64,000 bases of DNA, taken from Cupriavidus sp. D39. GTDB taxonomy: Bacteria > Pseudomonadota > Gammaproteobacteria > Burkholderiales > Burkholderiaceae. Made by a program: the position numbers and the translations under genes. Positions within the stretch are counted from its first letter, which is position 1. Each line of letters opens with the position of its first letter. The notes beneath the pieces were generated by a model, which was given only the letters and a program-made list of their open reading frames with translations, had not been told where the DNA came from and did not search any database. Shown one piece after another: positions 1 through 64,000 of the stretch. The stretch covers positions 1 through 64,000 of the forward strand of contig NZ_JAPNLE010000009.1 in the NCBI RefSeq assembly GCF_026627925.1. The letters run 5' to 3'.

Positions 1-467
1 GCCCACCACTTCGCCGGCTTGCCGGATGGGCCATACTGGAAGGGCGTGAAGACCTCGCCCATATTGCCTTTCTCGCGCAGGAATCCCCAGGGTTTGACAT
101 CCACTGCAGGTACGATGAACAGGGTCCAGACTTCCGCAGGGGTGCAGACAGCCGGCGCCCCTTCCGTGACAAGGATCACGCGATGGAAGGTGTCACCGGT
201 CAGGAAATTGCACCAGCGCACCTTGCGCATTTGAGCGTATTGGCGGGTCGCCTCCCAGTACCAGCCGAGTAGCACCAGCGACAGCGCCCAGCGCCACGGG
301 TGGTCGTGCAGGCCGCGATCGGGATCCGATCCGACGAAGCGATGCAGGTAGACGCGGATCCCGAACAGCGCGCAAACGAAGTAGCGCTCGAGGTAGGGTC
401 TGCCTTCCTCGCAGATGATCTTGACTGGCCGGCGAGCGGAATAGGCGAGCAGCAGGCGGCGGATCAT
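1..467 (-). CDS. Phage cupin-like protein, partial (runs off window edge)
   Basis: Reading frame open from an ATG at 467 to the window edge, so the C-terminus is missing. The visible 155 residues include LHDHPWRWALSLVLLGWYWE around residues 52-71, a His-X-His arrangement like the metal-binding strand of small cupins seen in phage genomes, and a second His in DTFHRVILV. The start overlaps the stop of the upstream 101-aa gene (ATGA at 467-464), which supports translation. No function can be assigned beyond a possible cupin fold. Confidence 0.7.
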   Translation of the reverse strand, partial: MIRRLLLAYSARRPVKIICEEGRPYLERYFVCALFGIRVYLHRFVGSDPDRGLHDHPWRWALSLVLLGWYWEATRQYAQMRKVRWCNFLTGDTFHRVILVTEGAPAVCTPAEVWTLFIVPAVDVKPWGFLREKGNMGEVFTPFQYGPSGKPAKWW

Positions 468-769
468 GCGAAGTGTCTCCCGTGGAGTTGGTCCAGCTTG
501 TCGACCTGGGCGCCAGTGAGCTGAGTCACCTTGCCGGTCTGCTGCGCCTCTACCAGCGAGCGAACGAATGACTGCTCCCAGTCGGTAAGATCTCGCGTAT
601 CGAGCATTCCCTCGAGCCGCTTGATCATGGTGGTGGTGCTAACGAGCATGCGGCTCTCCTTTGTGGTTGCTTGGGCCTCGAACCAGCGCACGTGCGCACG
701 GGCTGCAAGTACCATGGCGCCAACGAAGACGGCAGCCATGGCAAGCGGGGTGACCATCAGCCAGTTCAT
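464..769 (-). CDS. Small membrane-anchored phage protein, unknown function
   Basis: 101 residues. An N-terminal hydrophobic helix (about residues 4-24, VTPLAMAAVFVGAMVLAARA) is followed by a charged helical tail, as in a single-pass inner-membrane protein with a cytoplasmic coil. Its ATG overlaps the stop of the reverse transcriptase gene (769-766) and its stop overlaps the next gene, so it is translationally coupled within the leftward operon directly after the DGR. Not recognised as a family. Whether it belongs to the DGR or is simply the next phage gene is unknown. Confidence 0.7.
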   Translation of the reverse strand: MNWLMVTPLAMAAVFVGAMVLAARAHVRWFEAQATTKESRMLVSTTTMIKRLEGMLDTRDLTDWEQSFVRSLVEAQQTGKVTQLTGAQVDKLDQLHGRHFA

Positions 770-1962
770 GCCAGCTCCATCCGTGGCTGGTCCGCGGCGC
801 GGCGATAGGCCTTGGTGAGGTCGAAGTTCACGGCATGGCCGCGGCTGCGCACGATGTTTGCCAGCCGGGCGCGGTCTGTGTGGCTTCCCGTAGCCTGGCG
901 CAGCAAGCCGAAATAGCTGTTGGCGGAGGCATGGACATCGTCGGCATCCATTTGCTGCAGCCGCCTGGCACCTTCATTGACGGTGCGAGCCCGCGTAGTG
1001 CGCACCCACGGTCGGATGACCTGGCCGACGAAGTCGACGCCGCGGGAGATGGGCTGCAGGATCGTCTTGGCCGGATTGAGCCTGGCGCCCAGCTCGCGTG
1101 GCAAGAACGCCTCGATGTCATCATGGGCGGTGTTCAGCCATTGCGGCGATTCGTGCAGAAGCAGGAAGTCGTCCACGTATCGGATGTAATGCCTGCAGCG
1201 AACCTGATGCTTCGCATACTGGTCCAGTGCATCGAGATAGACGTTGGCGAAGAACTGGGACGAAAGGTTGCCGATCGGCAGCCCGCGATGCTTGGGCTGA
1301 TTCATGAGGCTCTTATGCGGCGGCACCAGCGCCATCAGCTCGGGCGGCGACTGCATCTGCACGCCAGGGCGTGGGTCATGCATCAGCACCAGGTCGGTCA
1401 ACCGCATCCACCACGGCTCGGTGACACGGGCAGCAAGCTGGGCGCGCAGGACGCGTTTGTCGATGCTGACGAAGAAGTTCGCAAGGTCGCATTTTAAGTA
1501 CCATGCCGGCCGTACCCAATTCTGCGTAATGCTGCGCACTTTGGCTTCGAGCCGGCGAGCAGCATACAGCGTGCCCCGGCCGGGGATGCAGGCGCAACTG
1601 TCGGCGATGAATGATGCATAGAACCGCGGGGAGATGCGGTTGTAGAGCAGGTGGTGCACGACGCGGTCGCGGAAGTCCGCAGCCCACACCTCCCGCGCCT
1701 TCGGGCGGGTGACCACGAAGCAGATCGAACGCCCGGGCTTGTAGCTGCCGTCCGCGAGCTCGTCGGCAAGCTGGCACAGGTTCCGCTCGAGGTGTTGCTC
1801 GAAGGCGAGGGCATTGTGAGTGTTGCGTTTGTTCTTGCGGCAGTCGAAGTACGCGACTACCAGGTCTTCGAAGGAGAAGCCAGCAGGCTCCGCATCGGTT
1901 TGATCTGCGGACGGCGCGGGCGCGAAACTCGTTGTTCTTGTGGTTGTTGTTCTGGTTGCCAT
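766..1962 (-). CDS. rt: DGR reverse transcriptase
   Basis: Group-II-like/DGR reverse transcriptase that would copy the TR RNA into mutagenised cDNA with Avd. Visible palm motifs: FRDRVVHHLL; motif A CDLANFFVSID; GLPIGNLSSQ, the DGR-type (I/L)GxxxSQ signature; catalytic YVDD; and the thumb-side SRGVDFVGQVI. It is the last component of the order targets-avd-TR-RT, the order of Bordetella phage BPP-1. The frame is open to an ATG at 2220, inside avd, and reads through the TR in a different frame from the target proteins. The first recognisable RT residues (SFEDLVVAYFDCRK) lie just after the TR. The ATG at 1962, inside the TR, is the nearest in-frame ATG and is used here; the true start is uncertain. 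YVDD replaces the more usual YMDD. The gene has no visible lesion. Confidence 0.93.
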   Translation of the reverse strand: MATRTTTTRTTSFAPAPSADQTDAEPAGFSFEDLVVAYFDCRKNKRNTHNALAFEQHLERNLCQLADELADGSYKPGRSICFVVTRPKAREVWAADFRDRVVHHLLYNRISPRFYASFIADSCACIPGRGTLYAARRLEAKVRSITQNWVRPAWYLKCDLANFFVSIDKRVLRAQLAARVTEPWWMRLTDLVLMHDPRPGVQMQSPPELMALVPPHKSLMNQPKHRGLPIGNLSSQFFANVYLDALDQYAKHQVRCRHYIRYVDDFLLLHESPQWLNTAHDDIEAFLPRELGARLNPAKTILQPISRGVDFVGQVIRPWVRTTRARTVNEGARRLQQMDADDVHASANSYFGLLRQATGSHTDRARLANIVRSRGHAVNFDLTKAYRRAADQPRMELA

Positions 1963-2011
1963 CGTTGAAGTTCTGATTCCACGCGTTGTTAGAGTTGCCC
2001 GCGTACTGCGT
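1903..2011 (-). repeat. DGR template repeat (TR)
   Basis: 109-bp near-copy of the 3' ends of the three target genes, lying between avd and the RT core on the same strand. Read in the target frame it would encode twelve Asn codons (eleven AAC and one AAT) where the targets are variable, flanked by constant QYAG and NEFRARAVRR. Aligned to VR1, VR2 and VR3, every difference sits at a T on the plus strand (A on the coding strand). The GC-rich 3' end (1903-1930) is identical in all copies and corresponds to the initiation-of-mutagenic-homing region. The spacer 2012-2182 between avd and TR has no gene of its own and probably belongs to the TR RNA. Confidence 0.95.
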
Positions 2012-2182
2012 CTATTCGTGCTATCTACGTCGCCTCGCCGAAGGCCTGAGCCGATCAGCGGGGAAACTGCGCCAGACCAGACCTGGTGACTCCCAGCGGT
2101 ATCTGTGGTGCGCATGGCGGTGGCCTTGTGAGCCAGCGGCACGACCAGATTAAAAATCGCACGGGCATGACCGCCTTGACGG

Positions 2183-2536
2183 TTATGCAACAGGCGACGA
2201 TGCGGACCTTCGCCATCCATTGGCTTGCTTCCCGATGCTGTTGGTGAGCAATACAGTCTTTGCGTACTGAGGCTTCGAGATGAGGCGCTTATCCACGGAC
2301 AGGCGCAACAGAAGCTCGGCCACCTGCAGGCGCTCGATCAGGTCCATGAGATGCGGAGCCTTCTCGCGTGCCGTGTTCGCCCGAAATATCAGGACAGTGA
2401 TCTTCACGCACTCATCACGGATGGTTCCGCCAATCGATGCCTTGTAGTCGCGGGGCATGTTTTTGGTGAGGTCCGTGACGGCGTCGAGCAGGTCGTACGC
2501 CACCTTGTAGATCGGGAGACTGGTATGGATGGCCAT
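2183..2536 (-). CDS. avd: DGR accessory variability determinant
   Basis: 117 residues, predicted all-helical. The N-terminus MAIHTSLPIYKVAYDLLDAV, then NMPRDYKASIGGTIRDECVK and ELLLRLSVDKRLIS, match the four-helix Avd/23S-rRNA-intervening-protein family (compare the IYK...L and P...R features). In characterised DGRs Avd forms a pentamer that binds the RT and TR RNA and is needed for mutagenic cDNA synthesis. It lies between the last target and the TR, as in BPP-1. No strong ribosome-binding site precedes the ATG at 2536, so it may rely on coupling to the upstream target gene, which ends 17 nt earlier. Confidence 0.9.
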   Translation of the reverse strand: MAIHTSLPIYKVAYDLLDAVTDLTKNMPRDYKASIGGTIRDECVKITVLIFRANTAREKAPHLMDLIERLQVAELLLRLSVDKRLISKPQYAKTVLLTNSIGKQANGWRRSASSPVA

Positions 2537-2553
2537 GCTGAATTACTGAATAA

Positions 2554-3027
2554 TCAAAGGACTAATCTGCGGACGGCGCGGGCGCGAAACTCGTAGCTCT
2601 TGCGGCCGTAGTACTGGGCGCCAACGCTGAAGTTCTGAAGCCACGCGTAGTTAGAGGGGCCCGCGTACTGCTCGCCGGACCAGTACCAGGCAGACTCGAA
2701 CTCCTCCTTGAGGTTGGCGAAGAGCAGCGACTGTTCGCGACGCGTGGGCAGCTCGCCGCCGGCGGCAGCTGCCCATTCCTTGGCCTGTTCCCAGGTGACG
2801 TCCTCGGCTGAGTCCGGCAGCAAGATCAGGTGGTGATCCGGCGCTCCATCCTTGCCAAGGATCAGGCCAGCATAGAGCTCGCCGGCAGCAAGGGCGGGGC
2901 GGTTTGCCGGCGGCGCCACGACGGGCGCTGCGATGCTGTCCAGGAACGCTCTCGCGATCGCCTTGACCGGCATCGTCACCTGGGCATCGCCAAGAGGGAA
3001 CGTCACGTTTTCTGCGACTTGTATCAT
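2554..3027 (-). CDS. DGR target protein 1 (DUF1566/C-type-lectin-like), carries VR1
   Basis: 157 residues from the ATG at 3027, which has GGAG 9 nt upstream; a GTG five codons earlier is an alternative. The N-terminal part is identical to target 2. A DUF1566/formylglycine-like fold is suggested by DVTWEQAKEWAAAAGGELPTR and AWYWSGEQYAG. The C-terminal 35 residues are the variable region: the template residues N-S-N-N become P-S-N-Y, and so on. The protein ends in RRLVL rather than the RRLLVIQ of the other two. There is no signal peptide or membrane segment, so it is a small soluble ligand-binding candidate whose surface is diversified. Confidence 0.92.
   Translation of the reverse strand: MIQVAENVTFPLGDAQVTMPVKAIARAFLDSIAAPVVAPPANRPALAAGELYAGLILGKDGAPDHHLILLPDSAEDVTWEQAKEWAAAAGGELPTRREQSLLFANLKEEFESAWYWSGEQYAGPSNYAWLQNFSVGAQYYGRKSYEFRARAVRRLVL
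2565..2671 (-). repeat. DGR variable repeat VR1
   Basis: 107 bp aligned without gaps to TR 1903-2009, with 16 differences, all at TR adenines (coding strand). The invariant GC-rich end is retained. Unlike VR2 and VR3 it is not followed by the GCAA-loop hairpin; avd starts shortly downstream. It may therefore be a poorer or inactive homing target, although it is the most diverged copy. Confidence 0.93.
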
Positions 3028-3058
3028 TGCTGTGCACTCCACTGAATGGGGAATGGGA

Positions 3059-3074
3059 GGCCGCTTGCGCGGCC
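3059..3074 (-). promoter_or_regulatory. Hairpin downstream of VR2 (DGR target-recognition candidate)
   Basis: Stem GGCCGC/GCGGCC (3059-3064 with 3069-3074), loop TTGC on plus and GCAA on minus, a GNRA-type tetraloop on the coding strand. It begins about 32 nt after the 3' end of VR2. BPP-1-type DGRs need a short stem with a GRNA loop just downstream of the VR for homing. Six base pairs is slightly shorter than usual. It could equally be a weak terminator, but no T-run follows. Confidence 0.7.
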
Positions 3075-3088
3075 ATTAAATGGATGAA

Positions 3089-3568
3089 TTACTGAATGAC
3101 CAACAATCTGCGGACGGCGCGGGCGCGAAACTCGTTGAGCTTGTGGTAGTTGCCCTGGCTGCCACCGAGGAAGTGCTGACCCCACGCGTTGGTAGAGGTG
3201 CCCGCGTACTGCTCGCCGGACCAGTACCAGGCAGACTCGAACTCCTCCTTGAGGTTGGCGAAGAGCAGCGACTGTTCGCGACGCGTGGGCAGCTCGCCGC
3301 CGGCGGCAGCTGCCCATTCCTTGGCCTGTTCCCAGGTGACGTCCTCGGCTGAGTCCGGCAGCAAGATCAGGTGGTGATCCGGCGCTCCATCCTTGCCAAG
3401 GATCAGGCCAGCATAGAGCTCGCCGGCAGCAAGGGCGGGGCGGTTTGCCGGCGGCGCCACGACGGGCGCTGCGATGCTGTCCAGGAACGCTCTCGCGATC
3501 GCCTTGACCGGCATCGTCACCTGGGCATCGCCAAGAGGGAACGTCACGTTTTCTGCGACTTGTATCAT
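3089..3568 (-). CDS. DGR target protein 2 (DUF1566/C-type-lectin-like), carries VR2
   Basis: 159 residues from the ATG at 3568 (GGAG 9 nt upstream). Identical to target 1 from the start through EQYAG. It then carries its own variable segment (TSTNAWGQHFLGGSQGNYHK) and ends NEFRARAVRRLLVIQ. A shared leader of about 60 bp, containing the hairpin, separates it from the gene upstream. Together with target 1 it offers two independently mutated binding surfaces on one scaffold. Confidence 0.92.
   Translation of the reverse strand: MIQVAENVTFPLGDAQVTMPVKAIARAFLDSIAAPVVAPPANRPALAAGELYAGLILGKDGAPDHHLILLPDSAEDVTWEQAKEWAAAAGGELPTRREQSLLFANLKEEFESAWYWSGEQYAGTSTNAWGQHFLGGSQGNYHKLNEFRARAVRRLLVIQ
3106..3212 (-). 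repeat. DGR variable repeat VR2
   Basis: 107 bp aligned without gaps to TR 1903-2009. Fourteen substitutions, all at TR adenines on the coding strand, including one in the Asp codon (GAT to GGT). Followed by the hairpin at 3059-3074. Confidence 0.93.
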
Positions 3569-3599
3569 TGCTGTGCACTCCACTGAATGGGGAATGGGA

Positions 3600-3615
3600 G
3601 GCCGCTTGCGCGGCC
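3600..3615 (-). promoter_or_regulatory. Hairpin downstream of VR3 (DGR target-recognition candidate)
   Basis: Second copy of the GGCCGC/GCGGCC stem (3600-3605 with 3610-3615) and GCAA loop on the coding strand, 31 nt after the 3' end of VR3 and 32 nt before the start of target 2. It is part of the 541-bp duplication. Confidence 0.7.
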
Positions 3616-3629
3616 ATTAAATGGATGAA

Positions 3630-4286
3630 TTACTGAATGACCAACAATCTGCGGACGGCGCGGGCGCGAAACTCGTTGCTCTTGTGGAGGTGGTTCTGGC
3701 CGCCATCGTCGAAGCCCTGACCCCACGCGTGGCTAGAGCTGCCCGCGTACTGCGTTGACGTCCAATACCAGGCCTCTTCGAATGCTTCCGCACCGCCAGC
3801 CTGAAACGCGGCCGCGCTGGTCTGTGCGGGCGATTTCTCGGTGTAGGGGTAGCCCACGGGCACGCTGCTAGGGTTCTCGCCATCGCGGAAGCCGGCGTAG
3901 TTGCCTGCGGTCGGCTTGAGGTTGCGATAGATGATCTCCGCCTCATCTCGCGCCGGCAGCCGCCAGTCGTGGTAGCCGTTGATCTGCAGGCCGAGCGCCC
4001 ACTTGGCCAGATCGCTGCCGGCTTCGGCCATGGCAACGGTGTTAGCCGCGCCGTCGAAGTAGCTGAGCGCGCCCTCAACGCGGCTGCGGTCGCTGTTCCA
4101 GACGATGTCGTCATGCTCGCCACCGTCCTTCGGTGCGACGACCAGGGCATAGATTTCTTCGCCCTGGCGGATCTGGCCTGCGTAGAAACCACCGCCGAGC
4201 GGATCGCCGGCAACAAGGGCAGCGACGGCTGCTTGGGTGATCGTGTTGCGCACTGCGCTTGCTTCAACTGCTGTGACTGCGTTCAT
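3630..4286 (-). CDS. DGR target protein 3 (DUF1566 domain), carries VR3
   Basis: 218 residues from the ATG at 4286, preceded by AGGAC. A longer relative of targets 1 and 2: N-terminal segment MNAVTAVEASAVRNTITQAA, a GGGFYAGQI strand, then the DUF1566 core (WALGLQINGYHDWRLPARDE, about residues 107-126), EEAWYWTSTQYAG, the variable region, and the constant NEFRARAVRRLLVIQ. A longer upstream reading frame exists but overlaps the preceding gene out of frame and is unlikely. It is first in the DGR cassette and probably the original target, with the shorter pair derived from a related scaffold. Confidence 0.9.
   Translation of the reverse strand: MNAVTAVEASAVRNTITQAAVAALVAGDPLGGGFYAGQIRQGEEIYALVVAPKDGGEHDDIVWNSDRSRVEGALSYFDGAANTVAMAEAGSDLAKWALGLQINGYHDWRLPARDEAEIIYRNLKPTAGNYAGFRDGENPSSVPVGYPYTEKSPAQTSAAAFQAGGAEAFEEAWYWTSTQYAGSSSHAWGQGFDDGGQNHLHKSNEFRARAVRRLLVIQ
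3647..3755 (-). repeat. DGR variable repeat VR3
   Basis: 109 bp aligned without gaps to TR 1903-2011. Fourteen substitutions, all at TR adenines on the coding strand. Homology also extends two bases further at the 5' side (QYAG codons), making VR3 the copy most like the TR at its edges. Confidence 0.94.
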
Positions 4287-4317
4287 GGTCTGTCCTCGTT
4301 GTTGAGTGGGTGCTGCG

Positions 4318-4629
4318 TTACGCGGCTTCTGCCAGCGGGAAGAGGGTGGGTTGTTCCGGATCGCCATCGATGAGATGGCCATTGATGTCCGACATGACGT
4401 GCACGCCGTCATAGCGAACCCACTGAATCCGGGTTTCGCCATTCGGACCCGCGCCGCGGAAGAGGCGGACCGGCTGCGCTGAAATCCGCTCGCGGTCATA
4501 CTCATCGACGCCGGCCTTTGTCAGTGGTACCGCCTCCTTCATGAAGGCGATCTCTAATTGGTCCATCTTCGCTACGTCGCCTCTTCGTGCTGCCTTGGCA
4601 GCCTGGCGCTTGATGTCGTCGATATTCAC
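4318..4629 (-). CDS. Phage protein of unknown function with possible clamp-binding motif
   Basis: 103 residues from a GTG at 4629 preceded by GAGG. Helical N-terminus (MNIDDIKRQAAKAARRGDVA), then a strand-rich region with RIQWVRYDG. The C-terminus contains EQPTLFPL. QPTLF fits the loose QxxLF pattern of bacterial sliding-clamp binding peptides, and the gene lies 13 bp downstream of the phage clamp gene. That link is inference. It sits between the clamp and the DGR targets in the same operon. Confidence 0.75.
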   Translation of the reverse strand: MNIDDIKRQAAKAARRGDVAKMDQLEIAFMKEAVPLTKAGVDEYDRERISAQPVRLFRGAGPNGETRIQWVRYDGVHVMSDINGHLIDGDPEQPTLFPLAEAA

Positions 4630-4642
4630 GGTGATTCCTCGG

Positions 4643-5713
4643 TTACATGCGGAGAGGTGCCAGCAGCCCGCGCCAGCTGCCGTCTTGAAGGAGATAGGCG
4701 CTGGGCGTATCGCCATCTGCCCACGAGATCAGAACATTCTCGGTCTTCACCTGACCGAGCAGGCGCAGCAGGCTCGGGCCGTCGAAGGAGCCTTCCAGGT
4801 GGGACTCCTCGCCACGCTCCTTGATCTCGAGCTCGGCATCGACGGCCTGATTTCCATCAGTGATGTTGATCGAGCAGACGTCATAGTCCTGCTCAAAGCG
4901 GATGACGCCCTTGATGTCGAAAAGTCGATGCAGTGGGCAGATCTGCAGTAGGGCCTCTCGGTTGAAAGAGACGTGCTGTTTGGGGACGGGAAGTGCGCGG
5001 CGCCATTCCATATACTTGGCGGGTGGGCGATTGCACACGACCTTCACGCCCGCGCGTCGCCCCACGATGTAGCGCTCAAAGATCTGGAAGTCCTCGACGC
5101 CGACGGATGCGAATAGCTCCGCTGCCTCGGCAGAGATGGGGACGCCGAACTCACCAGTGGCAATTGGAAGGCAGTTCGAGGCGAGCATGGCGCCATTCGA
5201 GGCAGTCACATGGATGGCGGCACCATCAGACTCAACCCACAGATTCCGCAAATATGGTCGCGCGTGCTCTTTGGGGCCAGCAACCGCGAAGGCGACCGTC
5301 GGGATAAGTGCAGTCAGGCCGGGGGCCGAGAACGTTGCAGCGGGGGTGCCCTCGATTTTCACTTCGGGATAACCAGCGCCAGGGATGGTGGGAAGGGTGA
5401 GGCGGCAAGAGCCGGCGCGGGCAATGACCTTGGAGTCCTTCTTGCTGAAGATCACCGAAGGGGCGCCGATGCTGGCGACGGCCTGAAGTTTGTCCGCAGG
5501 CAGGCACACATCCACGTCATCTGGGCCGATGCTGGCCGGCACTGTCGCAATGACAGTCAAGGAGAGGTCGGAGCCGGTCACGGCAAGGGTGGTGCCGCCG
5601 GCTTCTCCCTGAAGGCGGAGATGCGTAAGGATGTCAATGGGCGAGCGGGCGGCGGCAGCTTGCCCTGCGATCTTGAGCGCTTCGCTCAGTCTGTTTCCAG
5701 CAATGGAGAGCAT
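4643..5713 (-). CDS. dnaN: Phage-encoded DNA polymerase III beta sliding clamp
   Basis: 356 residues, close to the 366-370 of chromosomal DnaN, with the three-domain layout. Visible family features: LSIAGNRLSEALKIAGQA (domain 1), LPTIPGAGYPEV, ARPYLRNLWVE at the domain 1-2 link, and the C-terminal LLAPLRM that parallels the VMPMRL tail forming the partner-binding pocket. It would load on DNA as a ring and tether polymerase and repair enzymes. A phage copy may redirect the host replisome. Same leftward operon as the DGR, two genes upstream of target 3. Confidence 0.9.
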   Translation of the reverse strand: MLSIAGNRLSEALKIAGQAAAARSPIDILTHLRLQGEAGGTTLAVTGSDLSLTVIATVPASIGPDDVDVCLPADKLQAVASIGAPSVIFSKKDSKVIARAGSCRLTLPTIPGAGYPEVKIEGTPAATFSAPGLTALIPTVAFAVAGPKEHARPYLRNLWVESDGAAIHVTASNGAMLASNCLPIATGEFGVPISAEAAELFASVGVEDFQIFERYIVGRRAGVKVVCNRPPAKYMEWRRALPVPKQHVSFNREALLQICPLHRLFDIKGVIRFEQDYDVCSINITDGNQAVDAELEIKERGEESHLEGSFDGPSLLRLLGQVKTENVLISWADGDTPSAYLLQDGSWRGLLAPLRM

Positions 5714-5714
5714 C

Positions 5715-5954
5715 TCACTTTCCGTTCGGTGTATCCGCTGCAGCGGCGAGCTGGTCGCGAAGGATGGTCAGGCCGGCGAGCGCGTCTTGCGCCGCCTGGG
5801 TGAAGTACTTGCCGTGCTCGATGGCTGCGTCGATGGCACGAGCCATGTCCTGCGGCGTGGCATAGGCCGGGGGCTTTGCCGGCGCCAGACGCGAGCGCTC
5901 CATAAGCGCTAGGTTCGCGGCCATCGTGCGGGCACGGAAGTCGGGGAGGCTCAT
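5715..5954 (-). CDS. Small helical phage protein, unknown
   Basis: 79 residues, helix-rich (MSLPDFRARTMAANLALMER... DMARAIDAAIEHGKYFTQAA). Its ATG overlaps the preceding stop (ATGA at 5954-5951), and the clamp ATG follows its stop by one base, so all three are coupled. No family recognised. Confidence 0.65.
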   Translation of the reverse strand: MSLPDFRARTMAANLALMERSRLAPAKPPAYATPQDMARAIDAAIEHGKYFTQAAQDALAGLTILRDQLAAAADTPNGK

Positions 5955-6328
5955 GGTCTGTTATCTATTCCACAGTGCACGCAGGGGCCTGCATAGCGCA
6001 CCTGCTCGTTCATGAATCGCCCGCAACCGGCGCAGTTGGTGATTTCGTGGCTGGGCTTCCGGGGCTTTTGCAAGACGATCTCGGTACCGGCCAGCGCCTC
6101 GGTGCGGTTGATGTATTGCATGTCGACGGCAGGGCGGACCTTGGCATCGATGTACGCCTTGGGCCAGGGGATGTCCGTGGCGCGGAAGTCATGCTTGGCC
6201 TGGGCTTCCTCCTTCGAGTAGACCGCGGCTTTGCGCAGGTCTGTGGTGTAGCCCGCGCCATCGGGGCACCACCACAGCACGTCATTGCCGACATAGCTGC
6301 GGCTGTCCTGTAGGTAGTAGTCGGTCAT
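5951..6328 (-). CDS. Phage zinc-ribbon-like protein, unknown
   Basis: 125 residues from the ATG at 6328, which overlaps the upstream stop; an ATG four codons earlier is possible. The C-terminus has CAGCGRFMNEQ...CVHCG, two CxxC pairs consistent with a small zinc ribbon. The central part (SKEEAQAKHDFRATDIPWPKAYI) resembles phage proteins that pair a short beta domain with a zinc knuckle. Role unknown. Confidence 0.7.
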   Translation of the reverse strand: MTDYYLQDSRSYVGNDVLWWCPDGAGYTTDLRKAAVYSKEEAQAKHDFRATDIPWPKAYIDAKVRPAVDMQYINRTEALAGTEIVLQKPRKPSHEITNCAGCGRFMNEQVRYAGPCVHCGIDNRP

Positions 6329-6870
6329 GCTGCGCTCCACTCACGCTTTACCTGCTGGTGGGTCTTCTCCACGGCCTTCAGAGCGGCTTTGTAGCTGGCC
6401 TTCGCCTCCTTCTTGGTCGGGAACCATCCGCCTTCTACGTCGCGGTTATAGTCGCTCCCGCTCACGCGCCGGAACATGCGGTATTCCGTGCCGTACTCGC
6501 CAGTCGGGCTATTCCAGCCGGTCTGTTCGAACTCAGGCAGGCGCGCGCCGCACAGGAACTCGCCGAACGACTCCATGCAGTCCGCGTGCAGGTACTGCTC
6601 ATACCGGCTGCGCTTCCGCGGCGTCGGCAGCGATGCGATGGCCAGCGCTTTGCCCGCTTCGGTCACGCGGAACACGGTGTCGTCCTCGTGCAGGAAGCCG
6701 GGCCGGCGGGCGCGCTCCATCAGGTGCATGTCGCAGAGTTGCAGCAGGTACGGCATGTCCGAGTGCCCAGGGCTCGCGACGAAGTGGTTTCGATACGGCT
6801 CGCGCTGGAACTGGCTCACGCCAATCGTGTGTTGCAGCAGACTGATCTGGTAAGAGCTTGGCGCGATCAT
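6325..6870 (-). CDS. Phage hypothetical protein
   Basis: 181 residues. The N-terminal half (ISLLQHTIGVSQFQREPYRNHF, then DMPYLLQLCDMHLMERARRPG, DTVFRVTEAGKALA) has the pattern of a winged-helix domain. The C-terminal half ends in a Lys-rich helix (TKKEAKASYKAALKAVEKTH). Coupled to both neighbours by ATGA overlaps. Possibly DNA-binding, by fold impression only. Confidence 0.7.
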   Translation of the reverse strand: MIAPSSYQISLLQHTIGVSQFQREPYRNHFVASPGHSDMPYLLQLCDMHLMERARRPGFLHEDDTVFRVTEAGKALAIASLPTPRKRSRYEQYLHADCMESFGEFLCGARLPEFEQTGWNSPTGEYGTEYRMFRRVSGSDYNRDVEGGWFPTKKEAKASYKAALKAVEKTHQQVKREWSAA

Positions 6871-7001
6871 GCTTGCTTCACCTGAACGTTACGGGCACCA
6901 CAGAGGGCGGCACGATTAAGAGCGCTGGCGTATGCATCCCACCAGGTCGGGAAGGGGCCGGTGTGGACAGGCTCGTGATTGATCAGGATCTGGAAGATCA
7001 C
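6867..7001 (-). CDS. Very small phage protein
   Basis: 44 residues from a GTG at 7001 with GGAGG five bases upstream (MIFQILINHEPVHTGPFPTW...). Start and stop each overlap the neighbouring genes (GTGA, ATGA), the main reason for accepting it. A longer in-frame reading exists but lacks support. Function unknown. Confidence 0.6.
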   Translation of the reverse strand: MIFQILINHEPVHTGPFPTWWDAYASALNRAALCGARNVQVKQA

Positions 7002-7162
7002 GATTGCCTCCACAGGACAGTGGCGGGCGACTCGGGATTCAGCGCCGCGTGCAGGCCCGCGAGGGCGATGGCGCCAACGGCGACCGCGAACCAGAACGCG
7101 ACGGCACGCACGGCGGATCGGAAGCGGACCACCCGACGGATCTGCTCGGTACGCCAGCTCAT
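6998..7162 (-). CDS. Small single-pass membrane protein
   Basis: 54 residues. A basic N-terminus (MSWRTEQIRRVVRFRSAVR) precedes a hydrophobic helix (AVAFWFAVAVGAIALAGLHA). Starts within the ATGA overlap of the upstream gene and ends in a GTGA overlap with the next. Unknown function; a phage inner-membrane peptide. Confidence 0.65.
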   Translation of the reverse strand: MSWRTEQIRRVVRFRSAVRAVAFWFAVAVGAIALAGLHAALNPESPATVLWRQS

Positions 7163-7347
7163 GCCGCGCTCCCGGTAGTGGCTTTGGCGATGGTGGCGCT
7201 GGCTTCTTGTCGGCAGAGCTCCAAATAGCCGGCATGTTCAGGCTTGGTGGTGCGAACAGCATCTTCCAGCTTGATCAGCGCCCCAAGCAACTCATGCTGC
7301 AGGTTGTCGTGTGCCGCCCGGCGCATTGCAGCTTGTTCGGCGGTCAT
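7159..7347 (-). CDS. Small helical phage protein
   Basis: 62 residues, helical and amphipathic (MTAEQAAMRRAAHDNLQHEL...). ATGA overlaps on both sides. No family recognised. Confidence 0.65.
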   Translation of the reverse strand: MTAEQAAMRRAAHDNLQHELLGALIKLEDAVRTTKPEHAGYLELCRQEASATIAKATTGSAA

Positions 7348-7796
7348 GCTGCAACCTCTTCAGTGTTTGCGGAGAGTGCCGCGGCGGCTTCGCTTTCAGC
7401 TTGTGCCAGCTTCTCGGCATCGATCACCACGCTGATGGTCAGCCGACCCTTCTTGAAGCGGACACTGCCGAGCCGGTGCTCACTACGTTGAACGAGATTG
7501 AAGCCCGCGGTCAGCAAGGCGCGGCAAAGGCGGCGATCGCCTTCGAACACCGAACCCATGACGGACAGGGTCATCCGCTCCCGGTAGACGGGCCTGACGG
7601 CATCGCCATGGATGGTGTAGCCGGCCGCCTTGATCGCTCCGTGCTCGAGTTCGAGCAGCGCCAGGGCGGCAGCCATGTCCTTGAGTTCCTGGGTGCGTGC
7701 ACGATTGCCGCGCTCATGCAGGGCCAGCGCCTGCTGACGCAGGGGCATCGCCAGGATCTGATCGTAGGTCGGGTGCCTCACCATCTCGCTCTCCAT
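7344..7796 (-). CDS. First gene of the leftward operon, unknown function
   Basis: 150 residues. An ATG at 7784 with GGAG seven bases upstream is a good alternative start. Helix (LRQQALALHERGNRARTQELKDMAAAL) followed by a mixed domain. It is the first gene after the operator-covered promoter at 7831-7869 and so heads the operon that ends with the DGR. Not recognised. Confidence 0.7.
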   Translation of the reverse strand: MESEMVRHPTYDQILAMPLRQQALALHERGNRARTQELKDMAAALALLELEHGAIKAAGYTIHGDAVRPVYRERMTLSVMGSVFEGDRRLCRALLTAGFNLVQRSEHRLGSVRFKKGRLTISVVIDAEKLAQAESEAAAALSANTEEVAA

Positions 7797-7830
7797 CTAT
7801 CCGGCACCGGGTGGTGCGTCGTTGGGATCG

Positions 7831-7869
7831 ATTAAAGCATGCTTGATTGATAAATGCAAGAATGCTTTA
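7831..7869 (-). promoter_or_regulatory. Leftward promoter with overlapping operator pair (PL-like)
   Basis: On the minus strand TTGCAT (7859-7854), 17 bp, TTTAAT (7836-7831): a good sigma-70 promoter. It is overlapped by an inverted pair of 13-bp sites, 7833-7845 and 7857-7869, matching at 12 of 13 positions with core TAAAGCATNCTTG. The same core occurs three more times between the repressor and cro genes. A repressor bound here would block the leftward operon, including the clamp and DGR. Confidence 0.75.
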
Positions 7870-7910
7870 GAACACGGACGCGAAAATGTCGCTCCCCTCC
7901 TGGGTGCGTG

Positions 7911-8120
7911 CTAGTCGTCCAGCACTTCGCTAAGCACCCGGGTCATGGATTGGGCGGTGAAACGACGCGATGCCTTGAAGACGCCGTTGAGGTACCAAGC
8001 GAGGTCTCCGTTCCCGAGCATCAGAATGACGATGCTGTTTTCTTCCATCTTCCGTGGGCTAGTCCTTCGCTCCCGGCCTCGTTTTTTTCTATAGGCAACA
8101 AAATCCAGAATCTTCGCCAT
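7911..8120 (-). CDS. Small basic phage protein
   Basis: 69 residues, basic N-terminus (MAKILDFVAYRKKRGRERR) then a strand-rich stretch (NSIVILMLGNGDLAWYLNG). ATG at 8120 with GGATGGG upstream. It precedes the leftward promoter and is separate from the operon. A conserved-looking phage orphan of unknown role. Confidence 0.55.
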   Translation of the reverse strand: MAKILDFVAYRKKRGRERRTSPRKMEENSIVILMLGNGDLAWYLNGVFKASRRFTAQSMTRVLSEVLDD

Positions 8121-8283
8121 GCTGACCCATCCGGTTGCCGCCGGATGTGCCCCGGCGATCGATCCATCGAGCCAATGGGATAACTTTTAAGCGACCGCCA
8201 CAAAACCCTGCTTAAGCGGGATGCAGCGTTCTCTGCACAAAAGTGGCAGAGAAAACTGCCGGGGGTGGCAAAGGCGCATGGCA

Positions 8284-8309
8284 AAAAAAGCCCGCCGATG
8301 GCGGGTTTT
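8284..8309 (-). terminator. Rho-independent terminator of the repressor gene
   Basis: Stem CCCGCC/GGCGGG (8291-8296 with 8300-8305), loop GAT. Seven Ts follow on the minus strand (A-run at 8284-8289 on plus), so it ends leftward transcripts from the repressor gene. Four Ts on the plus side make it partly bidirectional. Confidence 0.8.
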
Positions 8310-8345
8310 GTCGGGGATTACGGTGACATGCAGATCGCGTTCACG

Positions 8346-8765
8346 CTATCCGCTATGGGTCTTCCGCTTCCCGCTGCTGATCAGTCCCTCCTGACGCGGG
8401 GTGCCCCACTCATCCTTCCGTTCAAGGCTCGCGCGCGTGTATTCCGAGACGATCCGGTCGAGCCCGGACTTCTGTGCCGAGCTCAACTGCTCGTATTCCT
8501 CCCGGCTCACGGAGAACGGCCAGGTTTGATCTGCCTCCTCCTTCGTCGACGCGAGAGACCCAGCCCCGGTGGCCAGCCAGAAGCTATCGACCCCCAGGAA
8601 TTTGGCGGCTCGCGCTGAGTTTTCTGCTGTGAGTGCCTTCGTTTTCCCAAGGAGGACTTGCGACACCGCCTGAACGCTAATGCCGATGTCGTCGGCCAGC
8701 TGCTGCCTGTCTTTGCCGGATGTTGTGAGGGCCTGCTCAAGGCGTTGGCCGTAGGTGCTTTTCAT
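8346..8765 (-). CDS. CI-like phage repressor (XRE HTH)
   Basis: 139 residues from the ATG at 8765. An N-terminal helix-turn-helix of the Xre/Cro family (RQQLADDIGISVQAVSQVLLGKTK, given in part) is followed by a short acidic C-terminal region; there is no LexA/S24 peptidase domain, so it is not a classical RecA-cleaved repressor. There is no obvious ribosome-binding site before the ATG, which may indicate a leaderless transcript as for lambda cI. Divergent from cro (8836) with operator-like sites between them. Probable lysogeny repressor. Confidence 0.85.
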   Translation of the reverse strand: MKSTYGQRLEQALTTSGKDRQQLADDIGISVQAVSQVLLGKTKALTAENSARAAKFLGVDSFWLATGAGSLASTKEEADQTWPFSVSREEYEQLSSAQKSGLDRIVSEYTRASLERKDEWGTPRQEGLISSGKRKTHSG

Positions 8766-8769
8766 GACG

Positions 8770-8828
8770 AAAGCATACTTACAAGCTCGTAAAGCATGGT
8801 TGCCTTCTGGTCTAAAGAATGCTTTAAT
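8770..8828 (+). promoter_or_regulatory. Operator cluster and rightward promoter (PR-like)
   Basis: Three copies of the TAAAGCAT-type site: 8770-8782, 8790-8802 and, inverted, about 8813-8825. A rightward promoter TTGCCT (8800-8805), 17 bp, TTTAAT (8823-8828) ends eight bases before the cro ATG, so the cro mRNA has almost no leader. Layout matches a CI/Cro switch with three operators. Confidence 0.75.
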
Positions 8829-8835
8829 TGAGCGC

Positions 8836-9045
8836 ATGGAAAAGTCCAAAGCCACAACCCTCCTTGGAGGGACGCCATCTTCAGCCGCCGAAGCGATCGG
8901 TATTTCGCCTCAAGCGTATTCGCAGTGGCCGCAGATCCTGCCGAGGCGGCTTGCTGATCGTGTCGTGGCGGCTATCGCACGGAAGCATCTTCCGGCCGCG
9001 CTCATTGGGAGTGAACTGTGCGTCGATCAGGCAGAGACGAAGTGA
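8836..9045 (+). CDS. Cro-like transcriptional regulator
   Basis: 69 residues (MEKSKATTLLGGTPSSAAEA...). The segment SSAAEAIGISPQAYSQWPQILPRR reads as a Cro/YdaS-type helix-turn-helix, with length typical of YdaS-like antirepressors. Divergent from the CI-like gene. It stops one base before the convergent gene 9046-9390. Confidence 0.8.
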   Translation: MEKSKATTLLGGTPSSAAEAIGISPQAYSQWPQILPRRLADRVVAAIARKHLPAALIGSELCVDQAETK

Positions 9046-9390
9046 TTAGTTTCCGTTCTGACTCTCGTCAAGCGCCTGCACGATTCGTTCGAGCTGGGCG
9101 AGTAGTACGCGGGTGGCGCGGATGCACTCACGCAGAGCTGGCCTCTGATCAACAGCTGGTCGCCTTGTCCGACTCGGCTTCCCTTTCCCTGTTGCGAGCC
9201 ACTGAGATGACACCCCAAGTGCACGTGCGATTTCGTCCGTGTACCGGCTTCCCTTTGCGTTCCGATTCGGATCGGCCAGGTACTGGATCGATTGGTATTC
9301 GACGCCGACACGCTGTGCAAGGGCGCGCCGAGAGGTCGGCGGCTCGGTTTGTTGCATTGCCCAGCGGAGGCGTTCTGCGTACGTGTACAT
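9046..9390 (-). CDS. Second XRE-type DNA-binding regulator
   Basis: 114 residues. YAERLRWAMQQTEPPTSRRALAQRVGVEYQSIQYLAD is a helix-turn-helix N-terminus like those of phage repressors, followed by LGVSSQWLATGKG, also typical. It is tail-to-tail with cro and head-to-head with 9555. The prophage thus carries two repressor-like genes on the minus strand, each facing a rightward gene. It could be the true immunity repressor, with 8346-8765 a relative acquired by recombination. Confidence 0.8.
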   Translation of the reverse strand: MYTYAERLRWAMQQTEPPTSRRALAQRVGVEYQSIQYLADPNRNAKGSRYTDEIARALGVSSQWLATGKGKPSRTRRPAVDQRPALRECIRATRVLLAQLERIVQALDESQNGN

Positions 9391-9554
9391 GCGATGAAGT
9401 TTGGCATTGGGCCTGTGCAGATGTGTTTGTCATTTGCCGGCAGAACCTTCTGCCAGTCCGGGCGGATCTCGCCGCTCGGTAAAAAAATTTTCGGCTTTCC
9501 CCAACGGTGGATTCAACCGTGGAACCGATGATATTTCTCTATAAGGACAAAGAA

Positions 9555-9953
9555 ATGAGGACCGCCGACCAGCTTGAAAGCCGCGCCGGTATTGGCTTTG
9601 CGGCGATTCCCAACGATGCAGGAGCTGCACAGGCAGTTTTTTTGCCGACCAGCCTGATCGCGCAGTGCGTGACGTTCCGAGACGCATGCGCGCTGGCTTG
9701 GGAATACCGCGCCAACGAGGCACTGACAAAGCAGGTGCTGGCGGTCGTCGCGGATTTGTACCCGTCTCACTCCAGCGATTACTTCCATCGAGAGAAGCAC
9801 AACGCCAATGGCAAGCCGCGTCGCGACTTGCCGGCAGAAAAGATCGCGGACGTGGAGCGGGCCCTGGGTAACCGGGCGATCAGCCAATACCTGGCACGCC
9901 GCGGGATGCTCACGTTAATGGAGGAAGTGATTTCTGCGAGGGCCCATGGATGA
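9555..9953 (+). CDS. Phage early regulator, possible CII-type protein
   Basis: 132 residues from the ATG at 9555 (AAGGAC upstream). Helical, with DACALAWEYRANEALTKQVL, a central SSDYFHREKHNANGKPRRDLP and a C-terminal helix. Position just right of the second repressor and the helix content resemble the phage regulatory CII family of Burkholderia/Ralstonia phages. Family assignment tentative. Confidence 0.6.
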   Translation: MRTADQLESRAGIGFAAIPNDAGAAQAVFLPTSLIAQCVTFRDACALAWEYRANEALTKQVLAVVADLYPSHSSDYFHREKHNANGKPRRDLPAEKIADVERALGNRAISQYLARRGMLTLMEEVISARAHG

Positions 9954-9998
9954 AAGCGAGGCGCTCGGCATAGCCCGGGGGCAGTGCAGAGCGCAGTG

Positions 9999-10136
9999 AT
10001 GAACCACGGAGACGACAAGGAAGGCGTGATCCAGGTGCTGCAGGAGATGGCCAAAAAGGATCCGCGAATGTTTGAGGAACTGCGTGCAAGGGGTTTGAAG
10101 GAACTCTCGGCGGCGCAGGCGGCAATAAAGCACTGA
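9999..10136 (+). CDS. Small acidic/basic helical protein
   Basis: 45 residues (MNHGDDKEGVIQVLQEMAKK...). An open frame between two accepted genes with matching codon use. Little more can be said; probably a coupled phage micro-gene. Confidence 0.5.
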   Translation: MNHGDDKEGVIQVLQEMAKKDPRMFEELRARGLKELSAAQAAIKH

Positions 10137-10150
10137 CAGGAAGGGGTTTG

Positions 10151-10399
10151 ATGCCAGTTAAGAAGCCACATCCGATCTACCTCACGGACGATTTCCCGCG
10201 CGATGGCTGCACGATCGCCATCGACATTCAGGGAACGTCCTACGGTATCGCCCTGTTTGCGCCAGGCAGGAAGAGTCATCCGATCGAGGTGTATTCGTGT
10301 CGCACGAGCGAGGCGCTGCAAGTGCTCGTTGAGTGCCTCGCAACAGGGAGGAAGGTACCGAAGGGGTATCGCGAGATTGGCTTGGAGGCACAGCAGTGA
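10151..10399 (+). CDS. Small phage protein, unknown
   Basis: 82 residues from the ATG at 10151, with AGGAAGGGG upstream. Strand-rich (GCTIAIDIQGTSYGIALFAPG) with the look of a small beta domain. Ends in a GTGA overlap with the Rmf/CrpP-like gene. Confidence 0.6.
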   Translation: MPVKKPHPIYLTDDFPRDGCTIAIDIQGTSYGIALFAPGRKSHPIEVYSCRTSEALQVLVECLATGRKVPKGYREIGLEAQQ

Positions 10400-10572
10400 T
10401 TCACGAACTCATGCCCCGAGCGGAAGTACGGGCGGCCGGCGCCGAGGCATTCCGTCGTGGGCAGAAGCCCGAGGACAACCCGCACTGGCCGCCCGGCACT
10501 GACGCCCACGTTGAGTGGAACTCGGGGTTCAAAGGCGAGCAGTACCGGGACGCCAAGCCCGTAAATGCATAG
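10396..10572 (+). CDS. Rmf/CrpP-fold small protein
   Basis: 58 residues from a GTG at 10396 overlapping the previous stop. The pattern AGAEAFRRGQKPEDNPH...AHVEWNSGFKGEQ follows ribosome modulation factor and CrpP relatives (A..A...G....NP......W..G). Rmf dimerises ribosomes in stationary phase; CrpP was reported to affect ciprofloxacin susceptibility. Which of these, if either, applies to a phage homologue is unknown. Confidence 0.65.
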   Translation: MIHELMPRAEVRAAGAEAFRRGQKPEDNPHWPPGTDAHVEWNSGFKGEQYRDAKPVNA

Positions 10573-10580
10573 GAGGACGC

Positions 10581-10877
10581 ATGCAGACCGCAGTAGCAGA
10601 CACGAGCATCCGCGCATACCACCAGGCCAAGAAGGAGGGCGCGCTGTCGCGCCAGAAGCAGCTGATCATGGCCGTCATCGGCCCGAACCCTTGCGACTAT
10701 TCGTTGCAGGAGATCCGCGAGAAGACGGGGCTGCCGATCAATGTGGTCAGCGCCCGCGTCAACGAGCTGCGCGAGGATGACTGCGAGCTTGAGCGCGGCC
10801 CGTCCCGCCCGTGCTCGATCACCCGCAAGACGATCCGCCCCGTGCGCCGGCCGCACCCACAGAAGGCGCTGTTCTGA
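10581..10877 (+). CDS. Winged-helix DNA-binding protein
   Basis: 98 residues from an ATG with AGGAGG four bases upstream. YSLQEIREKTGLPINVVSARVNELREDD is a clear winged-helix recognition unit, followed by a wing and a basic tail. Similar small proteins sit next to the NinB/NinG/YbcO block of lambdoid phages. Probably binds phage DNA. Confidence 0.75.
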   Translation: MQTAVADTSIRAYHQAKKEGALSRQKQLIMAVIGPNPCDYSLQEIREKTGLPINVVSARVNELREDDCELERGPSRPCSITRKTIRPVRRPHPQKALF

Positions 10878-10879
10878 CG

Positions 10880-11323
10880 ATGCTGACCAGACGCAGCCCC
10901 ATGAAGCGCGGCGCGCAGCTACAGCGCCGCACTTCGCTCCAATCAAGAACCTGGCTGAAACAGGTGGCCGGCCTCGTGCCGAGCCCCTTCAAGAAGAAGC
11001 GGGCAAAGCGCCGGCCGATCGCGCAACGCCGCTTTGCCGACGCTTGCCGCGGCGAGCCGTGCTACCTGCTGATTGCTGGCGCGCCGGCCCACCCCATCGA
11101 GTCCGTGGTGCCTTGCCACTCGAATCAGCAGATCCACGGCAAGGGCATGGGCCTCAAGGCGGACGACGAGAAGACCGTGCCGGGCTGCGGCTGGTGCCAC
11201 CACCAGATCGACCAGGGCACCCGCCTGAGCAAGGACGAGCGCCGCGCCTACTGGGACGCCGCTTACGCCCGCTGGGTGCCTGTACGTACGGTGAAGCTTG
11301 CCGCTCAAGGGGGCGCTACATGA
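10880..11323 (+). CDS. YbcO/DUF1364-type nuclease
   Basis: 147 residues. A basic N-terminus (MKRGAQLQRRTSLQSRTWLK, in part) precedes the DUF1364 core: RGEPCYLLI...VVPCHSNQQIHGKGMGLKAD and CGWCHHQIDQG, with Cys/His positions that fit an HNH-like metal site (compare E. coli YbcO). Likely DNA endonuclease in phage recombination or packaging, by family. Confidence 0.8.
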   Translation: MLTRRSPMKRGAQLQRRTSLQSRTWLKQVAGLVPSPFKKKRAKRRPIAQRRFADACRGEPCYLLIAGAPAHPIESVVPCHSNQQIHGKGMGLKADDEKTVPGCGWCHHQIDQGTRLSKDERRAYWDAAYARWVPVRTVKLAAQGGAT

Positions 11324-12397
11324 GCGGGAAGATGTGCGGCCTGGTGTTCGAACACTATCCCGTTGGCGGCGGAGAGATGCTTACCGCGCTGTGCCTGGCT
11401 GACCACGCTGACCACGATGGCACGTCGATCTGGCCGGCAATTCCGACGATTGCCAAGCTCACGCGGCAGTCGGAACGGACGGTGCAGTACCACATGCGCG
11501 ACATGCAGGAATCGGGCTGGCTGCTGCTGGTCGGCAATGCCAAGGGCGGCCGCAAGAAGTCCCGCGAATACCGCATCAACCCGGTGTGGATCGAGACCGG
11601 CAAGCTCGAAAAAAGGGTGCAGAAATTGCACCCTTTAATGGGGAGGGCGCGGAGAAGACTGAGCCTGTGGATAACTTTGAAAAGGGTGCAATAGCTGCTG
11701 CACCCTTTGATGACGGAAAGGGTGCAACGGGCGACACGAAAGGGTGCAATCTGGAACAGGAAAGGGTGCAATCTGAAGCAATAAAGGGTGCAACAGCTAT
11801 TGCACCCAACCCGTCCTTACCCGTCCTAGACCCGTCAGTGACCCGTAGCGCGAGCGCTCCGCCAGACCACATCCGGAATTCGACAACCGGCGAAATCAAC
11901 CCCCGCCCGGTGCAGATTTCGATCCTGCTGCGGAAGACCTACTCGCTCCCCGTGACGAGCAATTCGGCGGAGGTGCTGGAGCTGAGCCGGCTGGCCGTGA
12001 CGGATCTGGAAATCGCCGAGCACATCGATGCGTTCCGGATCAAGAAGCCCGGCGAGCAGCCGAATGCCCGCTACGTCCTTCGGATGATCGAGTCGACGCG
12101 GAAAGCACTGGCCGATGCTGCAGCTGATGCCGACCCTGCCGTGTCCGGGCCGGCGGCCGCCGAAGCGGGGATCTGGTGGCGGTCCGCCTCGGGCATCAAC
12201 GCCAAGGGCTTGGATTTGGGCATCAAGCAGAAGCCCAACGAGCCGGAATGGGTTTTCAAGACTCGCGTCTTCCGTGATGCCGGCCCCGGCAAATGGCGTG
12301 ACGAATGGGAGACCAAGCTGCAGAAGGAAAAAGCTCAGTCTATGCCCAGGTCTTCGAGCAGTTCCACGGCCACCCGCCGATCGGAGACGCGGCATGA
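11320..12397 (+). CDS. Phage replication/helix-turn-helix protein (frame broken twice)
   Basis: Starts with ATG 11320 overlapping the previous stop. A winged-helix domain (IWPAIPTIAKLTRQSERTVQ, then HMRDMQESGWLLLVG) is followed by a linker of repeated KGA/APF units and a C-terminal domain (SAEVLELSRLAVTDLEIAEH...). As sequenced, frame 1 stops at 11694. The rest continues in the -1 frame from the A6 run 11609-11614, and again shifts -1 at the A5 run 12328-12332, after which it ends [12 protein letters not shown] with its stop overlapping the next ATG. Both shifts are restored by one extra A. Resembles DnaT/gpO-type replication initiators by layout. Probable assembly artefact rather than a pseudogene. 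Confidence 0.7.
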
Positions 12398-12666
12398 ACT
12401 GCAAACCGGGAATTCTCGCCTACATCGCAGTGCCGGCCGATTGGTCGAGAAAGACGCTGGACGGCAAGGTTGTCGAGGTCATGTGGCTGCGCGCGCCATT
12501 CCTGGATCCTGAGAAGGATCAGCGGCCAACTTGGTGGTGCAAATTCCCGACGCCGTGGATCCACGCAAAGGGGCCGGTCAGTGAGTGCTTCTTGCTCGAT
12601 GCGTGGCTGCGCCCGATCAGCGGCGTCCCGGTCACGGACGAGGTCCACAGCGAGGTTGAGGCGTGA
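12394..12666 (+). CDS. Phage hypothetical protein
   Basis: 90 residues, SH3-like strand pattern ([23 protein letters not shown], in part) with [23 protein letters not shown] overlaps the end of the replication gene and its stop overlaps the next GTG. Similar small proteins follow replication genes in Burkholderiales phages; function unknown. Confidence 0.65.
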
Positions 12667-13031
12667 GGGGCGGGATTCGGAGACCGGCGGCGCCGAAACG
12701 GCCGCGCGCGGTGGGAAGCCTGGGCGAAGAAATCTTTGCCCTCCACCTAAAGGCATCGGGTTTGAGTGCACCGGAGCGGGAACACCGGTTCGATGCAGTG
12801 CGTAAGTGGCGGTTTGACTTTGCATGGCCGGCGAAGCGGCTGGCGGTGGAAGTGGAGGGCGGTACCTGGACTGGCGGGCGACATACCCGGGGTTCGGGCT
12901 ACCAGGCGGACCTGGAGAAATACAACGCGGCGGCGGCACAGGGATGGACGGTGCTGCGGTTCACGACGGGCCAGGTGAAGACGGGAGAGGCGCTGGCGGT
13001 GGTGCTGGCGGCCATGAAGGAGAGGGCATGA
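12663..13031 (+). CDS. Vsr/DUF559-like PD-(D/E)xK endonuclease
   Basis: 122 residues from a GTG overlapping the previous stop. [30 protein letters not shown] (the D...ExE core), [21 protein letters not shown] and GWTVLRFT match compact restriction-like endonucleases of the DUF559/Vsr/holliday-resolvase-like group common in phage ninR-type regions. Likely acts on branched or mismatched phage DNA. Confidence 0.75.
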
Positions 13032-13321
13032 ACGGCGAACTGAGCTGTGAAGTGGTGGGCAACGAGCTGGTGATCAGAGTGCCGGTGAGCGCATTGGCGA
13101 AGGCGACGGAGATCATGCTGCCCGATCTGCTGATGATAGATCCGGACGAGCATCCGGACCCGGTCAAGGTGACGGATCCCCTGGAATGGGCTGAAGCGGT
13201 GGTAGAGGCCCTGACGGAAGAGAAAGAGGACGGCACCACGCGCATCAATCGGATGTTCGATGACGCCTTCAAGCACGCCAGCGAGCAGGGCGCCGAAGGC
13301 ATCGAAGTTGAGGGAGCGTAG
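13028..13321 (+). CDS. Acidic phage protein, unknown
   Basis: 97 residues, acidic, with a beta-like first half ([21 protein letters not shown]) and a helical second half. ATGA overlap upstream. No family recognised. Confidence 0.6.
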
Positions 13322-13323
13322 CC

Positions 13324-13794
13324 ATGAAGCTGATCCGCAATCTCCTTGCGCGTATTTTCGGCAAGAACCGCCCCGAGGCCGAAGTTGCCTCCAGTCGAGA
13401 AATCGCAATCTCCGCACCCGTCATCAATCTGGCTTCCCGCCTGAATCCGCAAGTGCCGCCGCGCCGCAACCCGACGGCGCCGTCGCGCGCTGTGGCAGCT
13501 GCGTCCGTCCCGCGCCGCGCGCCGGTATCGGCAGCCGCCCCGTCTGCCTCCCGCTCGAGCACGACCGATGACGGCATGTCCATGCTGCCGGCGGCGATGC
13601 TGCTCTCCAGCCACTCGGACGATGGGAGTGCCGCGGACTCTGGTTCGTTCGGCAACAGCTGGTCGGCGCCGGTGAGCCGGGGCGGGTCCTTCGACGGCGG
13701 CGGCGCGTCGGGAAACTGGGATAGCGGGTCGAGCTCGTCCTCGGATAGCTGTTCGTCGTCGGACAGCGGCAGTTCGTCCTGCAGCTCCGACTGA
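13324..13794 (+). CDS. Low-complexity Ser/Gly-rich protein
   Basis: 156 residues. A short basic N-terminus (MKLIRNLLARIFGKNRPEAE), an Ala/Pro/Ser linker, and a C-terminal tail of Ser, Gly, Asp and Cys (DSGSSSSSDSCSSSDSG, in part) like the tails of phage YrhK/Rho-like lipoproteins or host TPM proteins. Likely disordered. Function unknown. Confidence 0.55.
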   Translation: MKLIRNLLARIFGKNRPEAEVASSREIAISAPVINLASRLNPQVPPRRNPTAPSRAVAAASVPRRAPVSAAAPSASRSSTTDDGMSMLPAAMLLSSHSDDGSAADSGSFGNSWSAPVSRGGSFDGGGASGNWDSGSSSSSDSCSSSDSGSSSCSSD

Positions 13795-13804
13795 GGGGGA
13801 TGAC

Positions 13805-13885
13805 ATGGACGTTCCCGCTTTCATTTGGTTTGCGCTGGTGGTGGTGATCGTCGGCGCTCTGGTGGTCTGGGAGAAACGGCGATGA
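13805..13885 (+). CDS. 26-residue membrane peptide
   Basis: MDVPAFIWFALVVVIVGALV then VWEKRR: one hydrophobic helix and a basic cap. GAGGGGGATGAC precedes the ATG and the stop overlaps the next gene (ATGA). Such peptides are common in phage early regions. Confidence 0.6.
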   Translation: MDVPAFIWFALVVVIVGALVVWEKRR

Positions 13886-13980
13886 CCTGTACGAATTGCG
13901 GTGGCAACACCCATACCGCGCCGCACTGCCCCATGAACCGCGGCGTTCGAATTGCAAGACCTATAACGGAGACAAAATGA
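13882..13980 (+). CDS. 32-residue zinc-knuckle-like peptide
   Basis: MTCTNCGGNTHTAPHCPMNR carries a CxxC...H...HC arrangement of a zinc knuckle. Coupled at both ends by ATGA overlaps. A near-identical motif layout (CFKCGHPPHDGSCVN) opens the gene at 14087, so the two may share an origin. Confidence 0.55.
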   Translation: MTCTNCGGNTHTAPHCPMNRGVRIARPITETK

Positions 13981-14090
13981 GTAAGATCTTCAAGTACCTG
14001 GACGAGCATATCCCTGCTTTCGTCATTGGTGGCCTGGCGGGCGTGGTGATCGCCTTTGCTGTGATCTTGCCTGCGCGGGGTTTGCTATGA
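13977..14090 (+). CDS. 37-residue membrane peptide
   Basis: MSKIFKYLDEHIPAFVIGGL then AGVVIAFAVILPARGLL: an amphipathic head and one transmembrane helix. ATGA overlaps on both sides. Unknown role. Confidence 0.55.
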   Translation: MSKIFKYLDEHIPAFVIGGLAGVVIAFAVILPARGLL

Positions 14091-14761
14091 CCGCTATCTG
14101 CTTCAAATGCGGCCATCCGCCGCACGATGGGTCCTGCGTGAATGTCGCGCCGCAGCAGCCCACCGCACAACCGTTCACCGTTGTAGCGGGAAAGATCGAA
14201 GGCGACGGCGAGCACAATTACAAGTACGTCGAATCGTTTGCGGATGTCATGGACGCCGTCCGCGCGCTGGATACCTGTAAGGGCTACCACTTCGCGGAGA
14301 TCGAGTACCGCGCCGCTCCCCCGGCACCTGTCAGCCGGGCGGAATTGGGTATCAGCGAGGAGGATCAGCGCGCGGCGGGCGAGGCAGTGCGAACCCATCC
14401 TGATTTGAAGCGCGCACTGGACGAGGACTTGGCGATGACTGCCGCAGTCATCGCAATCGACACCGTTGTCCGTCGCCACGCAGATCAGTCCGCTCCCAAT
14501 GAGGGTGGCAGCGAGCCGGTGGCGAATGGTTTGAGGGGTTGGAAGATTCAGCCGGATGAGGAGGGCTGGCGTGTCGTGTCTCCGAGCGGAGATGGATGCT
14601 ACCTGTGGGATGCCGATGCGCGCCACGGTCAGATAACCGGGACGGATATACGTAAAGTATTCCGTCAACTTTGTTCATCGCTCATATACGCCGCCCCCAG
14701 CCTGCCGCGATCGCATCGCAGGACGAAAAGAAGGGAGAGAGCCAATGAGCCGTATCCATGA
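14087..14761 (+). CDS. Phage hypothetical protein with N-terminal zinc knuckle
   Basis: 224 residues. ICFKCGHPPHDGSCVN at the start is a Cys/His knuckle. The middle has a ferredoxin-like strand-helix pattern (VESFADVMDAVRALDTCKGYHFAEIEYR, in part). The C-terminus includes WKIQPDEEGWRVVSP. The end overlaps the next gene by 17 bp. Function unknown. Confidence 0.6.
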   Translation: MTAICFKCGHPPHDGSCVNVAPQQPTAQPFTVVAGKIEGDGEHNYKYVESFADVMDAVRALDTCKGYHFAEIEYRAAPPAPVSRAELGISEEDQRAAGEAVRTHPDLKRALDEDLAMTAAVIAIDTVVRRHADQSAPNEGGSEPVANGLRGWKIQPDEEGWRVVSPSGDGCYLWDADARHGQITGTDIRKVFRQLCSSLIYAAPSLPRSHRRTKRRERANEPYP

Positions 14762-15005
14762 GTTGAAATGCAACCCCGTACCGTTCAACGATCTGCTGTC
14801 CGGGCAGAAGCGGGCCGAGGTGCGGAAGGATGACCGGGGATTCTGTGAGGGCGATATTCTCCGGCTCCGCGAGCACATTGCAGTGACGCCCCATACTTAC
14901 ACGGGGCGCGAGTTCACTGCAGAGATCACGCACATCCAGCGGGGCTACGGTCTGCCGGATGGGCTTGTCGTGCTTTCGATCAAGAAGGGAGAGAGCCATG
15001 AGTGA
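14745..15005 (+). CDS. DUF3850/ASCH-domain protein
   Basis: 86 residues: RIHELKCNPVPFNDLLSGQK (KCNPVPF...L.G.K), AEVRKDDRGFCEGDILRLRE and LPDGLVVLSI are the hallmarks of the ASCH-like DUF3850 fold found in many phages, proposed to bind RNA or modified nucleotides. Good full-length match. Confidence 0.85.
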   Translation: MSRIHELKCNPVPFNDLLSGQKRAEVRKDDRGFCEGDILRLREHIAVTPHTYTGREFTAEITHIQRGYGLPDGLVVLSIKKGESHE

Positions 15006-15135
15006 CACGAAACTGGATCTGGACGCGCTTGAACGCGAAGCAGAAGCCATGCGCTCATTTTCCGCGTGGCGAATCATCGCCCGCTTTGATCGCCCGCATT
15101 GGGGCGCTTACTTCAAGGAGGCCAGCCATGACTGA
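14998..15135 (+). CDS. Truncated paralogue of the 15704 gene
   Basis: 45 residues. The first 31 codons are almost identical at DNA level to the gene at 15704 (MSDTKLDLDALEREAEAMRS...). After IIAR the frame differs: TTTGATCG here against TTGATCG there, and the protein ends quickly. The start overlaps the DUF3850 gene and the stop overlaps the next gene, so it may still be translated. A decayed or shuffled duplicate. Confidence 0.5.
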   Translation: MSDTKLDLDALEREAEAMRSFSAWRIIARFDRPHWGAYFKEASHD

Positions 15136-15463
15136 GAGCGCAGAGCGGCTGGAGCGCGATGACGGCGCGGACGACGAGAGCGGCGCGTTGACCATTGAAT
15201 CCATCGAGCGGACAGCGGCTATCTGCTCAGAGTTCTTCGGGTCACGCTTGCGGTTCCTGATCGCCCGCATCCGCGAACTCGAAAGCCTCCCCGACACCCG
15301 CGCAATGGGGGCGAGCGCGCTGTCGGATGAAGTGCGCGATGCACTGCAATGGGCTGAAAAGACCATCGACATCCTTTGGGTCTCGCATCACGCGAATCGC
15401 GCTGACCAAGCCCTAGAGAGAATCCGCGCCATCCTCGCCGCATCGCAGGCCGACAAGTCATGA
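15128..15463 (+). CDS. Phage hypothetical protein (Lys/Arg/Glu helical)
   Basis: 111 residues starting MTESAERLERDDGADD. The segment FLIARIRELESLPDTRAMGASAL is shared, at DNA level too, with the 15704 gene (LIARIRELESRPDTRAMGASAV), evidence that these small genes are mosaics built from the same modules. Coiled-coil-like. Function unknown. Confidence 0.55.
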   Translation: MTESAERLERDDGADDESGALTIESIERTAAICSEFFGSRLRFLIARIRELESLPDTRAMGASALSDEVRDALQWAEKTIDILWVSHHANRADQALERIRAILAASQADKS

Positions 15464-15711
15464 GCGCGACATTTGAGGTAGGCCAGACGGTTGTATTGCG
15501 GCACGACATCATCGACCCGGCTGACGACTGCCATCCATCCTCGCTGTGCGGGAAGGGCGGCGATGAGGTTGTCATTCGCTATGCGTCCTCGTTCGGTGCT
15601 TTCGACTGGTACGTGTCGCACGCTCACCGAACTGACGCCGCTTTTGCGGTCACGAGCAATGAGATTGAGGCCGCATCGCAGGCCGAAAAGAAGGGAGAGG
15701 GCCATGAGTGA
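15460..15711 (+). CDS. Small beta-rich phage protein
   Basis: 83 residues: FEVGQTVVLRHDIIDPADDC, VVIRYASSFGAFDWYVSHAH suggest a small SH3-like barrel. ATGA overlap at its start, and its end overlaps the next ATG. Unknown. Confidence 0.55.
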   Translation: MSATFEVGQTVVLRHDIIDPADDCHPSSLCGKGGDEVVIRYASSFGAFDWYVSHAHRTDAAFAVTSNEIEAASQAEKKGEGHE

Positions 15712-16132
15712 CACGAAACTGGATTTGGACGCGCTGGAACGCGAGGCAGAAGCCATGCGCTCATTTTCCGCGTGGCGCATCATCGCCCGCTTGATCGCCC
15801 GCATTCGCGAATTGGAAAGCCGCCCCGACACCCGCGCAATGGGGGCGAGCGCGGTGACTGATGAGGTAATCCGTCAGGTGTTCATCGCCGCAGGAGAGCC
15901 GCGTCCGAAGCAGTGCCATATTGACGCTGCCCGCGCCCTCCTGGCCGCGCAGCCCAGCGAGGACAAGCGCTCCGAAGCCGTTTGCATCAAGGAACTTTTC
16001 GAGCGGCAAGCGGCCGGCTTTGCTCGCGCGTTCGAGGCGCTTGGTATCGACGCCGACGACGACAGAGAGCGCTCATGGTCGTCGCTAGTTCTCGCCATCC
16101 GCGCCGCAATCGCCAAAGGAGAGGGGAAGTGA
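15704..16132 (+). CDS. Phage hypothetical protein, full-length paralogue
   Basis: 142 residues, helical throughout (DALEREAEAMRSFSAWRIIA, then ARLIARIRELESRPDTRAMG). Contains modules shared with the two genes at 14998 and 15128, so this cluster arose by duplication and recombination. Stop overlaps the next GTG. Confidence 0.6.
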   Translation: MSDTKLDLDALEREAEAMRSFSAWRIIARLIARIRELESRPDTRAMGASAVTDEVIRQVFIAAGEPRPKQCHIDAARALLAAQPSEDKRSEAVCIKELFERQAAGFARAFEALGIDADDDRERSWSSLVLAIRAAIAKGEGK

Positions 16133-16266
16133 AAACCGTATTCGCCTATCTCGGCGTGTTCATCGTAGCTCTTGCCGTGGCAGGACAACTCGGCATCGGG
16201 CATTTCCGCCTCTACTACGGACCGCAGCCAATGGAGTGCAAACAAGGAGCCAATCATGCTGACTGA
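16129..16266 (+). CDS. Small membrane protein
   Basis: 45 residues from a GTG (MKTVFAYLGVFIVALAVAGQ, start read as Met) with one transmembrane segment, then LGIGHFRLYYGPQPMECKQG. GTGA overlap upstream, and its end overlaps the next ATG. Unknown. Confidence 0.55.
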   Translation: MKTVFAYLGVFIVALAVAGQLGIGHFRLYYGPQPMECKQGANHAD

Positions 16267-16591
16267 CAACGCAGAGCGGCTGGAGCGCGAGGAGTTTGAG
16301 GCGTGGTGGCGCGTTGACTGTCCATCTCCTGGGTCGGGCAGCAGACACGAAACCGGGATGTACAGAAGCTCCCACATGGAGTGGGCTTGGCGTGCGTGGC
16401 AAGCCGCACGCCGAGCGCCCGCAGCAGGGGCGCCGGAGTATAGCTACCCGACCGTGATTGACCGCAGCCACCCGAATCAAGGCTACGTGACTTACGGCTT
16501 CGCCACTGAGGAAGAATGCTCCCAGTTCATCAAGGCGACTCGACGTGGATCGCACCGCGCCGCTCCCGCAGCGCCCAAGGAGACGGTATGA
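16256..16591 (+). CDS. Phage hypothetical protein
   Basis: 111 residues: ERLEREEFEAWWRVDCPSPG followed by MEWAWRAWQAARR is the signature W-rich helix often present in phage and plasmid proteins of the same size (MEWAWxAW). ATG preceded by AAGGAG. Biochemical role unknown. Confidence 0.65.
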   Translation: MLTDNAERLEREEFEAWWRVDCPSPGSGSRHETGMYRSSHMEWAWRAWQAARRAPAAGAPEYSYPTVIDRSHPNQGYVTYGFATEEECSQFIKATRRGSHRAAPAAPKETV

Positions 16592-16862
16592 CCGCCATAT
16601 CCGACCGTGAAGCCGATGTGCTCGCCCTTGTACGCCAGGGGAAAGCCAACAAGGTGATCGCCCGCGAACTCGGCGTTTCCATCCACACCATCAAGACGCA
16701 CGTATCCAACATCATGCGCAAGCTCGGCGCTAGCAACCGTACGGAACTTGCAGTCATGGCCACTGCCGCGCGATCAATAGCGTCAGTTCTGGGCGTTTCC
16801 GGCGAGCAGGTCACACAAGACTGGGCGCGCACGAGCTACTCGAGCGCAAAGGGGGTGTATGA
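16588..16862 (+). CDS. LuxR/GerE-type HTH protein with a portal-derived tail
   Basis: Residues 1-62 are a complete GerE helix-turn-helix (ISDREADVLALVRQGKANKV, IARELGVSIHTIKTHVSNIM). Residues 62-88 match the phage portal protein (residues about 388-414 of the gene at 24520) at 19 of 27 positions, an unexpected fusion. As sequenced the frame has no stop and runs into the gene at 17026. One extra G in the G5 run 16851-16855 would end it in TGA at 16860-16862, overlapping the next ATG as the neighbours do; that end is used here. Likely DNA-binding regulator. Confidence 0.6.
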
Positions 16863-17029
16863 GCAAGAGCCTCACTGGAAAGCGTGCCTTCGAGGCAATG
16901 GGCCGGCGCGCACAGTCCTTGGGCCTGCCCTCGATCCACGGCCGTGCGCAACGCCAGCAGTGGCCGCTGTGGGCCCGCACCGCATTCGCTGCCGGCTGGC
17001 ACATGAACGCACCGTGGAGACGCAAATGA
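16859..17029 (+). CDS. Small basic phage protein
   Basis: 56 residues (MSKSLTGKRAFEAMGRRAQS...), basic, with an RBS-like AAAGGGGG just upstream. ATGA overlaps at both ends under the corrected reading. It lies out of frame inside the uncorrected long LuxR-like frame. Moderately convincing. Confidence 0.5.
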   Translation: MSKSLTGKRAFEAMGRRAQSLGLPSIHGRAQRQQWPLWARTAFAAGWHMNAPWRRK

Positions 17030-17367
17030 CTGGGCCTCGCATTCTCTCTGCCGAAGACCTGAACCTGACGGAGCGCGCAGCTCGTGCCGCTGGGTATGAG
17101 GTGCAGCGATTTCGGGCGCGGGACCTCGAGGTGATCCAGATCCGCGAGCCGGGCGGTCAATGGCGCCAGTTCGACCCGCTGAACGACGACGCCGAGACAT
17201 TCCGGCTGATGGTGGATTGCGATGTGCCCCCATTGCCTGGTACCGCCTGCATCATCGCGGCCGGCGGGGTGGTCGAGCAGATGGCGAACCATTCGAACCG
17301 CCGCGCAGCCTGCCGCCGAGCCATCGTGCGCGCCGTTGCCAAGGACTTCAGGGAGGGCTACCGATGA
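17026..17367 (+). CDS. Phage hypothetical protein (DUF2591-like)
   Basis: 113 residues. ARAAGYEVQRFRARDLEVIQIREPGGQWRQFDPLNDDAETFRLMVDC (in part) and the C-terminal HSNRRAACRRAIVRAVAKDF resemble the DUF2591/NinX-like proteins of lambdoid phages, which carry W-FDP-ND-A motifs. Overlaps upstream and downstream genes by ATGA. Confidence 0.65.
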   Translation: MTGPRILSAEDLNLTERAARAAGYEVQRFRARDLEVIQIREPGGQWRQFDPLNDDAETFRLMVDCDVPPLPGTACIIAAGGVVEQMANHSNRRAACRRAIVRAVAKDFREGYR

Positions 17368-17456
17368 GCGCAGAAGCCATTTGCAGCGCATTCGTGGCCG
17401 GGGCGATGGCGGTGATCATCGGGTCTATCGTCTGGGTCATGGTGCGTAGGGCATGA
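17364..17456 (+). CDS. 30-residue membrane peptide
   Basis: MSAEAICSAFVAGAMAVIIG then SIVWVMVRRA, one hydrophobic helix with a basic end. ATGA overlaps on both sides. Confidence 0.5.
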   Translation: MSAEAICSAFVAGAMAVIIGSIVWVMVRRA

Positions 17457-17506
17457 GCATCGACGCGTTCTGCAACGCCTTTGATAAGCGGGAGGGAGAT
17501 GAATGA
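17453..17506 (+). CDS. 17-codon coupling frame
   Basis: MSIDAFCNAFDKREGDE: begins in the ATGA of the preceding gene and ends in the ATGA of the next. Its likely job is to carry ribosomes to the 17503 start (it contains GGGAGGGAGATGA) rather than to make a functional protein. Confidence 0.3.
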   Translation: MSIDAFCNAFDKREGDE

Positions 17507-17982
17507 CGCCAGGGAAGGTCGAGGCGAAATTGCGTGGGCAGACAACCATAGCGAAGAAGGTCTTCGAGATGGTACCGATTCAGGAGGCGTGGTCGTGCAA
17601 CCAGATCCTGGCAGCGCTCCACCGCGTGACGCGCAGCAGCATGGATTATCAAATCATGCAGGGCTGTCTCGTCGCGCTTAAAGGGGCTGGTCTAGTGCGT
17701 GAGCCGAAGGGCGGGCTGTTCCAGCGCGCTGAAATCAAGGAAAAGGCGGAAGACAAGATGGCAAATGCGGCAGACAAGGCGGTCGAAGTAGCAGTGCAGG
17801 CAGCGGCCAGTGGCGCCAAGAAGTCGCCGATAGAGATCCTGGCAGGCATCGCCAGCCACCTCCGGATGATTGCCTCGGACATCGAGACCGCGGCGATTGT
17901 GATCGAGGAGGGGATTGCCGAGAAGGATGAAAACCTCGGCAAGCTCAAGCAGCTCCAATCCATCCTCAAGAGCTTGTCCTGA
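17503..17982 (+). CDS. Phage hypothetical protein, winged-helix-like N-terminus
   Basis: 159 residues. The N-terminal 65 residues (KVFEMVPIQEAWSCNQILAALHR, VALKGAGLVREPKGGLFQR, in part) look like a winged helix. An Ala/Lys linker leads to a helical tail (IEILAGIASHLRMIASDIET). Preceded by GGGAGGGAG. Unknown function. Confidence 0.65.
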   Translation: MTPGKVEAKLRGQTTIAKKVFEMVPIQEAWSCNQILAALHRVTRSSMDYQIMQGCLVALKGAGLVREPKGGLFQRAEIKEKAEDKMANAADKAVEVAVQAAASGAKKSPIEILAGIASHLRMIASDIETAAIVIEEGIAEKDENLGKLKQLQSILKSLS

Positions 17983-18452
17983 TGGCCGGCAACAAGAAGC
18001 CCCGCAAGCCATACCGGCAAGCCTGGAATGCCGGCGGCGTGAAGTTGCGCACCGAGCCGTGGAAGGTGGATGCTGTATTCCGTCCGCTGGAGAACATCCT
18101 GGCCGCCATCGAGCGCGACGGTACCGTGACCGCCACTGTCGCCGGCGTGCCGGTCTTTCAGGACTGCAACGACGGTTGTTGGTACGAGACGGCGCCGGCT
18201 ATCGAGGGCGTTGTGGCTGCGTACGAGATCCACGCCAGCCGGCAGCGCCGGGCTCTCCCGCTGGAATCGCTCCGCCTCCTGGTGCGGAAGATCCGCTACA
18301 GCATGCCTCTGCAGCAATCCGACGTCGATAGCTCGCGCGCTGCGCTGGGGGCTTTGCGCGCCGAAAGCATGGAGATGCGATCGGACTATGCCCGTGACCT
18401 GGTGAAGATCACTCAGATCCGCATTGAGCTGGACAAAAAGGAGGCAGCTTGA
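17982..18452 (+). CDS. Phage hypothetical protein
   Basis: 156 residues: basic start (MAGNKKPRKPYRQAWNAGGV), a strand-rich centre (TVTATVAGVPVFQDCNDGCW), and a helical C-terminus (ESMEMRSDYARDLVKITQIR). Burkholderiales phages encode similar proteins just before the late regulator. No known activity. Confidence 0.65.
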   Translation: MAGNKKPRKPYRQAWNAGGVKLRTEPWKVDAVFRPLENILAAIERDGTVTATVAGVPVFQDCNDGCWYETAPAIEGVVAAYEIHASRQRRALPLESLRLLVRKIRYSMPLQQSDVDSSRAALGALRAESMEMRSDYARDLVKITQIRIELDKKEAA

Positions 18453-18658
18453 TCCACCCGAGCTATATGTATCGCCTTACCCCGGAAGAGATCGCCATCC
18501 GCCGGGAGGAGGAGCGGAGCAGGGCGGACAAGGCCTGCGGCGGGTGCATGCACCGATCACCATTCGTAGACCAGGCGGGTGAGCAGCTGCGGGAGTGCAA
18601 GTTCAAGAAGCGGGAATACGGGCGCAGATGTGATTTGTTTGACCGGGGACACGGATGA
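18449..18658 (+). CDS. Small Cys-rich phage protein
   Basis: 69 residues from a TTG overlapping the previous stop and preceded by AAAGGAGG. Cys residues in ACGGCMHRS, LRECKFKK and GRRCDLF suggest a compact metal-binding fold. Ends with an ATGA overlap into the putative late regulator. Confidence 0.6.
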   Translation: MIHPSYMYRLTPEEIAIRREEERSRADKACGGCMHRSPFVDQAGEQLRECKFKKREYGRRCDLFDRGHG

Positions 18659-19095
18659 CGATAGAAGCGAGATTGGAAAATTGGGGAAGAGTGGTTCGTG
18701 ATCCGCGCTGGCAGCCGCAGCACTGCGCGTCATGGGCAAAGCTGGCAACGGCGCTGGGGCGCCAGGACGACACCGAAGCGCCGCAGCAGATAGTCTTGAA
18801 GGATGTGGCGGATGGGTGGCTGCTCGAGCAGGCCTGGCAGACCATCAATGACCCGCTGTCGAAGCGGCTGCTGCAGTATCACTTCGTGCACCGCATGTCG
18901 GCTGAGATGGTCTGCCGGATGCTGGTCCGCCGCTACGGGGCATCCCCGAACACGCTCAAACACTGGAGGGTCAGGTTGGCGAAAGCGCTTTCGGTGATGT
19001 CCCGGGTGGTAGAGACGGAAGAGGCGCGGGCCCGCGCCAAAGAAGAGGTTGACCGGGTGCTGGCGTACACCCGTGACGTCATGTCGGTAGCCTGA
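18655..19095 (+). CDS. Putative late-gene regulator (Q-like antiterminator)
   Basis: 146 residues. The second half (LSKRLLQYHFVHRMSAEMVC, RMLVRRYGASPNTLKHWRVR) is a sigma-region-4-like helix-turn-helix as in phage antitermination Q and ArpU-type proteins. It is the last gene of the early rightward cluster, upstream of the late genes, where Q normally sits. Assignment rests on position and HTH pattern. Confidence 0.6.
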   Translation: MTIEARLENWGRVVRDPRWQPQHCASWAKLATALGRQDDTEAPQQIVLKDVADGWLLEQAWQTINDPLSKRLLQYHFVHRMSAEMVCRMLVRRYGASPNTLKHWRVRLAKALSVMSRVVETEEARARAKEEVDRVLAYTRDVMSVA

Positions 19096-19168
19096 TTGGC
19101 TGCGAGCGGCGGTGGACTGCGGGCGGGTATTGCGTTTGGTGCCTGTCAGCCCCCCCGTGGCAATGAGG

Positions 19169-19606
19169 CTATTGGCCGAATTGGTCCGCCGAGTACATAT
19201 TGATCAGTGAGGCGAATCTGCCGCTCCCGCAGATATGAAGATGGATGTAGTACGATTTCCCGACACGGATGAAATTGTTGGCTTGACCGCGAGCAGATCC
19301 AGGGAGATTGCCGATGTTCGTCGGGACCGCCCACTGATTTCCCTTCTTGTCAGTGAACCTGAAGCTTTCCAGTGTTGCGCCGCTAGAACTAAACTGCACG
19401 CCCTCCACCTTAACCGTGCCTACGCGCTGTTCGCAGCCGCTTCCGGGCTCATCCATGATGTCCTCCATATTTACCAATCCGCTTACGACAGCCGCCGGGA
19501 GCTTGTTGGGGACCGGCTTGTACGCGTAGATCACCTTGCCATTGAAATCGTCTGCATGAACGACAAGTGGCGCGCAGAGGGCAGCGGCCAGAAGGTACCG
19601 GATCAT
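19169..19606 (-). CDS. Secreted protein, reverse-strand cargo gene
   Basis: 145 residues from the ATG at 19606 (AGGGAGAATCAA before it). Cleavable signal peptide (MIRYLLAAALCAPLVVHA, then DDFNG). The mature domain is strand-rich with two Cys (SGCEQR, LHICGSG). It is on the strand opposite to flanking late genes and has its own ribosome-binding site: a lysogenic-conversion (moron-type) candidate. Family not recognised. Confidence 0.75.
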   Translation of the reverse strand: MIRYLLAAALCAPLVVHADDFNGKVIYAYKPVPNKLPAAVVSGLVNMEDIMDEPGSGCEQRVGTVKVEGVQFSSSGATLESFRFTDKKGNQWAVPTNIGNLPGSARGQANNFIRVGKSYYIHLHICGSGRFASLINMYSADQFGQ

Positions 19607-19835
19607 TTGATTCTCCCTGAATTGTTTGCCTGAGGCTGAAATTGGCTGGGAGGAAAGTGTGCGGAATAGGGTTAGGTTTGGCAAGAATCCGTGACCACCA
19701 TCGTTCTTGATCTGTCGCGTATCCACACAAAGGAGGATGGTACAGGCTCTTGCAAAATCCCGTGACGTGGCATATTCTCCCTACCAGATTACTGATTGCC
19801 CATTGCGGCGTTACCGGTTAAGACCGAGACATAGC

Positions 19836-19914
19836 ATCCCTTAGGAGGGATGCGTGTCTCTAGACGGAACGCGATGGATTGAAGCCCGCCAGGTTCGCGC
19901 CTCGCGGGCTTTTT
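19836..19914 (+). terminator. Hairpin and rho-independent terminator before late genes
   Basis: A stem AGCATCCC/GGGATGC with a short loop lies near 19836-19858, and a terminator stem AGCCCGC (19883-19889)/GCGGGCT (19904-19910) with five Ts follows. It sits about 0.8 kb after the putative late regulator, where a Q-responsive late promoter and terminator, or a small RNA, would be expected. No promoter was assigned. Confidence 0.6.
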
Positions 19915-20011
19915 GCGTTTCAGCCGGCTTTGGTGTGCCGCCCAGCGGTCCGCCCCCAGATAGCTCCTATCCCCATGCCGCTTGCGGCGGCACACCAAAG
20001 CTGAGTCGACC

Positions 20012-20134
20012 ATGTACGCCTGGATGCTGATGAGTACCGTCGCTGAGATCATGGTGCGGGAGTGGTTTGGCCTTGGGATTTCCCCGTTATGGCGAGGGCT
20101 TCAGCCGGTAGCCACGGCAACAATGGAAGGATGA
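20012..20134 (+). CDS. Possible 40-residue peptide
   Basis: MYAWMLMSTVAEIMVREWFG opens a 40-codon frame ending one base before the ATG of the lipoprotein gene. No clear ribosome-binding site. Kept because of its position; may not be real. Confidence 0.25.
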   Translation: MYAWMLMSTVAEIMVREWFGLGISPLWRGLQPVATATMEG

Positions 20135-20135
20135 C

Positions 20136-20402
20136 ATGAAACGTTCGTTCCTCGCTGTATGGGCGTGCTCCCTCGCGCTCAGCCTCACCGCGTGCTGGCA
20201 CACCGTGATCGATCTCGGCTTCCGCGCGTATCGCCGCGCCCGAGACTGGGTTGTCGACGCGGCCCGAGCTGTCTCGCCGAAGCTGCCCTCGGAGCGCCTG
20301 CCCGCCACCCGCTTCGACGCCGCTGCCGAATTCGTGCTTCGCATGGTCAAGCGCGACCGCCCCGTGATCCAGGCTCGATGGCGCATGTGCCCATCCGCTT
20401 GA
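20136..20402 (+). CDS. Small phage lipoprotein
   Basis: 88 residues. MKRSFLAVWACSLALSLTAC ends in a lipobox (LTAC), so it is predicted to be lipidated at Cys20. The mature part is Arg-rich. GGAAGGATGAC precedes the ATG. May belong to superinfection or surface modification functions; not recognised. Confidence 0.6.
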   Translation: MKRSFLAVWACSLALSLTACWHTVIDLGFRAYRRARDWVVDAARAVSPKLPSERLPATRFDAAAEFVLRMVKRDRPVIQARWRMCPSA

Positions 20403-20451
20403 TCTGACGCTGTATTTCCGTTGTCTCCTCTCAGGTCTCCCACTTGGGATT

Positions 20452-20483
20452 GCCCGCCGATCCCCATCGTGCGGGCCTTTTCT
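20452..20483 (+). terminator. Rho-independent terminator
   Basis: Stem GCCCGC (20452-20457)/GCGGGC (20471-20476) followed by CTTTTCTTTT, between the lipoprotein gene and the packaging genes. Confidence 0.6.
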
Positions 20484-20559
20484 TTTCCGCTATCTCATTG
20501 CTGGCGGGTTTGCGGCGCTTAGCTGATGCCTGGCGCGATCCTATTGAGGCGATCAAGCC

Positions 20560-20847
20560 ATGGCAAGACCCGCGAAGACCGCAAAGAGCAATGCAGCTAG
20601 CGCGGCCGCCGAACTCATTGGCGAAACTGTGCTGATGCGCTCGGCCTTGTGGCTGAATGGGCGCCGCATGGTAGCGGCAATCGTCACCGGCATTGAAGAG
20701 GCGGAATTTGCCTTGGCCGGGGCGCTCGCCATTGTGTCGGTGACGGCCTTCCCGCCCGGTGCGCCATCTCGCATGATGCATGACGTGCCTTTGTTCGAGA
20801 AGGAGCCGCCGGCGGAGGTGATCCCCGCTGCTTGGCGCAAGGCCTGA
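20560..20847 (+). CDS. Phage hypothetical protein preceding the head genes
   Basis: 95 residues; basic-Ala N-terminus (MARPAKTAKSNAASAAAELI), then a mixed region ending EVIPAAWRKA. Stop is two bases before the start of the next gene. No family recognised; may be a small structural or packaging-associated protein. Confidence 0.55.
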   Translation: MARPAKTAKSNAASAAAELIGETVLMRSALWLNGRRMVAAIVTGIEEAEFALAGALAIVSVTAFPPGAPSRMMHDVPLFEKEPPAEVIPAAWRKA

Positions 20848-20849
20848 GC

Positions 20850-21472
20850 ATGATCAACATCTCTGTCCGCTTCGATGTCAAGGCATTGCAGCGCAGCCTC
20901 GACAACTTCGCACGTAAGCAGGTGCCGTTCGCTACGGCGCAGGCGCTGAACGTGGTGGCGAAGCAGGTTCAGGCTGCCGAGCGGGCGAACATGGCGAAGG
21001 TGCTGGATAAGCCCACGCCTTTCACGCTGAACTCTGTCGGCGTTAAGTTGGCGACCAAGAGCAGCCTCACCGCGACCGTCTACGTCAAGGACATCGCTGC
21101 AGCCTACCTTGAGCCATACGAGAAGGGGGTAGCAACAAGCTCAACGCACGCGCGTTGATCAAGCCTGTGGGGCAGAAGGTGAACCAATACGGGAACCTGC
21201 CGCGCACCACGGTCAAGCGACTGGCAGCAAAGAAGAATGTCTTTGTCGGCAAGATCAAGACCAAGGCCGGTGAGGTCGATGGTGTATGGCAGCGGACGAG
21301 GGCAGTGCGGGGCAAGGGCGCCGGCCTGAAGCTGTTGGTCAAGTTCCAGGATGCGCACCAGGTCCGTCAGCGTCTCGGCTATACGGACCTTGCCCGCAAG
21401 GTGGTGGCCAGCTCATTCCGTCGCGAGCTCGGCGTGGCGCTGGCGCGCGCCCTCGCGAATGCGAAAAAGTGA
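20850..21472 (+). CDS. Phage tail/head-associated protein (frame broken)
   Basis: About 207 residues if the frame is restored. N-part INISVRFDVKALQRSLDNFA, C-part RTTVKRLAAKKNVFVGKIKT and VWQRTRAVRGKGAGLKLLVK: the pattern of phage minor tail proteins of the gpZ/prophage tail protein type. As sequenced, the frame terminates at 21158 and continues in the -1 frame; one added G at the G5 run 21125-21129 rejoins it. Position upstream of the terminase is unusual for a gpZ-like protein. Confidence 0.6.
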
Positions 21473-21567
21473 CGAAAGCGCACGGGTCCCTCCTGGCACT
21501 CCGGCAGCGGGGGCAATTGCGCACCGCGGTTTAACCCCAGCTATGAATTTCGAAAGGGGTTCGCACC

Positions 21568-22166
21568 TTGCCCGCTGGCATTTCCCTCCGCGAGTTCGCG
21601 CGGCGTGATGGTTGCTCTGACACGCTGGTTCGCAAAGCGCTGAAAGCCAACAGGCTCAAGGCTTTCGAGGATGGGTCACTTGATCCGGCGCTGGTCGGAA
21701 CGGCCTGGCGCGAAGCGAATGCGAAGGGTGCGAACCCTGCGAACCCTAGTGCGAACAGTTCGCACCCGGTTCGCAGTTCGCAGCCCGTTCGCACCGAGCC
21801 GGCGATTTCTGATGGCGAGAGCCTGCAGGACGCGGCGAAGCGGCTAGCCGATTCCGGCGAGGTCAAGATGACCTACGCCGAGGCGCTAGAGAAAAGGAAA
21901 CGTACCTCGCGCTGCTCCGCCAGCTCGAGTACGAACAAAAGACCGGGTCGCTTGTCGAGTTCGATACCGCGCAAGCCATCCTTTTCGAGGAGTTCCGTGC
22001 GCAGCGTGATGCATGGCTGAATTGGCCGACGCGGGTAGGCCCGCTGTTGGCCGCTGATCTCGGTCTCGAAGCAGACAAGGTTACCGAGGCCCTCACCGCG
22101 CATGTCCACAAGCAAATCACCGACCTCGGTGAGCCGGAGGCCAATTTCACCGAGCGAGAAGGCTGA
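21568..22166 (+). CDS. Terminase small subunit (frame broken)
   Basis: About 199 residues from a TTG preceded by AAGGGG. The N-terminus ISLREFARRDGCSDTLVRKA is the Nu1-type winged helix that recognises cos/pac DNA. The linker has repeated GANPANPSANS units, and the C-part (ALLRQLEYEQKTGSLVEFDT) matches the gpNu1 partner region. The frame breaks at the A4 run 21892-21895 and continues in -1; one extra A gives EALEKKETYLALL. Overlaps the large subunit by 65 bp. Confidence 0.8.
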
Positions 22167-24267
22167 GCGGCTGCGGCTCGCCTGTCGGCGGGCATGGACA
22201 CCTCCGCCACGCATCAGCGTGCCGGCATGGGCTGACAAGTATCGCAAGCTGGCGAAGGAGGCCGGCAGCACGTCGGGTAACTGGTCGACGTCGACCGTTG
22301 AGGTGGCGCGCGGCCCCATGCTGGCTGTCACCGAGCCCGGCGTCCACGTCATCACGACGATGGTCAGCACGCAGCTGCTCAAGACCGCACTGCTGGAGAA
22401 TATTTTCGGGTACTTCGCCCACCTGGATCCGTGCCCGATCCTACTGCTGCAGCCTAAGGAGGCCGCGGCAGAGCAGTTCAGCAAGGAGCGGATCAGCCCA
22501 CTGATCCGTGTGACACCGGTTCTGCGGGATCTCGTCGGTACCAGCAAGACCCGCAACGCGGATGAGACGCTGCTGTTCAAGGCGTTCCCAGGTGGATTCC
22601 TGGCCCTAGCCGGCGCCGGCAGTCCGGACAACCTGGCGCGGCGCCCGGTGCGAGTGATCCTCGCGGACGAGGTCGATAAGTACCCTGTCACGCGGGAAGG
22701 TGAGCCGATCGCGCTGGCCGAAGAGCGTACGGCGACGTTCGGTGTGAACTGGCTCTCCGTCCGCGCCTGCTCGCCCACGGTTGAGGACGAGAGCCGGATC
22801 GAGAGCAGCTACAAGGACTCAGATCAGCGACGCGCATCGGTGGCCTGCCCGCATTGCGGGCACCGCATGTTCCTCGACTTCTTCAAACATGTCGATTGGG
22901 AAAAACGACGCGATGAAAATGGGAATGTGCTCGAGCACTTCCCAAAGACGGCGCGCATTGCTTGCGAGTCGTGTGGCGAGATCTGGTCCGAAGGCGATCG
23001 CCTTCGTTCGTTGCGCTCAGTTCGATGGCATCAGACGCGCCCATTCGAGTGCTGTGGCAATCGGCATGTCCCGCTCGATGACTACGAGCGCGCCTGGCGC
23101 GGCCCGGAGGATGAGCGCGCTACCACAATAGAGGCGGCCTTGTCGGCTGTATGGGATTGGTGGGAAAGCGATAGGTACGCAGTCTATAGGGCTAAGTGCC
23201 CTGATTGCGGGACTTGGCGGGTCGATAACGAGCATGCCGGCTTCCAGGCCGGGAAGCTGTATAGCCCGTGGCAGAAGGATAAGCCGTCCGACATTGCCGC
23301 GAAGTGGCTTGCTGCTCAGGGTGATGAGGACAAGAAACAGACCTGGTGGAATACCCAGGCCGGCTTGCCATACCGACCGAACTCGGGCAAGACGCTGCGC
23401 CTCGATGCGCTGCTTTCTCGTGGCGAGCGCTGGCCGGCCGCGGTGCCTGACGGCGTTGCCGTCATCACCATCGGTGTGGATACGCAGGACTACCGATTCG
23501 AAGTGGAAGTGGTCGGGTGGGGCCGCAATGAAGAGAGTTGGTCGATCGCCTATGAGGTGATTGAGGGTGATATGGAAACGCCAGATCCCTGGGGGCGCCT
23601 TGATGCGCTGCTGAATCGGATCTGGCATCGCGCGGATGGTCGCGGCTTTGAGGCGATGGCCGTTTGTATCGACTCCGGCGGTCACCATACGCAGAAGGTC
23701 TATGACTTCTCTAAGGCCAGGCTTGGTCGGCGGGTGTGGGCGATCAAGGGAGAATCGGCAGTTGCAGGTAAGCGGAACCCGGTTTGGCCCGTGAAGAAGC
23801 CGTCCCGGCGCACCAAAGCATCCTTCCGCCCCGTCATCTTGGGGGTCAATGCGGCCAAGGACACGATCCGAAACCGGTTGCACGTCGAGAACCCGGGCGC
23901 CGGCTACATGCATTTCCCGAGTGATCGGGACATCGGCTACTTCGAGCAGCTGACGTCGGAGCGCTCTGTTGTCAAAGTCGTCAGCGGCCAGAAATTCCGG
24001 GTGTGGGAGCTGCCGCCGGGACGTGCCAATGAGGCCCTTGACTGCCGGGTCTATGCCTACGGCGCGCTCTGTGGCCTGACTCACCTTGGACTCAAGTTGA
24101 ATAAGCGCGCGGACGACATAGCCATCCCGTTGCAGATGGGCGGGGATGGCGTTTGGGCGCCCCCAGCTGCAGACGCGTCGCCGCCGGTGGCGACGCCGGA
24201 AGCAATGGCGTCCACGGAAGCAAACGCAAAACCTGCGAAAAAGTCTCTCGCCAGTCGCTTGGCATAG
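22102..24267 (+). CDS. Terminase large subunit, GpA family
   Basis: 721 residues. N-terminal ATPase: AWADKYRKLAKEAGSTSGNW, TTMVSTQLLKTALLENIFGY, ILLLQPKEAAAEQFSKERIS and the Walker B-like VILADEVDKYP. A zinc module follows (CPHCGHRMFLDFFKHVDWEK ... CESCGEIW), then a nuclease domain starting GVDTQDYRFEVEVVGWG. This is the lambda gpA/GpA packaging motor that cuts and translocates DNA into proheads. Intact, no lesion seen. Confidence 0.95.
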   Translation: MSTSKSPTSVSRRPISPSEKAERLRLACRRAWTPPPRISVPAWADKYRKLAKEAGSTSGNWSTSTVEVARGPMLAVTEPGVHVITTMVSTQLLKTALLENIFGYFAHLDPCPILLLQPKEAAAEQFSKERISPLIRVTPVLRDLVGTSKTRNADETLLFKAFPGGFLALAGAGSPDNLARRPVRVILADEVDKYPVTREGEPIALAEERTATFGVNWLSVRACSPTVEDESRIESSYKDSDQRRASVACPHCGHRMFLDFFKHVDWEKRRDENGNVLEHFPKTARIACESCGEIWSEGDRLRSLRSVRWHQTRPFECCGNRHVPLDDYERAWRGPEDERATTIEAALSAVWDWWESDRYAVYRAKCPDCGTWRVDNEHAGFQAGKLYSPWQKDKPSDIAAKWLAAQGDEDKKQTWWNTQAGLPYRPNSGKTLRLDALLSRGERWPAAVPDGVAVITIGVDTQDYRFEVEVVGWGRNEESWSIAYEVIEGDMETPDPWGRLDALLNRIWHRADGRGFEAMAVCIDSGGHHTQKVYDFSKARLGRRVWAIKGESAVAGKRNPVWPVKKPSRRTKASFRPVILGVNAAKDTIRNRLHVENPGAGYMHFPSDRDIGYFEQLTSERSVVKVVSGQKFRVWELPPGRANEALDCRVYAYGALCGLTHLGLKLNKRADDIAIPLQMGGDGVWAPPAADASPPVATPEAMASTEANAKPAKKSLASRLA

Positions 24268-24274
24268 GAAAAAA

Positions 24275-24520
24275 ATGGCCATCACGGATGGAATGAACAC
24301 TGCCGACATGCAGTCGCGGTTGGCCGCTTTGCAGGCGGCCTACTTCGACCTGTCCATGGGCGGAAAGATCGTGACGGCTACCTACAACCAGGGCGACGGC
24401 ACGAAGTCGGTCACGTATCAGCAGAGCGACATCGCGCAGATTCAACGCAGCATCCTCATGTTGCAGAAGGCGCTAGGCATCATCTGCCACTATCCGCGGG
24501 CCCGAAGGATCTTGTTTTAA
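24275..24520 (+). CDS. gpW-like head-tail joining protein
   Basis: 81 residues from the ATG at 24275 (AGGAAAAAA before it). MQSRLAALQAAYFDLSMGGK and SVTYQQSDIAQIQRSILMLQ match the helix-hairpin-helix of lambda gpW. Sits between terminase and portal as in lambda; its stop overlaps the portal ATG (TAATG). Confidence 0.85.
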   Translation: MAITDGMNTADMQSRLAALQAAYFDLSMGGKIVTATYNQGDGTKSVTYQQSDIAQIQRSILMLQKALGIICHYPRARRILF

Positions 24521-26181
24521 TGCCATCCCTTATCGTCGACTCTAGCGGCAAGCCTTTCGGGGATCTGCCTGCCGGCGGTCGTGCGCGCGCTGATACTGGG
24601 CTGGGTGGTACGGTGCTCTCCGTGCCGCCATACTCGAATGCGTTTCCCTATGAAGCGTCGAGCTATCAGACGCCCGAGATGGGTAACTGGCAGCCTTGGA
24701 TTCGCTCGCCGGACTCGGAAATCAACCTGCACCGCGACCAGATGGTCGCGCGTCACAGGGATCTGGCGCGTAACGACGGCTGGGCATCGGGCGGCGTCAC
24801 CAGGATTCTCGACAATACGGTCGGTGCGCACCTACGGTTGTCGGCGAATCCCGACTATCTTGCCCTTTCGATGCTCTCGAAAGGGTTTGATGCGACCTGG
24901 GCGGATGAATTCCGTCGCGCCGTCGAGGCGCTGTGGCGCGGCTACTCCGAGGACCTTGGTCACTACAACGATGTATCCCGGGAACTCACTATCTCGCAAC
25001 AGCTTCGCCTCGGTTTGAGGCACAAGCTGGTCGATGGCGAAAGCCTGTTCGTCACGTACTGGATGCCAGAGCGCGTCGGTCGCGGCGCGGCTAAGTATGC
25101 AACGGCGTTCCTGCTGGTAGATCCGGACCGTCTGTCGAATCCATATCAGATGATGGATACGCGGCAACTCCGCGGCGGCGTGGAGATCGACGAGAACGGC
25201 GTGCCGATCGCATATCACATCCGGAAGGCCGAGCAGAACGACTGGTACAACGCCTACGAGTCGATGGTATGGGAGCGTATCGAACGCGAGGATCCAGACG
25301 GCTGGCGCCGAGTGATTCATGACTTTGAGCGTGATCGCGCCGGCCAACACCGCGGCATAGGCATATTCACCCCGGTGCTCAAGCACGCGAAGATGCTTGC
25401 GCGGTACTACGGCGTCGAACTGCAGGCCGCTACGGTGGCGACCATCTTCGGCACGTACGTGACGAGCCCGTTCGATCCCAAGATGATCGAATCTGCGATG
25501 GACAGCGAAGGCGAAGATTTGGGCTTCTATCAGGATCTGCGTGCGGATTGGTCGAAAGAGCGGCCGGCGATGCTGAATAATGTTCGCGTGCCGACCCTGG
25601 CGCCTGGCGAAGAAATCAAGCAGGTAGCTGCTGCGCACCCGCATGACGGATTTTCTGACTTTGCGCACGAAATGCTCCGATCGATCGCGGCCGCATTGGG
25701 TGTATCTGCAGAACAGATCACGCAGGACTGGTCGAAGACCAACTACTCAAGCGCTCGCGCTGCATTGCTCGAGAGCTGGAAGACGCTATCCAGGCGGAAC
25801 ACTGAGTTCAAGGTCGGAACCGCGACGCCCATGTATGCAACCTGGCTTCAGGAAGGAATGGAGCGCGGCGATCTAGACGACGTTCTCCCGCGCAATGCGC
25901 CGGATTTTATCGAGGCCGCGACGGCATACGCACGCTGTGACTGGCTTGGTGTGGCGCGCGGCTGGGTTGATCCTGTCAAGGAAAAGCAAGGTGCCATCCT
26001 TGGTCTTGATGGTGGTCTATCGACACTGAAGCGCGAGTGCGCAGAGCAAGGCCTCGATTGGGAAGAGGTGCTGAACCAGCGCGCGATCGAAGTTGCCGAA
26101 TTCAAGCGCCTTGGTCTGCCTCCGCCGAAATGGTTTGGAGAGGCAGCAACGGAAGCTGCCGGGGAGCCGCAAGCAGAATGA
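24520..26181 (+). CDS. Portal protein, lambda gpB family
   Basis: 553 residues. DLARNDGWASGGVTRILDNT, GHYNDVSRELTISQQLRLGL, and SIAAALGVSAEQITQDWSKT are typical lambda-family portal segments. The dodecamer forms the head vertex for DNA entry and tail attachment. No lesion. A piece of this protein (residues about 388-414) recurs in the LuxR-like gene at 16588. Confidence 0.95.
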   Translation: MPSLIVDSSGKPFGDLPAGGRARADTGLGGTVLSVPPYSNAFPYEASSYQTPEMGNWQPWIRSPDSEINLHRDQMVARHRDLARNDGWASGGVTRILDNTVGAHLRLSANPDYLALSMLSKGFDATWADEFRRAVEALWRGYSEDLGHYNDVSRELTISQQLRLGLRHKLVDGESLFVTYWMPERVGRGAAKYATAFLLVDPDRLSNPYQMMDTRQLRGGVEIDENGVPIAYHIRKAEQNDWYNAYESMVWERIEREDPDGWRRVIHDFERDRAGQHRGIGIFTPVLKHAKMLARYYGVELQAATVATIFGTYVTSPFDPKMIESAMDSEGEDLGFYQDLRADWSKERPAMLNNVRVPTLAPGEEIKQVAAAHPHDGFSDFAHEMLRSIAAALGVSAEQITQDWSKTNYSSARAALLESWKTLSRRNTEFKVGTATPMYATWLQEGMERGDLDDVLPRNAPDFIEAATAYARCDWLGVARGWVDPVKEKQGAILGLDGGLSTLKRECAEQGLDWEEVLNQRAIEVAEFKRLGLPPPKWFGEAATEAAGEPQAE

Positions 26182-27056
26182 AAAGCTATCCATTTGCAGC
26201 AGCGCGGATATTCGATGTCCCGTTGGCGATTCACCCATCGAAAGGGCAGGTTATCGCGAAGGCGCTCGCAAGCCGATTCGGTATCGGCGATGTCTCGTTT
26301 GCAGGCGACGCACCGGTTATCGTCAAGCCGATGGCATATGACGAATGGGACGATGGTCCGTCTGAGGCCTATGAGGAAACGCCCTACGATCTGAGCCAAG
26401 GTGTCGCAATCATCGACGTCTCTGGGACGCTAGTCCAGAAGAGTAGCAACCTGCGGCCATACTCGGGGATGCTCGGATACAACGCAATCCGCTATAACTT
26501 CCTTGAGGCGCTGAATGATGACCAGGTCAAGGCCATCGTCCTGTCAGTGGATTCACCGGGCGGCGAGGTGGCGGGCTGCTTTGACCTTGCCGATCTGATC
26601 TACAGCTCGCGGAGCGTCAAGCCGACTCTGGCGATACTGAGTGAATGCGCTTATAGCGCGGCGTATGCGCTAGCCAGCGCGTGCGAGCAGATCACGGTGC
26701 CGCGCACTGGCGGGACGGGGTCAGTAGGCGTGATTTGCATGCATATCGACCAAAGTAAGGCGATCGACAAGGCCGGCATTGCGGTGACGATTATCAAATA
26801 CGGCGATCGTAAGGCCGACGGCAATCAGTTTAGCCCGCTATCCAAGGAGGCGCTGGAGCGATTTCAGGCTGACGTGGACGAAATGGGTGAGCTCTTCGTC
26901 GCTACCGTAGCCCGCAACAGAAATCTGCCTATCGACGTCGTTCGAAAGACGCAGGCCACAACGTTTCTCGGTGCCGCTGGCGTCGAGATCGGCTTTGCCG
27001 ACGCCGTGATGGCGCCGGACGAAGCATTCGAATCCCTGCTCGCCGAGCTGGGCTGA
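26178..27056 (+). CDS. Prohead protease, S49/ClpP-like (gpC family)
   Basis: 292 residues from an ATG overlapping the portal stop. S49 signature: VKAIVLSVDSPGGEVAGCFD, the nucleophile Ser in ECAYSAAYALAS, and a possible general-base Lys in IIKYGDRKADG. Matures capsid proteins and may be the protease that removes the scaffold. Shorter than lambda gpC (no fused Nu3 scaffold); the scaffold is the next gene. Confidence 0.92.
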   Translation: MKSYPFAAARIFDVPLAIHPSKGQVIAKALASRFGIGDVSFAGDAPVIVKPMAYDEWDDGPSEAYEETPYDLSQGVAIIDVSGTLVQKSSNLRPYSGMLGYNAIRYNFLEALNDDQVKAIVLSVDSPGGEVAGCFDLADLIYSSRSVKPTLAILSECAYSAAYALASACEQITVPRTGGTGSVGVICMHIDQSKAIDKAGIAVTIIKYGDRKADGNQFSPLSKEALERFQADVDEMGELFVATVARNRNLPIDVVRKTQATTFLGAAGVEIGFADAVMAPDEAFESLLAELG

Positions 27057-27082
27057 CACTCCCCACCCAAGAGGTTCCAAAT

Positions 27083-27703
27083 ATGAGTATTCGCACCCTC
27101 GCGGCGCGCGGGCTCTCGTTCGCCCATCTCGTCGGCATATCTACCCGCGCTGCTCGCGCAGAAAGTGAAGACGACGAGCGAAAGCAACGTGAAGGCGAGG
27201 CGGACGATGACTACGCCAAGCGCATGGAAGAGAAGGACAAGGAAGAAGAAGAGGCCCGCAAAGCCGAACAAGAGCGCAAAGACGAAGAGGCGAAGGCCGA
27301 GGAAGAGCGCAAGAGGGAAGAAGAGGCACGGGCACGTGGCGAGAACGATGACGACACCGATCCGGACGCCGAAGACGACGATGAAGAAATGCGCGGGAAG
27401 AGCGCAGTAGCTCGCGCCCGGCTGCGTGAGCAAGTGCGTTGCGCTGCGATCTTCGCTTCCAAAGCTGCCGCTCGCAATCCCATGCTCGCGGCGAACCTGG
27501 CGTTCAAGACGCGGATGACACGCGCCGAAGCGATCGCGACGCTCGAGGGCGCGCCGGCGCCGGCACCGGCAGCGCACGTCAATCGATCGACGCGGAACCC
27601 GATTCTCGGCGCCGATGGCGGCGCCAAGCCGTCTCCTCAGCAGGCGTTGGCGGCCCGCTGGGACGCGAACCTGAAGGCTGCCAACCCGTCGAGCCGCCGC
27701 TAA
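27083..27703 (+). CDS. Probable capsid scaffold, acidic coiled coil
   Basis: 206 residues. A long Glu/Lys/Arg/Asp coiled coil (residues about 25-105, for example EARKAEQERKDEEAKAEEER), then an acidic patch (DDTDPDAEDDDEE) and a helical C-terminus with AARWDANLKAANPSSRR. Position between protease and decoration protein plus the composition support a scaffold role. By context only. Confidence 0.65.
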   Translation: MSIRTLAARGLSFAHLVGISTRAARAESEDDERKQREGEADDDYAKRMEEKDKEEEEARKAEQERKDEEAKAEEERKREEEARARGENDDDTDPDAEDDDEEMRGKSAVARARLREQVRCAAIFASKAAARNPMLAANLAFKTRMTRAEAIATLEGAPAPAPAAHVNRSTRNPILGADGGAKPSPQQALAARWDANLKAANPSSRR

Positions 27704-27730
27704 CCACTTCTGTCCCAAAGGAACTGAATC

Positions 27731-28663
27731 ATGGGTAACCCCACTTACACGCCGTTTCAGGAGACATTCCACAACGGCGGCTTTCTCGTCTCGCAGGCGA
27801 ACGGCCATCAGTCGATCGATCAGGGAGCGCTGACCGGCGGCGTCAAGGTCCTGGCGGGCACCGTGCTCGGTACCGTCACGTCCGCAGTCACCGCAGCGGC
27901 TGCCGCACTCGGTGCAAACACCGGTAACGGCACGTTCGGCGCGATCACGGCGCAGGCTGCGCCGGCGACGATGATTGGCGTCTACAGCCTCCTGTTCACC
28001 GCTGCGACGGCCTTTACGGTCACCGCACCGGATGGCCAGACTGCAACCGGTTCGACCGGCGTCGCATTCAGCGCTCTCGGTATCGGTTTCACCATCACGG
28101 CCGGCGGCACCGCCTTCGTGGCTGGCGACACCTTCACTGTGACGACCACTGCCGCACCCGGTAACCCGGGCATTACTTCGGCCGCCGGCGGCTCCAATAC
28201 CGGTAACGGGACGATGGGTTCGCTGACCGCCGCTGGCTACGCCGCCAAGGTCGGTGCCTACGCTGTCGAGTTCGATGACGCCACGCACTTCATCGTGTCC
28301 GATCCGGCGGGCGCCGAAGTTGGCCACGGCACGACCGGCGTCGCCTTCAAGGCGGGCGGCCTGTCGTTCACGATCACGGCCGGCGGTACGGCGTTTGTTC
28401 CGGGCGACAGCTTCGCGGTCACGGTCGCAACTGGATCGGGCAAGTACAAGCCCTTCGACCCGGCCAACGTCGACGGATCGCAGGTTCCGAGTGGCATTCT
28501 GTTTGCCACCAAGGACGTCACGACCGTCGACAAGCCCTGCGCCGTGGTCGTCCGACAGTGTGAAGTGAACGCCTCCGAATTGGTATGGCCGACTGGCATG
28601 AGCGCCGCCGCGATCGCCACTGCCACCGCGCAATTGAAGGCCCTCGGCATCCAGCCGCGGTAG
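27731..28663 (+). CDS. Head decoration protein (gpD-like) with two inserted repeats
   Basis: 310 residues, about twice or more lambda gpD. The start (NPTYTPFQETFHNGGFLVSQ) and the end (PFDPANVDGSQVPSGILFAT, ALGIQPR) are the gpD-like part. Between them are two related modules of about 95 residues, each opening NTGNGT and closing with FTITAGGTAFVxGDxFxVT, interpretable as immunoglobulin-like or beta repeats that would project from the capsid. Intact frame. Confidence 0.85.
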   Translation: MGNPTYTPFQETFHNGGFLVSQANGHQSIDQGALTGGVKVLAGTVLGTVTSAVTAAAAALGANTGNGTFGAITAQAAPATMIGVYSLLFTAATAFTVTAPDGQTATGSTGVAFSALGIGFTITAGGTAFVAGDTFTVTTTAAPGNPGITSAAGGSNTGNGTMGSLTAAGYAAKVGAYAVEFDDATHFIVSDPAGAEVGHGTTGVAFKAGGLSFTITAGGTAFVPGDSFAVTVATGSGKYKPFDPANVDGSQVPSGILFATKDVTTVDKPCAVVVRQCEVNASELVWPTGMSAAAIATATAQLKALGIQPR

Positions 28664-28726
28664 CGCGCAATTGATCTGACCAGCAAGCCGCCCACGGGCG
28701 GCTCTTTCGTTTCCGCAATTCAATAG

Positions 28727-28752
28727 GCCGCCAGCGTGGCGGCTTTTCTTTT
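28727..28752 (+). terminator. Hairpin between decoration and capsid genes
   Basis: Stem GCCGCC (28727-28732)/GGCGGC (28738-28743), then TTTTCTTTTCC. May be an attenuator or processing site that lets capsid protein be made at a different level. Confidence 0.6.
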
Positions 28753-28768
28753 CCAAAAGGAACAAGCC

Positions 28769-29833
28769 ATGGCTGGCGAAATCATTGACATCTTCAACAG
28801 CGACGCCTTCAGCGCACTGACCCTGACGCAGGGAGTGCAGCGCAACCCGTACCAACCGGGTGCGCTGGGTCGCCTGAACATCTTCGATCCCAACCCGATC
28901 CGTACCACCGCCGTGTCGGTCGAAGAGCGTACCGGTACGTTGAAGCTCATCGGCTTCAGTGAGCGCGGCACCGAAGGCACGCAACGTACGACCGAGAAGC
29001 GCAAGATGCGCTACTTCGACGTGCCGCGTCTGATGCACGACGACACGGTCCACACATACGAAATCCAGAATATTCGCGAGTTCCCGGAAGGCCCGACGGG
29101 CCAGATCGTGACCGTGCCGATGCAACTCGAGCGCGAAGTTGCGCGTCGGCTGGCTGGCCCGACCGGCCTGCTGGCCAGCGTCGAGTACACGAAGGAGTAT
29201 CTGCGACTCGCTGCGGTGCAGGGCCTGGTGCTCGACCCGAAGGACGGCTCCGTTCTGTACAACTGGTTCGATGAGTTCCAGATCGCGCAGGCCGCAGAAA
29301 CCGGCTTCAACCTGGCCGCTGGCACCGCAAACAGCCTGCGTCCGATCATCAACGGCATCAAACGCTCGATGGCCCGCAAGGCGCAGGGCGCTTTCACGCA
29401 GTCGACCCGCATCATGGCGCTGTGCGGTGACTCCTTTTACGATTCTTTCTCGAACCATCCGGACGTGATCCGTACCTTCCTGAACTGGGAAGGCGCGCGC
29501 GACATTCGCGACGATGCATTCGGCGATGCGTTTGCCTCGTTCGAATTCGACGGCATCACCTGGGTGAACTACCGCGGTTCGGACGACAATTCGACCGTCA
29601 AGATCGCCGACGACAAGGTCAAGTTCTTCCCGGTGAACGCACCTGGCATCTTCCAGGAAGTCCTGGCCCCGGGCGAGTCGGCTGAATTCATCAACCAGCC
29701 AGGCGCCCCGGTATATGTGCTGCCGATCGTGGATCGTGATCGGCGCATGTGGTGGAAGATGGAGGCGTACTCGTACCCTCTGTACCTGTGCACCCGCCCC
29801 GAGGTTCTGCTGAGCGGCCGCGCGGGGTCGTAA
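28769..29833 (+). CDS. Major capsid protein, gpE family
   Basis: 354 residues from the ATG at 28769 (AAAAGGAACAAGCC upstream). EIIDIFNSDAFSALTLTQGV, TTEKRKMRYFDVPRLMHDDT and SFYDSFSNHPDVIRTFLNWE identify the lambda gpE HK97-fold family. Forms the icosahedral shell. No lesion. Confidence 0.95.
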   Translation: MAGEIIDIFNSDAFSALTLTQGVQRNPYQPGALGRLNIFDPNPIRTTAVSVEERTGTLKLIGFSERGTEGTQRTTEKRKMRYFDVPRLMHDDTVHTYEIQNIREFPEGPTGQIVTVPMQLEREVARRLAGPTGLLASVEYTKEYLRLAAVQGLVLDPKDGSVLYNWFDEFQIAQAAETGFNLAAGTANSLRPIINGIKRSMARKAQGAFTQSTRIMALCGDSFYDSFSNHPDVIRTFLNWEGARDIRDDAFGDAFASFEFDGITWVNYRGSDDNSTVKIADDKVKFFPVNAPGIFQEVLAPGESAEFINQPGAPVYVLPIVDRDRRMWWKMEAYSYPLYLCTRPEVLLSGRAGS

Positions 29834-30165
29834 TGCCCGTCAACTGGGATGTGGCGGTCCTGGGCCCGCTGATGGGCGTATTCGGTGAGCCGGCGACGTA
29901 CTTGCCGGCCGCCGGCGGGTCCTTCTCGATCACGGCCGTGTTCGACGATGCCTACCTCAAGGAAGTGATGTTCGAGGATGCATCGACAGGCGTGACCGAG
30001 GTCAGCGCGGTCCTCGGCATCCAGCTTTCCCAGTTCCCGACGAAGCCTCTTCAGAACGACAAGCTTTCGGTATTGAGCGTCAACACGACCTACATCGTGC
30101 GAGACGCGCGCCCGGATAGCCGCGGCGGCATGAAGTTGCTGCTCAGCAAGGTTAGCTCGCCATGA
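29833..30165 (+). CDS. Head-tail connector protein (gpFII-like)
   Basis: 110 residues; TAATG overlap with the capsid gene. SITAVFDDAYLKEVMFEDAS and VRDARPDSRGGMKLLLSKV fit gpFII-type connectors (phage tail attachment family). Couples the filled head to the tail. Confidence 0.75.
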   Translation: MPVNWDVAVLGPLMGVFGEPATYLPAAGGSFSITAVFDDAYLKEVMFEDASTGVTEVSAVLGIQLSQFPTKPLQNDKLSVLSVNTTYIVRDARPDSRGGMKLLLSKVSSP

Positions 30166-30872
30166 CGACATCTGCGGACCTGCGCGGCCTGTTTGTGGAT
30201 GCGCTGAAGGGAGCGACCGATGCGGGGCAGGCAGTGTATTCGCCGTTCGATTGGGCGACCGCGCCCGATAACTACCCGCTCATCCTTGTGCATGCTCGCA
30301 AGGAGCGGAAGGTGTCGCTAGGTCCTAATGCGCCCGAGTTCGACGTTTATGCGACGCTTGAGATCGTTGCGAGAACAAAGTCTGCAGCGTTGGTAGGTGA
30401 CGCCGGCTCCGCTGCTGCACTCGCCGCCGCAGAGCGCCTGAAGGCGCAGATAGAGGTGACGCTGATCAATAACCCTGTCATCTGGTCTGATCCGACTGGT
30501 GGCCAGCGCATTGAGCAGTTCACATCGGTGGACTCGGATCTGAATACGAGTTCCGAGGGCGAGATGCCCATGGCGGAGCTCGTAATGCAGATCGAGGTCA
30601 AGTTTTATCAGGGGCCAGAGGATTTCTATCCGATCCCAGTGGTCCCGTTGGAGACGGTCAACGTTCACGTTGACACCGTTTATCCGTTTGATTCGCGCGG
30701 GCAATACCCGAACCCGCCTTTCCCTGGCTCGGTACAGCCGGAGGCGCCGGTAACCCTAGGGGACGGCACGCAGGTTGTGCTGTCGGATGGCACGCAAGTC
30801 CTGCAGGACCAGCGCATTTCCGGCCCAGATGGCCGCGACGAAGGCGCCCTGACGATCACTCTCCCTCAATAA
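30162..30872 (+). CDS. Minor head/tail completion protein
   Basis: 236 residues; ATGA overlap. The first 160 residues (VTLINNPVIWSDPTGGQRIE) look like a tail terminator/gpU-type domain. The Pro/Gly-rich C-terminus holds two TLGDGTQVVLSDGTQVLQD-like repeats, perhaps an extension. Assignment by position and partial pattern. Confidence 0.6.
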   Translation: MTTSADLRGLFVDALKGATDAGQAVYSPFDWATAPDNYPLILVHARKERKVSLGPNAPEFDVYATLEIVARTKSAALVGDAGSAAALAAAERLKAQIEVTLINNPVIWSDPTGGQRIEQFTSVDSDLNTSSEGEMPMAELVMQIEVKFYQGPEDFYPIPVVPLETVNVHVDTVYPFDSRGQYPNPPFPGSVQPEAPVTLGDGTQVVLSDGTQVLQDQRISGPDGRDEGALTITLPQ

Positions 30873-30882
30873 AGGAACGACC

Positions 30883-31065
30883 ATGTTCGTGAAGCCAGCG
30901 CCTGGGATCAGGTTGCGCGATCCGGTGACGAAGCAATTCATTGCCGACGAAGGCCAGGAGGTCGACGATTTCGATCTGTTCTGGATTCGTCGGATCAACG
31001 ACGGCGATGCGATCAAGGTTGACGCGCCCGTTGCAGCCAAGCCCGCCAAGGGCGCAGCGGCCTAA
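30883..31065 (+). CDS. DUF2635 protein, precedes tail sheath
   Basis: 60 residues: MFVKPAPGIRLRDPVTKQFI then ADEGQEVDDFDLFWIRRIND. DUF2635 (Mu gp38-region family), a small conserved protein of Mu-like tail clusters. AAAGGAACGACC is a reasonable start signal. Confidence 0.85.
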   Translation: MFVKPAPGIRLRDPVTKQFIADEGQEVDDFDLFWIRRINDGDAIKVDAPVAAKPAKGAAA

Positions 31066-31080
31066 TTCCTAACCGCACAC

Positions 31081-31112
31081 AACAAACACCCCGCCTAGGC
31101 GGGGTGTTTGTT
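31081..31112 (+). terminator. Perfect 32-bp palindrome before the tail sheath gene
   Basis: Both 16-nt arms are exact complements (AACAAACACCCCGCCT and its reverse complement), ending in TTTTGG. It is placed 15 bp before the sheath start, so it probably works as a terminator or regulator of tail expression, partly overridden by the late antiterminator. Confidence 0.75.
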
Positions 31113-31126
31113 TTGGAGAACGCCAA

Positions 31127-32607
31127 GTGACGATTCCTTTCAAGAACATCCCGAGCAACCTTCGGGTTCCGCTCTTTACGCTGAGCTCGACAACAGCAAC
31201 GCGAACACCGGCGCGACTACCCAGCGCGCGCTGATCATCGGCCAGATGACCGCCTCTGGCACTGGTGTCGCTGGCGTTCCGCAGATTTCGCAGGGCGCGA
31301 CGGAAGCCAAGACGGTGGGCGGCCAAGGCTCGATGCTCGCGCTGATGACTGCTGCATACCGTGCCGCCGATCCATTCGGCGAAGTCTGGTATCTTCCGCT
31401 CGCTGACGATGGCTCGGCCGTTGCCGCTACCGGTACGCTCGCGTTCACCGCGGCGGCAACGGCGACCGGCGTGCTGTATCTGTATATCGCAGGCCAGCGC
31501 GTCACGATGACCGTGACCTCGACGCAGACGACTGCGCAACTCGCGACGGCCCTTGCCGCGGCAATCAATGCGATCGGCGACCTCCCGGTTACCGCAGCTG
31601 CCACGACCTCGACTGTGACCCTCACGGCCAAGAACAAGGGACTCGCCGGCAACGACATCGACATTCGCCTGAATTACCGCGGCGCGGCGGGCGGCGAATC
31701 GCTCCCGGTTGGCTTGGCCGTGACTATCACTGCCATGGCGAGCGGCGCGGTAAATCCGACGCTGACGACCGGGCTGGCGAACCTGCTGGACAAAGAGTTC
31801 GATTTCATCGCACTTCCGTACACGGATTCGACCTCGCTCGACGTCATCAAGTCGTTCTTGAGTAGTGCGACTGGCCGCTGGAGTTGGAGCAAGCAGATCT
31901 ACGGCCACGCCTTCGCGGGCTATCGCGGCACGCTCGGCTCGCTGACTACGTTCGGCACGACTCGCAATGATGAGCACGTGTCCGTAATGGGGTTCAACGA
32001 TTCGCCTTCGCCCGCATGGATTTTGGCGGCTGACTTGGCCGCGACCGCGGCGGCGTCCGTTCGCGCCGATCCTGCTCGTCCGCTGCAGACTCTGGCGCTT
32101 TCGACGTTCCTTGCCCCTCCGCTGCAATCGCGCTTCGCGCTCACCGACCGCAACACGCTGCTGTGGGATGGCATCTCCACTTTCGATGTGGCCGCCGACG
32201 GAACGGTGTCGATCGAGAACCTGATCACCACCTATCAACTTAACGCGTTCGGCCAGGCTGACAACAGCTATCTCGAAGCCGAGACGCTGTTCACGCTGGC
32301 ATATGTGCTGCGCCAACTCCGTTCGGTCGTGACCAGCAAGTATTCGCGCATGAAGCTTGCCGCAGACGGCACGCGCTTTGCGCCTGGCTCTGCCATCGTT
32401 ACGCCAGCCATCATCAAGGCCGACTTGATCGCGCAGTATCAGACGCTGGAATACAACGGCTTCGTACAGCAGAGCGATGAGTTCGCGAAGGGCCTGCTGG
32501 TTCAGCAAAACAGCAGCAACCCAAACCGCGTGGACGTGCTATATCCGGCCGTGTTGATTGCTCAGTTGCGCATCTTTGCGCTGCTGATGCAATTCAGCCT
32601 GTCGTAA
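31127..32607 (+). CDS. Tail sheath protein, Mu gpL-like (frame broken)
   Basis: About 494 residues from a GTG at 31127 (TTTTGGAGAACGCCAA). The start MTIPFKNIPSNLRVPLFYAE needs one extra T in the T3 run 31175-31177; after that the frame is open. Family features: NTGATTQRALIIGQM, LDKEFDFIALPYTDSTSLD, VLLIAQLRIF-like ending. Contractile sheath of a myovirus tail. Confidence 0.88.
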
Positions 32608-32625
32608 GCGAACCTCAACACTGAC

Positions 32626-32648
32626 AACCGCCTTCGGGCGGTTTCTTC
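32626..32648 (+). terminator. Hairpin between sheath and tube genes
   Basis: Stem AACCGCC (32626-32632)/GGCGGTT (32637-32643), UUCG-type loop, then TCTTC. A weak terminator or mRNA-stability element. Confidence 0.6.
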
Positions 32649-32666
32649 ATTTCTGGAGAGCCTACG

Positions 32667-33038
32667 ATGGCAAATCCCAACCGCCTTGCCGGTACCGCAA
32701 GCCTGACGGTGGATGGTGTCAACTATCTACTGGTCGGCGATTTCGAATACAACCCATCGACGGTCACGCGAGAGTCGCTCGTCGGCATGGATGACGTCCA
32801 TGGCTTCAGTGAAAAGAAGCGCGTCGGCTCGATCTCGGGCACGTTGCGCGATACGGGCGGCCTGACCGTCTCCGACCTAAATGGCATGGACAACGTTACC
32901 GTTGTTGCCCAGCTCGCCAACGGAAAAACGATCATCGGCCGCAACATGTGGACGGTGGAAGACCAGACCGTCAAATCAACGGACGCCACCATTGATGTGA
33001 AATGGGAAGGCCCGAAAGTATCGGAAACCACGAGCTAA
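32667..33038 (+). CDS. Tail tube protein, Mu gpM-like
   Basis: 123 residues: NRLAGTASLTVDGVNYLLVG, DDVHGFSEKKRVGSISGTLR, and IIGRNMWTVEDQTV match the Mu gpM/phage tail tube family. Ordered directly after the sheath, as in Mu. Confidence 0.9.
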   Translation: MANPNRLAGTASLTVDGVNYLLVGDFEYNPSTVTRESLVGMDDVHGFSEKKRVGSISGTLRDTGGLTVSDLNGMDNVTVVAQLANGKTIIGRNMWTVEDQTVKSTDATIDVKWEGPKVSETTS

Positions 33039-33041
33039 GCC

Positions 33042-33448
33042 ATGAGCCAACCCGAAGAAAAGACGATCAAGCTGCGCAAGCCGGTCAAGCTCGGCTCCGG
33101 TGAAACCGAAGTGGTCTACGACTCCCTGAGTCTGCGCGAACCGACTGCTGGCGAGTTGGACAAGGCGATGTCGGCCTCAACCAATATCGGCATTGGCATC
33201 ACGCTGATTCACCTCATTTCCGGCGTGCCCCGGTCTGCTATCGAGAAGCTTTCGCAGCGTGACTTTACGGAGGCGAACGAGTATCTCGGGGGTTTTACCG
33301 ACGATGGCCCGACGGCTGCGGAAGCGTAGTCGCCGAGGTCACGCATTTCTACCGCTGGGGGCCTGAAGATGCCTGGCGGTTGAGCCTATCTCGGTTGCAG
33401 TGGTGGCTGGAGCAGGCAATGCGCATTAAGACGAATATGGAGCAGTAA
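33042..33448 (+). CDS. Tail assembly chaperone with programmed -1 frameshift
   Basis: Zero frame encodes 95 residues (ending DDGPTAAEA at 33329), the Mu gp41/GpE-type chaperone (IKLRKPVKLGSGETEVVYDS). The heptamer G GGT TTT at 33290-33296 is in the right phase for -1 slippage (codons GGG GGT TTT). The -1 frame stays open for 50 codons from there, through VVAEVTHFYRWGPEDAWRLS, to TAA at 33446-33448, which overlaps the tape measure ATG. The longer product would have about 135 residues. Two such products before the tape measure are the rule in dsDNA-phage tails. Unlike the other breaks in this window, this one needs no missing base. Confidence 0.85.
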
Positions 33449-35376
33449 TGGCGGCGGCATCGACGTTCCAGGTAACGATTTCTGCGGTTGATAAGGCGAC
33501 AGCCTCTATCCGCAAGATCAAGGCGTCGATCGCTAACGTCACGAAGCCGGCAACCGACCTGAAGGCATCTTTCGCGGCCCTCGGGAAGGAGGTTGGGCTT
33601 GACCGGGTTGCCAAGGGCGTGAAGTCCATCGGTAGCGCGGCGCAGAATGCTGCACGTCATGTCACGTCCATGGTTCCGGCGTTGACGGCGATTGCCGGTA
33701 TCGGTACGGTTGCGGGCATCACGGCGCTGGCTACGGAGTGGGGCAAGGCTGGATCAGAGATTCAGCGCACGTCTGGAGTCATCGGCGTTTCAGCGAACGA
33801 CCTGCAGGTGTTTCGCAATGCGGCCAAACTGGCCGGGCTGTCTGCCGAGGATATGACTGGCGGACTGCAGGGCGTTGGCAATGTCCTCAACGACGCCACT
33901 TGGGGAAGAAACCAGCCGGCACTCGTCATGATGCGCATGCTCGGCATCGAGATGAAGAGGACCAAAGACGGATCAGTTGATGCCACGCGCGCACTGAAGG
34001 ACGTGGCAAACGCCATAGCCGCACGCAAGGGAAACGTTCAGGCGCAACAGTTAATCGCCGGCACCTTCGGGCTATCGGCCCTCTTGCCGATGTTGCAGAA
34101 GGGCGAGAAGGGCATTGATGAGCTGACTGTGAGGTCCAAGAAGTTTTCACCGATCATCGACGCTAAGCAGTTGGCACAAGCCGATAGGTTCAATGAGAAC
34201 CTGTTGAAACTTGAGGGGCAGGCGACAAAGCTCAAGTACGCGTTCGGCAACGCGATGGCCCCCGCCGTCGAGAGGGTGATGACCGCGGTCGGAAAACTGA
34301 TCGACAAGTACGGCGAGGTGGCGGCGACCAAGGTTGCCGAGTACGTCGAGAAATTTGCTACATGGCTGGACCATGTTGATTGGGAGAAGACCGCCGAATC
34401 AGTTGGCAAGTTTGTGGATGCGATTGGCGGCGTGAAAGGTATTGCCATCGGCCTCGCTGCGATCACGTTCGCAGGGCCGATTGCTGGTGTGCTGAGCCTG
34501 ATTTCGAACCTAGCGCTGCTGGCTACAGTCTCTGCGCCTACTGCTGCTGCAGCCCTATCGAAAGTCGCACTTCCTGCAGCCGCCGCTGCGGCGGGCGGGT
34601 ATGGGCTCGGAACTCTTGCCCGCCCGTATTACGACAAGTATGTTCAATGGGCGACTGGCGGAGAGCGCTGGTCGCTGAATGACTACTTTACCGGGACGAA
34701 CCGGCATGACCATGCTGCGACGGGCGGGTACACGCAAGAAGAACTGGACAGCGTGAAGGATGGTGGAGGCGCAAAGCTTTCTGCCTCCTCCAAGCAGCGC
34801 CTTGGCGCGGCTGATTTGTTCTCAGGGCTAGAGTCGCAATATGGGCTTCCCTCCGGCCTGCTGGACGGCGTATGGAGCGCCGAGTCCTCGCGCGGCAAAG
34901 ACATGCTTTCCAAGCGCGGTGCAAAGGGTCATTTTGGGTTCATGGATGCCACCGCTAAGCAATATGGGCTAGACGACCCCAATGACCTGGGCAAGTCTGC
35001 GGACGCCGCGGCGCGCTATTACCGCGACCTGCTGAAGGCGAATGGGGGTGACTTGTCGAAAGCCGCCGCGGCGTACAACTGGGGGCCGGGTAACGTTAAA
35101 AAATACGGGATGGGTGCATTGCCTGCGGAAACGCGCGACTACATCACCAAGGTGAAATCGCAGATGCCTGGCGCATCTCTGTACGCAGGCCAGTCGTCGC
35201 CCATCGTCGCGGCGAACCAGTCCGGCATGAGTGAATCCGCGACTGCTGGCAAGGTTGTGGTAGAGGTCAACTTTACGAATGCACCTGCCGGCATGAAGTC
35301 GTCGGTTCGGTCGTCCGGCAATGTCTCGGCATCGGTCAATATCGGAAACGCTAACGTAACAGGGCCATCTGTATGA
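33448..35376 (+). CDS. Tape measure protein with C-terminal lysozyme-like domain
   Basis: 642 residues. N-terminal coiled region (STFQVTISAVDKATASIRKI), a central helical/hydrophobic section (KGIAIGLAAITFAGPIAGVL), and, at about residues 455-570, a lytic transglycosylase-like stretch (LESQYGLPSGLLDGVWSAES, AAAYNWGPGNVKKYGMGALP). The latter would open peptidoglycan during infection. Shorter than many tape measures. Intact. Confidence 0.88.
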   Translation: MAAASTFQVTISAVDKATASIRKIKASIANVTKPATDLKASFAALGKEVGLDRVAKGVKSIGSAAQNAARHVTSMVPALTAIAGIGTVAGITALATEWGKAGSEIQRTSGVIGVSANDLQVFRNAAKLAGLSAEDMTGGLQGVGNVLNDATWGRNQPALVMMRMLGIEMKRTKDGSVDATRALKDVANAIAARKGNVQAQQLIAGTFGLSALLPMLQKGEKGIDELTVRSKKFSPIIDAKQLAQADRFNENLLKLEGQATKLKYAFGNAMAPAVERVMTAVGKLIDKYGEVAATKVAEYVEKFATWLDHVDWEKTAESVGKFVDAIGGVKGIAIGLAAITFAGPIAGVLSLISNLALLATVSAPTAAAALSKVALPAAAAAAGGYGLGTLARPYYDKYVQWATGGERWSLNDYFTGTNRHDHAATGGYTQEELDSVKDGGGAKLSASSKQRLGAADLFSGLESQYGLPSGLLDGVWSAESSRGKDMLSKRGAKGHFGFMDATAKQYGLDDPNDLGKSADAAARYYRDLLKANGGDLSKAAAAYNWGPGNVKKYGMGALPAETRDYITKVKSQMPGASLYAGQSSPIVAANQSGMSESATAGKVVVEVNFTNAPAGMKSSVRSSGNVSASVNIGNANVTGPSV

Positions 35377-36844
35377 GCATCGCAAGCAGGGTCGGCAGCG
35401 CTGTCGGCAGCATCGGCGGTGTTGCGGCAGCAGCTGGGAAGCTGGCTAGTCTGTTTAACGGCGGGGGTGACTATTGGAGTCAACTTAGGCAGGCAAGTTA
35501 CAACGGCGTCAAGTTTGGGGTTCTGTCTGATAGCGGGACGTTCGGGCGCCGCTCCGTTGTCCACGAATACCCGAGCAAGGAAACCCGGCCTTGGGTCGAG
35601 GATCTTGGTCTACAAACGACGGTTCTGCGGATCAACGGATTCCTTATCGAAAACAGCCTGGCCTACGATTCTTCTGGCTACGGTAGATCTGTTGTTGCTC
35701 AGCGGAATAAGCTGATTGAGGTGGTGCAGGGCGGGCTAAGCGGTATGACCGCGAAGCAGGGTCTCGGCACGCTCGTGCATCCGACGCTCGGGACGCTGAA
35801 GGCGAACTGCATGGAGCTGGAGTTTGGCGCCTCCTGGGATCGCGGCAGGGTTATCGAGGTCCGGCTAGTCTTTGTGCTGGGCGGAGATCGGCTCTACCCG
35901 CAAACAAAGAAACCGACCTCTGACGCAGTTAAGACAGCCGCTGCCGGCCTATACACGCCAACGTTCCTCGGATTCTTGAAGGCGCTGGCGTCAGCAGTGG
36001 TTGCTGGCGCCGCGGCAATCCAGGCGGCGGTATCTACAGCGGTTGGCTGGTATCAGGCCATCAACACGCTGATCCACGACGTAAAACGGTTCTGGAACTC
36101 GATTTCCACGCTTGCCGGGAACTTTGGCCGGCTGTTTGGAGGTGGCAATAGTGGCTATGCGGCCTCCGCTAGTAAGAAGGCCACTTCTGCGACGGTATCG
36201 AGCCTGATCGTCGCTGACACGGTGAACCGGGCCGCGGTCGCAACGGCAGGTGCCACCCTTGAGTCCGCTGCATCCAATGTGCTCGCCGATCCAGCGACGT
36301 TCGCGACGGCAGCCCAAGGTGTTGTATCTGCCCTTGCTGGGTCTGCCGCATCCCCGGCTGATGCGATCCGGCTGCTCTCCAGCCTGATGACATACAGTCC
36401 CACGCCAATAACGGGGCTTCTCAAATCGCTGTGGCACAGGCCGCGGTGCAGACTGCATGCGGCGATTTACTGCGCCGCTCCGTGATTGCACAAATCGCGA
36501 TCTCGGCGACCAGTTACCAGCCATTTTCGGCAGATGACTCTGTCATGGTGCGAGACGCTATCGCCGAACTCATCGACAACGAGATCACGACTGCTGCGGA
36601 TCAAGGCGAGGACGAGGTTTATCTCGCCCTGCGCGCGTTGCGGCAAGCGCTTGTCGAGGACTTCAACAGCCGGGGCGGCGGCCTGGCGGCGACCAAGACG
36701 TATTCGTTCGGGGCGCCTCTTCCTGCGCTGGTGCTGGCGAATCGGCTGTACCGCGATACGACCCGAAGCGACGAGCTGGTGACGCAGGCTGACCCGGTGC
36801 ACCCCGCGTTTATGCCAACTCAGTTCCGCGCCTTGTCTTCTTGA
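35373..36844 (+). CDS. DNA circularisation/baseplate protein (Mu gp43-like, frame broken)
   Basis: About 490 residues. N-terminal DNA_circ_N-type domain (YWSQLRQASYNGVKFGVLSD, RPWVEDLGLQTTVLRINGFL); the C-terminal half (DLLRRSVIAQIAISATSYQP, DEVYLALRALRQALVEDFNS) belongs to the same family. As sequenced it stops at 36485; the G4 run 36413-36416 needs one more G to give ITGASQIAVAQAAVQ. In Mu this position is a baseplate protein; the circularisation name is historic. Confidence 0.8.
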
Positions 36845-37191
36845 TGTTTGCATGAAAGATATTCGCTCGCCACGAACCCGGCCCCAGTATCGTTAATGAT
36901 GATCTGCCTCACTCGAACCCATCCGCTCGGGGTGGCAAGCTTTCCTTCCACATATCCGCGAACATCGTCAGTCTTGTACGTATTTGCATATGTTCGCCCG
37001 CAGCCGGAGTCCTGGAGCATTTTCCGGTTGTAGTCAATGTTCGTGCGTCGGATGTCGAACCCAAAGGCCTGATACGAATACGCGGCTGCTTCTGCGGTAG
37101 TGCAAACAATCGCGTTAGGCGTTTTGAACTTGCATTCGTCCGCAATGGCGGAAGTCGAGAAGAAAAGTAGAGCTACCGCAATATTTTTCAT
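36820..37191 (-). CDS. Secreted small protein, reverse-strand cargo gene
   Basis: 123 residues; signal peptide MKNIAVALLFFSTSAIADEC (cleavage near ADE). Four Cys (CKFK, VCTT, GCGR, SCKH) suggest two disulphides in the periplasm. It is inserted between two baseplate genes on the opposite strand and overlaps the upstream gene end by 25 bp. A second secreted moron-type gene besides 19169-19606. Function unknown. Confidence 0.75.
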   Translation of the reverse strand: MKNIAVALLFFSTSAIADECKFKTPNAIVCTTAEAAAYSYQAFGFDIRRTNIDYNRKMLQDSGCGRTYANTYKTDDVRGYVEGKLATPSGWVRVRQIIINDTGAGFVASEYLSCKHQEDKARN

Positions 37192-37217
37192 TTCCAGTGC
37201 CGAGGTGTAATTTACAT

Positions 37218-38308
37218 ATGGTAGATGACAGCATTCTGCTATCCGTCCATGACTGCATGCTGTCTGGCTGGACCAGACTCAGAGTCACCAGCGGGATCGA
37301 GCGATTCCCCAGTGATTTCGAGCTTGGAATGACGGAACTATACCCCGGCCAGGCCAGCGATGTCGTTGTCCAGCCTGGAGACACGTGCAAGCTGATGGTT
37401 GGTGATACGCCTATTGTTACGGGGTACGTGGACCGCGTGGGCTCCAGCATCAGTCCGAACACGCACGAAATCCGTGTCACAGGCCGGGGAAGTGCCAGGA
37501 TCTTCTTGATTGCGCCGCGGAGTGGCCGGCCGGGCAAATCTCAAATTGCACGGTGTACGACATAGCGAAGAAGCTGGCATCTGCGTACACCGTTGATGTG
37601 CAGTGCGATATTTCTGATCTCACAGTCATCCCGCAGCAGAACATCATGCTGGGGGAGACTGCATACGAGATCATCGAGCGGGCCGCTCGGTTTAGTGCGG
37701 TCCTGGTCTATGAGGGGCGGGATGGGGTTCTGATCCTGTCTCGCGCGAGCTATCTGGCGATGTCGAGCGGCGTCCAGGAGGGCGTCAACATGGAGAGCGC
37801 GGGCGTGGAGCGATCCATGGACCAGCGCTATTCTGAGGTGACTGCCGTCATGATCGGGACGAACAACCTGATGGATCTGAATGCAGTCGGTCAACCCGCA
37901 TACACATCCATAGATGTGAACGTCCCGCGGCATCGACGCCGAATCATCATTTCGGAGTCTGGTGAACTGGGCTGGAGTGTCGGCAAGCAGCGCGCAGATT
38001 GGGAGGTCGCGCGACGGGCTGGACGCTCTGAGGTGTTGCATGTCGTGGTCGACAACTGGCGCGACGTGGGCGGCAACATATGGGAGCCTAACAAGCTAAT
38101 AGACGTTCTGATTCCGTCGCTCAAAGTGTCTAAGGGTCCGGGTGGCTTGGAGCCGGTTCGCTACCTGATTAGCGAGGTGACGCTGAGTCTCAGTGAGGCG
38201 GGAACCCATGCCGAGTTGACCTTGATGACACCGGATGCGTTTAAGCCGCAGCCGATCCTGATTCAGAACCTCTACCCTGAACTTGCTATCCCGGCGCCAA
38301 GACAATGA
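37218..38308 (+). CDS. Baseplate hub protein (Mu gpP/gp44-like, frame broken)
   Basis: About 363 residues from the ATG at 37218. N-part [20 protein letters not shown], middle [21 protein letters not shown]-part [20 protein letters not shown]: the gpD/gpP late-control-type hub. The break at the G4 run 37486-37489 is restored by one G ([15 protein letters not shown]). Hub of the baseplate through which the tube and spike pass. Confidence 0.85.
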
Positions 38309-38891
38309 GTGACCAACGCGGAATCATAGAGCGCCTGGCTAGGCGCGTTCTGCTGTCGCTGGCTCGATCACTTGTGACCACTGTCAACGATGCGGGCGGC
38401 GTCCAGATGATGCAGGTCAAGCTGAATGCGGAGGAGACGCGAGATAACACGCCGCGCGTCCCTGAGTTCGGTTTGGCCTCAAATCCGCCGGTCGGATCGG
38501 ACGCGATCGTGGTTTTCCTCGGCGGTGATCGCTCTCAAGGGGTAGTGCTCGGCACCGTGCACCAGGTGTCGCGGCCGAGGGGTTGAGTCCAGGTGAAACC
38601 ATGATTTACAGCCAGGACGGAAAGCAGGTTTATCTGACGGCCTCGGGCGGAATCTTCGTGAAGGCGAACGGGCAGCCTGTCGAAGTCGACGGCGCGACGA
38701 CGGTTACGATCAATGCGGCAACCAAGGTGCGCATGGTCACGCCTCTGTTGGAGTGCACTGGCGACATCATCGACAACGCCGACACGAATACGCACACGAT
38801 CGCGCAGATGCGAGTGCTGTACGACGAGCACACCCATGGCGGCGTGCAGTTTGGCTCTAGCAACACTGCGGTCCCAAGCAATTCGATGTAG
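38305..38891 (+). CDS. Baseplate spike protein (Mu gp45-like, frame broken)
   Basis: About 195 residues; ATGA overlap with the hub gene. N-part [20 protein letters not shown] and [21 protein letters not shown]-part [20 protein letters not shown], then a beta-helical needle and [18 protein letters not shown] with the HTH...HxH metal-site pattern of spike tips. Stops at 38586 as sequenced; one G added at the G4 run 38579-38582 joins PRG to LSPGET. Confidence 0.85.
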
Positions 38892-38911
38892 TACGTCACC
38901 ACCCAACTCAA

Positions 38912-38933
38912 GCCCGCTTCGGCGGGCCTTTTT
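38912..38933 (+). terminator. Terminator-like hairpin inside the baseplate cluster
   Basis: Stem GCCCGC (38912-38917)/GCGGGC (38922-38927), TTCG loop, CTTTTT tail. Similar intercistronic hairpins recur through the late genes. Confidence 0.7.
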
Positions 38934-38939
38934 ACGCCC

Positions 38940-39386
38940 ATGGCCGACACAAAGACAGTATGGGATGCCGCGAATTCGCGCGGCGATTGGCAGATTGCGG
39001 GCCCGCTTCTCGCCTCTGGTGATGACTTGCAAACGGCCATGCTCATCAGCCTGTTCACTGACAGGATGGCGGATGACAGCGACGTGATCCCCGGCGGCAC
39101 AAATGACCCGCGTGGATGGTGGGGCGACGACGGGCAGACGGTCAAGATCGGCTCCCGCTTGTGGCTGCTGTCGCGCGAGAAGCAGACGCAGGAAACACTA
39201 CAGCGCGCCTATGACTACATCGTTGAGGCGTTGCAATGGCTTATTGACGATGGGGTGGTTGCCAAGTTCGACGTGCTGGTCGAGTGGACGAAAACAGGCG
39301 AACTCGGCGCGCACGTCGTCGCCTACAAACAGGATGGCTCCGCGGCGGCAAGTGCTTACGCGTGGGCATGGCAAGGGATTAACTAA
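38940..39386 (+). CDS. Baseplate wedge protein, Mu gp46-like
   Basis: 148 residues: TVWDAANSRGDWQIAGPLLA, VIPGGTNDPRGWWGDDGQTV, GSRLWLLSREKQTQETLQRA. GP46 family, wedge component. Full length. Confidence 0.9.
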   Translation: MADTKTVWDAANSRGDWQIAGPLLASGDDLQTAMLISLFTDRMADDSDVIPGGTNDPRGWWGDDGQTVKIGSRLWLLSREKQTQETLQRAYDYIVEALQWLIDDGVVAKFDVLVEWTKTGELGAHVVAYKQDGSAAASAYAWAWQGIN

Positions 39387-40500
39387 TGCCGTTCTCTAGG
39401 CCCACACTCTCCGATCTGCGCAGGCAAGTCGCGTCGGATATTGCGTCCAGCGTGCCGGGCTCTGACCCGCTGCTTAGGATTGCGAATCTGAAGGTAACGG
39501 GCGATGTGCAGGCCGGTCTCGCTCACCTCCACTACGGCTACCTTGACTGGATCGCCAAGCAAGCCGTCCCCTATACCGCGTCAGGGGAGTTCCTGGAAGC
39601 ATGGGGCGCATTCAAGAATGTTTATCGCAAGGCGGCGACCGCGGCGTCTGGCTCTGTCACGTTCAGCGGCGCGGTGGGAGCGACGATCCCATCGGGCTCC
39701 ACAGTAGTCCGCGGCGATGGCGAGACATACGCGACGCAATCTGTTGCTGTGGTCGGGTCTGGCGGCACGGCGGTGGCCACCGTACTCGACAGCACTGCCG
39801 GCGCAAACGGTAACTGCGCGTCTGGCACGGCGATGACACTTGGATCGGCGATCACTGGCGTCCAATCCATTGGTGCGGCGTCTACTGCGATTGCCGGCGG
39901 AGCGGACGCAGAGGGGACGACGATTTCTATGCTCGCGTTCTCGGCGCATTCCAGCTAGTCCCGCAAGGCGGCGCGGGAAACGACTACGTGACTTGGGCGC
40001 TGCAGGTGCCTGGTGTGACCCGTGCTTGGTCCAATGGCAACGGTTTCGGCGCAGGAACGGTGGTTGTCTATGCGATGCTTGATGATGCCGAATCAGCCCA
40101 CAACGGTTTCCCGCAGGGTGTGAATGGCGTTGCAACAAGCGAGACGCGCGGAACGCCAACTGCCACCGGAGATCAACTGATCATCGCCAACTACCTCTAC
40201 GCACTACAGCCGGTTACGGCGTTGGTGTATGTCTGTGCGCCCACCGCAGCGCCGCAGAATTTCACCATCAGCGGCCTGTCGTCGGCGACGACTGCGACCA
40301 GGGCGGCCATCTCCGCGGCGATCGCTAATGTATTCGTGCAGTACGGGACCCCGAAGGGCGGAACGGTTGCCTTGTCTTACATCGAGTCGGCCATTGCTGC
40401 GATCCCAGGTACCGCTGGGTTCGTCATCACGGTCCCGGCGGGGAATATCACTACGACGATCGGTCAACTCCCGACCGTCGGCACGATTTCATACGTCTGA
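39386..40500 (+). CDS. Baseplate J protein (Mu gp47-like, frame broken)
   Basis: About 371 residues; start overlaps the gp46 stop (TAATG). SDLRRQVASDIASSVPGSDP, a Thr/Ser/Ala-rich beta domain, and IDVWYARVLGAFQLVPQ-type core (DDDFYARVLGAFQ). Stops at 39958 as sequenced; one G added to the G4 run 39913-39916 restores AEGDDDFYARVL. Connects the wedge to the rest of the baseplate. Confidence 0.86.
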
Positions 40501-41168
40501 TGAGCGCGCCAAACTATTCCGCGGCCGACTACCTGGCCGCGATGCAGGCGCTCATGCCTCGTGGTCGAGTATGGCCGAGAGATGCTGACTCAACCCAATC
40601 CAAAGTTTTGGCCGGTCTAGTCCAGATTTATGCCAGAAACAACGCGAGAGCAAGTGGACTCCTGATCGACGCGTTCCCGGTCACGACTGTCGAATTGCTG
40701 CCCGAGTGGGAATTAACGCTGGGCCTCCCGGATCCATGCGCAGGCGTCTCGCCAACGATCCAAGTGCGTCGAAACCAAGTCGTCGCGAAACTGGCGAGCA
40801 GCGGCGGCCAGTCGGTCGCTTACTTCATTGGTCTGGCAGCGAATCTCGGGTACGACGCCCAGGTCGAGAACCACGCGCCGTTCCGCTGCGGGCAGAGCCG
40901 TGCGGGGCAACCGGTTGGGTCGCCGGATTGGTTCTTTGCTTGGTCGCTTCACGCTCCATCCGCATCGGTAATTCGCTTTCGAGCCGGCCAGTCGGCCGCA
41001 GGCGAAGCGCTCGGGAGTTGGGGTAACGCCGTTCTTGAGTGCGAGATCAGGGCGGTCGCTCCGGCCCATTCCATTGTTCTGTTTGCCTACGACCTACCGA
41101 TTCCGGTGGTCACCTATCTAGGGGCGCCAGTCGTTGACGGGAGCGGTGCTCCGGTTGTTGCTCTATAA
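40500..41168 (+). CDS. Baseplate/tail fibre connector, Mu gp48/YmfQ-like (DUF2313)
   Basis: 222 residues. YSAADYLAAMQALMPRGRVW and LPEWELTLGLPDPCAGVSPT are DUF2313 hallmarks. The C-terminus holds two copies of FRCGQSRAGQPVGS/FRAGQSAAGEALGS, a feature of YmfQ proteins. Intact. Confidence 0.88.
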   Translation: MSAPNYSAADYLAAMQALMPRGRVWPRDADSTQSKVLAGLVQIYARNNARASGLLIDAFPVTTVELLPEWELTLGLPDPCAGVSPTIQVRRNQVVAKLASSGGQSVAYFIGLAANLGYDAQVENHAPFRCGQSRAGQPVGSPDWFFAWSLHAPSASVIRFRAGQSAAGEALGSWGNAVLECEIRAVAPAHSIVLFAYDLPIPVVTYLGAPVVDGSGAPVVAL

Positions 41169-41182
41169 GGACTCATCTCGAT

Positions 41183-42524
41183 ATGTATCAGATCGACAAT
41201 TCGACTGCGGCAGCGACGCAGCCGTCGTCTACGGCCCCGGGCTCCGCCGGCTTCTTCACGGATGGGAACCCTGCTACGGGCCTCGCGGCGACGATTTTGC
41301 CCGCCGAATGGCTGAATGCCGTGATGCTGGAGCTGGCAAACGTCGTGACCAGCGCGGGGCTCACACTCAACAAGGCGGCGTTCAATCAACTCTTGTTGGC
41401 GATCAAGGCAATTGGCAGGCAGTCAGTCATTCTCGCGGACACCGGCGCAGTCAACGCTTATGCCGCAGCCAATTCGACGCCGCTTGTCTCCGGTGTCTCC
41501 GGTACGCTGGTGCATGGCGTGCGCCAGTCGGTCCAGATCGCGAACGCCAATACGGGCGCCTCGACCTATGCTCCCGATGGTCTCGCAGCAAAGCCGATCT
41601 ACGGCCTGAACCTCTCGCCACTGCAGGGAGGAGCTTCCTGCAGGCGGCATCGCAAACATGATCTACGTGGTCAATGCTGCGATTAACTCCGGCAACGGTG
41701 CATGGATCCTGCTGGAGTGCACCGGCGGTGCGCTTCAGGTTGCGCCGGCGACACAGCCGCAGCATGCTGTACAACTCGGCCAAGTTGGCCACGGGCAATG
41801 CCGGTTGTCCGTTACTGATGCAACGCACCTTAAGCTTTCGCCTTTCAATGGCAACAATCTGATCATCAACGGCGTGCCGCAGCAGATTCCGGGCGCTGGC
41901 GTGACGATCACCAATGCCAGTTTGGCGGCATCGACCCTGTATTACGTCTACGCGTACATGAACGCGGGCTCGATCGCGCTGGAGCTATCGGCGACGGGGC
42001 ACACCACCGGCACGACCGGCATCGAGCAGAAGACCGGCGATGCAACGCGCACGCTGGTGGGCATGATCCGGACGACGAGCGCATCGCAGTTTGCGAACTC
42101 AGCGCTGCAGGTCTTCTGCCTGAACTGGTTCAATCGCCAGTTGCTGCGCGGCATCGCGACGCTGCTCACGGACGTGAACTTCACCAACAACAGCTCCGGT
42201 GAACTCACGTCGGCGTTGCGTGTTGAGTTCATCGTCTGGGCCGATAACGATGGCGGCCTGACGCAGACGAATGGGCGGATGTCCTGCAATACATCAGGCG
42301 GCGCTGTCCAGGCCCTTCAGTGCATGGATGGCGCGGCTTACGGCAACCTGCAAGAAATGAGTGTCTCCGGCACGACCTTCAGCCGCCTGCCATTCACTAG
42401 CGGCACGCTCGTCAATGGCCTGACCGAGGGCTATCACCTATCCACACTTTTCGGGGCAACCTCGAGCGGCTCCAGCGCGACGCTGCTCGGCGGCGCTAAC
42501 AACCTCGTCCAAGTCAGGGGATAA
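41183..42524 (+). CDS. Tail fibre protein (frame broken)
   Basis: About 447 residues. N-terminal attachment domain (YQIDNSTAAATQPSSTAPGS, AGFFTDGNPATGLAATILPA, WLNAVMLELANVV) typical of Mu-like fibre starts; a beta-rich shaft follows (YYVYAYMNAGSIALELSATG). The frame changes by +1 around 41625-41640 (LSPLQG to ELPAGGIANMIYVVN). Unlike most breaks here this is not a simple missing base in a homopolymer. Host-recognition candidate. Confidence 0.8.
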
Positions 42525-42526
42525 CC

Positions 42527-42712
42527 ATGAAGGCAATCGGACCCACGTTCTTCGTTGAGCTCGTCACGCATGGCGGTCTAGTTGGCGAGCATTTCAGCTG
42601 GTCGCCGAATGGCCACATCGAGTTCTTCGACGATACACCTCAGGACGTACAGGCCGGCGTGCTCGCTGTCTACGACGCACACGACCCGACCAAGACGCTG
42701 CCTCCGCAGTAA
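42527..42712 (+). CDS. Small protein following tail fibre
   Basis: 61 residues (MKAIGPTFFVELVTHGGLVG, HFSWSPNGHIEFFDDTPQDV). Three bases after the fibre stop. Possibly a fibre assembly or cap peptide; similar ORFs follow fibres in Burkholderia phages. Confidence 0.65.
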   Translation: MKAIGPTFFVELVTHGGLVGEHFSWSPNGHIEFFDDTPQDVQAGVLAVYDAHDPTKTLPPQ

Positions 42713-42734
42713 GAAAACCACACCAACGCATCAA

Positions 42735-42756
42735 GCCGCCTTCGGGTGGCTTTTTT
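42735..42756 (+). terminator. Rho-independent terminator
   Basis: Stem GCCGCC (42735-42740)/GGTGGC (42745-42750) with one G-T pair, TTCG loop and six Ts, after the fibre cluster. Confidence 0.75.
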
Positions 42757-42770
42757 AATGGGTACCAGAC

Positions 42771-43061
42771 ATGGCTGGGAAACAACTGAAGGATTTTCAA
42801 GACGCGGGGCCGCTCTCGGACGCCGACATCCTCTATGCCGCGCAATCCGGCGCCGAGAAGAAGGTCCCCCGGGGCGCCGTTGCGGCACACCCGTACTTCC
42901 CCACCTTCGCCGCGCTCTCGGCCGCGCTGGCAGCCGGCCAACTCACCCTGCCGCGCCTGGTCATGGTCACCGCTGACGAGACCAAGAACGGCGCGCCGGC
43001 CATGTATTTCATCGATGCCAGTGGCCTCGGCTACTGGGGCGCCTTTGTGCGGAGCTTCTAA
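42771..43061 (+). CDS. Small fibre-associated protein
   Basis: 96 residues: MAGKQLKDFQDAGPLSDADI then LYAAQSGAEKKVPRGAVAA, a repeat-like N-terminus shared by phage fibre attachment proteins, and DASGLGYWGAFVRSF at the end. Probably the adaptor for the next two proteins. Confidence 0.65.
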   Translation: MAGKQLKDFQDAGPLSDADILYAAQSGAEKKVPRGAVAAHPYFPTFAALSAALAAGQLTLPRLVMVTADETKNGAPAMYFIDASGLGYWGAFVRSF

Positions 43062-43064
43062 GAC

Positions 43065-43754
43065 ATGACGACCACAGTATTCTTCCCGGCCGGCGCGCCG
43101 AATCAGTCCGCCTCGGGGACGCTCCAGAGTGTCAACGACGCCGTCCAGCTCGCCACCGACAGCCTCGGCAGCGTCGATTTCGCGCTGGCCGGCACGCCCG
43201 TAGGCGCCACGGTCGCCTTCGAGGGCACCTCGGACGGAACCACCTGGTACGCCATGAAGGCCTACCCGAAGGTACCTGGGTCCGCTGGCTCGACCACGGC
43301 CAACGCCGCCGGCAGCTACAACGTCACGGTCGGCGGTGCGGCGAAAGTCCGTGCGCGGCTGACGGCGATCACGTCTGGGTCGTTCACCTGCGTGGCGAAT
43401 GGGACGGCGGGTGCTGGGCACGTTGGGGTGAAGAACGGCGCCGCTGCAGACCTTCAGACGACCCCGGTTCCGGCCAGCATCACGCCGACGGATCGTAGTG
43501 GGTCGATCACGACTGGCGGCACTGCGCAGGCGCTCATGGCTGCGAATGCCAACCGGCGCGGGTGGTCGATCCAGAACAACTCGTCAGGCGATCTTTGGTT
43601 GAATGAGATCGGCGGCACAGCAGTCATCGGCCAACCCTCCCTGCAACTCCCCGCAGGCGCGCTCTACGAATCGCCCGCGTCCTACTGCTCGCCGTCCGCC
43701 ATCAGCATCATTGGCGCGACGACGGGGCAAACTTTCACCGCTCGGGAGGCTTGA
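43065..43754 (+). CDS. Structural protein, beta-rich, fibre region
   Basis: 229 residues, Gly/Ala/Thr-rich. Bears a discoidin/galactose-binding-like run (VDFALAGTPVGATVAFEGTS) then TPTDRSGSITTGGTAQALMA and RRGWSIQNNSSGDLWLNEIG, the latter being common in phage virion proteins. Overlaps the start of the following gene. Virion surface role inferred. Confidence 0.65.
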   Translation: MTTTVFFPAGAPNQSASGTLQSVNDAVQLATDSLGSVDFALAGTPVGATVAFEGTSDGTTWYAMKAYPKVPGSAGSTTANAAGSYNVTVGGAAKVRARLTAITSGSFTCVANGTAGAGHVGVKNGAAADLQTTPVPASITPTDRSGSITTGGTAQALMAANANRRGWSIQNNSSGDLWLNEIGGTAVIGQPSLQLPAGALYESPASYCSPSAISIIGATTGQTFTAREA

Positions 43755-43756
43755 TT

Positions 43757-45067
43757 ATGCCGATGTCTGGGGTACCCCTTTCCGTGCTTAACGCCAAAGT
43801 AAAAGCATATTCGTTTGGCGCACGCTCGCTCTCGGGAGCAAGTAAATACTTTGGGTCTTGCATTAACAATGCTACGTATAACCAAACGACTGGGCTGTCT
43901 GCGCTGGTCGGTTCGTACGGCTTGAAGTTGGAGGCTGAGGCCCCGTTTGACGTAGTTCGGATCGTTTGGGTGAATCGCGCTGGCAATGCGATAAATAACT
44001 GTACCGCATTGGTCGGCGTGACGGAAACCGCTGCTACCGATACGACGAACAATACGGCACAGGTCGTCATTGGCGGCATTCCCTACCCGCAACTTGCCCC
44101 TGCTGGCAGCATCGCCGGGTGGCGGCCCGTTACATGGGGAGGGGCGTCGTCTGTCAACATTCCGTCGGCAGCGAGTGCTAGCCAATACGCCGTGTCGGAC
44201 TGGATCCCCCTGTCCTCTATCCCACGTGCGGACGGCGGCACTCGCCCATTGATTATGGTCCGCACGCAGCACGATGGGTCGGTCGACGGCAACTTTGCGT
44301 TCCTTGGCGGCCCCGGCCTCACAAACAACCGCACCCCAAGTTCTGCGAATCGCGGCCGCTTCACGCAGTTTACCGGCTCCACTACAGGCGTTTCTAATCC
44401 AGCAGCAGTGGGGTCATTGACTGGAAATAGCTTCGAAGTCTTCCCCGTTTTCCGCTACAGAGCCGCTGCGCTCTCCGTTATGGTTAGCGGTGATTCGACG
44501 GAGCAAAATGACGCCCTGGTCGCCGCCGGCTTTACATCGTGGGGGTATCGCGGCTGCGCAGACGTGTCCACTCAGTCGCGCCCTATCAATTACCTAAACT
44601 GCGGTTGTTCAGGAAAGAATTCCAATGAATATTGGGCGAGAACGCAAGAGCTTATTAGTGCCGGGGTTGTTCCAAACGTTCTAGTTATCGGTCCGGCAAG
44701 CGTTAACGATGTGTACTCGAATTTGGATAGATCATTTGAGAGTCACAGGGCAAGGGCGCTTGAAATAATTGAATTCTGTAATAGCAAAGGCATTAACTAT
44801 CTTTGCTTTATCCCGCTGCTCCCATTTAATTCCAATAATGCGCAGCAAGACGGGTACAGGGTTGCATTTAATAGCTACCTGCAGACATTGGCCGCTGCTA
44901 ATCCGGGATGCTCTGCATTGACGTTTCCCGGGCTGGGTGATGGCGCGATGCCCGAAAGGTGGGTACCCGCAAACAATTATGGTGGGGACGGTACCCACCC
45001 CACTGAAGGCGCGATTGACACAATCATGGCACCCTCATTAGCCGGTTATCTGCGCTCCATTCCGTAG
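43757..45067 (+). CDS. SGNH/GDSL-type hydrolase, probable receptor-binding or depolymerising tail protein
   Basis: 436 residues from the ATG at 43757. Catalytic blocks: SVMVSGDSTEQNDALVAAGF (GDS nucleophile), GPASVNDVYS (block III Asn), and GGDGTHPTEGA (D-x-x-H). The N-terminal 200 residues are a beta domain. Base composition drops in 44580-44900 compared with neighbours, which suggests acquisition from elsewhere. Likely deacetylates or cleaves surface polysaccharide at adsorption. Confidence 0.8.
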   Translation: MPMSGVPLSVLNAKVKAYSFGARSLSGASKYFGSCINNATYNQTTGLSALVGSYGLKLEAEAPFDVVRIVWVNRAGNAINNCTALVGVTETAATDTTNNTAQVVIGGIPYPQLAPAGSIAGWRPVTWGGASSVNIPSAASASQYAVSDWIPLSSIPRADGGTRPLIMVRTQHDGSVDGNFAFLGGPGLTNNRTPSSANRGRFTQFTGSTTGVSNPAAVGSLTGNSFEVFPVFRYRAAALSVMVSGDSTEQNDALVAAGFTSWGYRGCADVSTQSRPINYLNCGCSGKNSNEYWARTQELISAGVVPNVLVIGPASVNDVYSNLDRSFESHRARALEIIEFCNSKGINYLCFIPLLPFNSNNAQQDGYRVAFNSYLQTLAAANPGCSALTFPGLGDGAMPERWVPANNYGGDGTHPTEGAIDTIMAPSLAGYLRSIP

Positions 45068-45161
45068 CCAACCACAATCCCGCCCCAAGCGGGCACTACA
45101 TCCGGGGTCACAAATGTCCGAACCAATCAGCGGCGCGTAATCAGATCATCAATCTGTTGAG

Positions 45162-45196
45162 CCGGCTCCCGCTACCCAGGCGTGGAGCCGGTTTTT
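45162..45196 (+). terminator. Rho-independent terminator
   Basis: Stem CCGGCTCC (45162-45169)/GGAGCCGG (45184-45191) and five Ts, after the SGNH gene. The rest of 45068-45335 shows no gene. Confidence 0.8.
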
Positions 45197-45335
45197 CTTT
45201 GTGCGCGCGGTTCTAGGGCGCTCATAGGGCGCACTCCGATACCCACCGTGACGGCCCGAGCGATGCTACTCGTTTTTGTTTCACCAGCAATCAGCGGACT
45301 CTCGCCGGTTCGACATTCGAGAAGAATCCGTGGAT

Positions 45336-45993
45336 CTAGGGGTGGGTCAGGTTTCCTTGTATCGTTTTGCATTCGGACATGTAGTCCGAGGCTCTGGCGG
45401 AGACGCGACGGCGAAGATTTTCGTCACCGGCAATCGATGCCATCTCAAGCATCGCGAGGAGCCCAAAAACCCTGCTTTTCGTAATACGAAGATCACCTCT
45501 TCTGCAACATAGCCGCGGGACTCCCCTCGAATCCCAGCCGCCTCTTGGCTTGCATCGGCCCGGTGTGTGCGAAGTCACAGAGGATGCGCCAGTAGTCAAC
45601 CCTGAATTTGGAGGGGACGGCGTTTCCCTCGAGGGCGGCGCCAATATCTGCGACAAACTTGCTGCTGTCTTTCAGATGCGGCAGTGTCTTTTGATCCTGC
45701 GCCTCAAATGCGGCAACCTGAACGACACTGGCGCATCGATAGAGCCACATGCCACGAACGAAGGATTCGTAGATACCGCGACCGAGGGCATGGGCCGCCC
45801 CATGCAGACACGCTCTCGTGAGAAGCAGTACGGCTTTTTGGTGCTCGAGAGTCTGGTCGAGGCAGGCTGCAGCTAAGACTGATTGAGGGTCCGATGGAAC
45901 GTGAGACCCGCCCTGGTCATCCAGCCATGCGGCCAGCGCGAAAAGACGCTCACACTCCCCATCTACCGCCTCGTGCTCTCCGGCTTTCCACAT
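45336..45993 (-). CDS. DUF6988-like reverse-strand protein (frame broken)
   Basis: About 218 residues from the ATG at 45993 (TTGGAGCGCACT upstream). All-helical: AAACLDQTLEHQKAVLLLTR, GAAHALGRGIYESFVRGMWL, and a helical tail (LRITKSRVFGLLAMLEMASI). Frame changes near 45495, within MLQKR; a +1 or -2 shift is required and no long homopolymer is present. Opposite in direction to the late genes, so accessory. Similar proteins are widespread in Burkholderiales; no known function, defence or immunity is a guess. Confidence 0.6.
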
Positions 45994-46067
45994 AGTGCGC
46001 TCCAAGTGGCCTCAAAGCGGCAATTAGATCATCCTTCCGTCCTGTTCAATCCTGAAATTGCAGCTAC

Positions 46068-46088
46068 GCCGCCTACGGGCGGCTTTTT
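46068..46088 (+). terminator. Terminator upstream of lysis genes
   Basis: Stem GCCGCC (46068-46073)/GGCGGC (46078-46083), TACG loop, five Ts. Confidence 0.75.
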
Positions 46089-46131
46089 CTTGTGCCCGCC
46101 CACTGCGGCCTTTTTATTTCCGGGGAACCAC

Positions 46132-47067
46132 ATGTCCGAGCCGATCACCGGCACCACAGTAAGCGTAGCAGGCTGGAAACTCATCGGCGGCTTGGCCGGC
46201 GCGGGCGCCATCGGCGCTGGGCTGGCCGCGCTCGTCGTCATGTGCATGACGTGGCCGCGCAGCCCAAAAGAGTGGGCAGTCGGTGCAACTAGCACTATCG
46301 TCGGCTCGATCTGCGGTGGGGCAGCCGTAATCATGAAGTTTGGCCTGCTGTCTTGGGCGAACGAGTACATCGGGCTGGTTGCGCTGCTTGGGTTGGCATT
46401 CGCTTGCGGGTTGCCGGCCTGGGCCATCGTCCGATGGACCTTCAACTTCATCGAGAAGCGCCGCGACAAGGACCTGGCCGAGGTGGCGGGGGAAGTGCGC
46501 GACGCGGTGACGGGGGCAATCATGGCTGATGCGCTGGTCACTGCCGCGCAGCTGCGCGCCATCATGCCGCTGGCCGGCGCGCGCGCCGATGCGTTCGCCG
46601 CGCCGCTGGCGGCCGCGATGCTGCAGTTCGAGGTCAACACGCCTACGCGCGCGGCTGCCTTCCTGGCGCAGGTTGCGCACGAGTCCGGGCAGTTGCGGCT
46701 GCTTCGAGAAATCTGGGGCCCAACGCCGGCCCAGCGCCGGTACGAGGGCATGGCGGATCTGGGCAACACCGAGCCGGGCGACGGCAAGCGGTTCATGGGG
46801 CGCGGCCTGATCCAGGTCACCGGGCGGAAGAACTATCTGCTGTGCGGCTTCGGCCTGCACCTGGACCTGCTGACGCATCCCGAGCTGCTCGAGCAGGCCG
46901 TGCACGCGGCGGCGTCTGCCGGCTGGTACTGGCACACCCACAACCTGAACCGCTTTGCTGATGCTGGCGACTTCGTCGGCCTGACGCGGGCCATCAACGG
47001 CGGGATCAATGGCATTGCCGAGCGGCGGGCGTTCTGGGCGAAGGCCAAGGCCGTCTTGCTCGCCTGA
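46132..47067 (+). CDS. Holin and endolysin, joined in one frame as sequenced
   Basis: 311 residues. Residues 1-125 contain three hydrophobic segments (AGAIGAGLAALVVMCMTW; TSTIVGSICGGAAVIMKFGL; VALLGLAFACGLPAWAIV), a holin. From MADALVTAAQLRAIMPLAGA the rest is a GH19-like endolysin (FLAQVAHESGQLRLLREIWG, MGRGLIQVTGRKNY) that cleaves peptidoglycan. They are fused because the frame continues through G5 at 46512-46516; with one more G the holin would end in TGA overlapping the endolysin ATG at 46523, the usual arrangement. Treat the fusion as probably artefactual. Confidence 0.8.
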   Translation: MSEPITGTTVSVAGWKLIGGLAGAGAIGAGLAALVVMCMTWPRSPKEWAVGATSTIVGSICGGAAVIMKFGLLSWANEYIGLVALLGLAFACGLPAWAIVRWTFNFIEKRRDKDLAEVAGEVRDAVTGAIMADALVTAAQLRAIMPLAGARADAFAAPLAAAMLQFEVNTPTRAAAFLAQVAHESGQLRLLREIWGPTPAQRRYEGMADLGNTEPGDGKRFMGRGLIQVTGRKNYLLCGFGLHLDLLTHPELLEQAVHAAASAGWYWHTHNLNRFADAGDFVGLTRAINGGINGIAERRAFWAKAKAVLLA

Positions 47068-47129
47068 CCACCATTCACATCACCATCAGCCCCGCCGCGC
47101 GCGGGGCTTTGCTTTTCTGGAGCACTGCA

Positions 47130-47689
47130 ATGGAACAGGAAAAGAGCGTCGCGCACCTGCACGACATGAATCACTTCGGCATTCAGAGCTACCCGGATCG
47201 CCTGGTTCCCTGGCGTGATGCCGCGGCTCCCAACATCGAGGTCGGCAAGACGACCGGGCGCCTTCGCGCCTGCGGCTACTGCGGATCGATGCACCCGGCC
47301 GACGTGGCCACCGCCATCCGCGCCGGCGCGACCGGGCACTTTGCAGACCGGAAATATGGTTGGCCGCACAAGGCGTACTTCGAGAGCATCCCCAATCCCC
47401 ATGCGGGGATGCTCGAATCGCGTTGCAGCTGCAGCCATCCCCGCAGGCGGAAATCGACGCGGGCAAATGGGTGCGTGTGCCGACCGGCCAGTTCAGCCAG
47501 AGCACTGGGGAGCCGACGTTCTCCTGGCACGAGGCCGGCAAGCCCGCAGCGCCGACGACCTACGGGAAGTTCTACATGGTGCATCTGCAGGATGCCACCC
47601 CGGAGGACCGGGCGACCATTGAGAAGCATCTGGGTATCGCTTTCGAATTTACGCCGGAAGGCTCCGTCAGCTGGAGGCCGGCGCAATGA
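47130..47689 (+). CDS. Phage hypothetical protein near lysis genes (frame broken)
   Basis: About 187 residues from the ATG at 47130. N-part MNHFGIQSYPDRLVPWRDAA, RACGYCGSMHPADVATAIRA; C-part WVRVPTGQFSQSTGEPTFSW, FYMVHLQDATPEDRATIEKH. Restored by one G at the G4 run 47405-47408. Its stop overlaps the HNH-like gene. No function recognised. Confidence 0.65.
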
Positions 47690-48177
47690 CTGTGACCCAG
47701 ACCCACGAAGAGAAAGAGACGCTGTCCGTCGACGTGCTGCTGCCCGGGCACGAGGCGCGCACCACCACGCCCCTGTTCCTGCACTCCAAGAAGGCGCTGA
47801 TCGAGCGCGAGGGCGGGCGCTGCTTCATCTGCGGCGAGACGGCGGAAGAGAGCGGCCACCCGCTCGAGGCACACCACCATCCCATCGAGCGCTCGCTGGC
47901 CAACATGATCGACTGGGCCAGCGTGGCCGCCTTCGCGCGTGACGGCGCTCTGGGCCCGCACGCCGCCGCGTTTGACTGGGACCACTTCGACGCGGCCGAC
48001 CCGTACACCTTCGTGGACGACATGACGGTCAACGGCCTGCTGCTCTGCAAGGCCCACCATACCGGCAAGGACGAGGGCATTCACGACATGCCGTTCCCGC
48101 TCTGGATCGCCCAGAAGTACGCCCGGGAAGGCTACCAATTCACGCCCACGGAGGTGATCCACCATGCTGATTCTTGA
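47686..48177 (+). CDS. HNH-like protein
   Basis: 163 residues; CFICGETAEESGHPLEAHHH with EAHHHPIERSLANMIDW and LLCKAHHTGKDEGIHDM give two CxxC/HH clusters resembling an HNH endonuclease. Position within the lysis block is odd for a packaging nuclease; the function is not established. Confidence 0.65.
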   Translation: MTVTQTHEEKETLSVDVLLPGHEARTTTPLFLHSKKALIEREGGRCFICGETAEESGHPLEAHHHPIERSLANMIDWASVAAFARDGALGPHAAAFDWDHFDAADPYTFVDDMTVNGLLLCKAHHTGKDEGIHDMPFPLWIAQKYAREGYQFTPTEVIHHADS

Positions 48178-48589
48178 CGCTATCGGGGCGGCCATCAAAG
48201 CCGTCTTCGCCACGCCCGAACGGATCTTCTTCGCCGCGGTGCTGGTGGTGCTGGCGCTGGCCGGCGGTTCGGTCTGGGTCTATCGCGGCGAGCGGGATAC
48301 GGCGCGCGCGGATCTGGCGCAAGTGCGGAGCGACCTGGTCAAGGCCAAGGGCGACAACCAGGCGCTGGCCGGATCACTGAAGACCCAGAACGATGCGGTG
48401 GCCGACCTGCAGGCGCAGGCCAAGATCCGGGCCTATGCCGCGGCAAAGGCCGACGCCGAAGCGCAGGCCGCCCAGTCCAAGTACACGCTGCTGGCCGGCA
48501 AGATCCAGGCGCAGGTGCCGGGCTCGGACCAGTGCGCATCGCTGCACGGGCTGCGGAAGACCTTCACGACTGAGCGGGGGAAGCTATGA
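48164..48589 (+). CDS. Spanin inner-membrane subunit (Rz-like)
   Basis: 141 residues. N-terminal transmembrane helix (IFFAAVLVVLALAGGSVWVY) then a long periplasmic coiled coil (ARADLAQVRSDLVKAKGDNQ). Works with Rz1 to fuse inner and outer membranes at lysis. Overlaps both the previous gene and Rz1. Confidence 0.85.
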   Translation: MLILDAIGAAIKAVFATPERIFFAAVLVVLALAGGSVWVYRGERDTARADLAQVRSDLVKAKGDNQALAGSLKTQNDAVADLQAQAKIRAYAAAKADAEAQAAQSKYTLLAGKIQAQVPGSDQCASLHGLRKTFTTERGKL

Positions 48590-48878
48590 GACGGCTGCCG
48601 GGAATAATCCGTGGAATATTTTTGGAATAATTTGCGCCGCGCTTTGTAGTCTCGCAGGCTGCGCCGCCGCGCCGCAGGTGATCGAGAAGCCGGTGGAGGT
48701 GAGGGTGCCGGTGGCCGTGCCATGCAAGACGGCGGAGATCCCCGAGCCGGACTGGCCGCTGGCGAAGGTGCCGGATACGGCCAGCGACTTCGAGTTCTTC
48801 CGCGCCGCGCTGGTTGAGCTGGCGCTGCGGGCCGGGTATGAGGTCAGGCTGAAGGCGGCGGTGGCGGCGTGCCAATGA
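48586..48878 (+). CDS. Spanin outer-membrane lipoprotein (Rz1-like, frame broken)
   Basis: ATG overlapping the Rz stop; with one extra T in the T5 run 48619-48623 it starts MRRLPGIIRGIFFGIICAAL and has the lipobox SLAGC, then a Pro-rich mature domain (VIEKPVEVRVPVAVPCKTAE). Family Rz1 proteins usually end in a short basic tail; reading to 48939 (LENKACGKRR) would require another +1 shift near 48873. The end given is the first stop. Confidence 0.75.
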
Positions 48879-48939
48879 GCGCACGGCGGTGCGGGGGCTG
48901 ATGGATCTGGAGAACAAGGCTTGCGGCAAACGACGGTAG

Positions 48940-49133
48940 TAAAAGGCACCCGCTGCCGGGTGGACGCGGGTGCTGAAGGGAAATTGGGTCGATCCGCGTT
49001 GACCCGCACGTAATTTAGTAAATTTAGGCCCGGGAAAACATAACTCTTTCGGCGGGTTTACGCGGTCCCCAGTTTTTGGCACTCGGATGGCCATGCGAAG
49101 GCTGGCCGGCGCCTTGTGATTACTGGCGTCGGC
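48940..49133 (+). other. Prophage right end, no gene seen
   Basis: Contains an inverted pair GCACCCGC...GCGGGTGC near 48951-48977 (possible late terminator) and then an AT-richer stretch. With the integrase outside the window no attachment core can be matched. The nearest host-type feature is the truncated SRAP gene, so the attachment site probably lies in about 49,000-49,450. Confidence 0.4.
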
Positions 49134-49274
49134 TCAGGCGACGCCCCTCTCTCCGAGGATCAGCGGCGCCGGCTCTGCAGCCATGAGTTCGGGCGGATAG
49201 TCCAGGGGCGGCGGCTCGACGCCAAAGACGTCGCGCAGCAGCTGGCGCTGCACCGGGGCATAGTTAGTGCACAT
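49134..49274 (-). pseudogene. SRAP/YedK N-terminal fragment
   Basis: 46 residues beginning MCTNYAPVQRQLLRDVFGVE, with Cys2 as in SRAP proteins that cross-link to abasic sites in single-stranded DNA. Normal proteins have about 220 residues; this ends after LILGERGVA. Start has GGAG upstream. Remnant cut by phage integration or deletion. Confidence 0.65.
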
Positions 49275-49628
49275 CCTCATCTCCTGGCAACGGTGTGAGC
49301 GGCAACACCCGCCGCGCCTTCTCCGCGACGCGCCGTTTCTCGCCCACGGTACACTTGGGTGGCGGCTATTCGAGTCTTGGAAGGGCATTCGAGGATCGAG
49401 TGGTGTTTGCCCCCATGTAGCCCCCATAAGCTACATAAGCGATTGATTTGTAATGACTATGCGTGCCCCTCCCTCGCACCAAAGTCTCTTTCCGCACTAT
49501 CCAAATCCACACCAAAGTAGGCCGCAAACCTAAGCCCCACAAGGGTTTCTAGGCTTCTGCACGCCCCCGGCTTCCGTGTCGGGAAAGCCGCACAAAAACC
49601 CACGAAACTACGCCTCATTAGTCGAAGT

Positions 49629-50399
49629 TCATATTTCCATTGAAAGAAAGCGCTCAATCGAACTGGCGAGCGCCACTGGCGTTTCGTCCATCGGATAGTG
49701 CCCTGCGTTCGGCATGACCTCGATGGATGCGTTCTTGAACCAGCGAAGCGTGGTGGCTTCCATCCGCTCGAGCGTCAAGGCGGGGTCGTGCTCCCCGACG
49801 ACGATATGCAAGGGAGTGGACGACTCAGACACGCGCTCGACGAAGTTGGTTTTTGCCCAGGCAACCAGGTAAGCAGCAAATGCCCTCTTGTCGGACAGCT
49901 TCATGGAGCGCATGGCCATCCCCGCCACCCAATGCTTTGGCAAGCGTCCTCCCGTGGAGCTGTCGATGATCGCGCGTCGCGCAGCTTCATCCTCTGCCGC
50001 CGCGGAAAACAGCGACCAGGTCGCTTCGTCAAGCGGCATGCCGCTTGCGGGAACAGGCGTGATGGCGAATAGCCGGCCGACCCGGTGCGGTGCCTCAACC
50101 ATCACACGCTGGATCGCCATGCCGCCCATTGAGTGGCCCATCAGGTGAAAGCGGTCCCATCCGAGCTCGTTGGCCAGCTGCAGCGCATCCTGGGCGATTT
50201 CATACATCGTCCATTCGCCCGGAACGTCGATGCGAGCGCCATAACCCCGATAGTCGAGGTAAGCTATCGTGTAGCGGCTGCTATCGAGCAAGTCGGCCAG
50301 AGGCTTCCACGCCTGGGCGTTGCCGAACCAGCCGTGCAAACCAATGACACGGATCGGGCCGTGGCCGAGCACGAGGGCATTCAAGGTAGTCTTCAGCAT
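49629..50399 (-). CDS. Alpha/beta hydrolase
   Basis: 256 residues from the ATG at 50399. Core: RVIGLHGWFGNAQAWKPLAD, oxyanion HGWFG; nucleophile elbow GHSMGG; acid in VVGEHDPALT; His in NAGHYPMDE. Family members include meta-cleavage hydrolases and esterases. Divergent from the AraC regulator, which probably controls it. Confidence 0.85.
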   Translation of the reverse strand: MLKTTLNALVLGHGPIRVIGLHGWFGNAQAWKPLADLLDSSRYTIAYLDYRGYGARIDVPGEWTMYEIAQDALQLANELGWDRFHLMGHSMGGMAIQRVMVEAPHRVGRLFAITPVPASGMPLDEATWSLFSAAAEDEAARRAIIDSSTGGRLPKHWVAGMAMRSMKLSDKRAFAAYLVAWAKTNFVERVSESSTPLHIVVGEHDPALTLERMEATTLRWFKNASIEVMPNAGHYPMDETPVALASSIERFLSMEI

Positions 50400-50521
50400 G
50401 GGTTTGTCCGCGCAAGAGGATGAGGAGCAGGGTAGGGGCAACCCACTGGCACCGCTATCCCTGCCGTCCGCTGGCTTACCGGATTGTCCGGACTTCAAGT
50501 CCGCGCGAAGGAGGGGCAGAG

Positions 50522-51358
50522 ATGAAAGACACAGCGCGTTCTGTGGCTGTGCAAGGCGCGTTTGGTCGCATTGGCACTCACACGACGCCGAGGGCGCTGG
50601 TTGAGCATGCACACAACGAATTCAACTTCGTGTTCAAGCTCGGCGGCTCGGACACCGGATTTCGCGTAGGGCGCAAGACGTGTCAGTTGACTGATGCGTC
50701 TGCCATCGTCATCAATCCCTGGATGCCCCATGCAAAGCTGGCGAGCGAGGCAGGGCCCACCACGGTGTTCACGGTCCTGCTCCATCCCGCATGGCTGGGC
50801 GAACTGCTGAAACTGGGTCCTCTGCCGTTGGTTCGGCTATTCGGCGAACCTTGCGTGGCGCTCACCGCTGATATTCAGAGTATCGTTTTCCGACTGTCGG
50901 CATCAATGAATTCCGGTGCGCTGTTTGGCGAAGCCATGCACGAGGGACTCGTGGGTGAACTGGCGATCGCCGTCACTGATACCTATGCCGCATCCGACAT
51001 GCGCACCAACTTCCATCGACGCGACCGACCGATGGACGCTCGAATCTCGCGGGCAGCGGTGCTGATCAAGGACCAGGCAAAGCAGAACCCCAACCTGGAC
51101 GATATCGCCGCTCAGGTGGGTCTTTCTCGCTCGCGCTTCTTTGAGCAATTCAAAGCATGCGTCGGTGCGTCGCCGCAGCAATTCATGGATTGGGCTCGCA
51201 TGGCGGTGGCCACCCGATTGCTCGCCGAAACGAAGGAGAGCGTTGCCGAGGTTTCAGACGAATTGGGTTTCGCTGCGCCCAGCCACTTCGCACGTTTCTT
51301 CGCTCAGCACATGGGCGTTCCACCCGGCGAGTTCAAGCGCGGGGTGATCAGCGAGTAG
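50522..51358 (+). CDS. AraC-family transcriptional regulator
   Basis: 278 residues from an ATG with GGAGGGGCAGAG upstream. N-terminal AraC effector-binding cupin (HAHNEFNFVFKLGG), C-terminal two-HTH domain (LDDIAAQVGLSRSRFFEQFK, VAEVSDELGFAAPSHFARFF). Located between a hydrolase and the VOC/FAH genes; likely senses the pathway substrate. Confidence 0.9.
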   Translation: MKDTARSVAVQGAFGRIGTHTTPRALVEHAHNEFNFVFKLGGSDTGFRVGRKTCQLTDASAIVINPWMPHAKLASEAGPTTVFTVLLHPAWLGELLKLGPLPLVRLFGEPCVALTADIQSIVFRLSASMNSGALFGEAMHEGLVGELAIAVTDTYAASDMRTNFHRRDRPMDARISRAAVLIKDQAKQNPNLDDIAAQVGLSRSRFFEQFKACVGASPQQFMDWARMAVATRLLAETKESVAEVSDELGFAAPSHFARFFAQHMGVPPGEFKRGVISE

Positions 51359-51917
51359 ATTCATTCGATGCACGATTGCGCGCATAACCGGTCTTCGCGC
51401 CAAACAGCTTTTCGCGCTGGGACCAGTCGTGCGTCTGCTCCCACAAGGCGAGCACGTTAGGTGCCTCGGCCTCGAACTCTTTAAGGCGCTCGGGAGCGCA
51501 AGTGTTTGTCGTGAGTTCCAGACGATGGCCGGAAGGGTCAAAGAAGTAGATCGACGTGATGAAGCCATCGTGATCCGTGGGCCCTATCACCTCGAGTCCG
51601 AGCGTCTCGAAGCGAGTTTTTGCCGCCATCAGCACGTCGGTGCTCTCAACCTGGAACGCGAAGTGCTGGATCCAGTCTGGCGATGTGCGATCTTTGACGT
51701 CCCCCGGGTCGTTGGGGCATTCGAAGAAGGCGATGCAGCTACCGTCCTCCATCTCGAAAAAGATGTGGATATGAGGGCTGTAAGCGCCAGTGGATGGCAC
51801 ATGGTCCTCGCCCATTGCATGTGAGAACTTCAAGCCCAGGACTTGGGTGTAGAAATCAACCGTCGCTCGTGCGTCCACGCAGCGGTAGGCAGCATGATGA
51901 AGTTTTTTGCAGAGCAT
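51348..51917 (-). CDS. VOC-family protein (glyoxalase/extradiol dioxygenase fold)
   Basis: 189 residues. Two beta-alpha-beta-beta-beta units: KKLHHAAYRCVDARATVDFY and WIQHFAFQVESTDVLMAAKT. Candidate metal ligands His7, His in VQHFAF and Glu in HRLELTT. Could be a glyoxalase, ring-cleavage dioxygenase or isomerase. Starts about 355 bp from the FAH-family gene on the opposite strand. Confidence 0.8.
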   Translation of the reverse strand: MLCKKLHHAAYRCVDARATVDFYTQVLGLKFSHAMGEDHVPSTGAYSPHIHIFFEMEDGSCIAFFECPNDPGDVKDRTSPDWIQHFAFQVESTDVLMAAKTRFETLGLEVIGPTDHDGFITSIYFFDPSGHRLELTTNTCAPERLKEFEAEAPNVLALWEQTHDWSQREKLFGAKTGYARNRASNESTR

Positions 51918-52271
51918 CGTTGGTCTCCGGGGGGATGGTTAGTGAAGGATCCATTGGCATTGTTGCCGGTGCTGGCGGCAACCTGCCCCCAGCGCGCAAT
52001 TTGTCTCTGGATGCGTTCCAGCATCGCCTCGCCACTGGCACTCGAGTAGCCGATGTCCAAGCCCCTTTGGACTCGGGATATGTGCACTGCAGTCTAGAAA
52101 TGTTCGGCGCGCGGGCGATAACGGCTTTGTCCGGCGAGTTACCCAATCGTCCGGAATTGCGCGCCCCGCAATCGGTCGGACGATTTGATCTGTTTCCGGA
52201 GCCCACGGTTAGCGCCAATTGGTCGTCGATCTCTATAGTTGCTTCGCCCACACAACGACATCGACGCACCC
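51918..52271. promoter_or_regulatory. Divergent intergenic region
   Basis: 354 bp between the VOC gene (leftward) and the FAH-family gene (rightward). It must contain promoters for both. I could not assign a convincing -35/-10 pair or an AraC or LysR half-site. Open frames here are low-support overlaps. Confidence 0.4.
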
Positions 52272-53270
52272 ATGAAACTTGCTAGTCTCAACAATGGCAC
52301 TCCCGACGGCCAGCTAGTCGTGGTCAGCCGGGACATGCGCACAGCCAGCGCGGTGCCAACGATCGCGGCCACAATGCAAGCTGCTCTGGACCGCTGGACT
52401 CAGGTCTTGCCCGGTCTGCAGCGCGTATATGAGCGGCTCAATGCGTCGGACTGTCCGGATGCATGGCACTTCGATCCGACCGCCGTCGCTGCGCCGCTGC
52501 CGCGCGCATACCAGTTCCTCGATGGCAGCGTCTATCCGTCACATATGGCGACAGTCCGGAAGGCCAGAGGCGCCATCATGCCGGCGGGGTTCGAGACCAC
52601 GCCGCTTCTCTATCAGGGAAACTCTGACCGCTTCCTGGCCCCAACTGAGCCCATCCTGCATGCGCAGGATGAAGGCTACGGCATTGACTTCGAAGCTGAG
52701 GTTGTCGCGGTGACCGGAAACGTTCCCCAAGGAACCCGTTCAGCATCGGCTCGCAGCGCGATCCTGCTGCTGGGGTTGCTCAACGACACGTCCTTGCGCG
52801 GGGTGATTCCTGACGAAATCGGCCGAGGCTTCGGCTTCATGCAGGGCAAGCCGGCGCGCACGATGGGGCCTGTGTTCATCACCCCCGATGAGGCAGGCCC
52901 GTTGTGGGACGGACGTCTGTTATCCGGGCGCTATGTCTGCGAAGTCCGCGGTGAACGCATCGGCGAGCTGGACCCAGGCATCGACGCGATGTTCGGTTAC
53001 GACGACCTGATTGCGCACGCGGCGCGCACGCGGGATCTGGGGGCCGGCACGGTACTCGGGCTGGGCGCCATCGCCAACCTCGACCGCCGTCGCGGATGCG
53101 GCTGCATCGCCGAGCTCCGAGCCTATGAACAGATCGAGCAAGGACAGGCGCGCACACCATGCCTGCGTTTCGGCGATGACGTCTATCTCGAGCTTTTTGC
53201 TCCCGAGGGGACAAGCCTGTTCGGTGCCATCCGCCAGCGCGTGGGGCGCTTTGTGTCCGTCTCAGGCTGA
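52272..53270 (+). CDS. Fumarylacetoacetate hydrolase-family protein
   Basis: 332 residues. FLDGSVYPSHMATVRKARGA, GIDFEAEVVAVTGNVPQGT and TSLRGVIPDEIGRGFGFMQG match the FAH family, with metal-binding acids in the D-F-E-x-E motif (DFEAE). Hydrolyses or decarboxylates C-C bonds of ring-cleavage products. The second gene in the catabolic cluster follows with 22 bp spacing. Confidence 0.85.
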   Translation: MKLASLNNGTPDGQLVVVSRDMRTASAVPTIAATMQAALDRWTQVLPGLQRVYERLNASDCPDAWHFDPTAVAAPLPRAYQFLDGSVYPSHMATVRKARGAIMPAGFETTPLLYQGNSDRFLAPTEPILHAQDEGYGIDFEAEVVAVTGNVPQGTRSASARSAILLLGLLNDTSLRGVIPDEIGRGFGFMQGKPARTMGPVFITPDEAGPLWDGRLLSGRYVCEVRGERIGELDPGIDAMFGYDDLIAHAARTRDLGAGTVLGLGAIANLDRRRGCGCIAELRAYEQIEQGQARTPCLRFGDDVYLELFAPEGTSLFGAIRQRVGRFVSVSG

Positions 53271-53292
53271 CCAACATTTGGAGGACGTCATC

Positions 53293-54450
53293 ATGTTTCA
53301 GTACTTTCCCGGCAATTACATGTGGTCCTTGGCCGTCAACCGCGCCCTGGTCAGCGGTGGGCACTTGGGAGAACTCCATTGGGCTTGCGAGCCGCTGCGT
53401 GAGGCCTCCGGCCCGGACGGACACGGCGATAACGAGGCTTGGCACCATGCCTGGCTCAAGCTCGCTCGGCAGCTCGAAGGCATCGCCAGCGAAGCTGCCA
53501 GCGCAGGGCACAAGGTCACTGCACGCGATCACTACATGCGCGCGGCGCTCTATTATCAATGGGCAGAAGCGTTCTTGAAGCCGAATGACCCGCGAGCCAA
53601 GTCGACCTTCGCGAAGCACCTGGAAGCGTTTGCACTAGGGGCTGTACGCTTCGCCCCCCAGATCGAGATCATCGAGATTCCGTTCGAAGGCAAAGTGCTG
53701 CACGGCTACTTCGTTCCGGCGGCAACCGGTGACGGCCCACGGCCGGCGGTCTTGCTCTCCGACGGTCTGGACGGCACGAAGGAAGAGATGGTGTATGTGG
53801 CATTGGCCTTGTCGCAACGCGGCATCTCGACACTGGCCATCGATCATCCTGGGCAGGGTGCAACTCTCCGGCTGTCCGGCCTGAAAGCGCGGCATGACTC
53901 GGAGGTGGCGGCAGGAGCGGCAGTGGACTACCTTGTGAGCCGCTCTGATGTCGACTCGGAGCGCATCGGTATCGTGGCAGCCAGCATGGGCGGCTACTAC
54001 GCGCCGCGCGCCGCTGCTTACGAGAAACGCTTCAAGGCCTGCGTCGCCTGGGGCGCCGTGTACGACTATCACAGCGTTTGGCTGCGCCGCTTCCAGGTGC
54101 AACCTGGGAAGCCCGTTTCGCTTGACGTCAAGGCCGCGCTAGGCACGACGGGCGATCACATTCTGCACATCCTCGGGGTGAACAGTTTCGACGAGGCATT
54201 ACGCGCACTGGAGTCGTTTCACCTGCGCGAGGCTGCGCAAGACATCCGTTGCGACATCTTGATTGTGCATGGGGAAGACGACAAGCAGACTCCCCTGAGC
54301 GACGCTCAGAAGCTGTTCGATGCGATCGGCAGTACGAAGAAGACGATGCGTGTATTCACGCGTACCGAAGGCGGAGCGGCTCACGTGCAGCTAGATCGGC
54401 CGGAGCCGGCGCTGAGCCTGCTGTGTGACTGGCTGCTTGACCACCTGTGA
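53293..54450 (+). CDS. Alpha/beta hydrolase, 2,6-dihydropseudooxynicotine-hydrolase-like
   Basis: 385 residues from the ATG at 53293 (TTGGAGGACGTCATC). Helical N-terminal region (ARDHYMRAALYYQWAEAFLK) then a hydrolase core: nucleophile in GIVAASMGGYYAPRA, acid in HGEDDKQT, His in GGAAHVQLD. The helical N-domain plus this core is the layout of C-C bond hydrolases such as DHPON hydrolase and other dipeptidyl-peptidase-like proteins. Exact substrate unknown. Confidence 0.8.
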   Translation: MFQYFPGNYMWSLAVNRALVSGGHLGELHWACEPLREASGPDGHGDNEAWHHAWLKLARQLEGIASEAASAGHKVTARDHYMRAALYYQWAEAFLKPNDPRAKSTFAKHLEAFALGAVRFAPQIEIIEIPFEGKVLHGYFVPAATGDGPRPAVLLSDGLDGTKEEMVYVALALSQRGISTLAIDHPGQGATLRLSGLKARHDSEVAAGAAVDYLVSRSDVDSERIGIVAASMGGYYAPRAAAYEKRFKACVAWGAVYDYHSVWLRRFQVQPGKPVSLDVKAALGTTGDHILHILGVNSFDEALRALESFHLREAAQDIRCDILIVHGEDDKQTPLSDAQKLFDAIGSTKKTMRVFTRTEGGAAHVQLDRPEPALSLLCDWLLDHL

Positions 54451-54513
54451 TCTCAAGCTCTCGGGGCTGGAGCCTCGCGCTTCTATTCTACATGTCATCA
54501 CGGAGACACAAGT

Positions 54514-55487
54514 ATGCAGTTTTCCCGCAGACACCTTGCCGCGGCTGTGGCCGGAGCAGTGTGGCTCCTGAGGGCTAGCATAGCCTCGGCAGAGCCCTAT
54601 CCGAGCAGGCCAATACGGATTCTCGTTCCCTATACAGCCGGAGGGGAGTCGACCTGATCGCGAGAGCAGTGGCCGAGCCGCTTGGCAAGCGCCTGAAGCA
54701 ACCCGTTATCATCGAGAACAAACCGGGAGCCAACGGGGTCTTGGCAACTCAAGAGGTTGCAAGATCTGCGGCCGATGGTCATACCCTGGTGATTGGCGTC
54801 CCGGCCACCATTGCCATCAACCCAAGCCTTTACAAACTGAGCTTCGATCCGATCAAGGATCTGCGCCCCGTGGCCCAATTGGCAATCGCCCGCTTTGTCA
54901 TCGTCACTGCGCCCAGTAGCGGTATCCAGTCGCTGCAACAGTTGATCGCGCAGGCGAAAGCCAATCCAGGCAAGTACAGCTATGCGTCTTATGGCAACGG
55001 ATCCGCGCCCCATCTGGCAGGGCAGATGTTGACGACGACTGCCGGGGTCGATATCAACCACATCCCGTACAAAGGCTCGACAGCAGCGTTGTTCGACGTG
55101 ATCAGTGGGCGGGTCAGCTTCATGTTCGATGTGGTGGCGAATGTCCAGCAGCATGTGCAGGCGGGAACGCTGAAGGTCATCGCAGCAGCAGGCGAGCAGG
55201 CACCACCGCAGTTCCCGAACGTGCCCACGGCCCAGAGCGTGGTGCCCGGCCTGGCGCTGGACGGCTGGGTTGGCGTGTTCGCGCCAGTCGGCACGCCGGC
55301 GGCTGTTGTTAATCGGCTGAGCACCGAACTGAATGAGGTGCTTAAAGAGCAGGGCCTAAAGCGCAGACTCACTGACCTGGGCTTCGACGTTGTAGGAAGT
55401 ACCCCGGAGCAACTGCTCGAAACCATCCGCAAGGACCACGCCACATACACCAAGGCGGTGCAGAGCGCAGGCCTTCGCAATGAATAA
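54514..55487 (+). CDS. Bug/TctC periplasmic substrate-binding protein (frame broken)
   Basis: About 324 residues. Signal peptide MQFSRRHLAAAVAGAVWLLR...ASA, then YPSRPIRILVPYTAGG. The main part begins DLIARAVAEPLGKRLKQPVI and includes KPGANGVLATQEVARSAADG. The frame stops at 54657 as sequenced; one G added to the G4 run 54643-54646 restores AGGGVDLIARAV. Bug proteins bind carboxylates or related solutes and are very numerous in Cupriavidus and Bordetella. Host gene, so the break is not phage decay. Confidence 0.85.
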
Positions 55488-55503
55488 TGACAAAGGAGAT
55501 ACC

Positions 55504-56490
55504 ATGATTGTTGTCGATGTCCCCCGCCACGGTGGCCCCGAAGTCCTCAGTGTCCAGGAGCGCCCGGAGCCCAAGCCCGCAGCGGGTGAGGTGCTGATTC
55601 GCGTGCAGGCGGCCGGCGTTAACAGGCCGGACGTCATGCAGCGCGCCGGGATCTATCCGATGCCTCCCGACGCACCGAGCGTGCCAGGTCTTGAGGTGGC
55701 TGGCACCGTGTCGGCTCTGGGTGACGGCGTGACGCACTGGAAGGTCGGCGATCGAGTCTGCGCCCTGCTCATCGGCGGCGGCTATGCGGAGTACGTTGCT
55801 GTTCCGGGAGGTCAGTGCATGCCGATTCCGGGCGGGATTGACATGGTACTGGCGGCAGCATTGCCGGAGGCCGCATTCACCGCTTGGAGCGCACTGATCG
55901 AACATGGCCGCCTGAAAGCTGGTGAAAACCTGCTCGTTCATGGGGGAACCAGCGGCGTGGGATCATTGGCCTTGCAGTGGGCCAAGCACCTGGGCGCTAA
56001 GATATTCGCAACCGCCGGCAGTGCCGAGAAGTGCAATGTGTGCCGGTCCTTGGGCGCCGACGTCGCGATCAATTACCGCGAGCAAGACTATGAGCGACTG
56101 GTCTACGAGCATACCGACGGTCGGGGTGTCGACGTCATTCTGGATATGGTGGGCGCGCCTTACTTCGCGAGGAACCTGGCGGCCATTGCGCGCGACGGTC
56201 GTATGGTCTACATTGCCCACCCAATGGGCCGAGAGCTCACGGTGGACATTGGAACCGTAATGATGAAGCGTGCCTACATCACCGGTACCACGCTTCGTCA
56301 CCGGACCCTTGAGCAGAAGGCCGAGATCGCTCGCGAGATCGAGGCGACACTGTGGCCATTGGTTGCGGATGGGCGCGTGCGACCGCTGGTCAACCGCGTG
56401 TTTCCACTGCGTGACGCAGCCGAGGCGCATTCCCATCTGGAAAGTGGCGACAACATTGGCAAGATCGTTCTACAAGTCGACGGCGCGTAG
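55504..56490 (+). CDS. Zinc-independent quinone oxidoreductase/alcohol-dehydrogenase-like (PIG3-type)
   Basis: 328 residues, ATG at 55504 (AAAGGAGATACC). MDR family: VQAAGVNRPDVMQRAGIYPM, SVPGLEVAGTVSALGDG, NADPH Rossmann GGTSGVGSLALQWAKHLGA. Likely reduces quinones or enones in the same pathway. Last gene of the cluster. Confidence 0.9.
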   Translation: MIVVDVPRHGGPEVLSVQERPEPKPAAGEVLIRVQAAGVNRPDVMQRAGIYPMPPDAPSVPGLEVAGTVSALGDGVTHWKVGDRVCALLIGGGYAEYVAVPGGQCMPIPGGIDMVLAAALPEAAFTAWSALIEHGRLKAGENLLVHGGTSGVGSLALQWAKHLGAKIFATAGSAEKCNVCRSLGADVAINYREQDYERLVYEHTDGRGVDVILDMVGAPYFARNLAAIARDGRMVYIAHPMGRELTVDIGTVMMKRAYITGTTLRHRTLEQKAEIAREIEATLWPLVADGRVRPLVNRVFPLRDAAEAHSHLESGDNIGKIVLQVDGA

Positions 56491-56724
56491 GGTGTTGGCT
56501 ACCCATATCGGCTAGTGTTTCGCCAATCGGCCAGCCGTGTTGACTTGAGGATGCTCACGGGTCTACACGGCTCTGCAAGCTCGACTTCCGACTTGTGGCG
56601 CACCATCTCGTCGCGCTTGAGTTCCCCGATACCGTGTGAGCGTAAGCACGAGATTTGATGGAGAGGCGATCAAGGTAAATGATGGGGATGGTGCGAGCCG
56701 CGTGAAGCGGCTCGGTGATGGCCA
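56491..56724. other. Non-coding edge of the transposon
   Basis: 234 bp between the oxidoreductase and the small transposon gene. Includes a hairpin (GAGCCGC 56695-56701/GCGGCTC 56707-56713). The transposon end must lie here, but I could not define a terminal repeat with confidence. Confidence 0.35.
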
Positions 56725-56964
56725 TCACGGCTGTTGATCGCGATGGGGTGGATTGGCGATGGACGTGTTCACGCCGGCGTTTTCGGCGCGGAGTTCCTCG
56801 TCGAGTTGGAGTTGCGACTGGGCATGGCGCCGGATTTGCACGAGGTAATGGGATTCGACGAGCATCACGAGTTCGTGGAGATAGTCGAGGATCGCTGCGG
56901 CGTCCGCATCGGTCAGCTCGGGTAGGATTGGCCCGAGCAAGGGCAGGAAGGCTTGGTCTGTCAT
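56725..56964 (-). CDS. Small transposon-associated protein
   Basis: 79 residues (MTDQAFLPLLGPILPELTDA, DYLHELVMLVESHYLVQIRR). Starts seven bp after the ATPase stop; found as a fixed companion of this DDE/ATPase pair in related transposons of Burkholderiales. Function unknown. Confidence 0.65.
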   Translation of the reverse strand: MTDQAFLPLLGPILPELTDADAAAILDYLHELVMLVESHYLVQIRRHAQSQLQLDEELRAENAGVNTSIANPPHRDQQP

Positions 56965-56971
56965 TGGAATC

Positions 56972-57805
56972 TCAACGTTTGCCGCGTCGGGTCTGGGTTG
57001 CGGTATAGGTTTCGAGATAGAGCTTCTCGTCGATCTGCGGCAGTTCGCGCTGCGCGGCCTGGGCCAGCAGTTCGCCGGCCAGGTTCATCAGGATGCGATG
57101 GTTGCCGGCGGCGTGTTCGCACAAGGTCTGGCGCAGCGGTTCGGTCATGAGGCTGGCATTGCCGGCACTGGCGAGCAGGTGGCTGAGGCAGGCCTGCAGT
57201 TCGTCCACGGTGGCGGTCTCCATCGCCAGACGCGCGCGGATCCGGCTGCCCAAGGGGATCAGATCGTCGCGGGTGAACTTGTCGGGCAGGCGGGCATCGC
57301 CGGCGAGCACCACACACAGCAGCGCCTGTGAGTCGAAGCGAGCAGACGCCAGCAGGCGTAACTCCGACAGGACCGGCGCGCTCATCTCCTGGGCTTCGTC
57401 GATCAGCAGCACGCAGCGACGGCGGCTGGCCTCCAGATGGGCCAGCCAGCGTTCGCGCAGGGCCTTGAAGCCGCCCCAGCGGTTCTGCGGCTTGATCGGC
57501 ACCGCAAAGATGTCGCTAAGCTCTCGGTAGAAGTCGGACAGGCTGCTCTGCGGATGGGTAATCGAGCCAACCATCAGATCGGGCAGCCGGGTCAGACGCT
57601 GATGGAGCAGGCGCAAGGCGATGCTCTTGCCGGAACCTGGGTCGCCATGCACCATGGCAAAGCCGCCTTCGCGTGCCAAGCCGTGCTCGATACGCCAGCA
57701 GAAGTGATCGAGTCTGGGGTTCACGAAGACCGCTTCGACGGGGATGTCCTGGGCAAAGGGGTTGAACTTCAGGCCGTAAAGGGCCAGCAGATTGGGTTGC
57801 ATCAT
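56972..57805 (-). CDS. ExeA/TnsC-like AAA ATPase of the transposon
   Basis: 277 residues. Walker A GDPGSGKSIAL, Walker B CVLLIDEAQEM, sensor-like LAGDARL, and arginine LIPLGSRIRARL. Transposition ATPase (TniB/IstB/TnsC-like) that helps target or activate the DDE transposase. Its ATG overlaps the transposase stop. Confidence 0.85.
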   Translation of the reverse strand: MMQPNLLALYGLKFNPFAQDIPVEAVFVNPRLDHFCWRIEHGLAREGGFAMVHGDPGSGKSIALRLLHQRLTRLPDLMVGSITHPQSSLSDFYRELSDIFAVPIKPQNRWGGFKALRERWLAHLEASRRRCVLLIDEAQEMSAPVLSELRLLASARFDSQALLCVVLAGDARLPDKFTRDDLIPLGSRIRARLAMETATVDELQACLSHLLASAGNASLMTEPLRQTLCEHAAGNHRILMNLAGELLAQAAQRELPQIDEKLYLETYTATQTRRGKR

Positions 57806-59074
57806 GGCTTCGCAGGCAGCGTCGGGGGAGATAGGCGGGAGGCAAGCCGGTGGCGGCGTGTTCGGCGAGCAACTGCCGCATCAGCGGCGCGATGCCGGTC
57901 GGGGGAACTTCGGCGGCCGCAGTGACCTGCACCCGTCCACGCAGCCCATCGGCATTGGCAGACTTATCCAGCGGGAAGACGGCAACTAGCGGATTGCCGG
58001 TGCGCGCATCGACCAGTTCTACTTGAGATAGATCCCAGCGCGCATAGCGCAGGCAGACCTGCTCCAGATGCCGATAGGCGGATGGCACCTCGAAGCGCAC
58101 GGCGTTGAGGGTGAAGGTGCCGTCGGAGCGGCGCTGACGGCGGTGCTCCTGGATCCGGAAGGCCCGGCGCAACGCCAGCGACTCAGGGCAAGTCCGCGAC
58201 ACGTCGGCGCAAGACAGGTAGCGCTCGAGAGGCGCCGCGCCGAGTTCGGAATGCGGTTTGCGGTGGTATTCCTGCTCGACCCAGGCCTGGGCGGCCAGAT
58301 TCAACATCTCCAGCGTCAGATGGGCTTCGCCCTCGAGCATGGCCATTAGTCTGGACTCGACCTGAGCCCAGAAGCTCTCCTGCTTCGCATTCTGATATGG
58401 CGAATATGGCAAAGTAGTCTGGTGCAGAATGCCCAGACAAGCGAGTCCCTCAGCAAACTCGTCAGCCAGCATGGCGGCACCGTTGTCGGTCATGATGGCT
58501 CTGGGCAGGCCACGCTTCATGAAGGCCTGCGAGACGCCGTGCACGAGGGACGCGGTCGTTTCGTCGAGGAACCACTGCAGGTGGCAGACGAGCCGGGAAT
58601 GATCGTCCATGACACACAGCAGCAACGGCTTGTGCCATTGGCCGTCGGGCGTGAGGACCTTGCGCGAACCATGATGGAAGTCCAGGTGCCAGAGCGCGGC
58701 CACGTGATCGACCTCATAGCTGCGCACCTCCCGCTGTTCGCGCCGGCCGGCCGCAGCGATGGCGCCGGGGGTGGCGGAGCGCGGAGTCTTCTGGCGGATG
58801 AGGCCGTGAGCCTTGAGGTACCGGCAGATCGTGGTGTAGGACGGCAACGCGACTGGCGTTCCCTTGAGCGCGGCCACCAGGTTGTCGTGGTGCAACTGCA
58901 TAGTCCAGCCGGGATGGGCGCGGTACTGCGCTACCAGCACATCGGTGATGGCCGCGATCATGCTGGGGAAGTGGCCGTGGTCATCGCGTAGGCGATTCTT
59001 GAGCTGGGCGACGGGATCGTGGGCGTGGCGAGCCCGGTAAAACCATTTAGGGGCTGCTGCCCCTAAATGGTTTT
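57802..59074 (-). pseudogene. DDE transposase, C-terminal portion (split by RIT insertion)
   Basis: Catalytic rve domain: HLDFHHGSRK (first Asp), IMTDNGAAML (second Asp), SPYQNAKQESFWAQ (Glu). Upstream part begins WFYRARHAHDPVAQ; the missing N-terminus lies at 62460-62653, separated by the RIT element. As sequenced the 3' end runs past the ATPase start in a wrong frame; one extra C in the G5/C5 run 57824-57828 would end it LPPTLPAKP with a stop at 57802. Two lesions: the insertion is real, the second probably artefactual. Confidence 0.8.
59039..59074. repeat. 36-bp palindrome at RIT element end
   Basis: 16-nt arms (59039-59054 and 59059-59074) are exact complements with loop TGCT. One arm ends GGTTTT, the sequence that also begins the inverted repeat. 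Possible recombination or hairpin site for the tyrosine recombinases. Confidence 0.8.
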
Positions 59075-59102
59075 CAGCGGAGCAAATTATTCGGCGGAGT
59101 GG
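59068..59102 (+). repeat. RIT inverted repeat, left
   Basis: 35 bp, from TGGTTTTCAGCGG to the TTCGGCGGAGTGG end, exact reverse complement of 62433-62467. Confidence 0.92.
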
Positions 59103-59165
59103 GACGGCGTCGAGTTGGGAAATTACCAATCAAAAGCCGTTCTCCACTCCGCATAAGAATATCCC

Positions 59166-60158
59166 TCACCCTCGGCCGTTCAGAAGGGCAATGAGTTGAT
59201 CTGGTGGGCGAAAATGCCCCTTGCGAAGTGATGGCTGAGGCGTGGCATTCATGACCTCGAGCAGAGTCGTGGTATCCGCCCGCAGATACATCTCTGTTGT
59301 TTGTGTACTGGCATGGCCCAACCACAATGCCACTTTACGGATGTCACCCGTCGATTGCAGGATCAAAAGGGCGCACGAGTGTCGAAGACAATGCGGAGAT
59401 ATGCGCTTCGTCAAAAGACTTGGACAATGCAGGGCCGCAGTCTGAACATGTTTCTCCAGGATGTACTCGAACCCGGATCGAGTCATCGCTGCCCCGCGTG
59501 CATTGAGAAAGACCTCCGGCGATCTCCCCGAGGGACGCAAGGCCAACCAGGCACGCAAAGCGGTCGCTGTCTCTCGCCATAAAGGCAATGCGCGTTCGCG
59601 GCGTCCTTTGCCGACCACGTGAATATTGAGTTGGGGACTAAAGCACAAGTTCTCCAGACGCAAACCGACTAACTCAGAGACACGTAAGCCCGCTGAATAG
59701 GCCACATACAACATCGCGCGATCGCGAACGCCATCGCGCGTACTTGGTGCTGGCGCATCAAGTACGGCTTGCATCTCGTCGCGGGTGAGGTAATTGACCA
59801 GCCGTGTGTCGGTCCGCTTCATCGGGATTGCTCGAATCCGCTGGACTTGCTCAAATGCGGACGGCTCGCGGTACTCAATAAAACGCATAAAGGTGTGGAT
59901 TGCCGCGAGGCGTACGTTGCGGGTCGCGGGACCGTTGTGCCGTTGCGTTTCCAGGTGTTCCAGAAACGCCTGCACTCGTGGCGCATTGATCTCTTCGAGC
60001 CGAAGCGCCGAGGGTCGCACATGCAGGTCCTGGGCGATGTATTCAAAGAGCAATCGCAATCCAAGCGCATAGGTTTCGCAGGTGCGTTCGCTGGCTCGAG
60101 ATTCCAATGGCAAACGTTCGCGCAAAAAGACGCTGACATGCGTGGCGAGAGTGGTCAT
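59166..60158 (-). CDS. Tyrosine recombinase, third of trio (RitC-like)
   Basis: 330 residues from the ATG at 60158, overlapping the upstream stop. Catalytic set: Arg in YSAGLRVSELVG, Lys in KGRRERALPL, HxxR in SPHCLRHSCALL, His in LGHASTQTTEMY with the Tyr nucleophile. N-terminal SAM-like core-binding domain (ERTCETYALGLRLLFEYIAQ). Confidence 0.9.
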   Translation of the reverse strand: MTTLATHVSVFLRERLPLESRASERTCETYALGLRLLFEYIAQDLHVRPSALRLEEINAPRVQAFLEHLETQRHNGPATRNVRLAAIHTFMRFIEYREPSAFEQVQRIRAIPMKRTDTRLVNYLTRDEMQAVLDAPAPSTRDGVRDRAMLYVAYSAGLRVSELVGLRLENLCFSPQLNIHVVGKGRRERALPLWRETATALRAWLALRPSGRSPEVFLNARGAAMTRSGFEYILEKHVQTAALHCPSLLTKRISPHCLRHSCALLILQSTGDIRKVALWLGHASTQTTEMYLRADTTTLLEVMNATPQPSLRKGHFRPPDQLIALLNGRG

Positions 60159-61065
60159 GGCGCGACTCCTTCGGTAAGGTGCTCGCATCGAGCTGCAATA
60201 TCAGCAAGTAGTTGCGGAGTGGTGTGCAGGTAGATATAGGTACTGGCGAGTTTTGCATGGCCCAGGTAGGTCGACACCGCTAGCACGTGTTGGCTGACGC
60301 GGTCGAGCCCATACGGGCAGGCTTCCAATGCCGCGACGGCCCAACTGTGACGAAGGTCGTGGAGTCGCGGACCGCGTTGACCTGGACCGGGATGCAATCC
60401 CATCGCGCGTACCGCTTCCAAGAAGGTTGCCACAACGATGGGGTAGCTCAGTTGCCTATAGCGCAGCGAAATGAAAAGGTGATCGTCTGCGCCGCCGAAG
60501 TGTTGGCGTCGTAGCAGGTAACGCTCGAGCCCCGCCTGCGCGCTCGGATGAAGAGGAATGACGCGACTCTTATGGAACTTGGTCGCGCGGATCAGTAGAC
60601 CCTCCGCAGTGACGTCTTCGAAGTGCAACGCCAACGCCTCGGAAATCCGCATCCCGGTGATGGCCAGCAGGGAAAACAACGTGCAATAGGTCCACGGCCT
60701 CAATGAACCGGCCGGTGGCAGTTGGGCGGCGTACTCCAGCAATTGACGAATCTGATCGGCCGTAAAGATGAAGGGCCGATACGGGGGCGCTGACTGGAAA
60801 ATACCCCTGTAGGAGGAACTTCGTGTTGTGCATCCTCCACGCTGGCGTAGCGCGCGAAAATACGAACCACGTCAAGACGGTGACCGCGTTGGCTAGCGGA
60901 CGGCGCCAAGGCAGCCCAGTCGAGCGCACTTTGAGCGCGCACGTGAGTCTCCCCACGTTCAGCGGCAAAGCGAGCGAAGTTGCGCAGATGAACTTCCTGA
61001 ACCCGCAGTTGGAACCCTGCTGCGCGCCGAAGGGCCAGATAGTCGTCGATGACTAGCGTTAGCAT
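60155..61065 (-). CDS. Tyrosine recombinase, second of trio (RitB-like, frame broken)
   Basis: About 303 residues from the ATG at 61065 (GGAGGTCTCGCC). MLTLVIDDYLALRRAAGFQL, then the catalytic domain: Arg in LLAITGMRISEAL, HxxR in LHDLRHSWAV, His in TYLGHAKLASTYIYLH with Tyr. The frame breaks at the G5 run 60783-60787 (C5 in coding sense); one extra base gives RPPYRPFIFTADQI. Confidence 0.85.
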
Positions 61066-62303
61066 GGCGAGACCTCCGGCCATGGCCGAGCTAGCTGGCG
61101 CAGGACTTTGAAGTCAACCTTCGCATACAAAGTAGTGGTATCCAACGACCGATGGCGCAGCAGTACGCCAATGCTCTGCAGCGAGGCACCGTCCGCCAGT
61201 AGCGATGTAGCCGCGGAGTTCCTCAATACGTGTGCCCCACGGGCAGGCGCATGCACGCCCGCGCGTTCAATCGCGCGTTTGACGATACAGGAAATGCCGG
61301 AGGACTTCAGAGCGCAATTCACCGGTGGCGGCATCCGCAGAAACACGTAATCCGATCGACCGGGGTAATGTGCCGTGGCCAGATAATGAAGCAGGGCATC
61401 GCCTACTTCCTGCGGTAGTGGTAATTGAACCGTGCGACGCGATTTGCCCATGACCTGAACGGTAGCCTGCGCCCAATCGATATCCTGCAGGCGCAAATTG
61501 CACACATCCCCTGCTCGCAGACCCAACCGTGACAGAAGTAGAAGAACTGCGCGGTCCCGGGCCCCGATCTCCGTGGCCGGATTGCATGCAGCTAACACCC
61601 GCTCGACATCGGCGGCGGGTAAGTACCGGGGAAGCGCGCCGAGACGCCACCCCGCAATGACAGGAATAGCTGCGTCCAAACCGACCGGACAAAGCCCTTG
61701 CGCAATGAGATAGCGGACAAAGGTCCGCAGCGTCGTCACCACCAGCTTGGCTTTGCTTCTGCCCTGTCGAGGGGCTCGGTCTAGAACGAAAGCACGCAGC
61801 TTGGCCGCGTCGAATTGCTGCGGATCGTCCCCGAGCGTGCGCAAAGCATCCAGAATGATCCGTCCATACGCACGGAGCGTCGCGTCCTTTGCTCCGCGAT
61901 GCTGCTGCATCCAGTGACAAAACCCCACGAACAAGGGAGGCAAGCACATTGCCTGCGGCTCGGGTGTAGCAATGATCCCTGCCTTCTGAAGATGCTGCAA
62001 GAACAGCCTTGCCCCCGCGGCATGATGTCCGTTGGTGCGGGAGCGCCTAAATCCAGCGCATTGACAGGCCGGTAGATGTTGCTCGAACTGTTCGATCGCA
62101 CTCGCATCGAGATCAGTCAGCGGTCGTCCACCATGCTGTAGCCAGTGGCTCACATGAGCCGCTATCCGCAGATGGCATTGGATCGTGGGCGCTTGATAGC
62201 CCGCTTGGGCCATGTCTGCGATGAAGCCGTCCAAATAGGGAGCGGCCGGAGTTCGCTGGATCAGCGCCAACCGGGCCGGCTGGGGGAAGTAGGTCGCTAG
62301 CAT
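61059..62303 (-). CDS. Tyrosine recombinase, first of trio (RitA-like)
   Basis: 414 residues from the ATG at 62303 (AAGGAGAACCACC). Core-binding part FIADMAQAGYQAPTIQCHLR; catalytic Arg in SRLGLRAGDVCNL, Lys in MGKSRRTVQLPL, HxxR in GAHVLRNSAATSL, H and Tyr in RHRSLDTTTLYAK. Stop overlaps the start of RitB. Confidence 0.9.
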   Translation of the reverse strand: MLATYFPQPARLALIQRTPAAPYLDGFIADMAQAGYQAPTIQCHLRIAAHVSHWLQHGGRPLTDLDASAIEQFEQHLPACQCAGFRRSRTNGHHAAGARLFLQHLQKAGIIATPEPQAMCLPPLFVGFCHWMQQHRGAKDATLRAYGRIILDALRTLGDDPQQFDAAKLRAFVLDRAPRQGRSKAKLVVTTLRTFVRYLIAQGLCPVGLDAAIPVIAGWRLGALPRYLPAADVERVLAACNPATEIGARDRAVLLLLSRLGLRAGDVCNLRLQDIDWAQATVQVMGKSRRTVQLPLPQEVGDALLHYLATAHYPGRSDYVFLRMPPPVNCALKSSGISCIVKRAIERAGVHAPARGAHVLRNSAATSLLADGASLQSIGVLLRHRSLDTTTLYAKVDFKVLRQLARPWPEVSPC

Positions 62304-62432
62304 GGTGGTTCTCCTTCGTGGTGTCGGGGATCGACACCATGAGAAGAACATCAAATATTATGCGCAGTCGAGACCTCCGCTTGGCGATGCTATATCGTTG
62401 ATTACCGGCAACCTGCGGCTGAGGCGTTGCAT

Positions 62433-62467
62433 CCACTCCGCCGAATAATTTGCTCCGCTGAAAACCA
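62433..62467 (+). repeat. RIT inverted repeat, right
   Basis: 35 bp, exact reverse complement of 59068-59102. The adjoining palindrome found on the left side is absent here. Confidence 0.92.
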
Positions 62468-62653
62468 TCGCTCAATAGTGGACGTGCCGAAGCGAACGTC
62501 GGCGCCGGTGATCGGGTGGCGCCAGACCTTGGCGGCAAGTGCCTGCAGAGCTTGTTGGAGGTCGCCCTTGTCCGGCGGTGACGCCAACAATGGCCCGATG
62601 ACCGAGAAGCGCAGGCGCGCCCATCGGTTGCGATGATCGATGGATAGTGACAT
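62460..62653 (-). pseudogene. DDE transposase, N-terminal portion (split by RIT insertion)
   Basis: From the ATG at 62653: MSLSIDHRNRWARLRFSVIG, GDLQQALQALAAKVWRHPIT, FGTSTIERWF. After ERWF the frame enters the RIT repeat and continues only to a chance stop. It joins by sequence with the C-part that begins WFYRARH. A helix-turn-helix region is expected in this section. Confidence 0.82.
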
Positions 62654-62769
62654 GACCCTCCCAACGGGGTGTGGATGATGGGAAGGAGGCTACGGGCTGG
62701 CCAAGTGACTCGCCATCGACAAGTTCTGCGGATTGCCCACCGACCTGGGGTGCCCCTCAGCCAGCGCGA

Positions 62770-63315
62770 TTAGACCGGCGGCAGCAAGAGGCGCAGCGCC
62801 GCGGTGAAGCGATCTGTGTCGGTGTCAGCCTGGACCGATTGCAGCAGCCGCTCGGGATAGGCAACGGATTGCGACGCGGGCGGCAAGCGGCCGCCCAGCC
62901 AGCGACCGGCGGGCGTGGCCGGGAAGGTATCGGCCCACCAGACGCGCCAGCGCTTGAGCGTGACCCAACTGACATCCGCCAAGCCCTCCATGCTGGAACC
63001 GTGGACGCGGCTCGAGCGCAGCATAGTGATGATTGCCAGGTAGACACGCCGGCCCAGGAACCGCACCGAGTCCGGTGTCGTGCGTCTGCGGCAACCGGCG
63101 CAGCATAGGCTCAGGCGCGTGTTGCAGTCCTGGCGCGCCGCCTGCGGACACCCCCGCGGCTTACGGGGATAGTCGGCGCGGTGAAGCGGCTGCCCACAAT
63201 GGCAGCAGCCATTGCCCTGGGCGGATTGCATGAGGTCTTCGTCGATCCGACGCAACAGGCTAAAGAACGCTGGCGTTTGTAGCAGGGCATGGCACACTGA
63301 CGAGGTCTCCTTCAT
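62770..63315 (-). CDS. Zinc-ribbon protein of the transposon
   Basis: 181 residues from the ATG at 63315; a GTG at 63297 with AAGGAG nine bases upstream is an alternative start. GCCHCGQPLHRADYPRKPRG and LCCAGCRRRTTPDS supply paired Cys for a zinc ribbon. Followed by LKRWRVWWADTFPATPAGRW. Accompanies this transposase family; role unknown, possibly end recognition. Confidence 0.7.
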   Translation of the reverse strand: MKETSSVCHALLQTPAFFSLLRRIDEDLMQSAQGNGCCHCGQPLHRADYPRKPRGCPQAARQDCNTRLSLCCAGCRRRTTPDSVRFLGRRVYLAIITMLRSSRVHGSSMEGLADVSWVTLKRWRVWWADTFPATPAGRWLGGRLPPASQSVAYPERLLQSVQADTDTDRFTAALRLLLPPV

Positions 63316-63392
63316 TGCTGGACACAATAAAGGCGACATCTTCTCTCAGGGGCGTGCATGCACGATCCCTGAGGGAAGCTCTCCCACTTCCC

Positions 63393-63662
63393 TCATCGTT
63401 CTTGATCAAATCTCACAGATTCAACATCAAGAATGCCGCTCATGCTCACCGTGTTCGGCGCTTTTGAGGCAGCGCCAACCGGTGGCATGCGCTCGACCTG
63501 ACGCAGCGGATTCTGCGCGTGGCTGCCGACACAGATCATCGCCGCATACGGATGGCTGTTCACACGCTCAAGTGCTGCGTAATAGCAGCGATCGAAGCAG
63601 TCCTTCATCAGCCCGGTGTTCCCGGCATCCAACACAACTACCTCACTGCCATTTGCACCCAC
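63393..63662 (-). CDS. Possible small protein, unknown
   Basis: 89 residues (SEVVVLDAGNTGLMKDCFDR, PYAAMICVGSHAQNPLRQVE). Frame and codon use are plausible but I do not recognise it. May be a truncated gene at the transposon edge. A hairpin (CTCAGGG near 63346/CCCTGAG near 63369) lies downstream. Confidence 0.35.
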   Translation of the reverse strand: MGANGSEVVVLDAGNTGLMKDCFDRCYYAALERVNSHPYAAMICVGSHAQNPLRQVERMPPVGAASKAPNTVSMSGILDVESVRFDQER

Positions 63663-63852
63663 AGCGCGTAGCGCCGACCGCCGTGGCGAGTTGCATCGCT
63701 GGCCATCGTCGGCAAACTTGGCAAGAGCCGACGTCCAAACGACCGAGTGATCGTGTGGACCGACGACGCTCTGTGGCCGGTAAGCGACGGCCAGCCATCC
63801 GACAGAGGCATGGACGCATTTCCTGAAAAATGCCTAGAAAACGGATGGTGCG

Positions 63853-64000
63853 ATGGACGATGTCATGGCCCCGCGGCAGCAGCGCAAGTTTTGGATGTCC
63901 ATAGGATGGAATCTCACCAATAGCCGGTACCAGGCAGAGTTGGCGCTTCTGCTAGGCCGTACAAGGCTTGAAAGGCGAATTGCAGCAATCACCTCGCTGC
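63853..64000 (+). CDS. Possible coding start, runs off window
   Basis: Open frame from ATG 63853 to the end (MDDVMAPRQQRKFWMSIGWN...), 49 codons seen. No clear ribosome-binding site. Confidence 0.3.
   Translation, partial: MDDVMAPRQQRKFWMSIGWNLTNSRYQAELALLLGRTRLERRIAAITSL

Follow-up and report, generated by a model that had tools for sequence, protein, structure and literature searches.

Among the described systems closest to the element reported here, phage BPP-1 supplies the mechanism of the diversity-generating retroelement (DGR): a spacer RNA 3' of the template recruits the complex of reverse transcriptase (RT) and accessory variability determinant (Avd) and primes cDNA synthesis (PMC12875486, in part; citations so marked refer to portions of the source). 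The hairpin found downstream of VRs of the BPP-1 type has a published consensus of a 7-10 bp stem and a 4-nt GRNA loop (PMC3240598, in part). Burkholderia phage Magia (MT701587) has already been announced with a DGR, whose two targets, according to its authors, are genes 47 and 57 (PMC7883833, in part), and a role in host range has been proposed for the DGRs of the Bacteroides F phages (PMC8143477, in part).

We describe a complete DGR at 766-4286 on the minus strand of a 64,000-nucleotide stretch of Cupriavidus sp. D39, here called the window. Weighing identity, activity and gene position jointly, we give a probability of roughly 0.8 to the reading that this is a prophage-borne DGR diversifying three small, putatively C-lectin-type proteins. 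The element is not unique but one of a large clade (166 of 173 related RT loci have a TR/VR pair, some of these loci being redundant). With Magia (PMC7883833, in part) and other multi-target DGRs (PMC10743442, in part) also known, it is less singular than it first appears.

Results

Organisation of the element

Profiles and scans recovered the RT, Avd, the template repeat (TR) and three VRs, as a preliminary description of a complete DGR with three targets had proposed, in the order T3, T2, T1, Avd, TR, RT (Table 1). The RT matched Pfam RVT_1 (E 1.3e-15) and the PHROG family 'Reverse transcriptase' (E 8e-120), and its best solved chain was 8ub7, named 'Reverse transcriptase' (E 1e-35), which we take to be the BPP-1 complex. 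DGR RTs carry IGxxxSQ rather than QGxxxSP; the window RT has IGNLSSQ and YVDD, and the first motif recurs in 19/20 clade rows and the second in 20/20. In the RT tree, 31 DGR-type rows separate from four host RTs with support 100/100, and the window RT clusters with the DGR RTs, grouping with BPP-1 and eight other phage or archaeal-virus sequences rather than falling outside them. Avd matched Pfam bAvd above its cut-off (E 4.8e-13) and the PHROG 'Avd protein of DGR' (E 4e-35), and reached 55 bits with NCBIfam DivGenRetAVD, below that model's cut-off of 80. The frame encoding the RT stays open as far as 2220, and the start codon of the 398-aa protein likely lies inside the TR. All ORFs of the element are open and the YVDD of the RT is intact. 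Judged from these sequence features, the element is almost certainly a DGR. Base 1 of the window is base 1 of the contig, so the left part of the prophage, any integrase included, lies outside view.

Table 1. Features of the element and of the surrounding prophage (window coordinates)
Feature	Position	Strand	Basis
T3 (target 3), Lcl_C / putative C-lectin-type variable protein, 218 aa	3630..4286	-	PF07603 50.1 bits, above cut-off; PHROG_4245 E 3.7e-33
VR3	3647..3755	-	14 differences vs TR, each at template A
Stem-loop downstream of VR3, same 6-bp stem as after VR2	3600..3615	-	hairpin search
T2 (target 2), 159 aa counted from ATG	3089..3568	-	gene call (or from a possible GTG at 3583); sub-threshold PF07603 match, E 1e-5 (scan from GTG)
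VR2	3106..3212	-	14 differences vs TR, each at template A
Stem-loop downstream of VR2, 6-bp GC stem, GCAA loop	3059..3074	-	hairpin search
T1 (target 1), 157 aa counted from ATG	2554..3027	-	gene call (or from a possible GTG at 3042); sub-threshold PF07603 match, E 3.9e-6 (scan from GTG)
VR1	2565..2671	-	16 differences vs TR, each at template A
Tandem duplication, 541-bp unit	2672..3646	.	2672-3105 = 3213-3646, 0/434 differences
avd, accessory variability determinant, 117 aa	2183..2536	-	bAvd 50 bits (cut-off 40); PHROG_3206
RT-15 structured RNA, Rfam RF03018, 5' of TR	2009..2199	-	189.4 bits, E 3e-47
Template repeat (TR)	1903..2011	-	TR/VR comparison
DGR reverse transcriptase, 398 aa from ATG within TR	766..1962	-	profiles, tree, motifs
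Repressor-like HTH protein, upstream of DGR	8346..8765	-	PHROG transcriptional repressor E 1.1e-10
Tail sheath, same prophage	31108..32607	+	phrog_165 E 3.7e-182

Adenine-specific variation and probable homing

Ungapped comparison with the TR gave 16/107 differences in VR1, 14/107 in VR2 and 14/109 in VR3, in agreement with the earlier alignment by eye, and all 44 fall on TR adenines in the coding sense, none on any other base. Adenines make up 35-36 of the 107-109 positions compared (hypergeometric P for this confinement 9e-10, 2e-8 and 2e-8 for VR1, VR2 and VR3). The changes are A to G in 22 cases, A to C in 12 and A to T in 10, with none at codon position 3. The shorter boundaries previously drawn for VR1 and VR2 are right, as extension to 109 bases would give each VR two extra differences at its boundary, including one off adenine. 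The VRs are C-terminal in all three target genes and have an IMH-like feature, a GC-rich 3' end for which TR 1903-1932 is unchanged in each VR. When both window strands were scanned with adenines as wildcards, VR1-VR3 alone emerged, matching 72-73 of the 73 non-A bases against 39/73 at the next best site; a BLAST search of the whole assembly (7.74 Mb, 97.84% complete) with the TR region returned only the TR and the three VRs. Under the hairpin rule used (stem of at least 6 bp, 4-nt loop), VR1 has no downstream hairpin, and those after VR2 and VR3 do not fit the published consensus of 7-10 bp and GRNA. Hairpins of this kind follow 40/293 clade VRs as against 33/1465 control stretches.

The T1/T2 pair provides an internal clock, with the same gene bodies and differing VRs. 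Outside the VR, 434 bp are identical, while VR1 and VR2 differ at 20/107 positions, every one at a template A. T1 and T2 are evidently a recent tandem duplication, and identical bodies beside VRs that have diverged at A only point to recent homing activity, which we regard as very probable. Such duplicates are rare elsewhere: among 210 within-locus target pairs from 134 loci, two show a body difference of at most 3%, those of the window and of locus L056.

Pairs of near-identical contigs from related loci lend support, with exceptions, to mutagenic retrohoming in living cells. Between L105 and L106, one 111-nt VR holds 14 of the 20 differences found over 2643 nt; between L143 and L145, one 110-nt VR accounts for 19 of the 41 in the 2876-nt main match, and a second match of 278 nt adds 17 differences outside the VR. 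The sole difference between L149 and L159 in 5514 nt is also within a VR, and the VR differences of all three pairs are at TR adenines. VR hypervariation was seen in 2/4 contig pairs at 99 to <100% identity; L172/L181 have 13 differences over 5097 nt and none in VRs, and L039/L148 differ by gaps and not by substitutions, a 23-base gap in a VR and one base elsewhere. Of the 26 pairs scoring 100% in the stretch compared, some represent one contig present in two collections, and for certain pairs, L039/L148 among them, the comparison covered only part of the VRs; only L149/L159 differs in a comparable VR, by one base.

A structured RNA 5' of the template

The 171-nt interval between avd and the TR is taken up by RT-15, which matches the complete model (1-192 of 192) at 189.4 bits against a gathering threshold of 82 and whose closing helix ends at 2016, 4 nt short of the TR. 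No match to RF03022 (Phage_DGR RNA) was found in 1-9000 at E up to 1. Covariation is marked, with 155 cells changed on both sides compared with 32.6 in shuffles, a value reached by 0/500 shuffles, and 96.3% of cells in the alignment are paired. RT-15 was also matched in L013 and in 7/7 further clade loci scanned; across 399 genomes of the order, all nine matches over the cut-off stand beside a clade RT, and 134 of 139 non-redundant clade loci fit the avd/RNA/TR spacing of the window. An aligned RT codon lies 204-230 nt from the end of the TR in 20 clade rows and 335-522 nt from it in eight other DGRs, approximate figures since the aligned residue is not conserved. Neither RT-15 nor RF03022 matched in a scan of eight other DGR phages (BPP-1 aside), one of which, BalMu-1, matches RT-14; an RNA 3' of the TR in these phages therefore rests on spacing, RF03022 having been found in BPP-1 only. 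The RNA anatomy of the clade thus looks mirrored with respect to BPP-1, with the covarying RNA 5' of the template. The BPP-1 gene order on one strand given in the preliminary description holds, and does not extend to the RNA. We lean towards RT-15 being a functional template scaffold. The open-licence literature searched yielded no account of the 5' layout, RT-15, RF03018 or RF03022.

Three further ideas about this region were considered and not adopted. The RT frame is open through RT-15 (from TR-100) in 99/134 loci, the other frames in 0 and 3, and among 99 loci with the conserved ATG it is out of phase with the RT in 24; as to RT-15 being simple RT coding sequence, these counts favour neither a coding nor a non-coding reading. 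A hidden 3' RNA element at the start of the RT coding sequence was set aside, there being no excess synonymous constraint (the first two 20-codon bins have 0.081 and 0.073 excess codon identity against a mean of 0.062, and later bins reach 0.114). Pairing of the conserved RT-15 motif AAUCUGG with the TR 3' end (CAGAU in 109/134 loci) was dropped as well, the two sides failing to change together in the 25 exceptions.

Targets and their genomic position

T3 matches Lcl_C (PF07603), presumably the former DUF1566, above the Pfam cut-off, and T1 and T2 match it below; no solved structure was matched by sequence. A C-lectin fold is predicted for the targets from the Pfam Lcl_C match. Simple hydropathy and lipobox rules, rather than a trained predictor, found 0 signal-like, 0 lipobox and 1 TM-like sequence among 356 targets (redundant loci included), a count that leaves out nine VRs, eight without a start and one with a stop in the VR.

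The sheath and baseplate genes of the prophage bear out its description as contractile-tailed, and the both-strand scan, which found only the VRs of T1-T3, placed none among tail genes. In four isolated relatives, 11/11 VRs lie in the repressor-to-integrase operon and 0 among structural genes. The comparison with related phages supports the earlier assignment of the cassette to an early leftward operon, and it likewise favours the view that the diversified protein is not the receptor-binding protein. The module occurs in sheath-bearing phages (window, Magia) and also in Haboob and Cruim01, which have no annotated sheath or baseplate and in which many genes are only 'hypothetical'. As a marker of contractile tails, PF04984 was found in 5/44 records, a lower bound, and was rejected after missing Magia's annotated sheath. 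A tyrosine recombinase ORF lies downstream of the RT in 76/102 loci, 65 of them on the RT strand, and was not found there in 26/102. Clade targets thus appear to be small Lcl_C-type proteins lacking secretion signals and encoded in the repressor-to-integrase operon.

Discussion

By homology to BPP-1, RT-Avd would reverse-transcribe TR RNA, misincorporating opposite adenines, and the resulting cDNA would take the place of the 3'-terminal VR of a target gene, while the TR stays unchanged. Comparative anatomy suggests that RT-15, 5' of the TR, may recruit RT-Avd and organise cDNA synthesis in place of BPP-1's 3' spacer RNA. From their gene position, the targets would be made with the repressor-to-integrase (recombination/lysogeny) operon and not with the late structural genes. 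The role we would assign to them first, at a little under even odds, is that of early or prophage-stage intracellular, non-virion binding proteins acting in phage-host or phage-phage conflict, rather than tail adhesins.

Alternatively, the targets could serve as accessory adhesins, either virion-borne or set free at lysis, in a host-range switch like that of BPP-1 in which only the location is unusual. In three DGR clades, most known phage targets are tail proteins (Roux 2021, PMC8144416, in part), and those of BPP-1, ACA1, FP_Lagaffe, ANMV-1 and phiARM81mr either neighbour tail or virion genes or bear such names; the absence of a signal peptide would suit virion proteins equally, and the Bacteroides F phages, with their proposed host-range role (PMC8143477, in part), share the spacing of the clade. 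However, the VRs of the four isolated relatives all avoid the structural genes, and the same module accompanies tails with and without an annotated sheath or baseplate, so that we consider virion adhesins unlikely. Similarly doubtful is the proposal that RT-15 is a regulatory leader for RT translation or transcription, with the RT-Avd site of the template RNA in another part, such as the TR or the RT coding sequence. The RNA ends at the TR, a short distance before the probable start codon of the RT, and could thus influence RT translation; the RT reading frame also often runs open through it. The RT 5' end, however, is free of extra synonymous constraint, and the shorter TR-to-RT interval noted above lacks the 3' spacer seen in other DGRs.

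That this copy is a relic, marked by past adenine mutagenesis and no longer homing, is very improbable. The hairpins give the idea some footing, since VR1 has none downstream and those of VR2 and VR3 depart from the consensus (PMC3240598, in part), but the reading frames are open, YVDD is intact, and the duplicated bodies have stayed identical while their VRs diverged. A prophage-borne, recently active DGR is thus the reading we retain. A broader extension, somewhat less likely than not, would be a large temperate-phage DGR clade with a 5' RT-15 scaffold in place of the 3' spacer RNA, cDNA synthesis recruited and primed in a different and possibly retron-like geometry, and early non-virion targets serving hypervariable intracellular recognition by prophages instead of tropism switching. 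A widespread clade without room for a 3' spacer, and with a covarying RNA on the opposite side, opens a direct test of which parts of the DGR mechanism are general, and hypervariable proteins in a lysogeny/recombination operon, accompanied by differing tail modules, call into question whether host attachment is what phage DGRs are for.

Comparison with known systems

Retrons (msr-msd-RT; PMC8867640, in part) resemble the window in combining a structured RNA, a template and a terminal RT in one transcript, whereas the RT motifs, Avd and TR/VR homing of the window are those of a DGR, and nothing here points to retron-like priming. The name and description shown for RF03018 make no tie to DGR templates, although the full-length RT-15 match in the window lies directly 5' of the TR. 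The Bacteroides uniformis phages F1, F2 and F4 have DUF1566-type targets, as in the window (PMC8143477, in part), and the spacing of F2 combines a long avd-to-TR gap (128 nt) with a short TR-to-RT distance (238 nt). Their RT adjoins the window clade in the tree on a long branch, at 34% identity, and F2, unlike the window, has no Rfam RT-15 match.

BPP-1 and the window share Avd, the target-avd-TR-RT order on one strand, adenine specificity and a C-terminal VR. In BPP-1, however, avd abuts the TR and RF03022 lies between TR and brt (2750-2882), whereas the window has RT-15 between avd and TR and no RF03022 match, and the BPP-1 target is a tail protein while those of the window lie away from the tail genes. 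The nearest likeness is to Magia, whose RT is 68.8% identical to that of the window. The portion of its announcement drawn on here does not mention an RNA element (PMC7883833, in part). Like the window, Magia has Avd, an RT and a TR that overlaps the start of the annotated RT; two of its targets are adjacent and one is distant, its operon runs from repressor to integrase, and it is a predicted myophage. Our scan of Magia located an additional VR in gene 46, annotated as hypothetical.

The retroelement of the window

On the minus strand the diversity-generating retroelement (DGR) runs in the order T3, T2, T1, avd, TR, RT, i.e., three small target genes followed by the accessory variability determinant, the template repeat and the reverse transcriptase, with RT, Avd and targets assigned from Pfam, NCBIfam and PHROGs. 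The preliminary description had aligned the TR by eye to the variable repeats (VRs) of the three targets and its alignment proves exact: VR1 differs from the TR at 16 positions and VR2 and VR3 at 14 each, all 44 of 44 at template adenines. The chance probability of such adenine-only differences is 9e-10 to 2e-8 for each repeat. The adenines are replaced by G (22), C (12) or T (10), no change in VR1-VR3 falls at codon position 3, and a scan of both strands of the window and of the whole assembly revealed no fourth VR. Because contig and window begin at the same base, the left end of the prophage is missing.

Features of the DGR in the window
Feature	Position	Strand	Basis or note
T3, target 3	3630-4286	minus	Lcl_C above Pfam cut-off
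T2, target 2	3089-3568	minus	Lcl_C match below cut-off
T1, target 1	2554-3027	minus	Lcl_C match below cut-off
avd	2183-2536	minus	Pfam, NCBIfam, PHROGs
RT-15 (Rfam)	2009-2199		full-length model match, E 3e-47; between avd end and TR
TR	1903-2011	minus	
RT	766-1962	minus	Pfam, NCBIfam, PHROGs

Upstream of T3, on the same strand and with one small gene between, lies a sliding-clamp-like gene (DNA polymerase III beta; 4643-5713) that matches the PHROG processivity factor at E 1.9e-35. A partial duplication is seen locally elsewhere in the window, where the predicted genes 14998-15135 and 15704-16132 begin with about 29 amino acids in common.

Recent activity

T1 and T2 form a 541-bp tandem duplication in which 0 of 434 positions differ outside the VR and 20 of 107 inside it, all at TR adenines. 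Identical bodies with diverged VRs would be hard to explain other than by mutagenic homing after duplication. This concentration of variation is repeated in part in public contigs, where four pairs of related loci lie at 99 to under 100% identity. One 111-nt VR holds 14 of the 20 differences over 2643 nt between L105 and L106, and one VR holds 19 of the 41 over the 2876-nt main match of L143 and L145; in a further pair, L149/L159, the sole difference over 5514 nt falls in a VR. All VR differences of these three pairs are at TR adenines. The other two of the four pairs are counter-examples: L172 and L181 differ at 13 of 5097 positions, none of them in a VR, while L039 and L148 differ only by gaps, one base elsewhere and 23 bases in one VR, the latter reflecting either assembly collapse or a real deletion. 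Judged by its sequence, the window's DGR is real, complete and recently active.

The reverse transcriptase and its clade

The window RT carries the motifs IGNLSSQ and YVDD; QGxxxSP is found in three of four other host RTs, the fourth having neither motif, and one clade member (L101) lacks IGxxxSQ by the motif rule used. In a maximum-likelihood tree of 35 rows, 31 DGR-type rows, the window RT among them, separate from the four host RT rows with support of 100/100, and the placement outside the DGRs that the preliminary description had named as evidence against its reading is not seen. The inner order of this tree is unsure because of several long branches (BPP-1, BacF2, ANMV-1). Among solved structures chain 8ub7, ‘Reverse transcriptase’ by name, ranks first (E 1e-35), ahead of group II RTs; we take it to be the BPP-1 complex. 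Three group II intron-like RT copies of the same assembly (L006, L007, L008), with equal score and identity to the query, lie elsewhere in the same contig.

Scans for relatives of the RT gave 133 among genome contigs and 345 among viral contigs; 80 from each set were carried forward. A TR/VR pair with at least seven adenine mismatches is present in 166 of 173 RT-bearing loci, a set in which some contigs occur twice, and Avd lies upstream in 165 of the 166. One VR was counted in 21 loci, two in 98, three in 41, four in five and five in one; these are lower bounds, since many loci are cut. Across 300 VRs from 134 loci, 3751 of 3799 mismatches are at A, in VR runs selected for at most one non-A mismatch. 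Two loci, L021 and L022, have DGR-like TR/VR pairs in a different layout, where the RT precedes the TR.

A structured RNA 5' of the template

In BPP-1 the Rfam family ‘Phage_DGR’ (RF03022) lies between TR and brt and avd abuts the TR, whereas in the window RT-15 (RF03018) stands between avd and TR. The same spacing, an avd-to-TR gap of 100-260 nt with no more than 60 nt between the TR end and RT residue 30, recurs in 134 of the 139 non-redundant loci with the needed marks, and later clade-wide counts use these 134. The TR end is 204-230 nt from the aligned RT codon in 20 clade rows, compared to 335-522 nt in eight other DGRs, distances that are approximate because this codon does not encode a conserved residue. 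For the avd-to-TR gap the values are 136-231 nt in the clade and 0-29 nt in the six of the eight other DGRs where it is readable; in this comparison L022 is laid out differently, and ANMV-1 gave no meaningful avd value. Bacteroides phage F2 resembles the clade (TR-to-RT 238 nt, avd-to-TR 128 nt) but without an RT-15 match, and a clade-like layout may reach Bacteroides phages.

The spacer shows covariation. In 68 aligned spacers (94 selected as diverse, 70 listed, two of these left out), 20 of 33 pairs changed on both sides, and 155 cells did so, against 32.6 in shuffles, with 0 of 500 shuffles reaching 155. Slid versions of the structure drop to 26-53% paired, a comparison that leans towards the original position, since the structure had been built from these very spacers. 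With strict filters, RT-15 exceeds its cut-off in nine of 399 genomes of the order, each time adjoining a clade RT, and all nine clade RTs there (61-100% identical) have it; three diverged RTs (44-48% identical) in these genomes gave no RT-15 match, and three weak matches below cut-off fall in genomes without an RT match at E 1e-60. An Rfam scan found RT-15 in seven of seven further clade loci and in L013, and neither in L021 and L022 nor in eight other DGR phages, from which RF03022 is likewise absent.

In Bacillus phage BalMu-1 the match is to RT-14 (2295-2438), which starts at the end of the TR (2178-2297) and lies 3' of it; this other ‘RT-n’ family also looks like DGR template RNA. Rfam places the RNA 3' of the template in BPP-1 and BalMu-1; in the other DGRs compared, this position is indicated by spacing. 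A role for the trailing spacer RNA of BPP-1 is described in PMC12875486 and PMC8867640, and the simplest reading is that RT-15 would serve the clade as that spacer serves BPP-1. No special synonymous constraint was seen over the first 40 RT codons after the TR. In the window the RT frame is open through TR and RT-15 up to 2220, and among 134 related loci it is open from TR-100 in 99 (other two frames, 0 and 3), so that the RT may start upstream of the TR.

Targets and their location

Clade targets are short (median lengths for VR ranks one to three are 155, 198 and 203 aa), carry the VR at the C terminus and resemble T1 or T3 at E 1e-5 in 337 of 356 cases. Lcl_C is matched at E up to 0.001 by 23 of 28 members of the T1-type alignment, including the window's T1 and T2. 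The T3-type profile matched no chain among solved structures.

The DGR lies between repressor and integrase in the isolated phages Magia, Cruim01, Haboob and QDWS, and its neighbours there are recombination, nuclease or methyltransferase genes. Adenine-wildcard scans of these four records, whole except for 447 bases of Haboob, gave 11 VRs (Haboob two, the others three each). The structural genes hold none of the 11; all are in the repressor-to-integrase operon, which in QDWS spans the point where the circular record begins. A sheath is annotated in Magia and a baseplate in QDWS; Haboob and Cruim01 have annotated tape measure and tail genes and no annotated sheath or baseplate. In the relative LPPA56 the DGR is upstream of a tyrosine recombinase, and among 102 loci that extend 3 kb or more downstream of the RT, 76 have such an ORF there, 65 of them in the RT's orientation. 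By our reading of the ORFs, L024 has methyltransferase-like and integrase-like ORFs downstream.

Two side observations concern hosts and integration. Shewanella phage QDWS and ‘Hujiaoplasma phage zrk29-1’ (OK094664, OP650936) are both 47902 long with equal RT score, and probably represent a single phage listed with two very unlike hosts. In Cupriavidus sp. IDO (L023, 14458-18419) about 1.5 kb separate the prophage's recombinase-like ORF from a dusA-like gene, both named from our reading of the ORFs, and this gene is a possible integration site.

Comparison with known DGRs

The element is a DGR that newly joins a family already described in part: the Magia announcement reports a potential DGR with short target frames in a likely myophage (PMC7883833), and DGRs have been recorded with two targets and with as many as eight (PMC10743442). 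Our search of the open-licence literature found no RT-15 papers. According to Roux 2021, tail proteins make up most viral targets of three DGR clades, and 68% of targets overall lack annotation (PMC8144416). The DGRs of BPP-1, VHML, ACA1, FP_Lagaffe, phiARM81mr and ANMV-1 adjoin genes annotated as tail, Mtd-like or virion, in contrast to those of the four isolated phages above; annotations of VP58.5, BalMu-1 and F2 are uninformative on target placement. These genomic comparisons make the clade a variant, both in how its RNA is laid out and in where its targets sit. As ‘a DGR’ the window's element is ordinary; what makes it notable is that it clearly represents a clade at odds with two textbook expectations.
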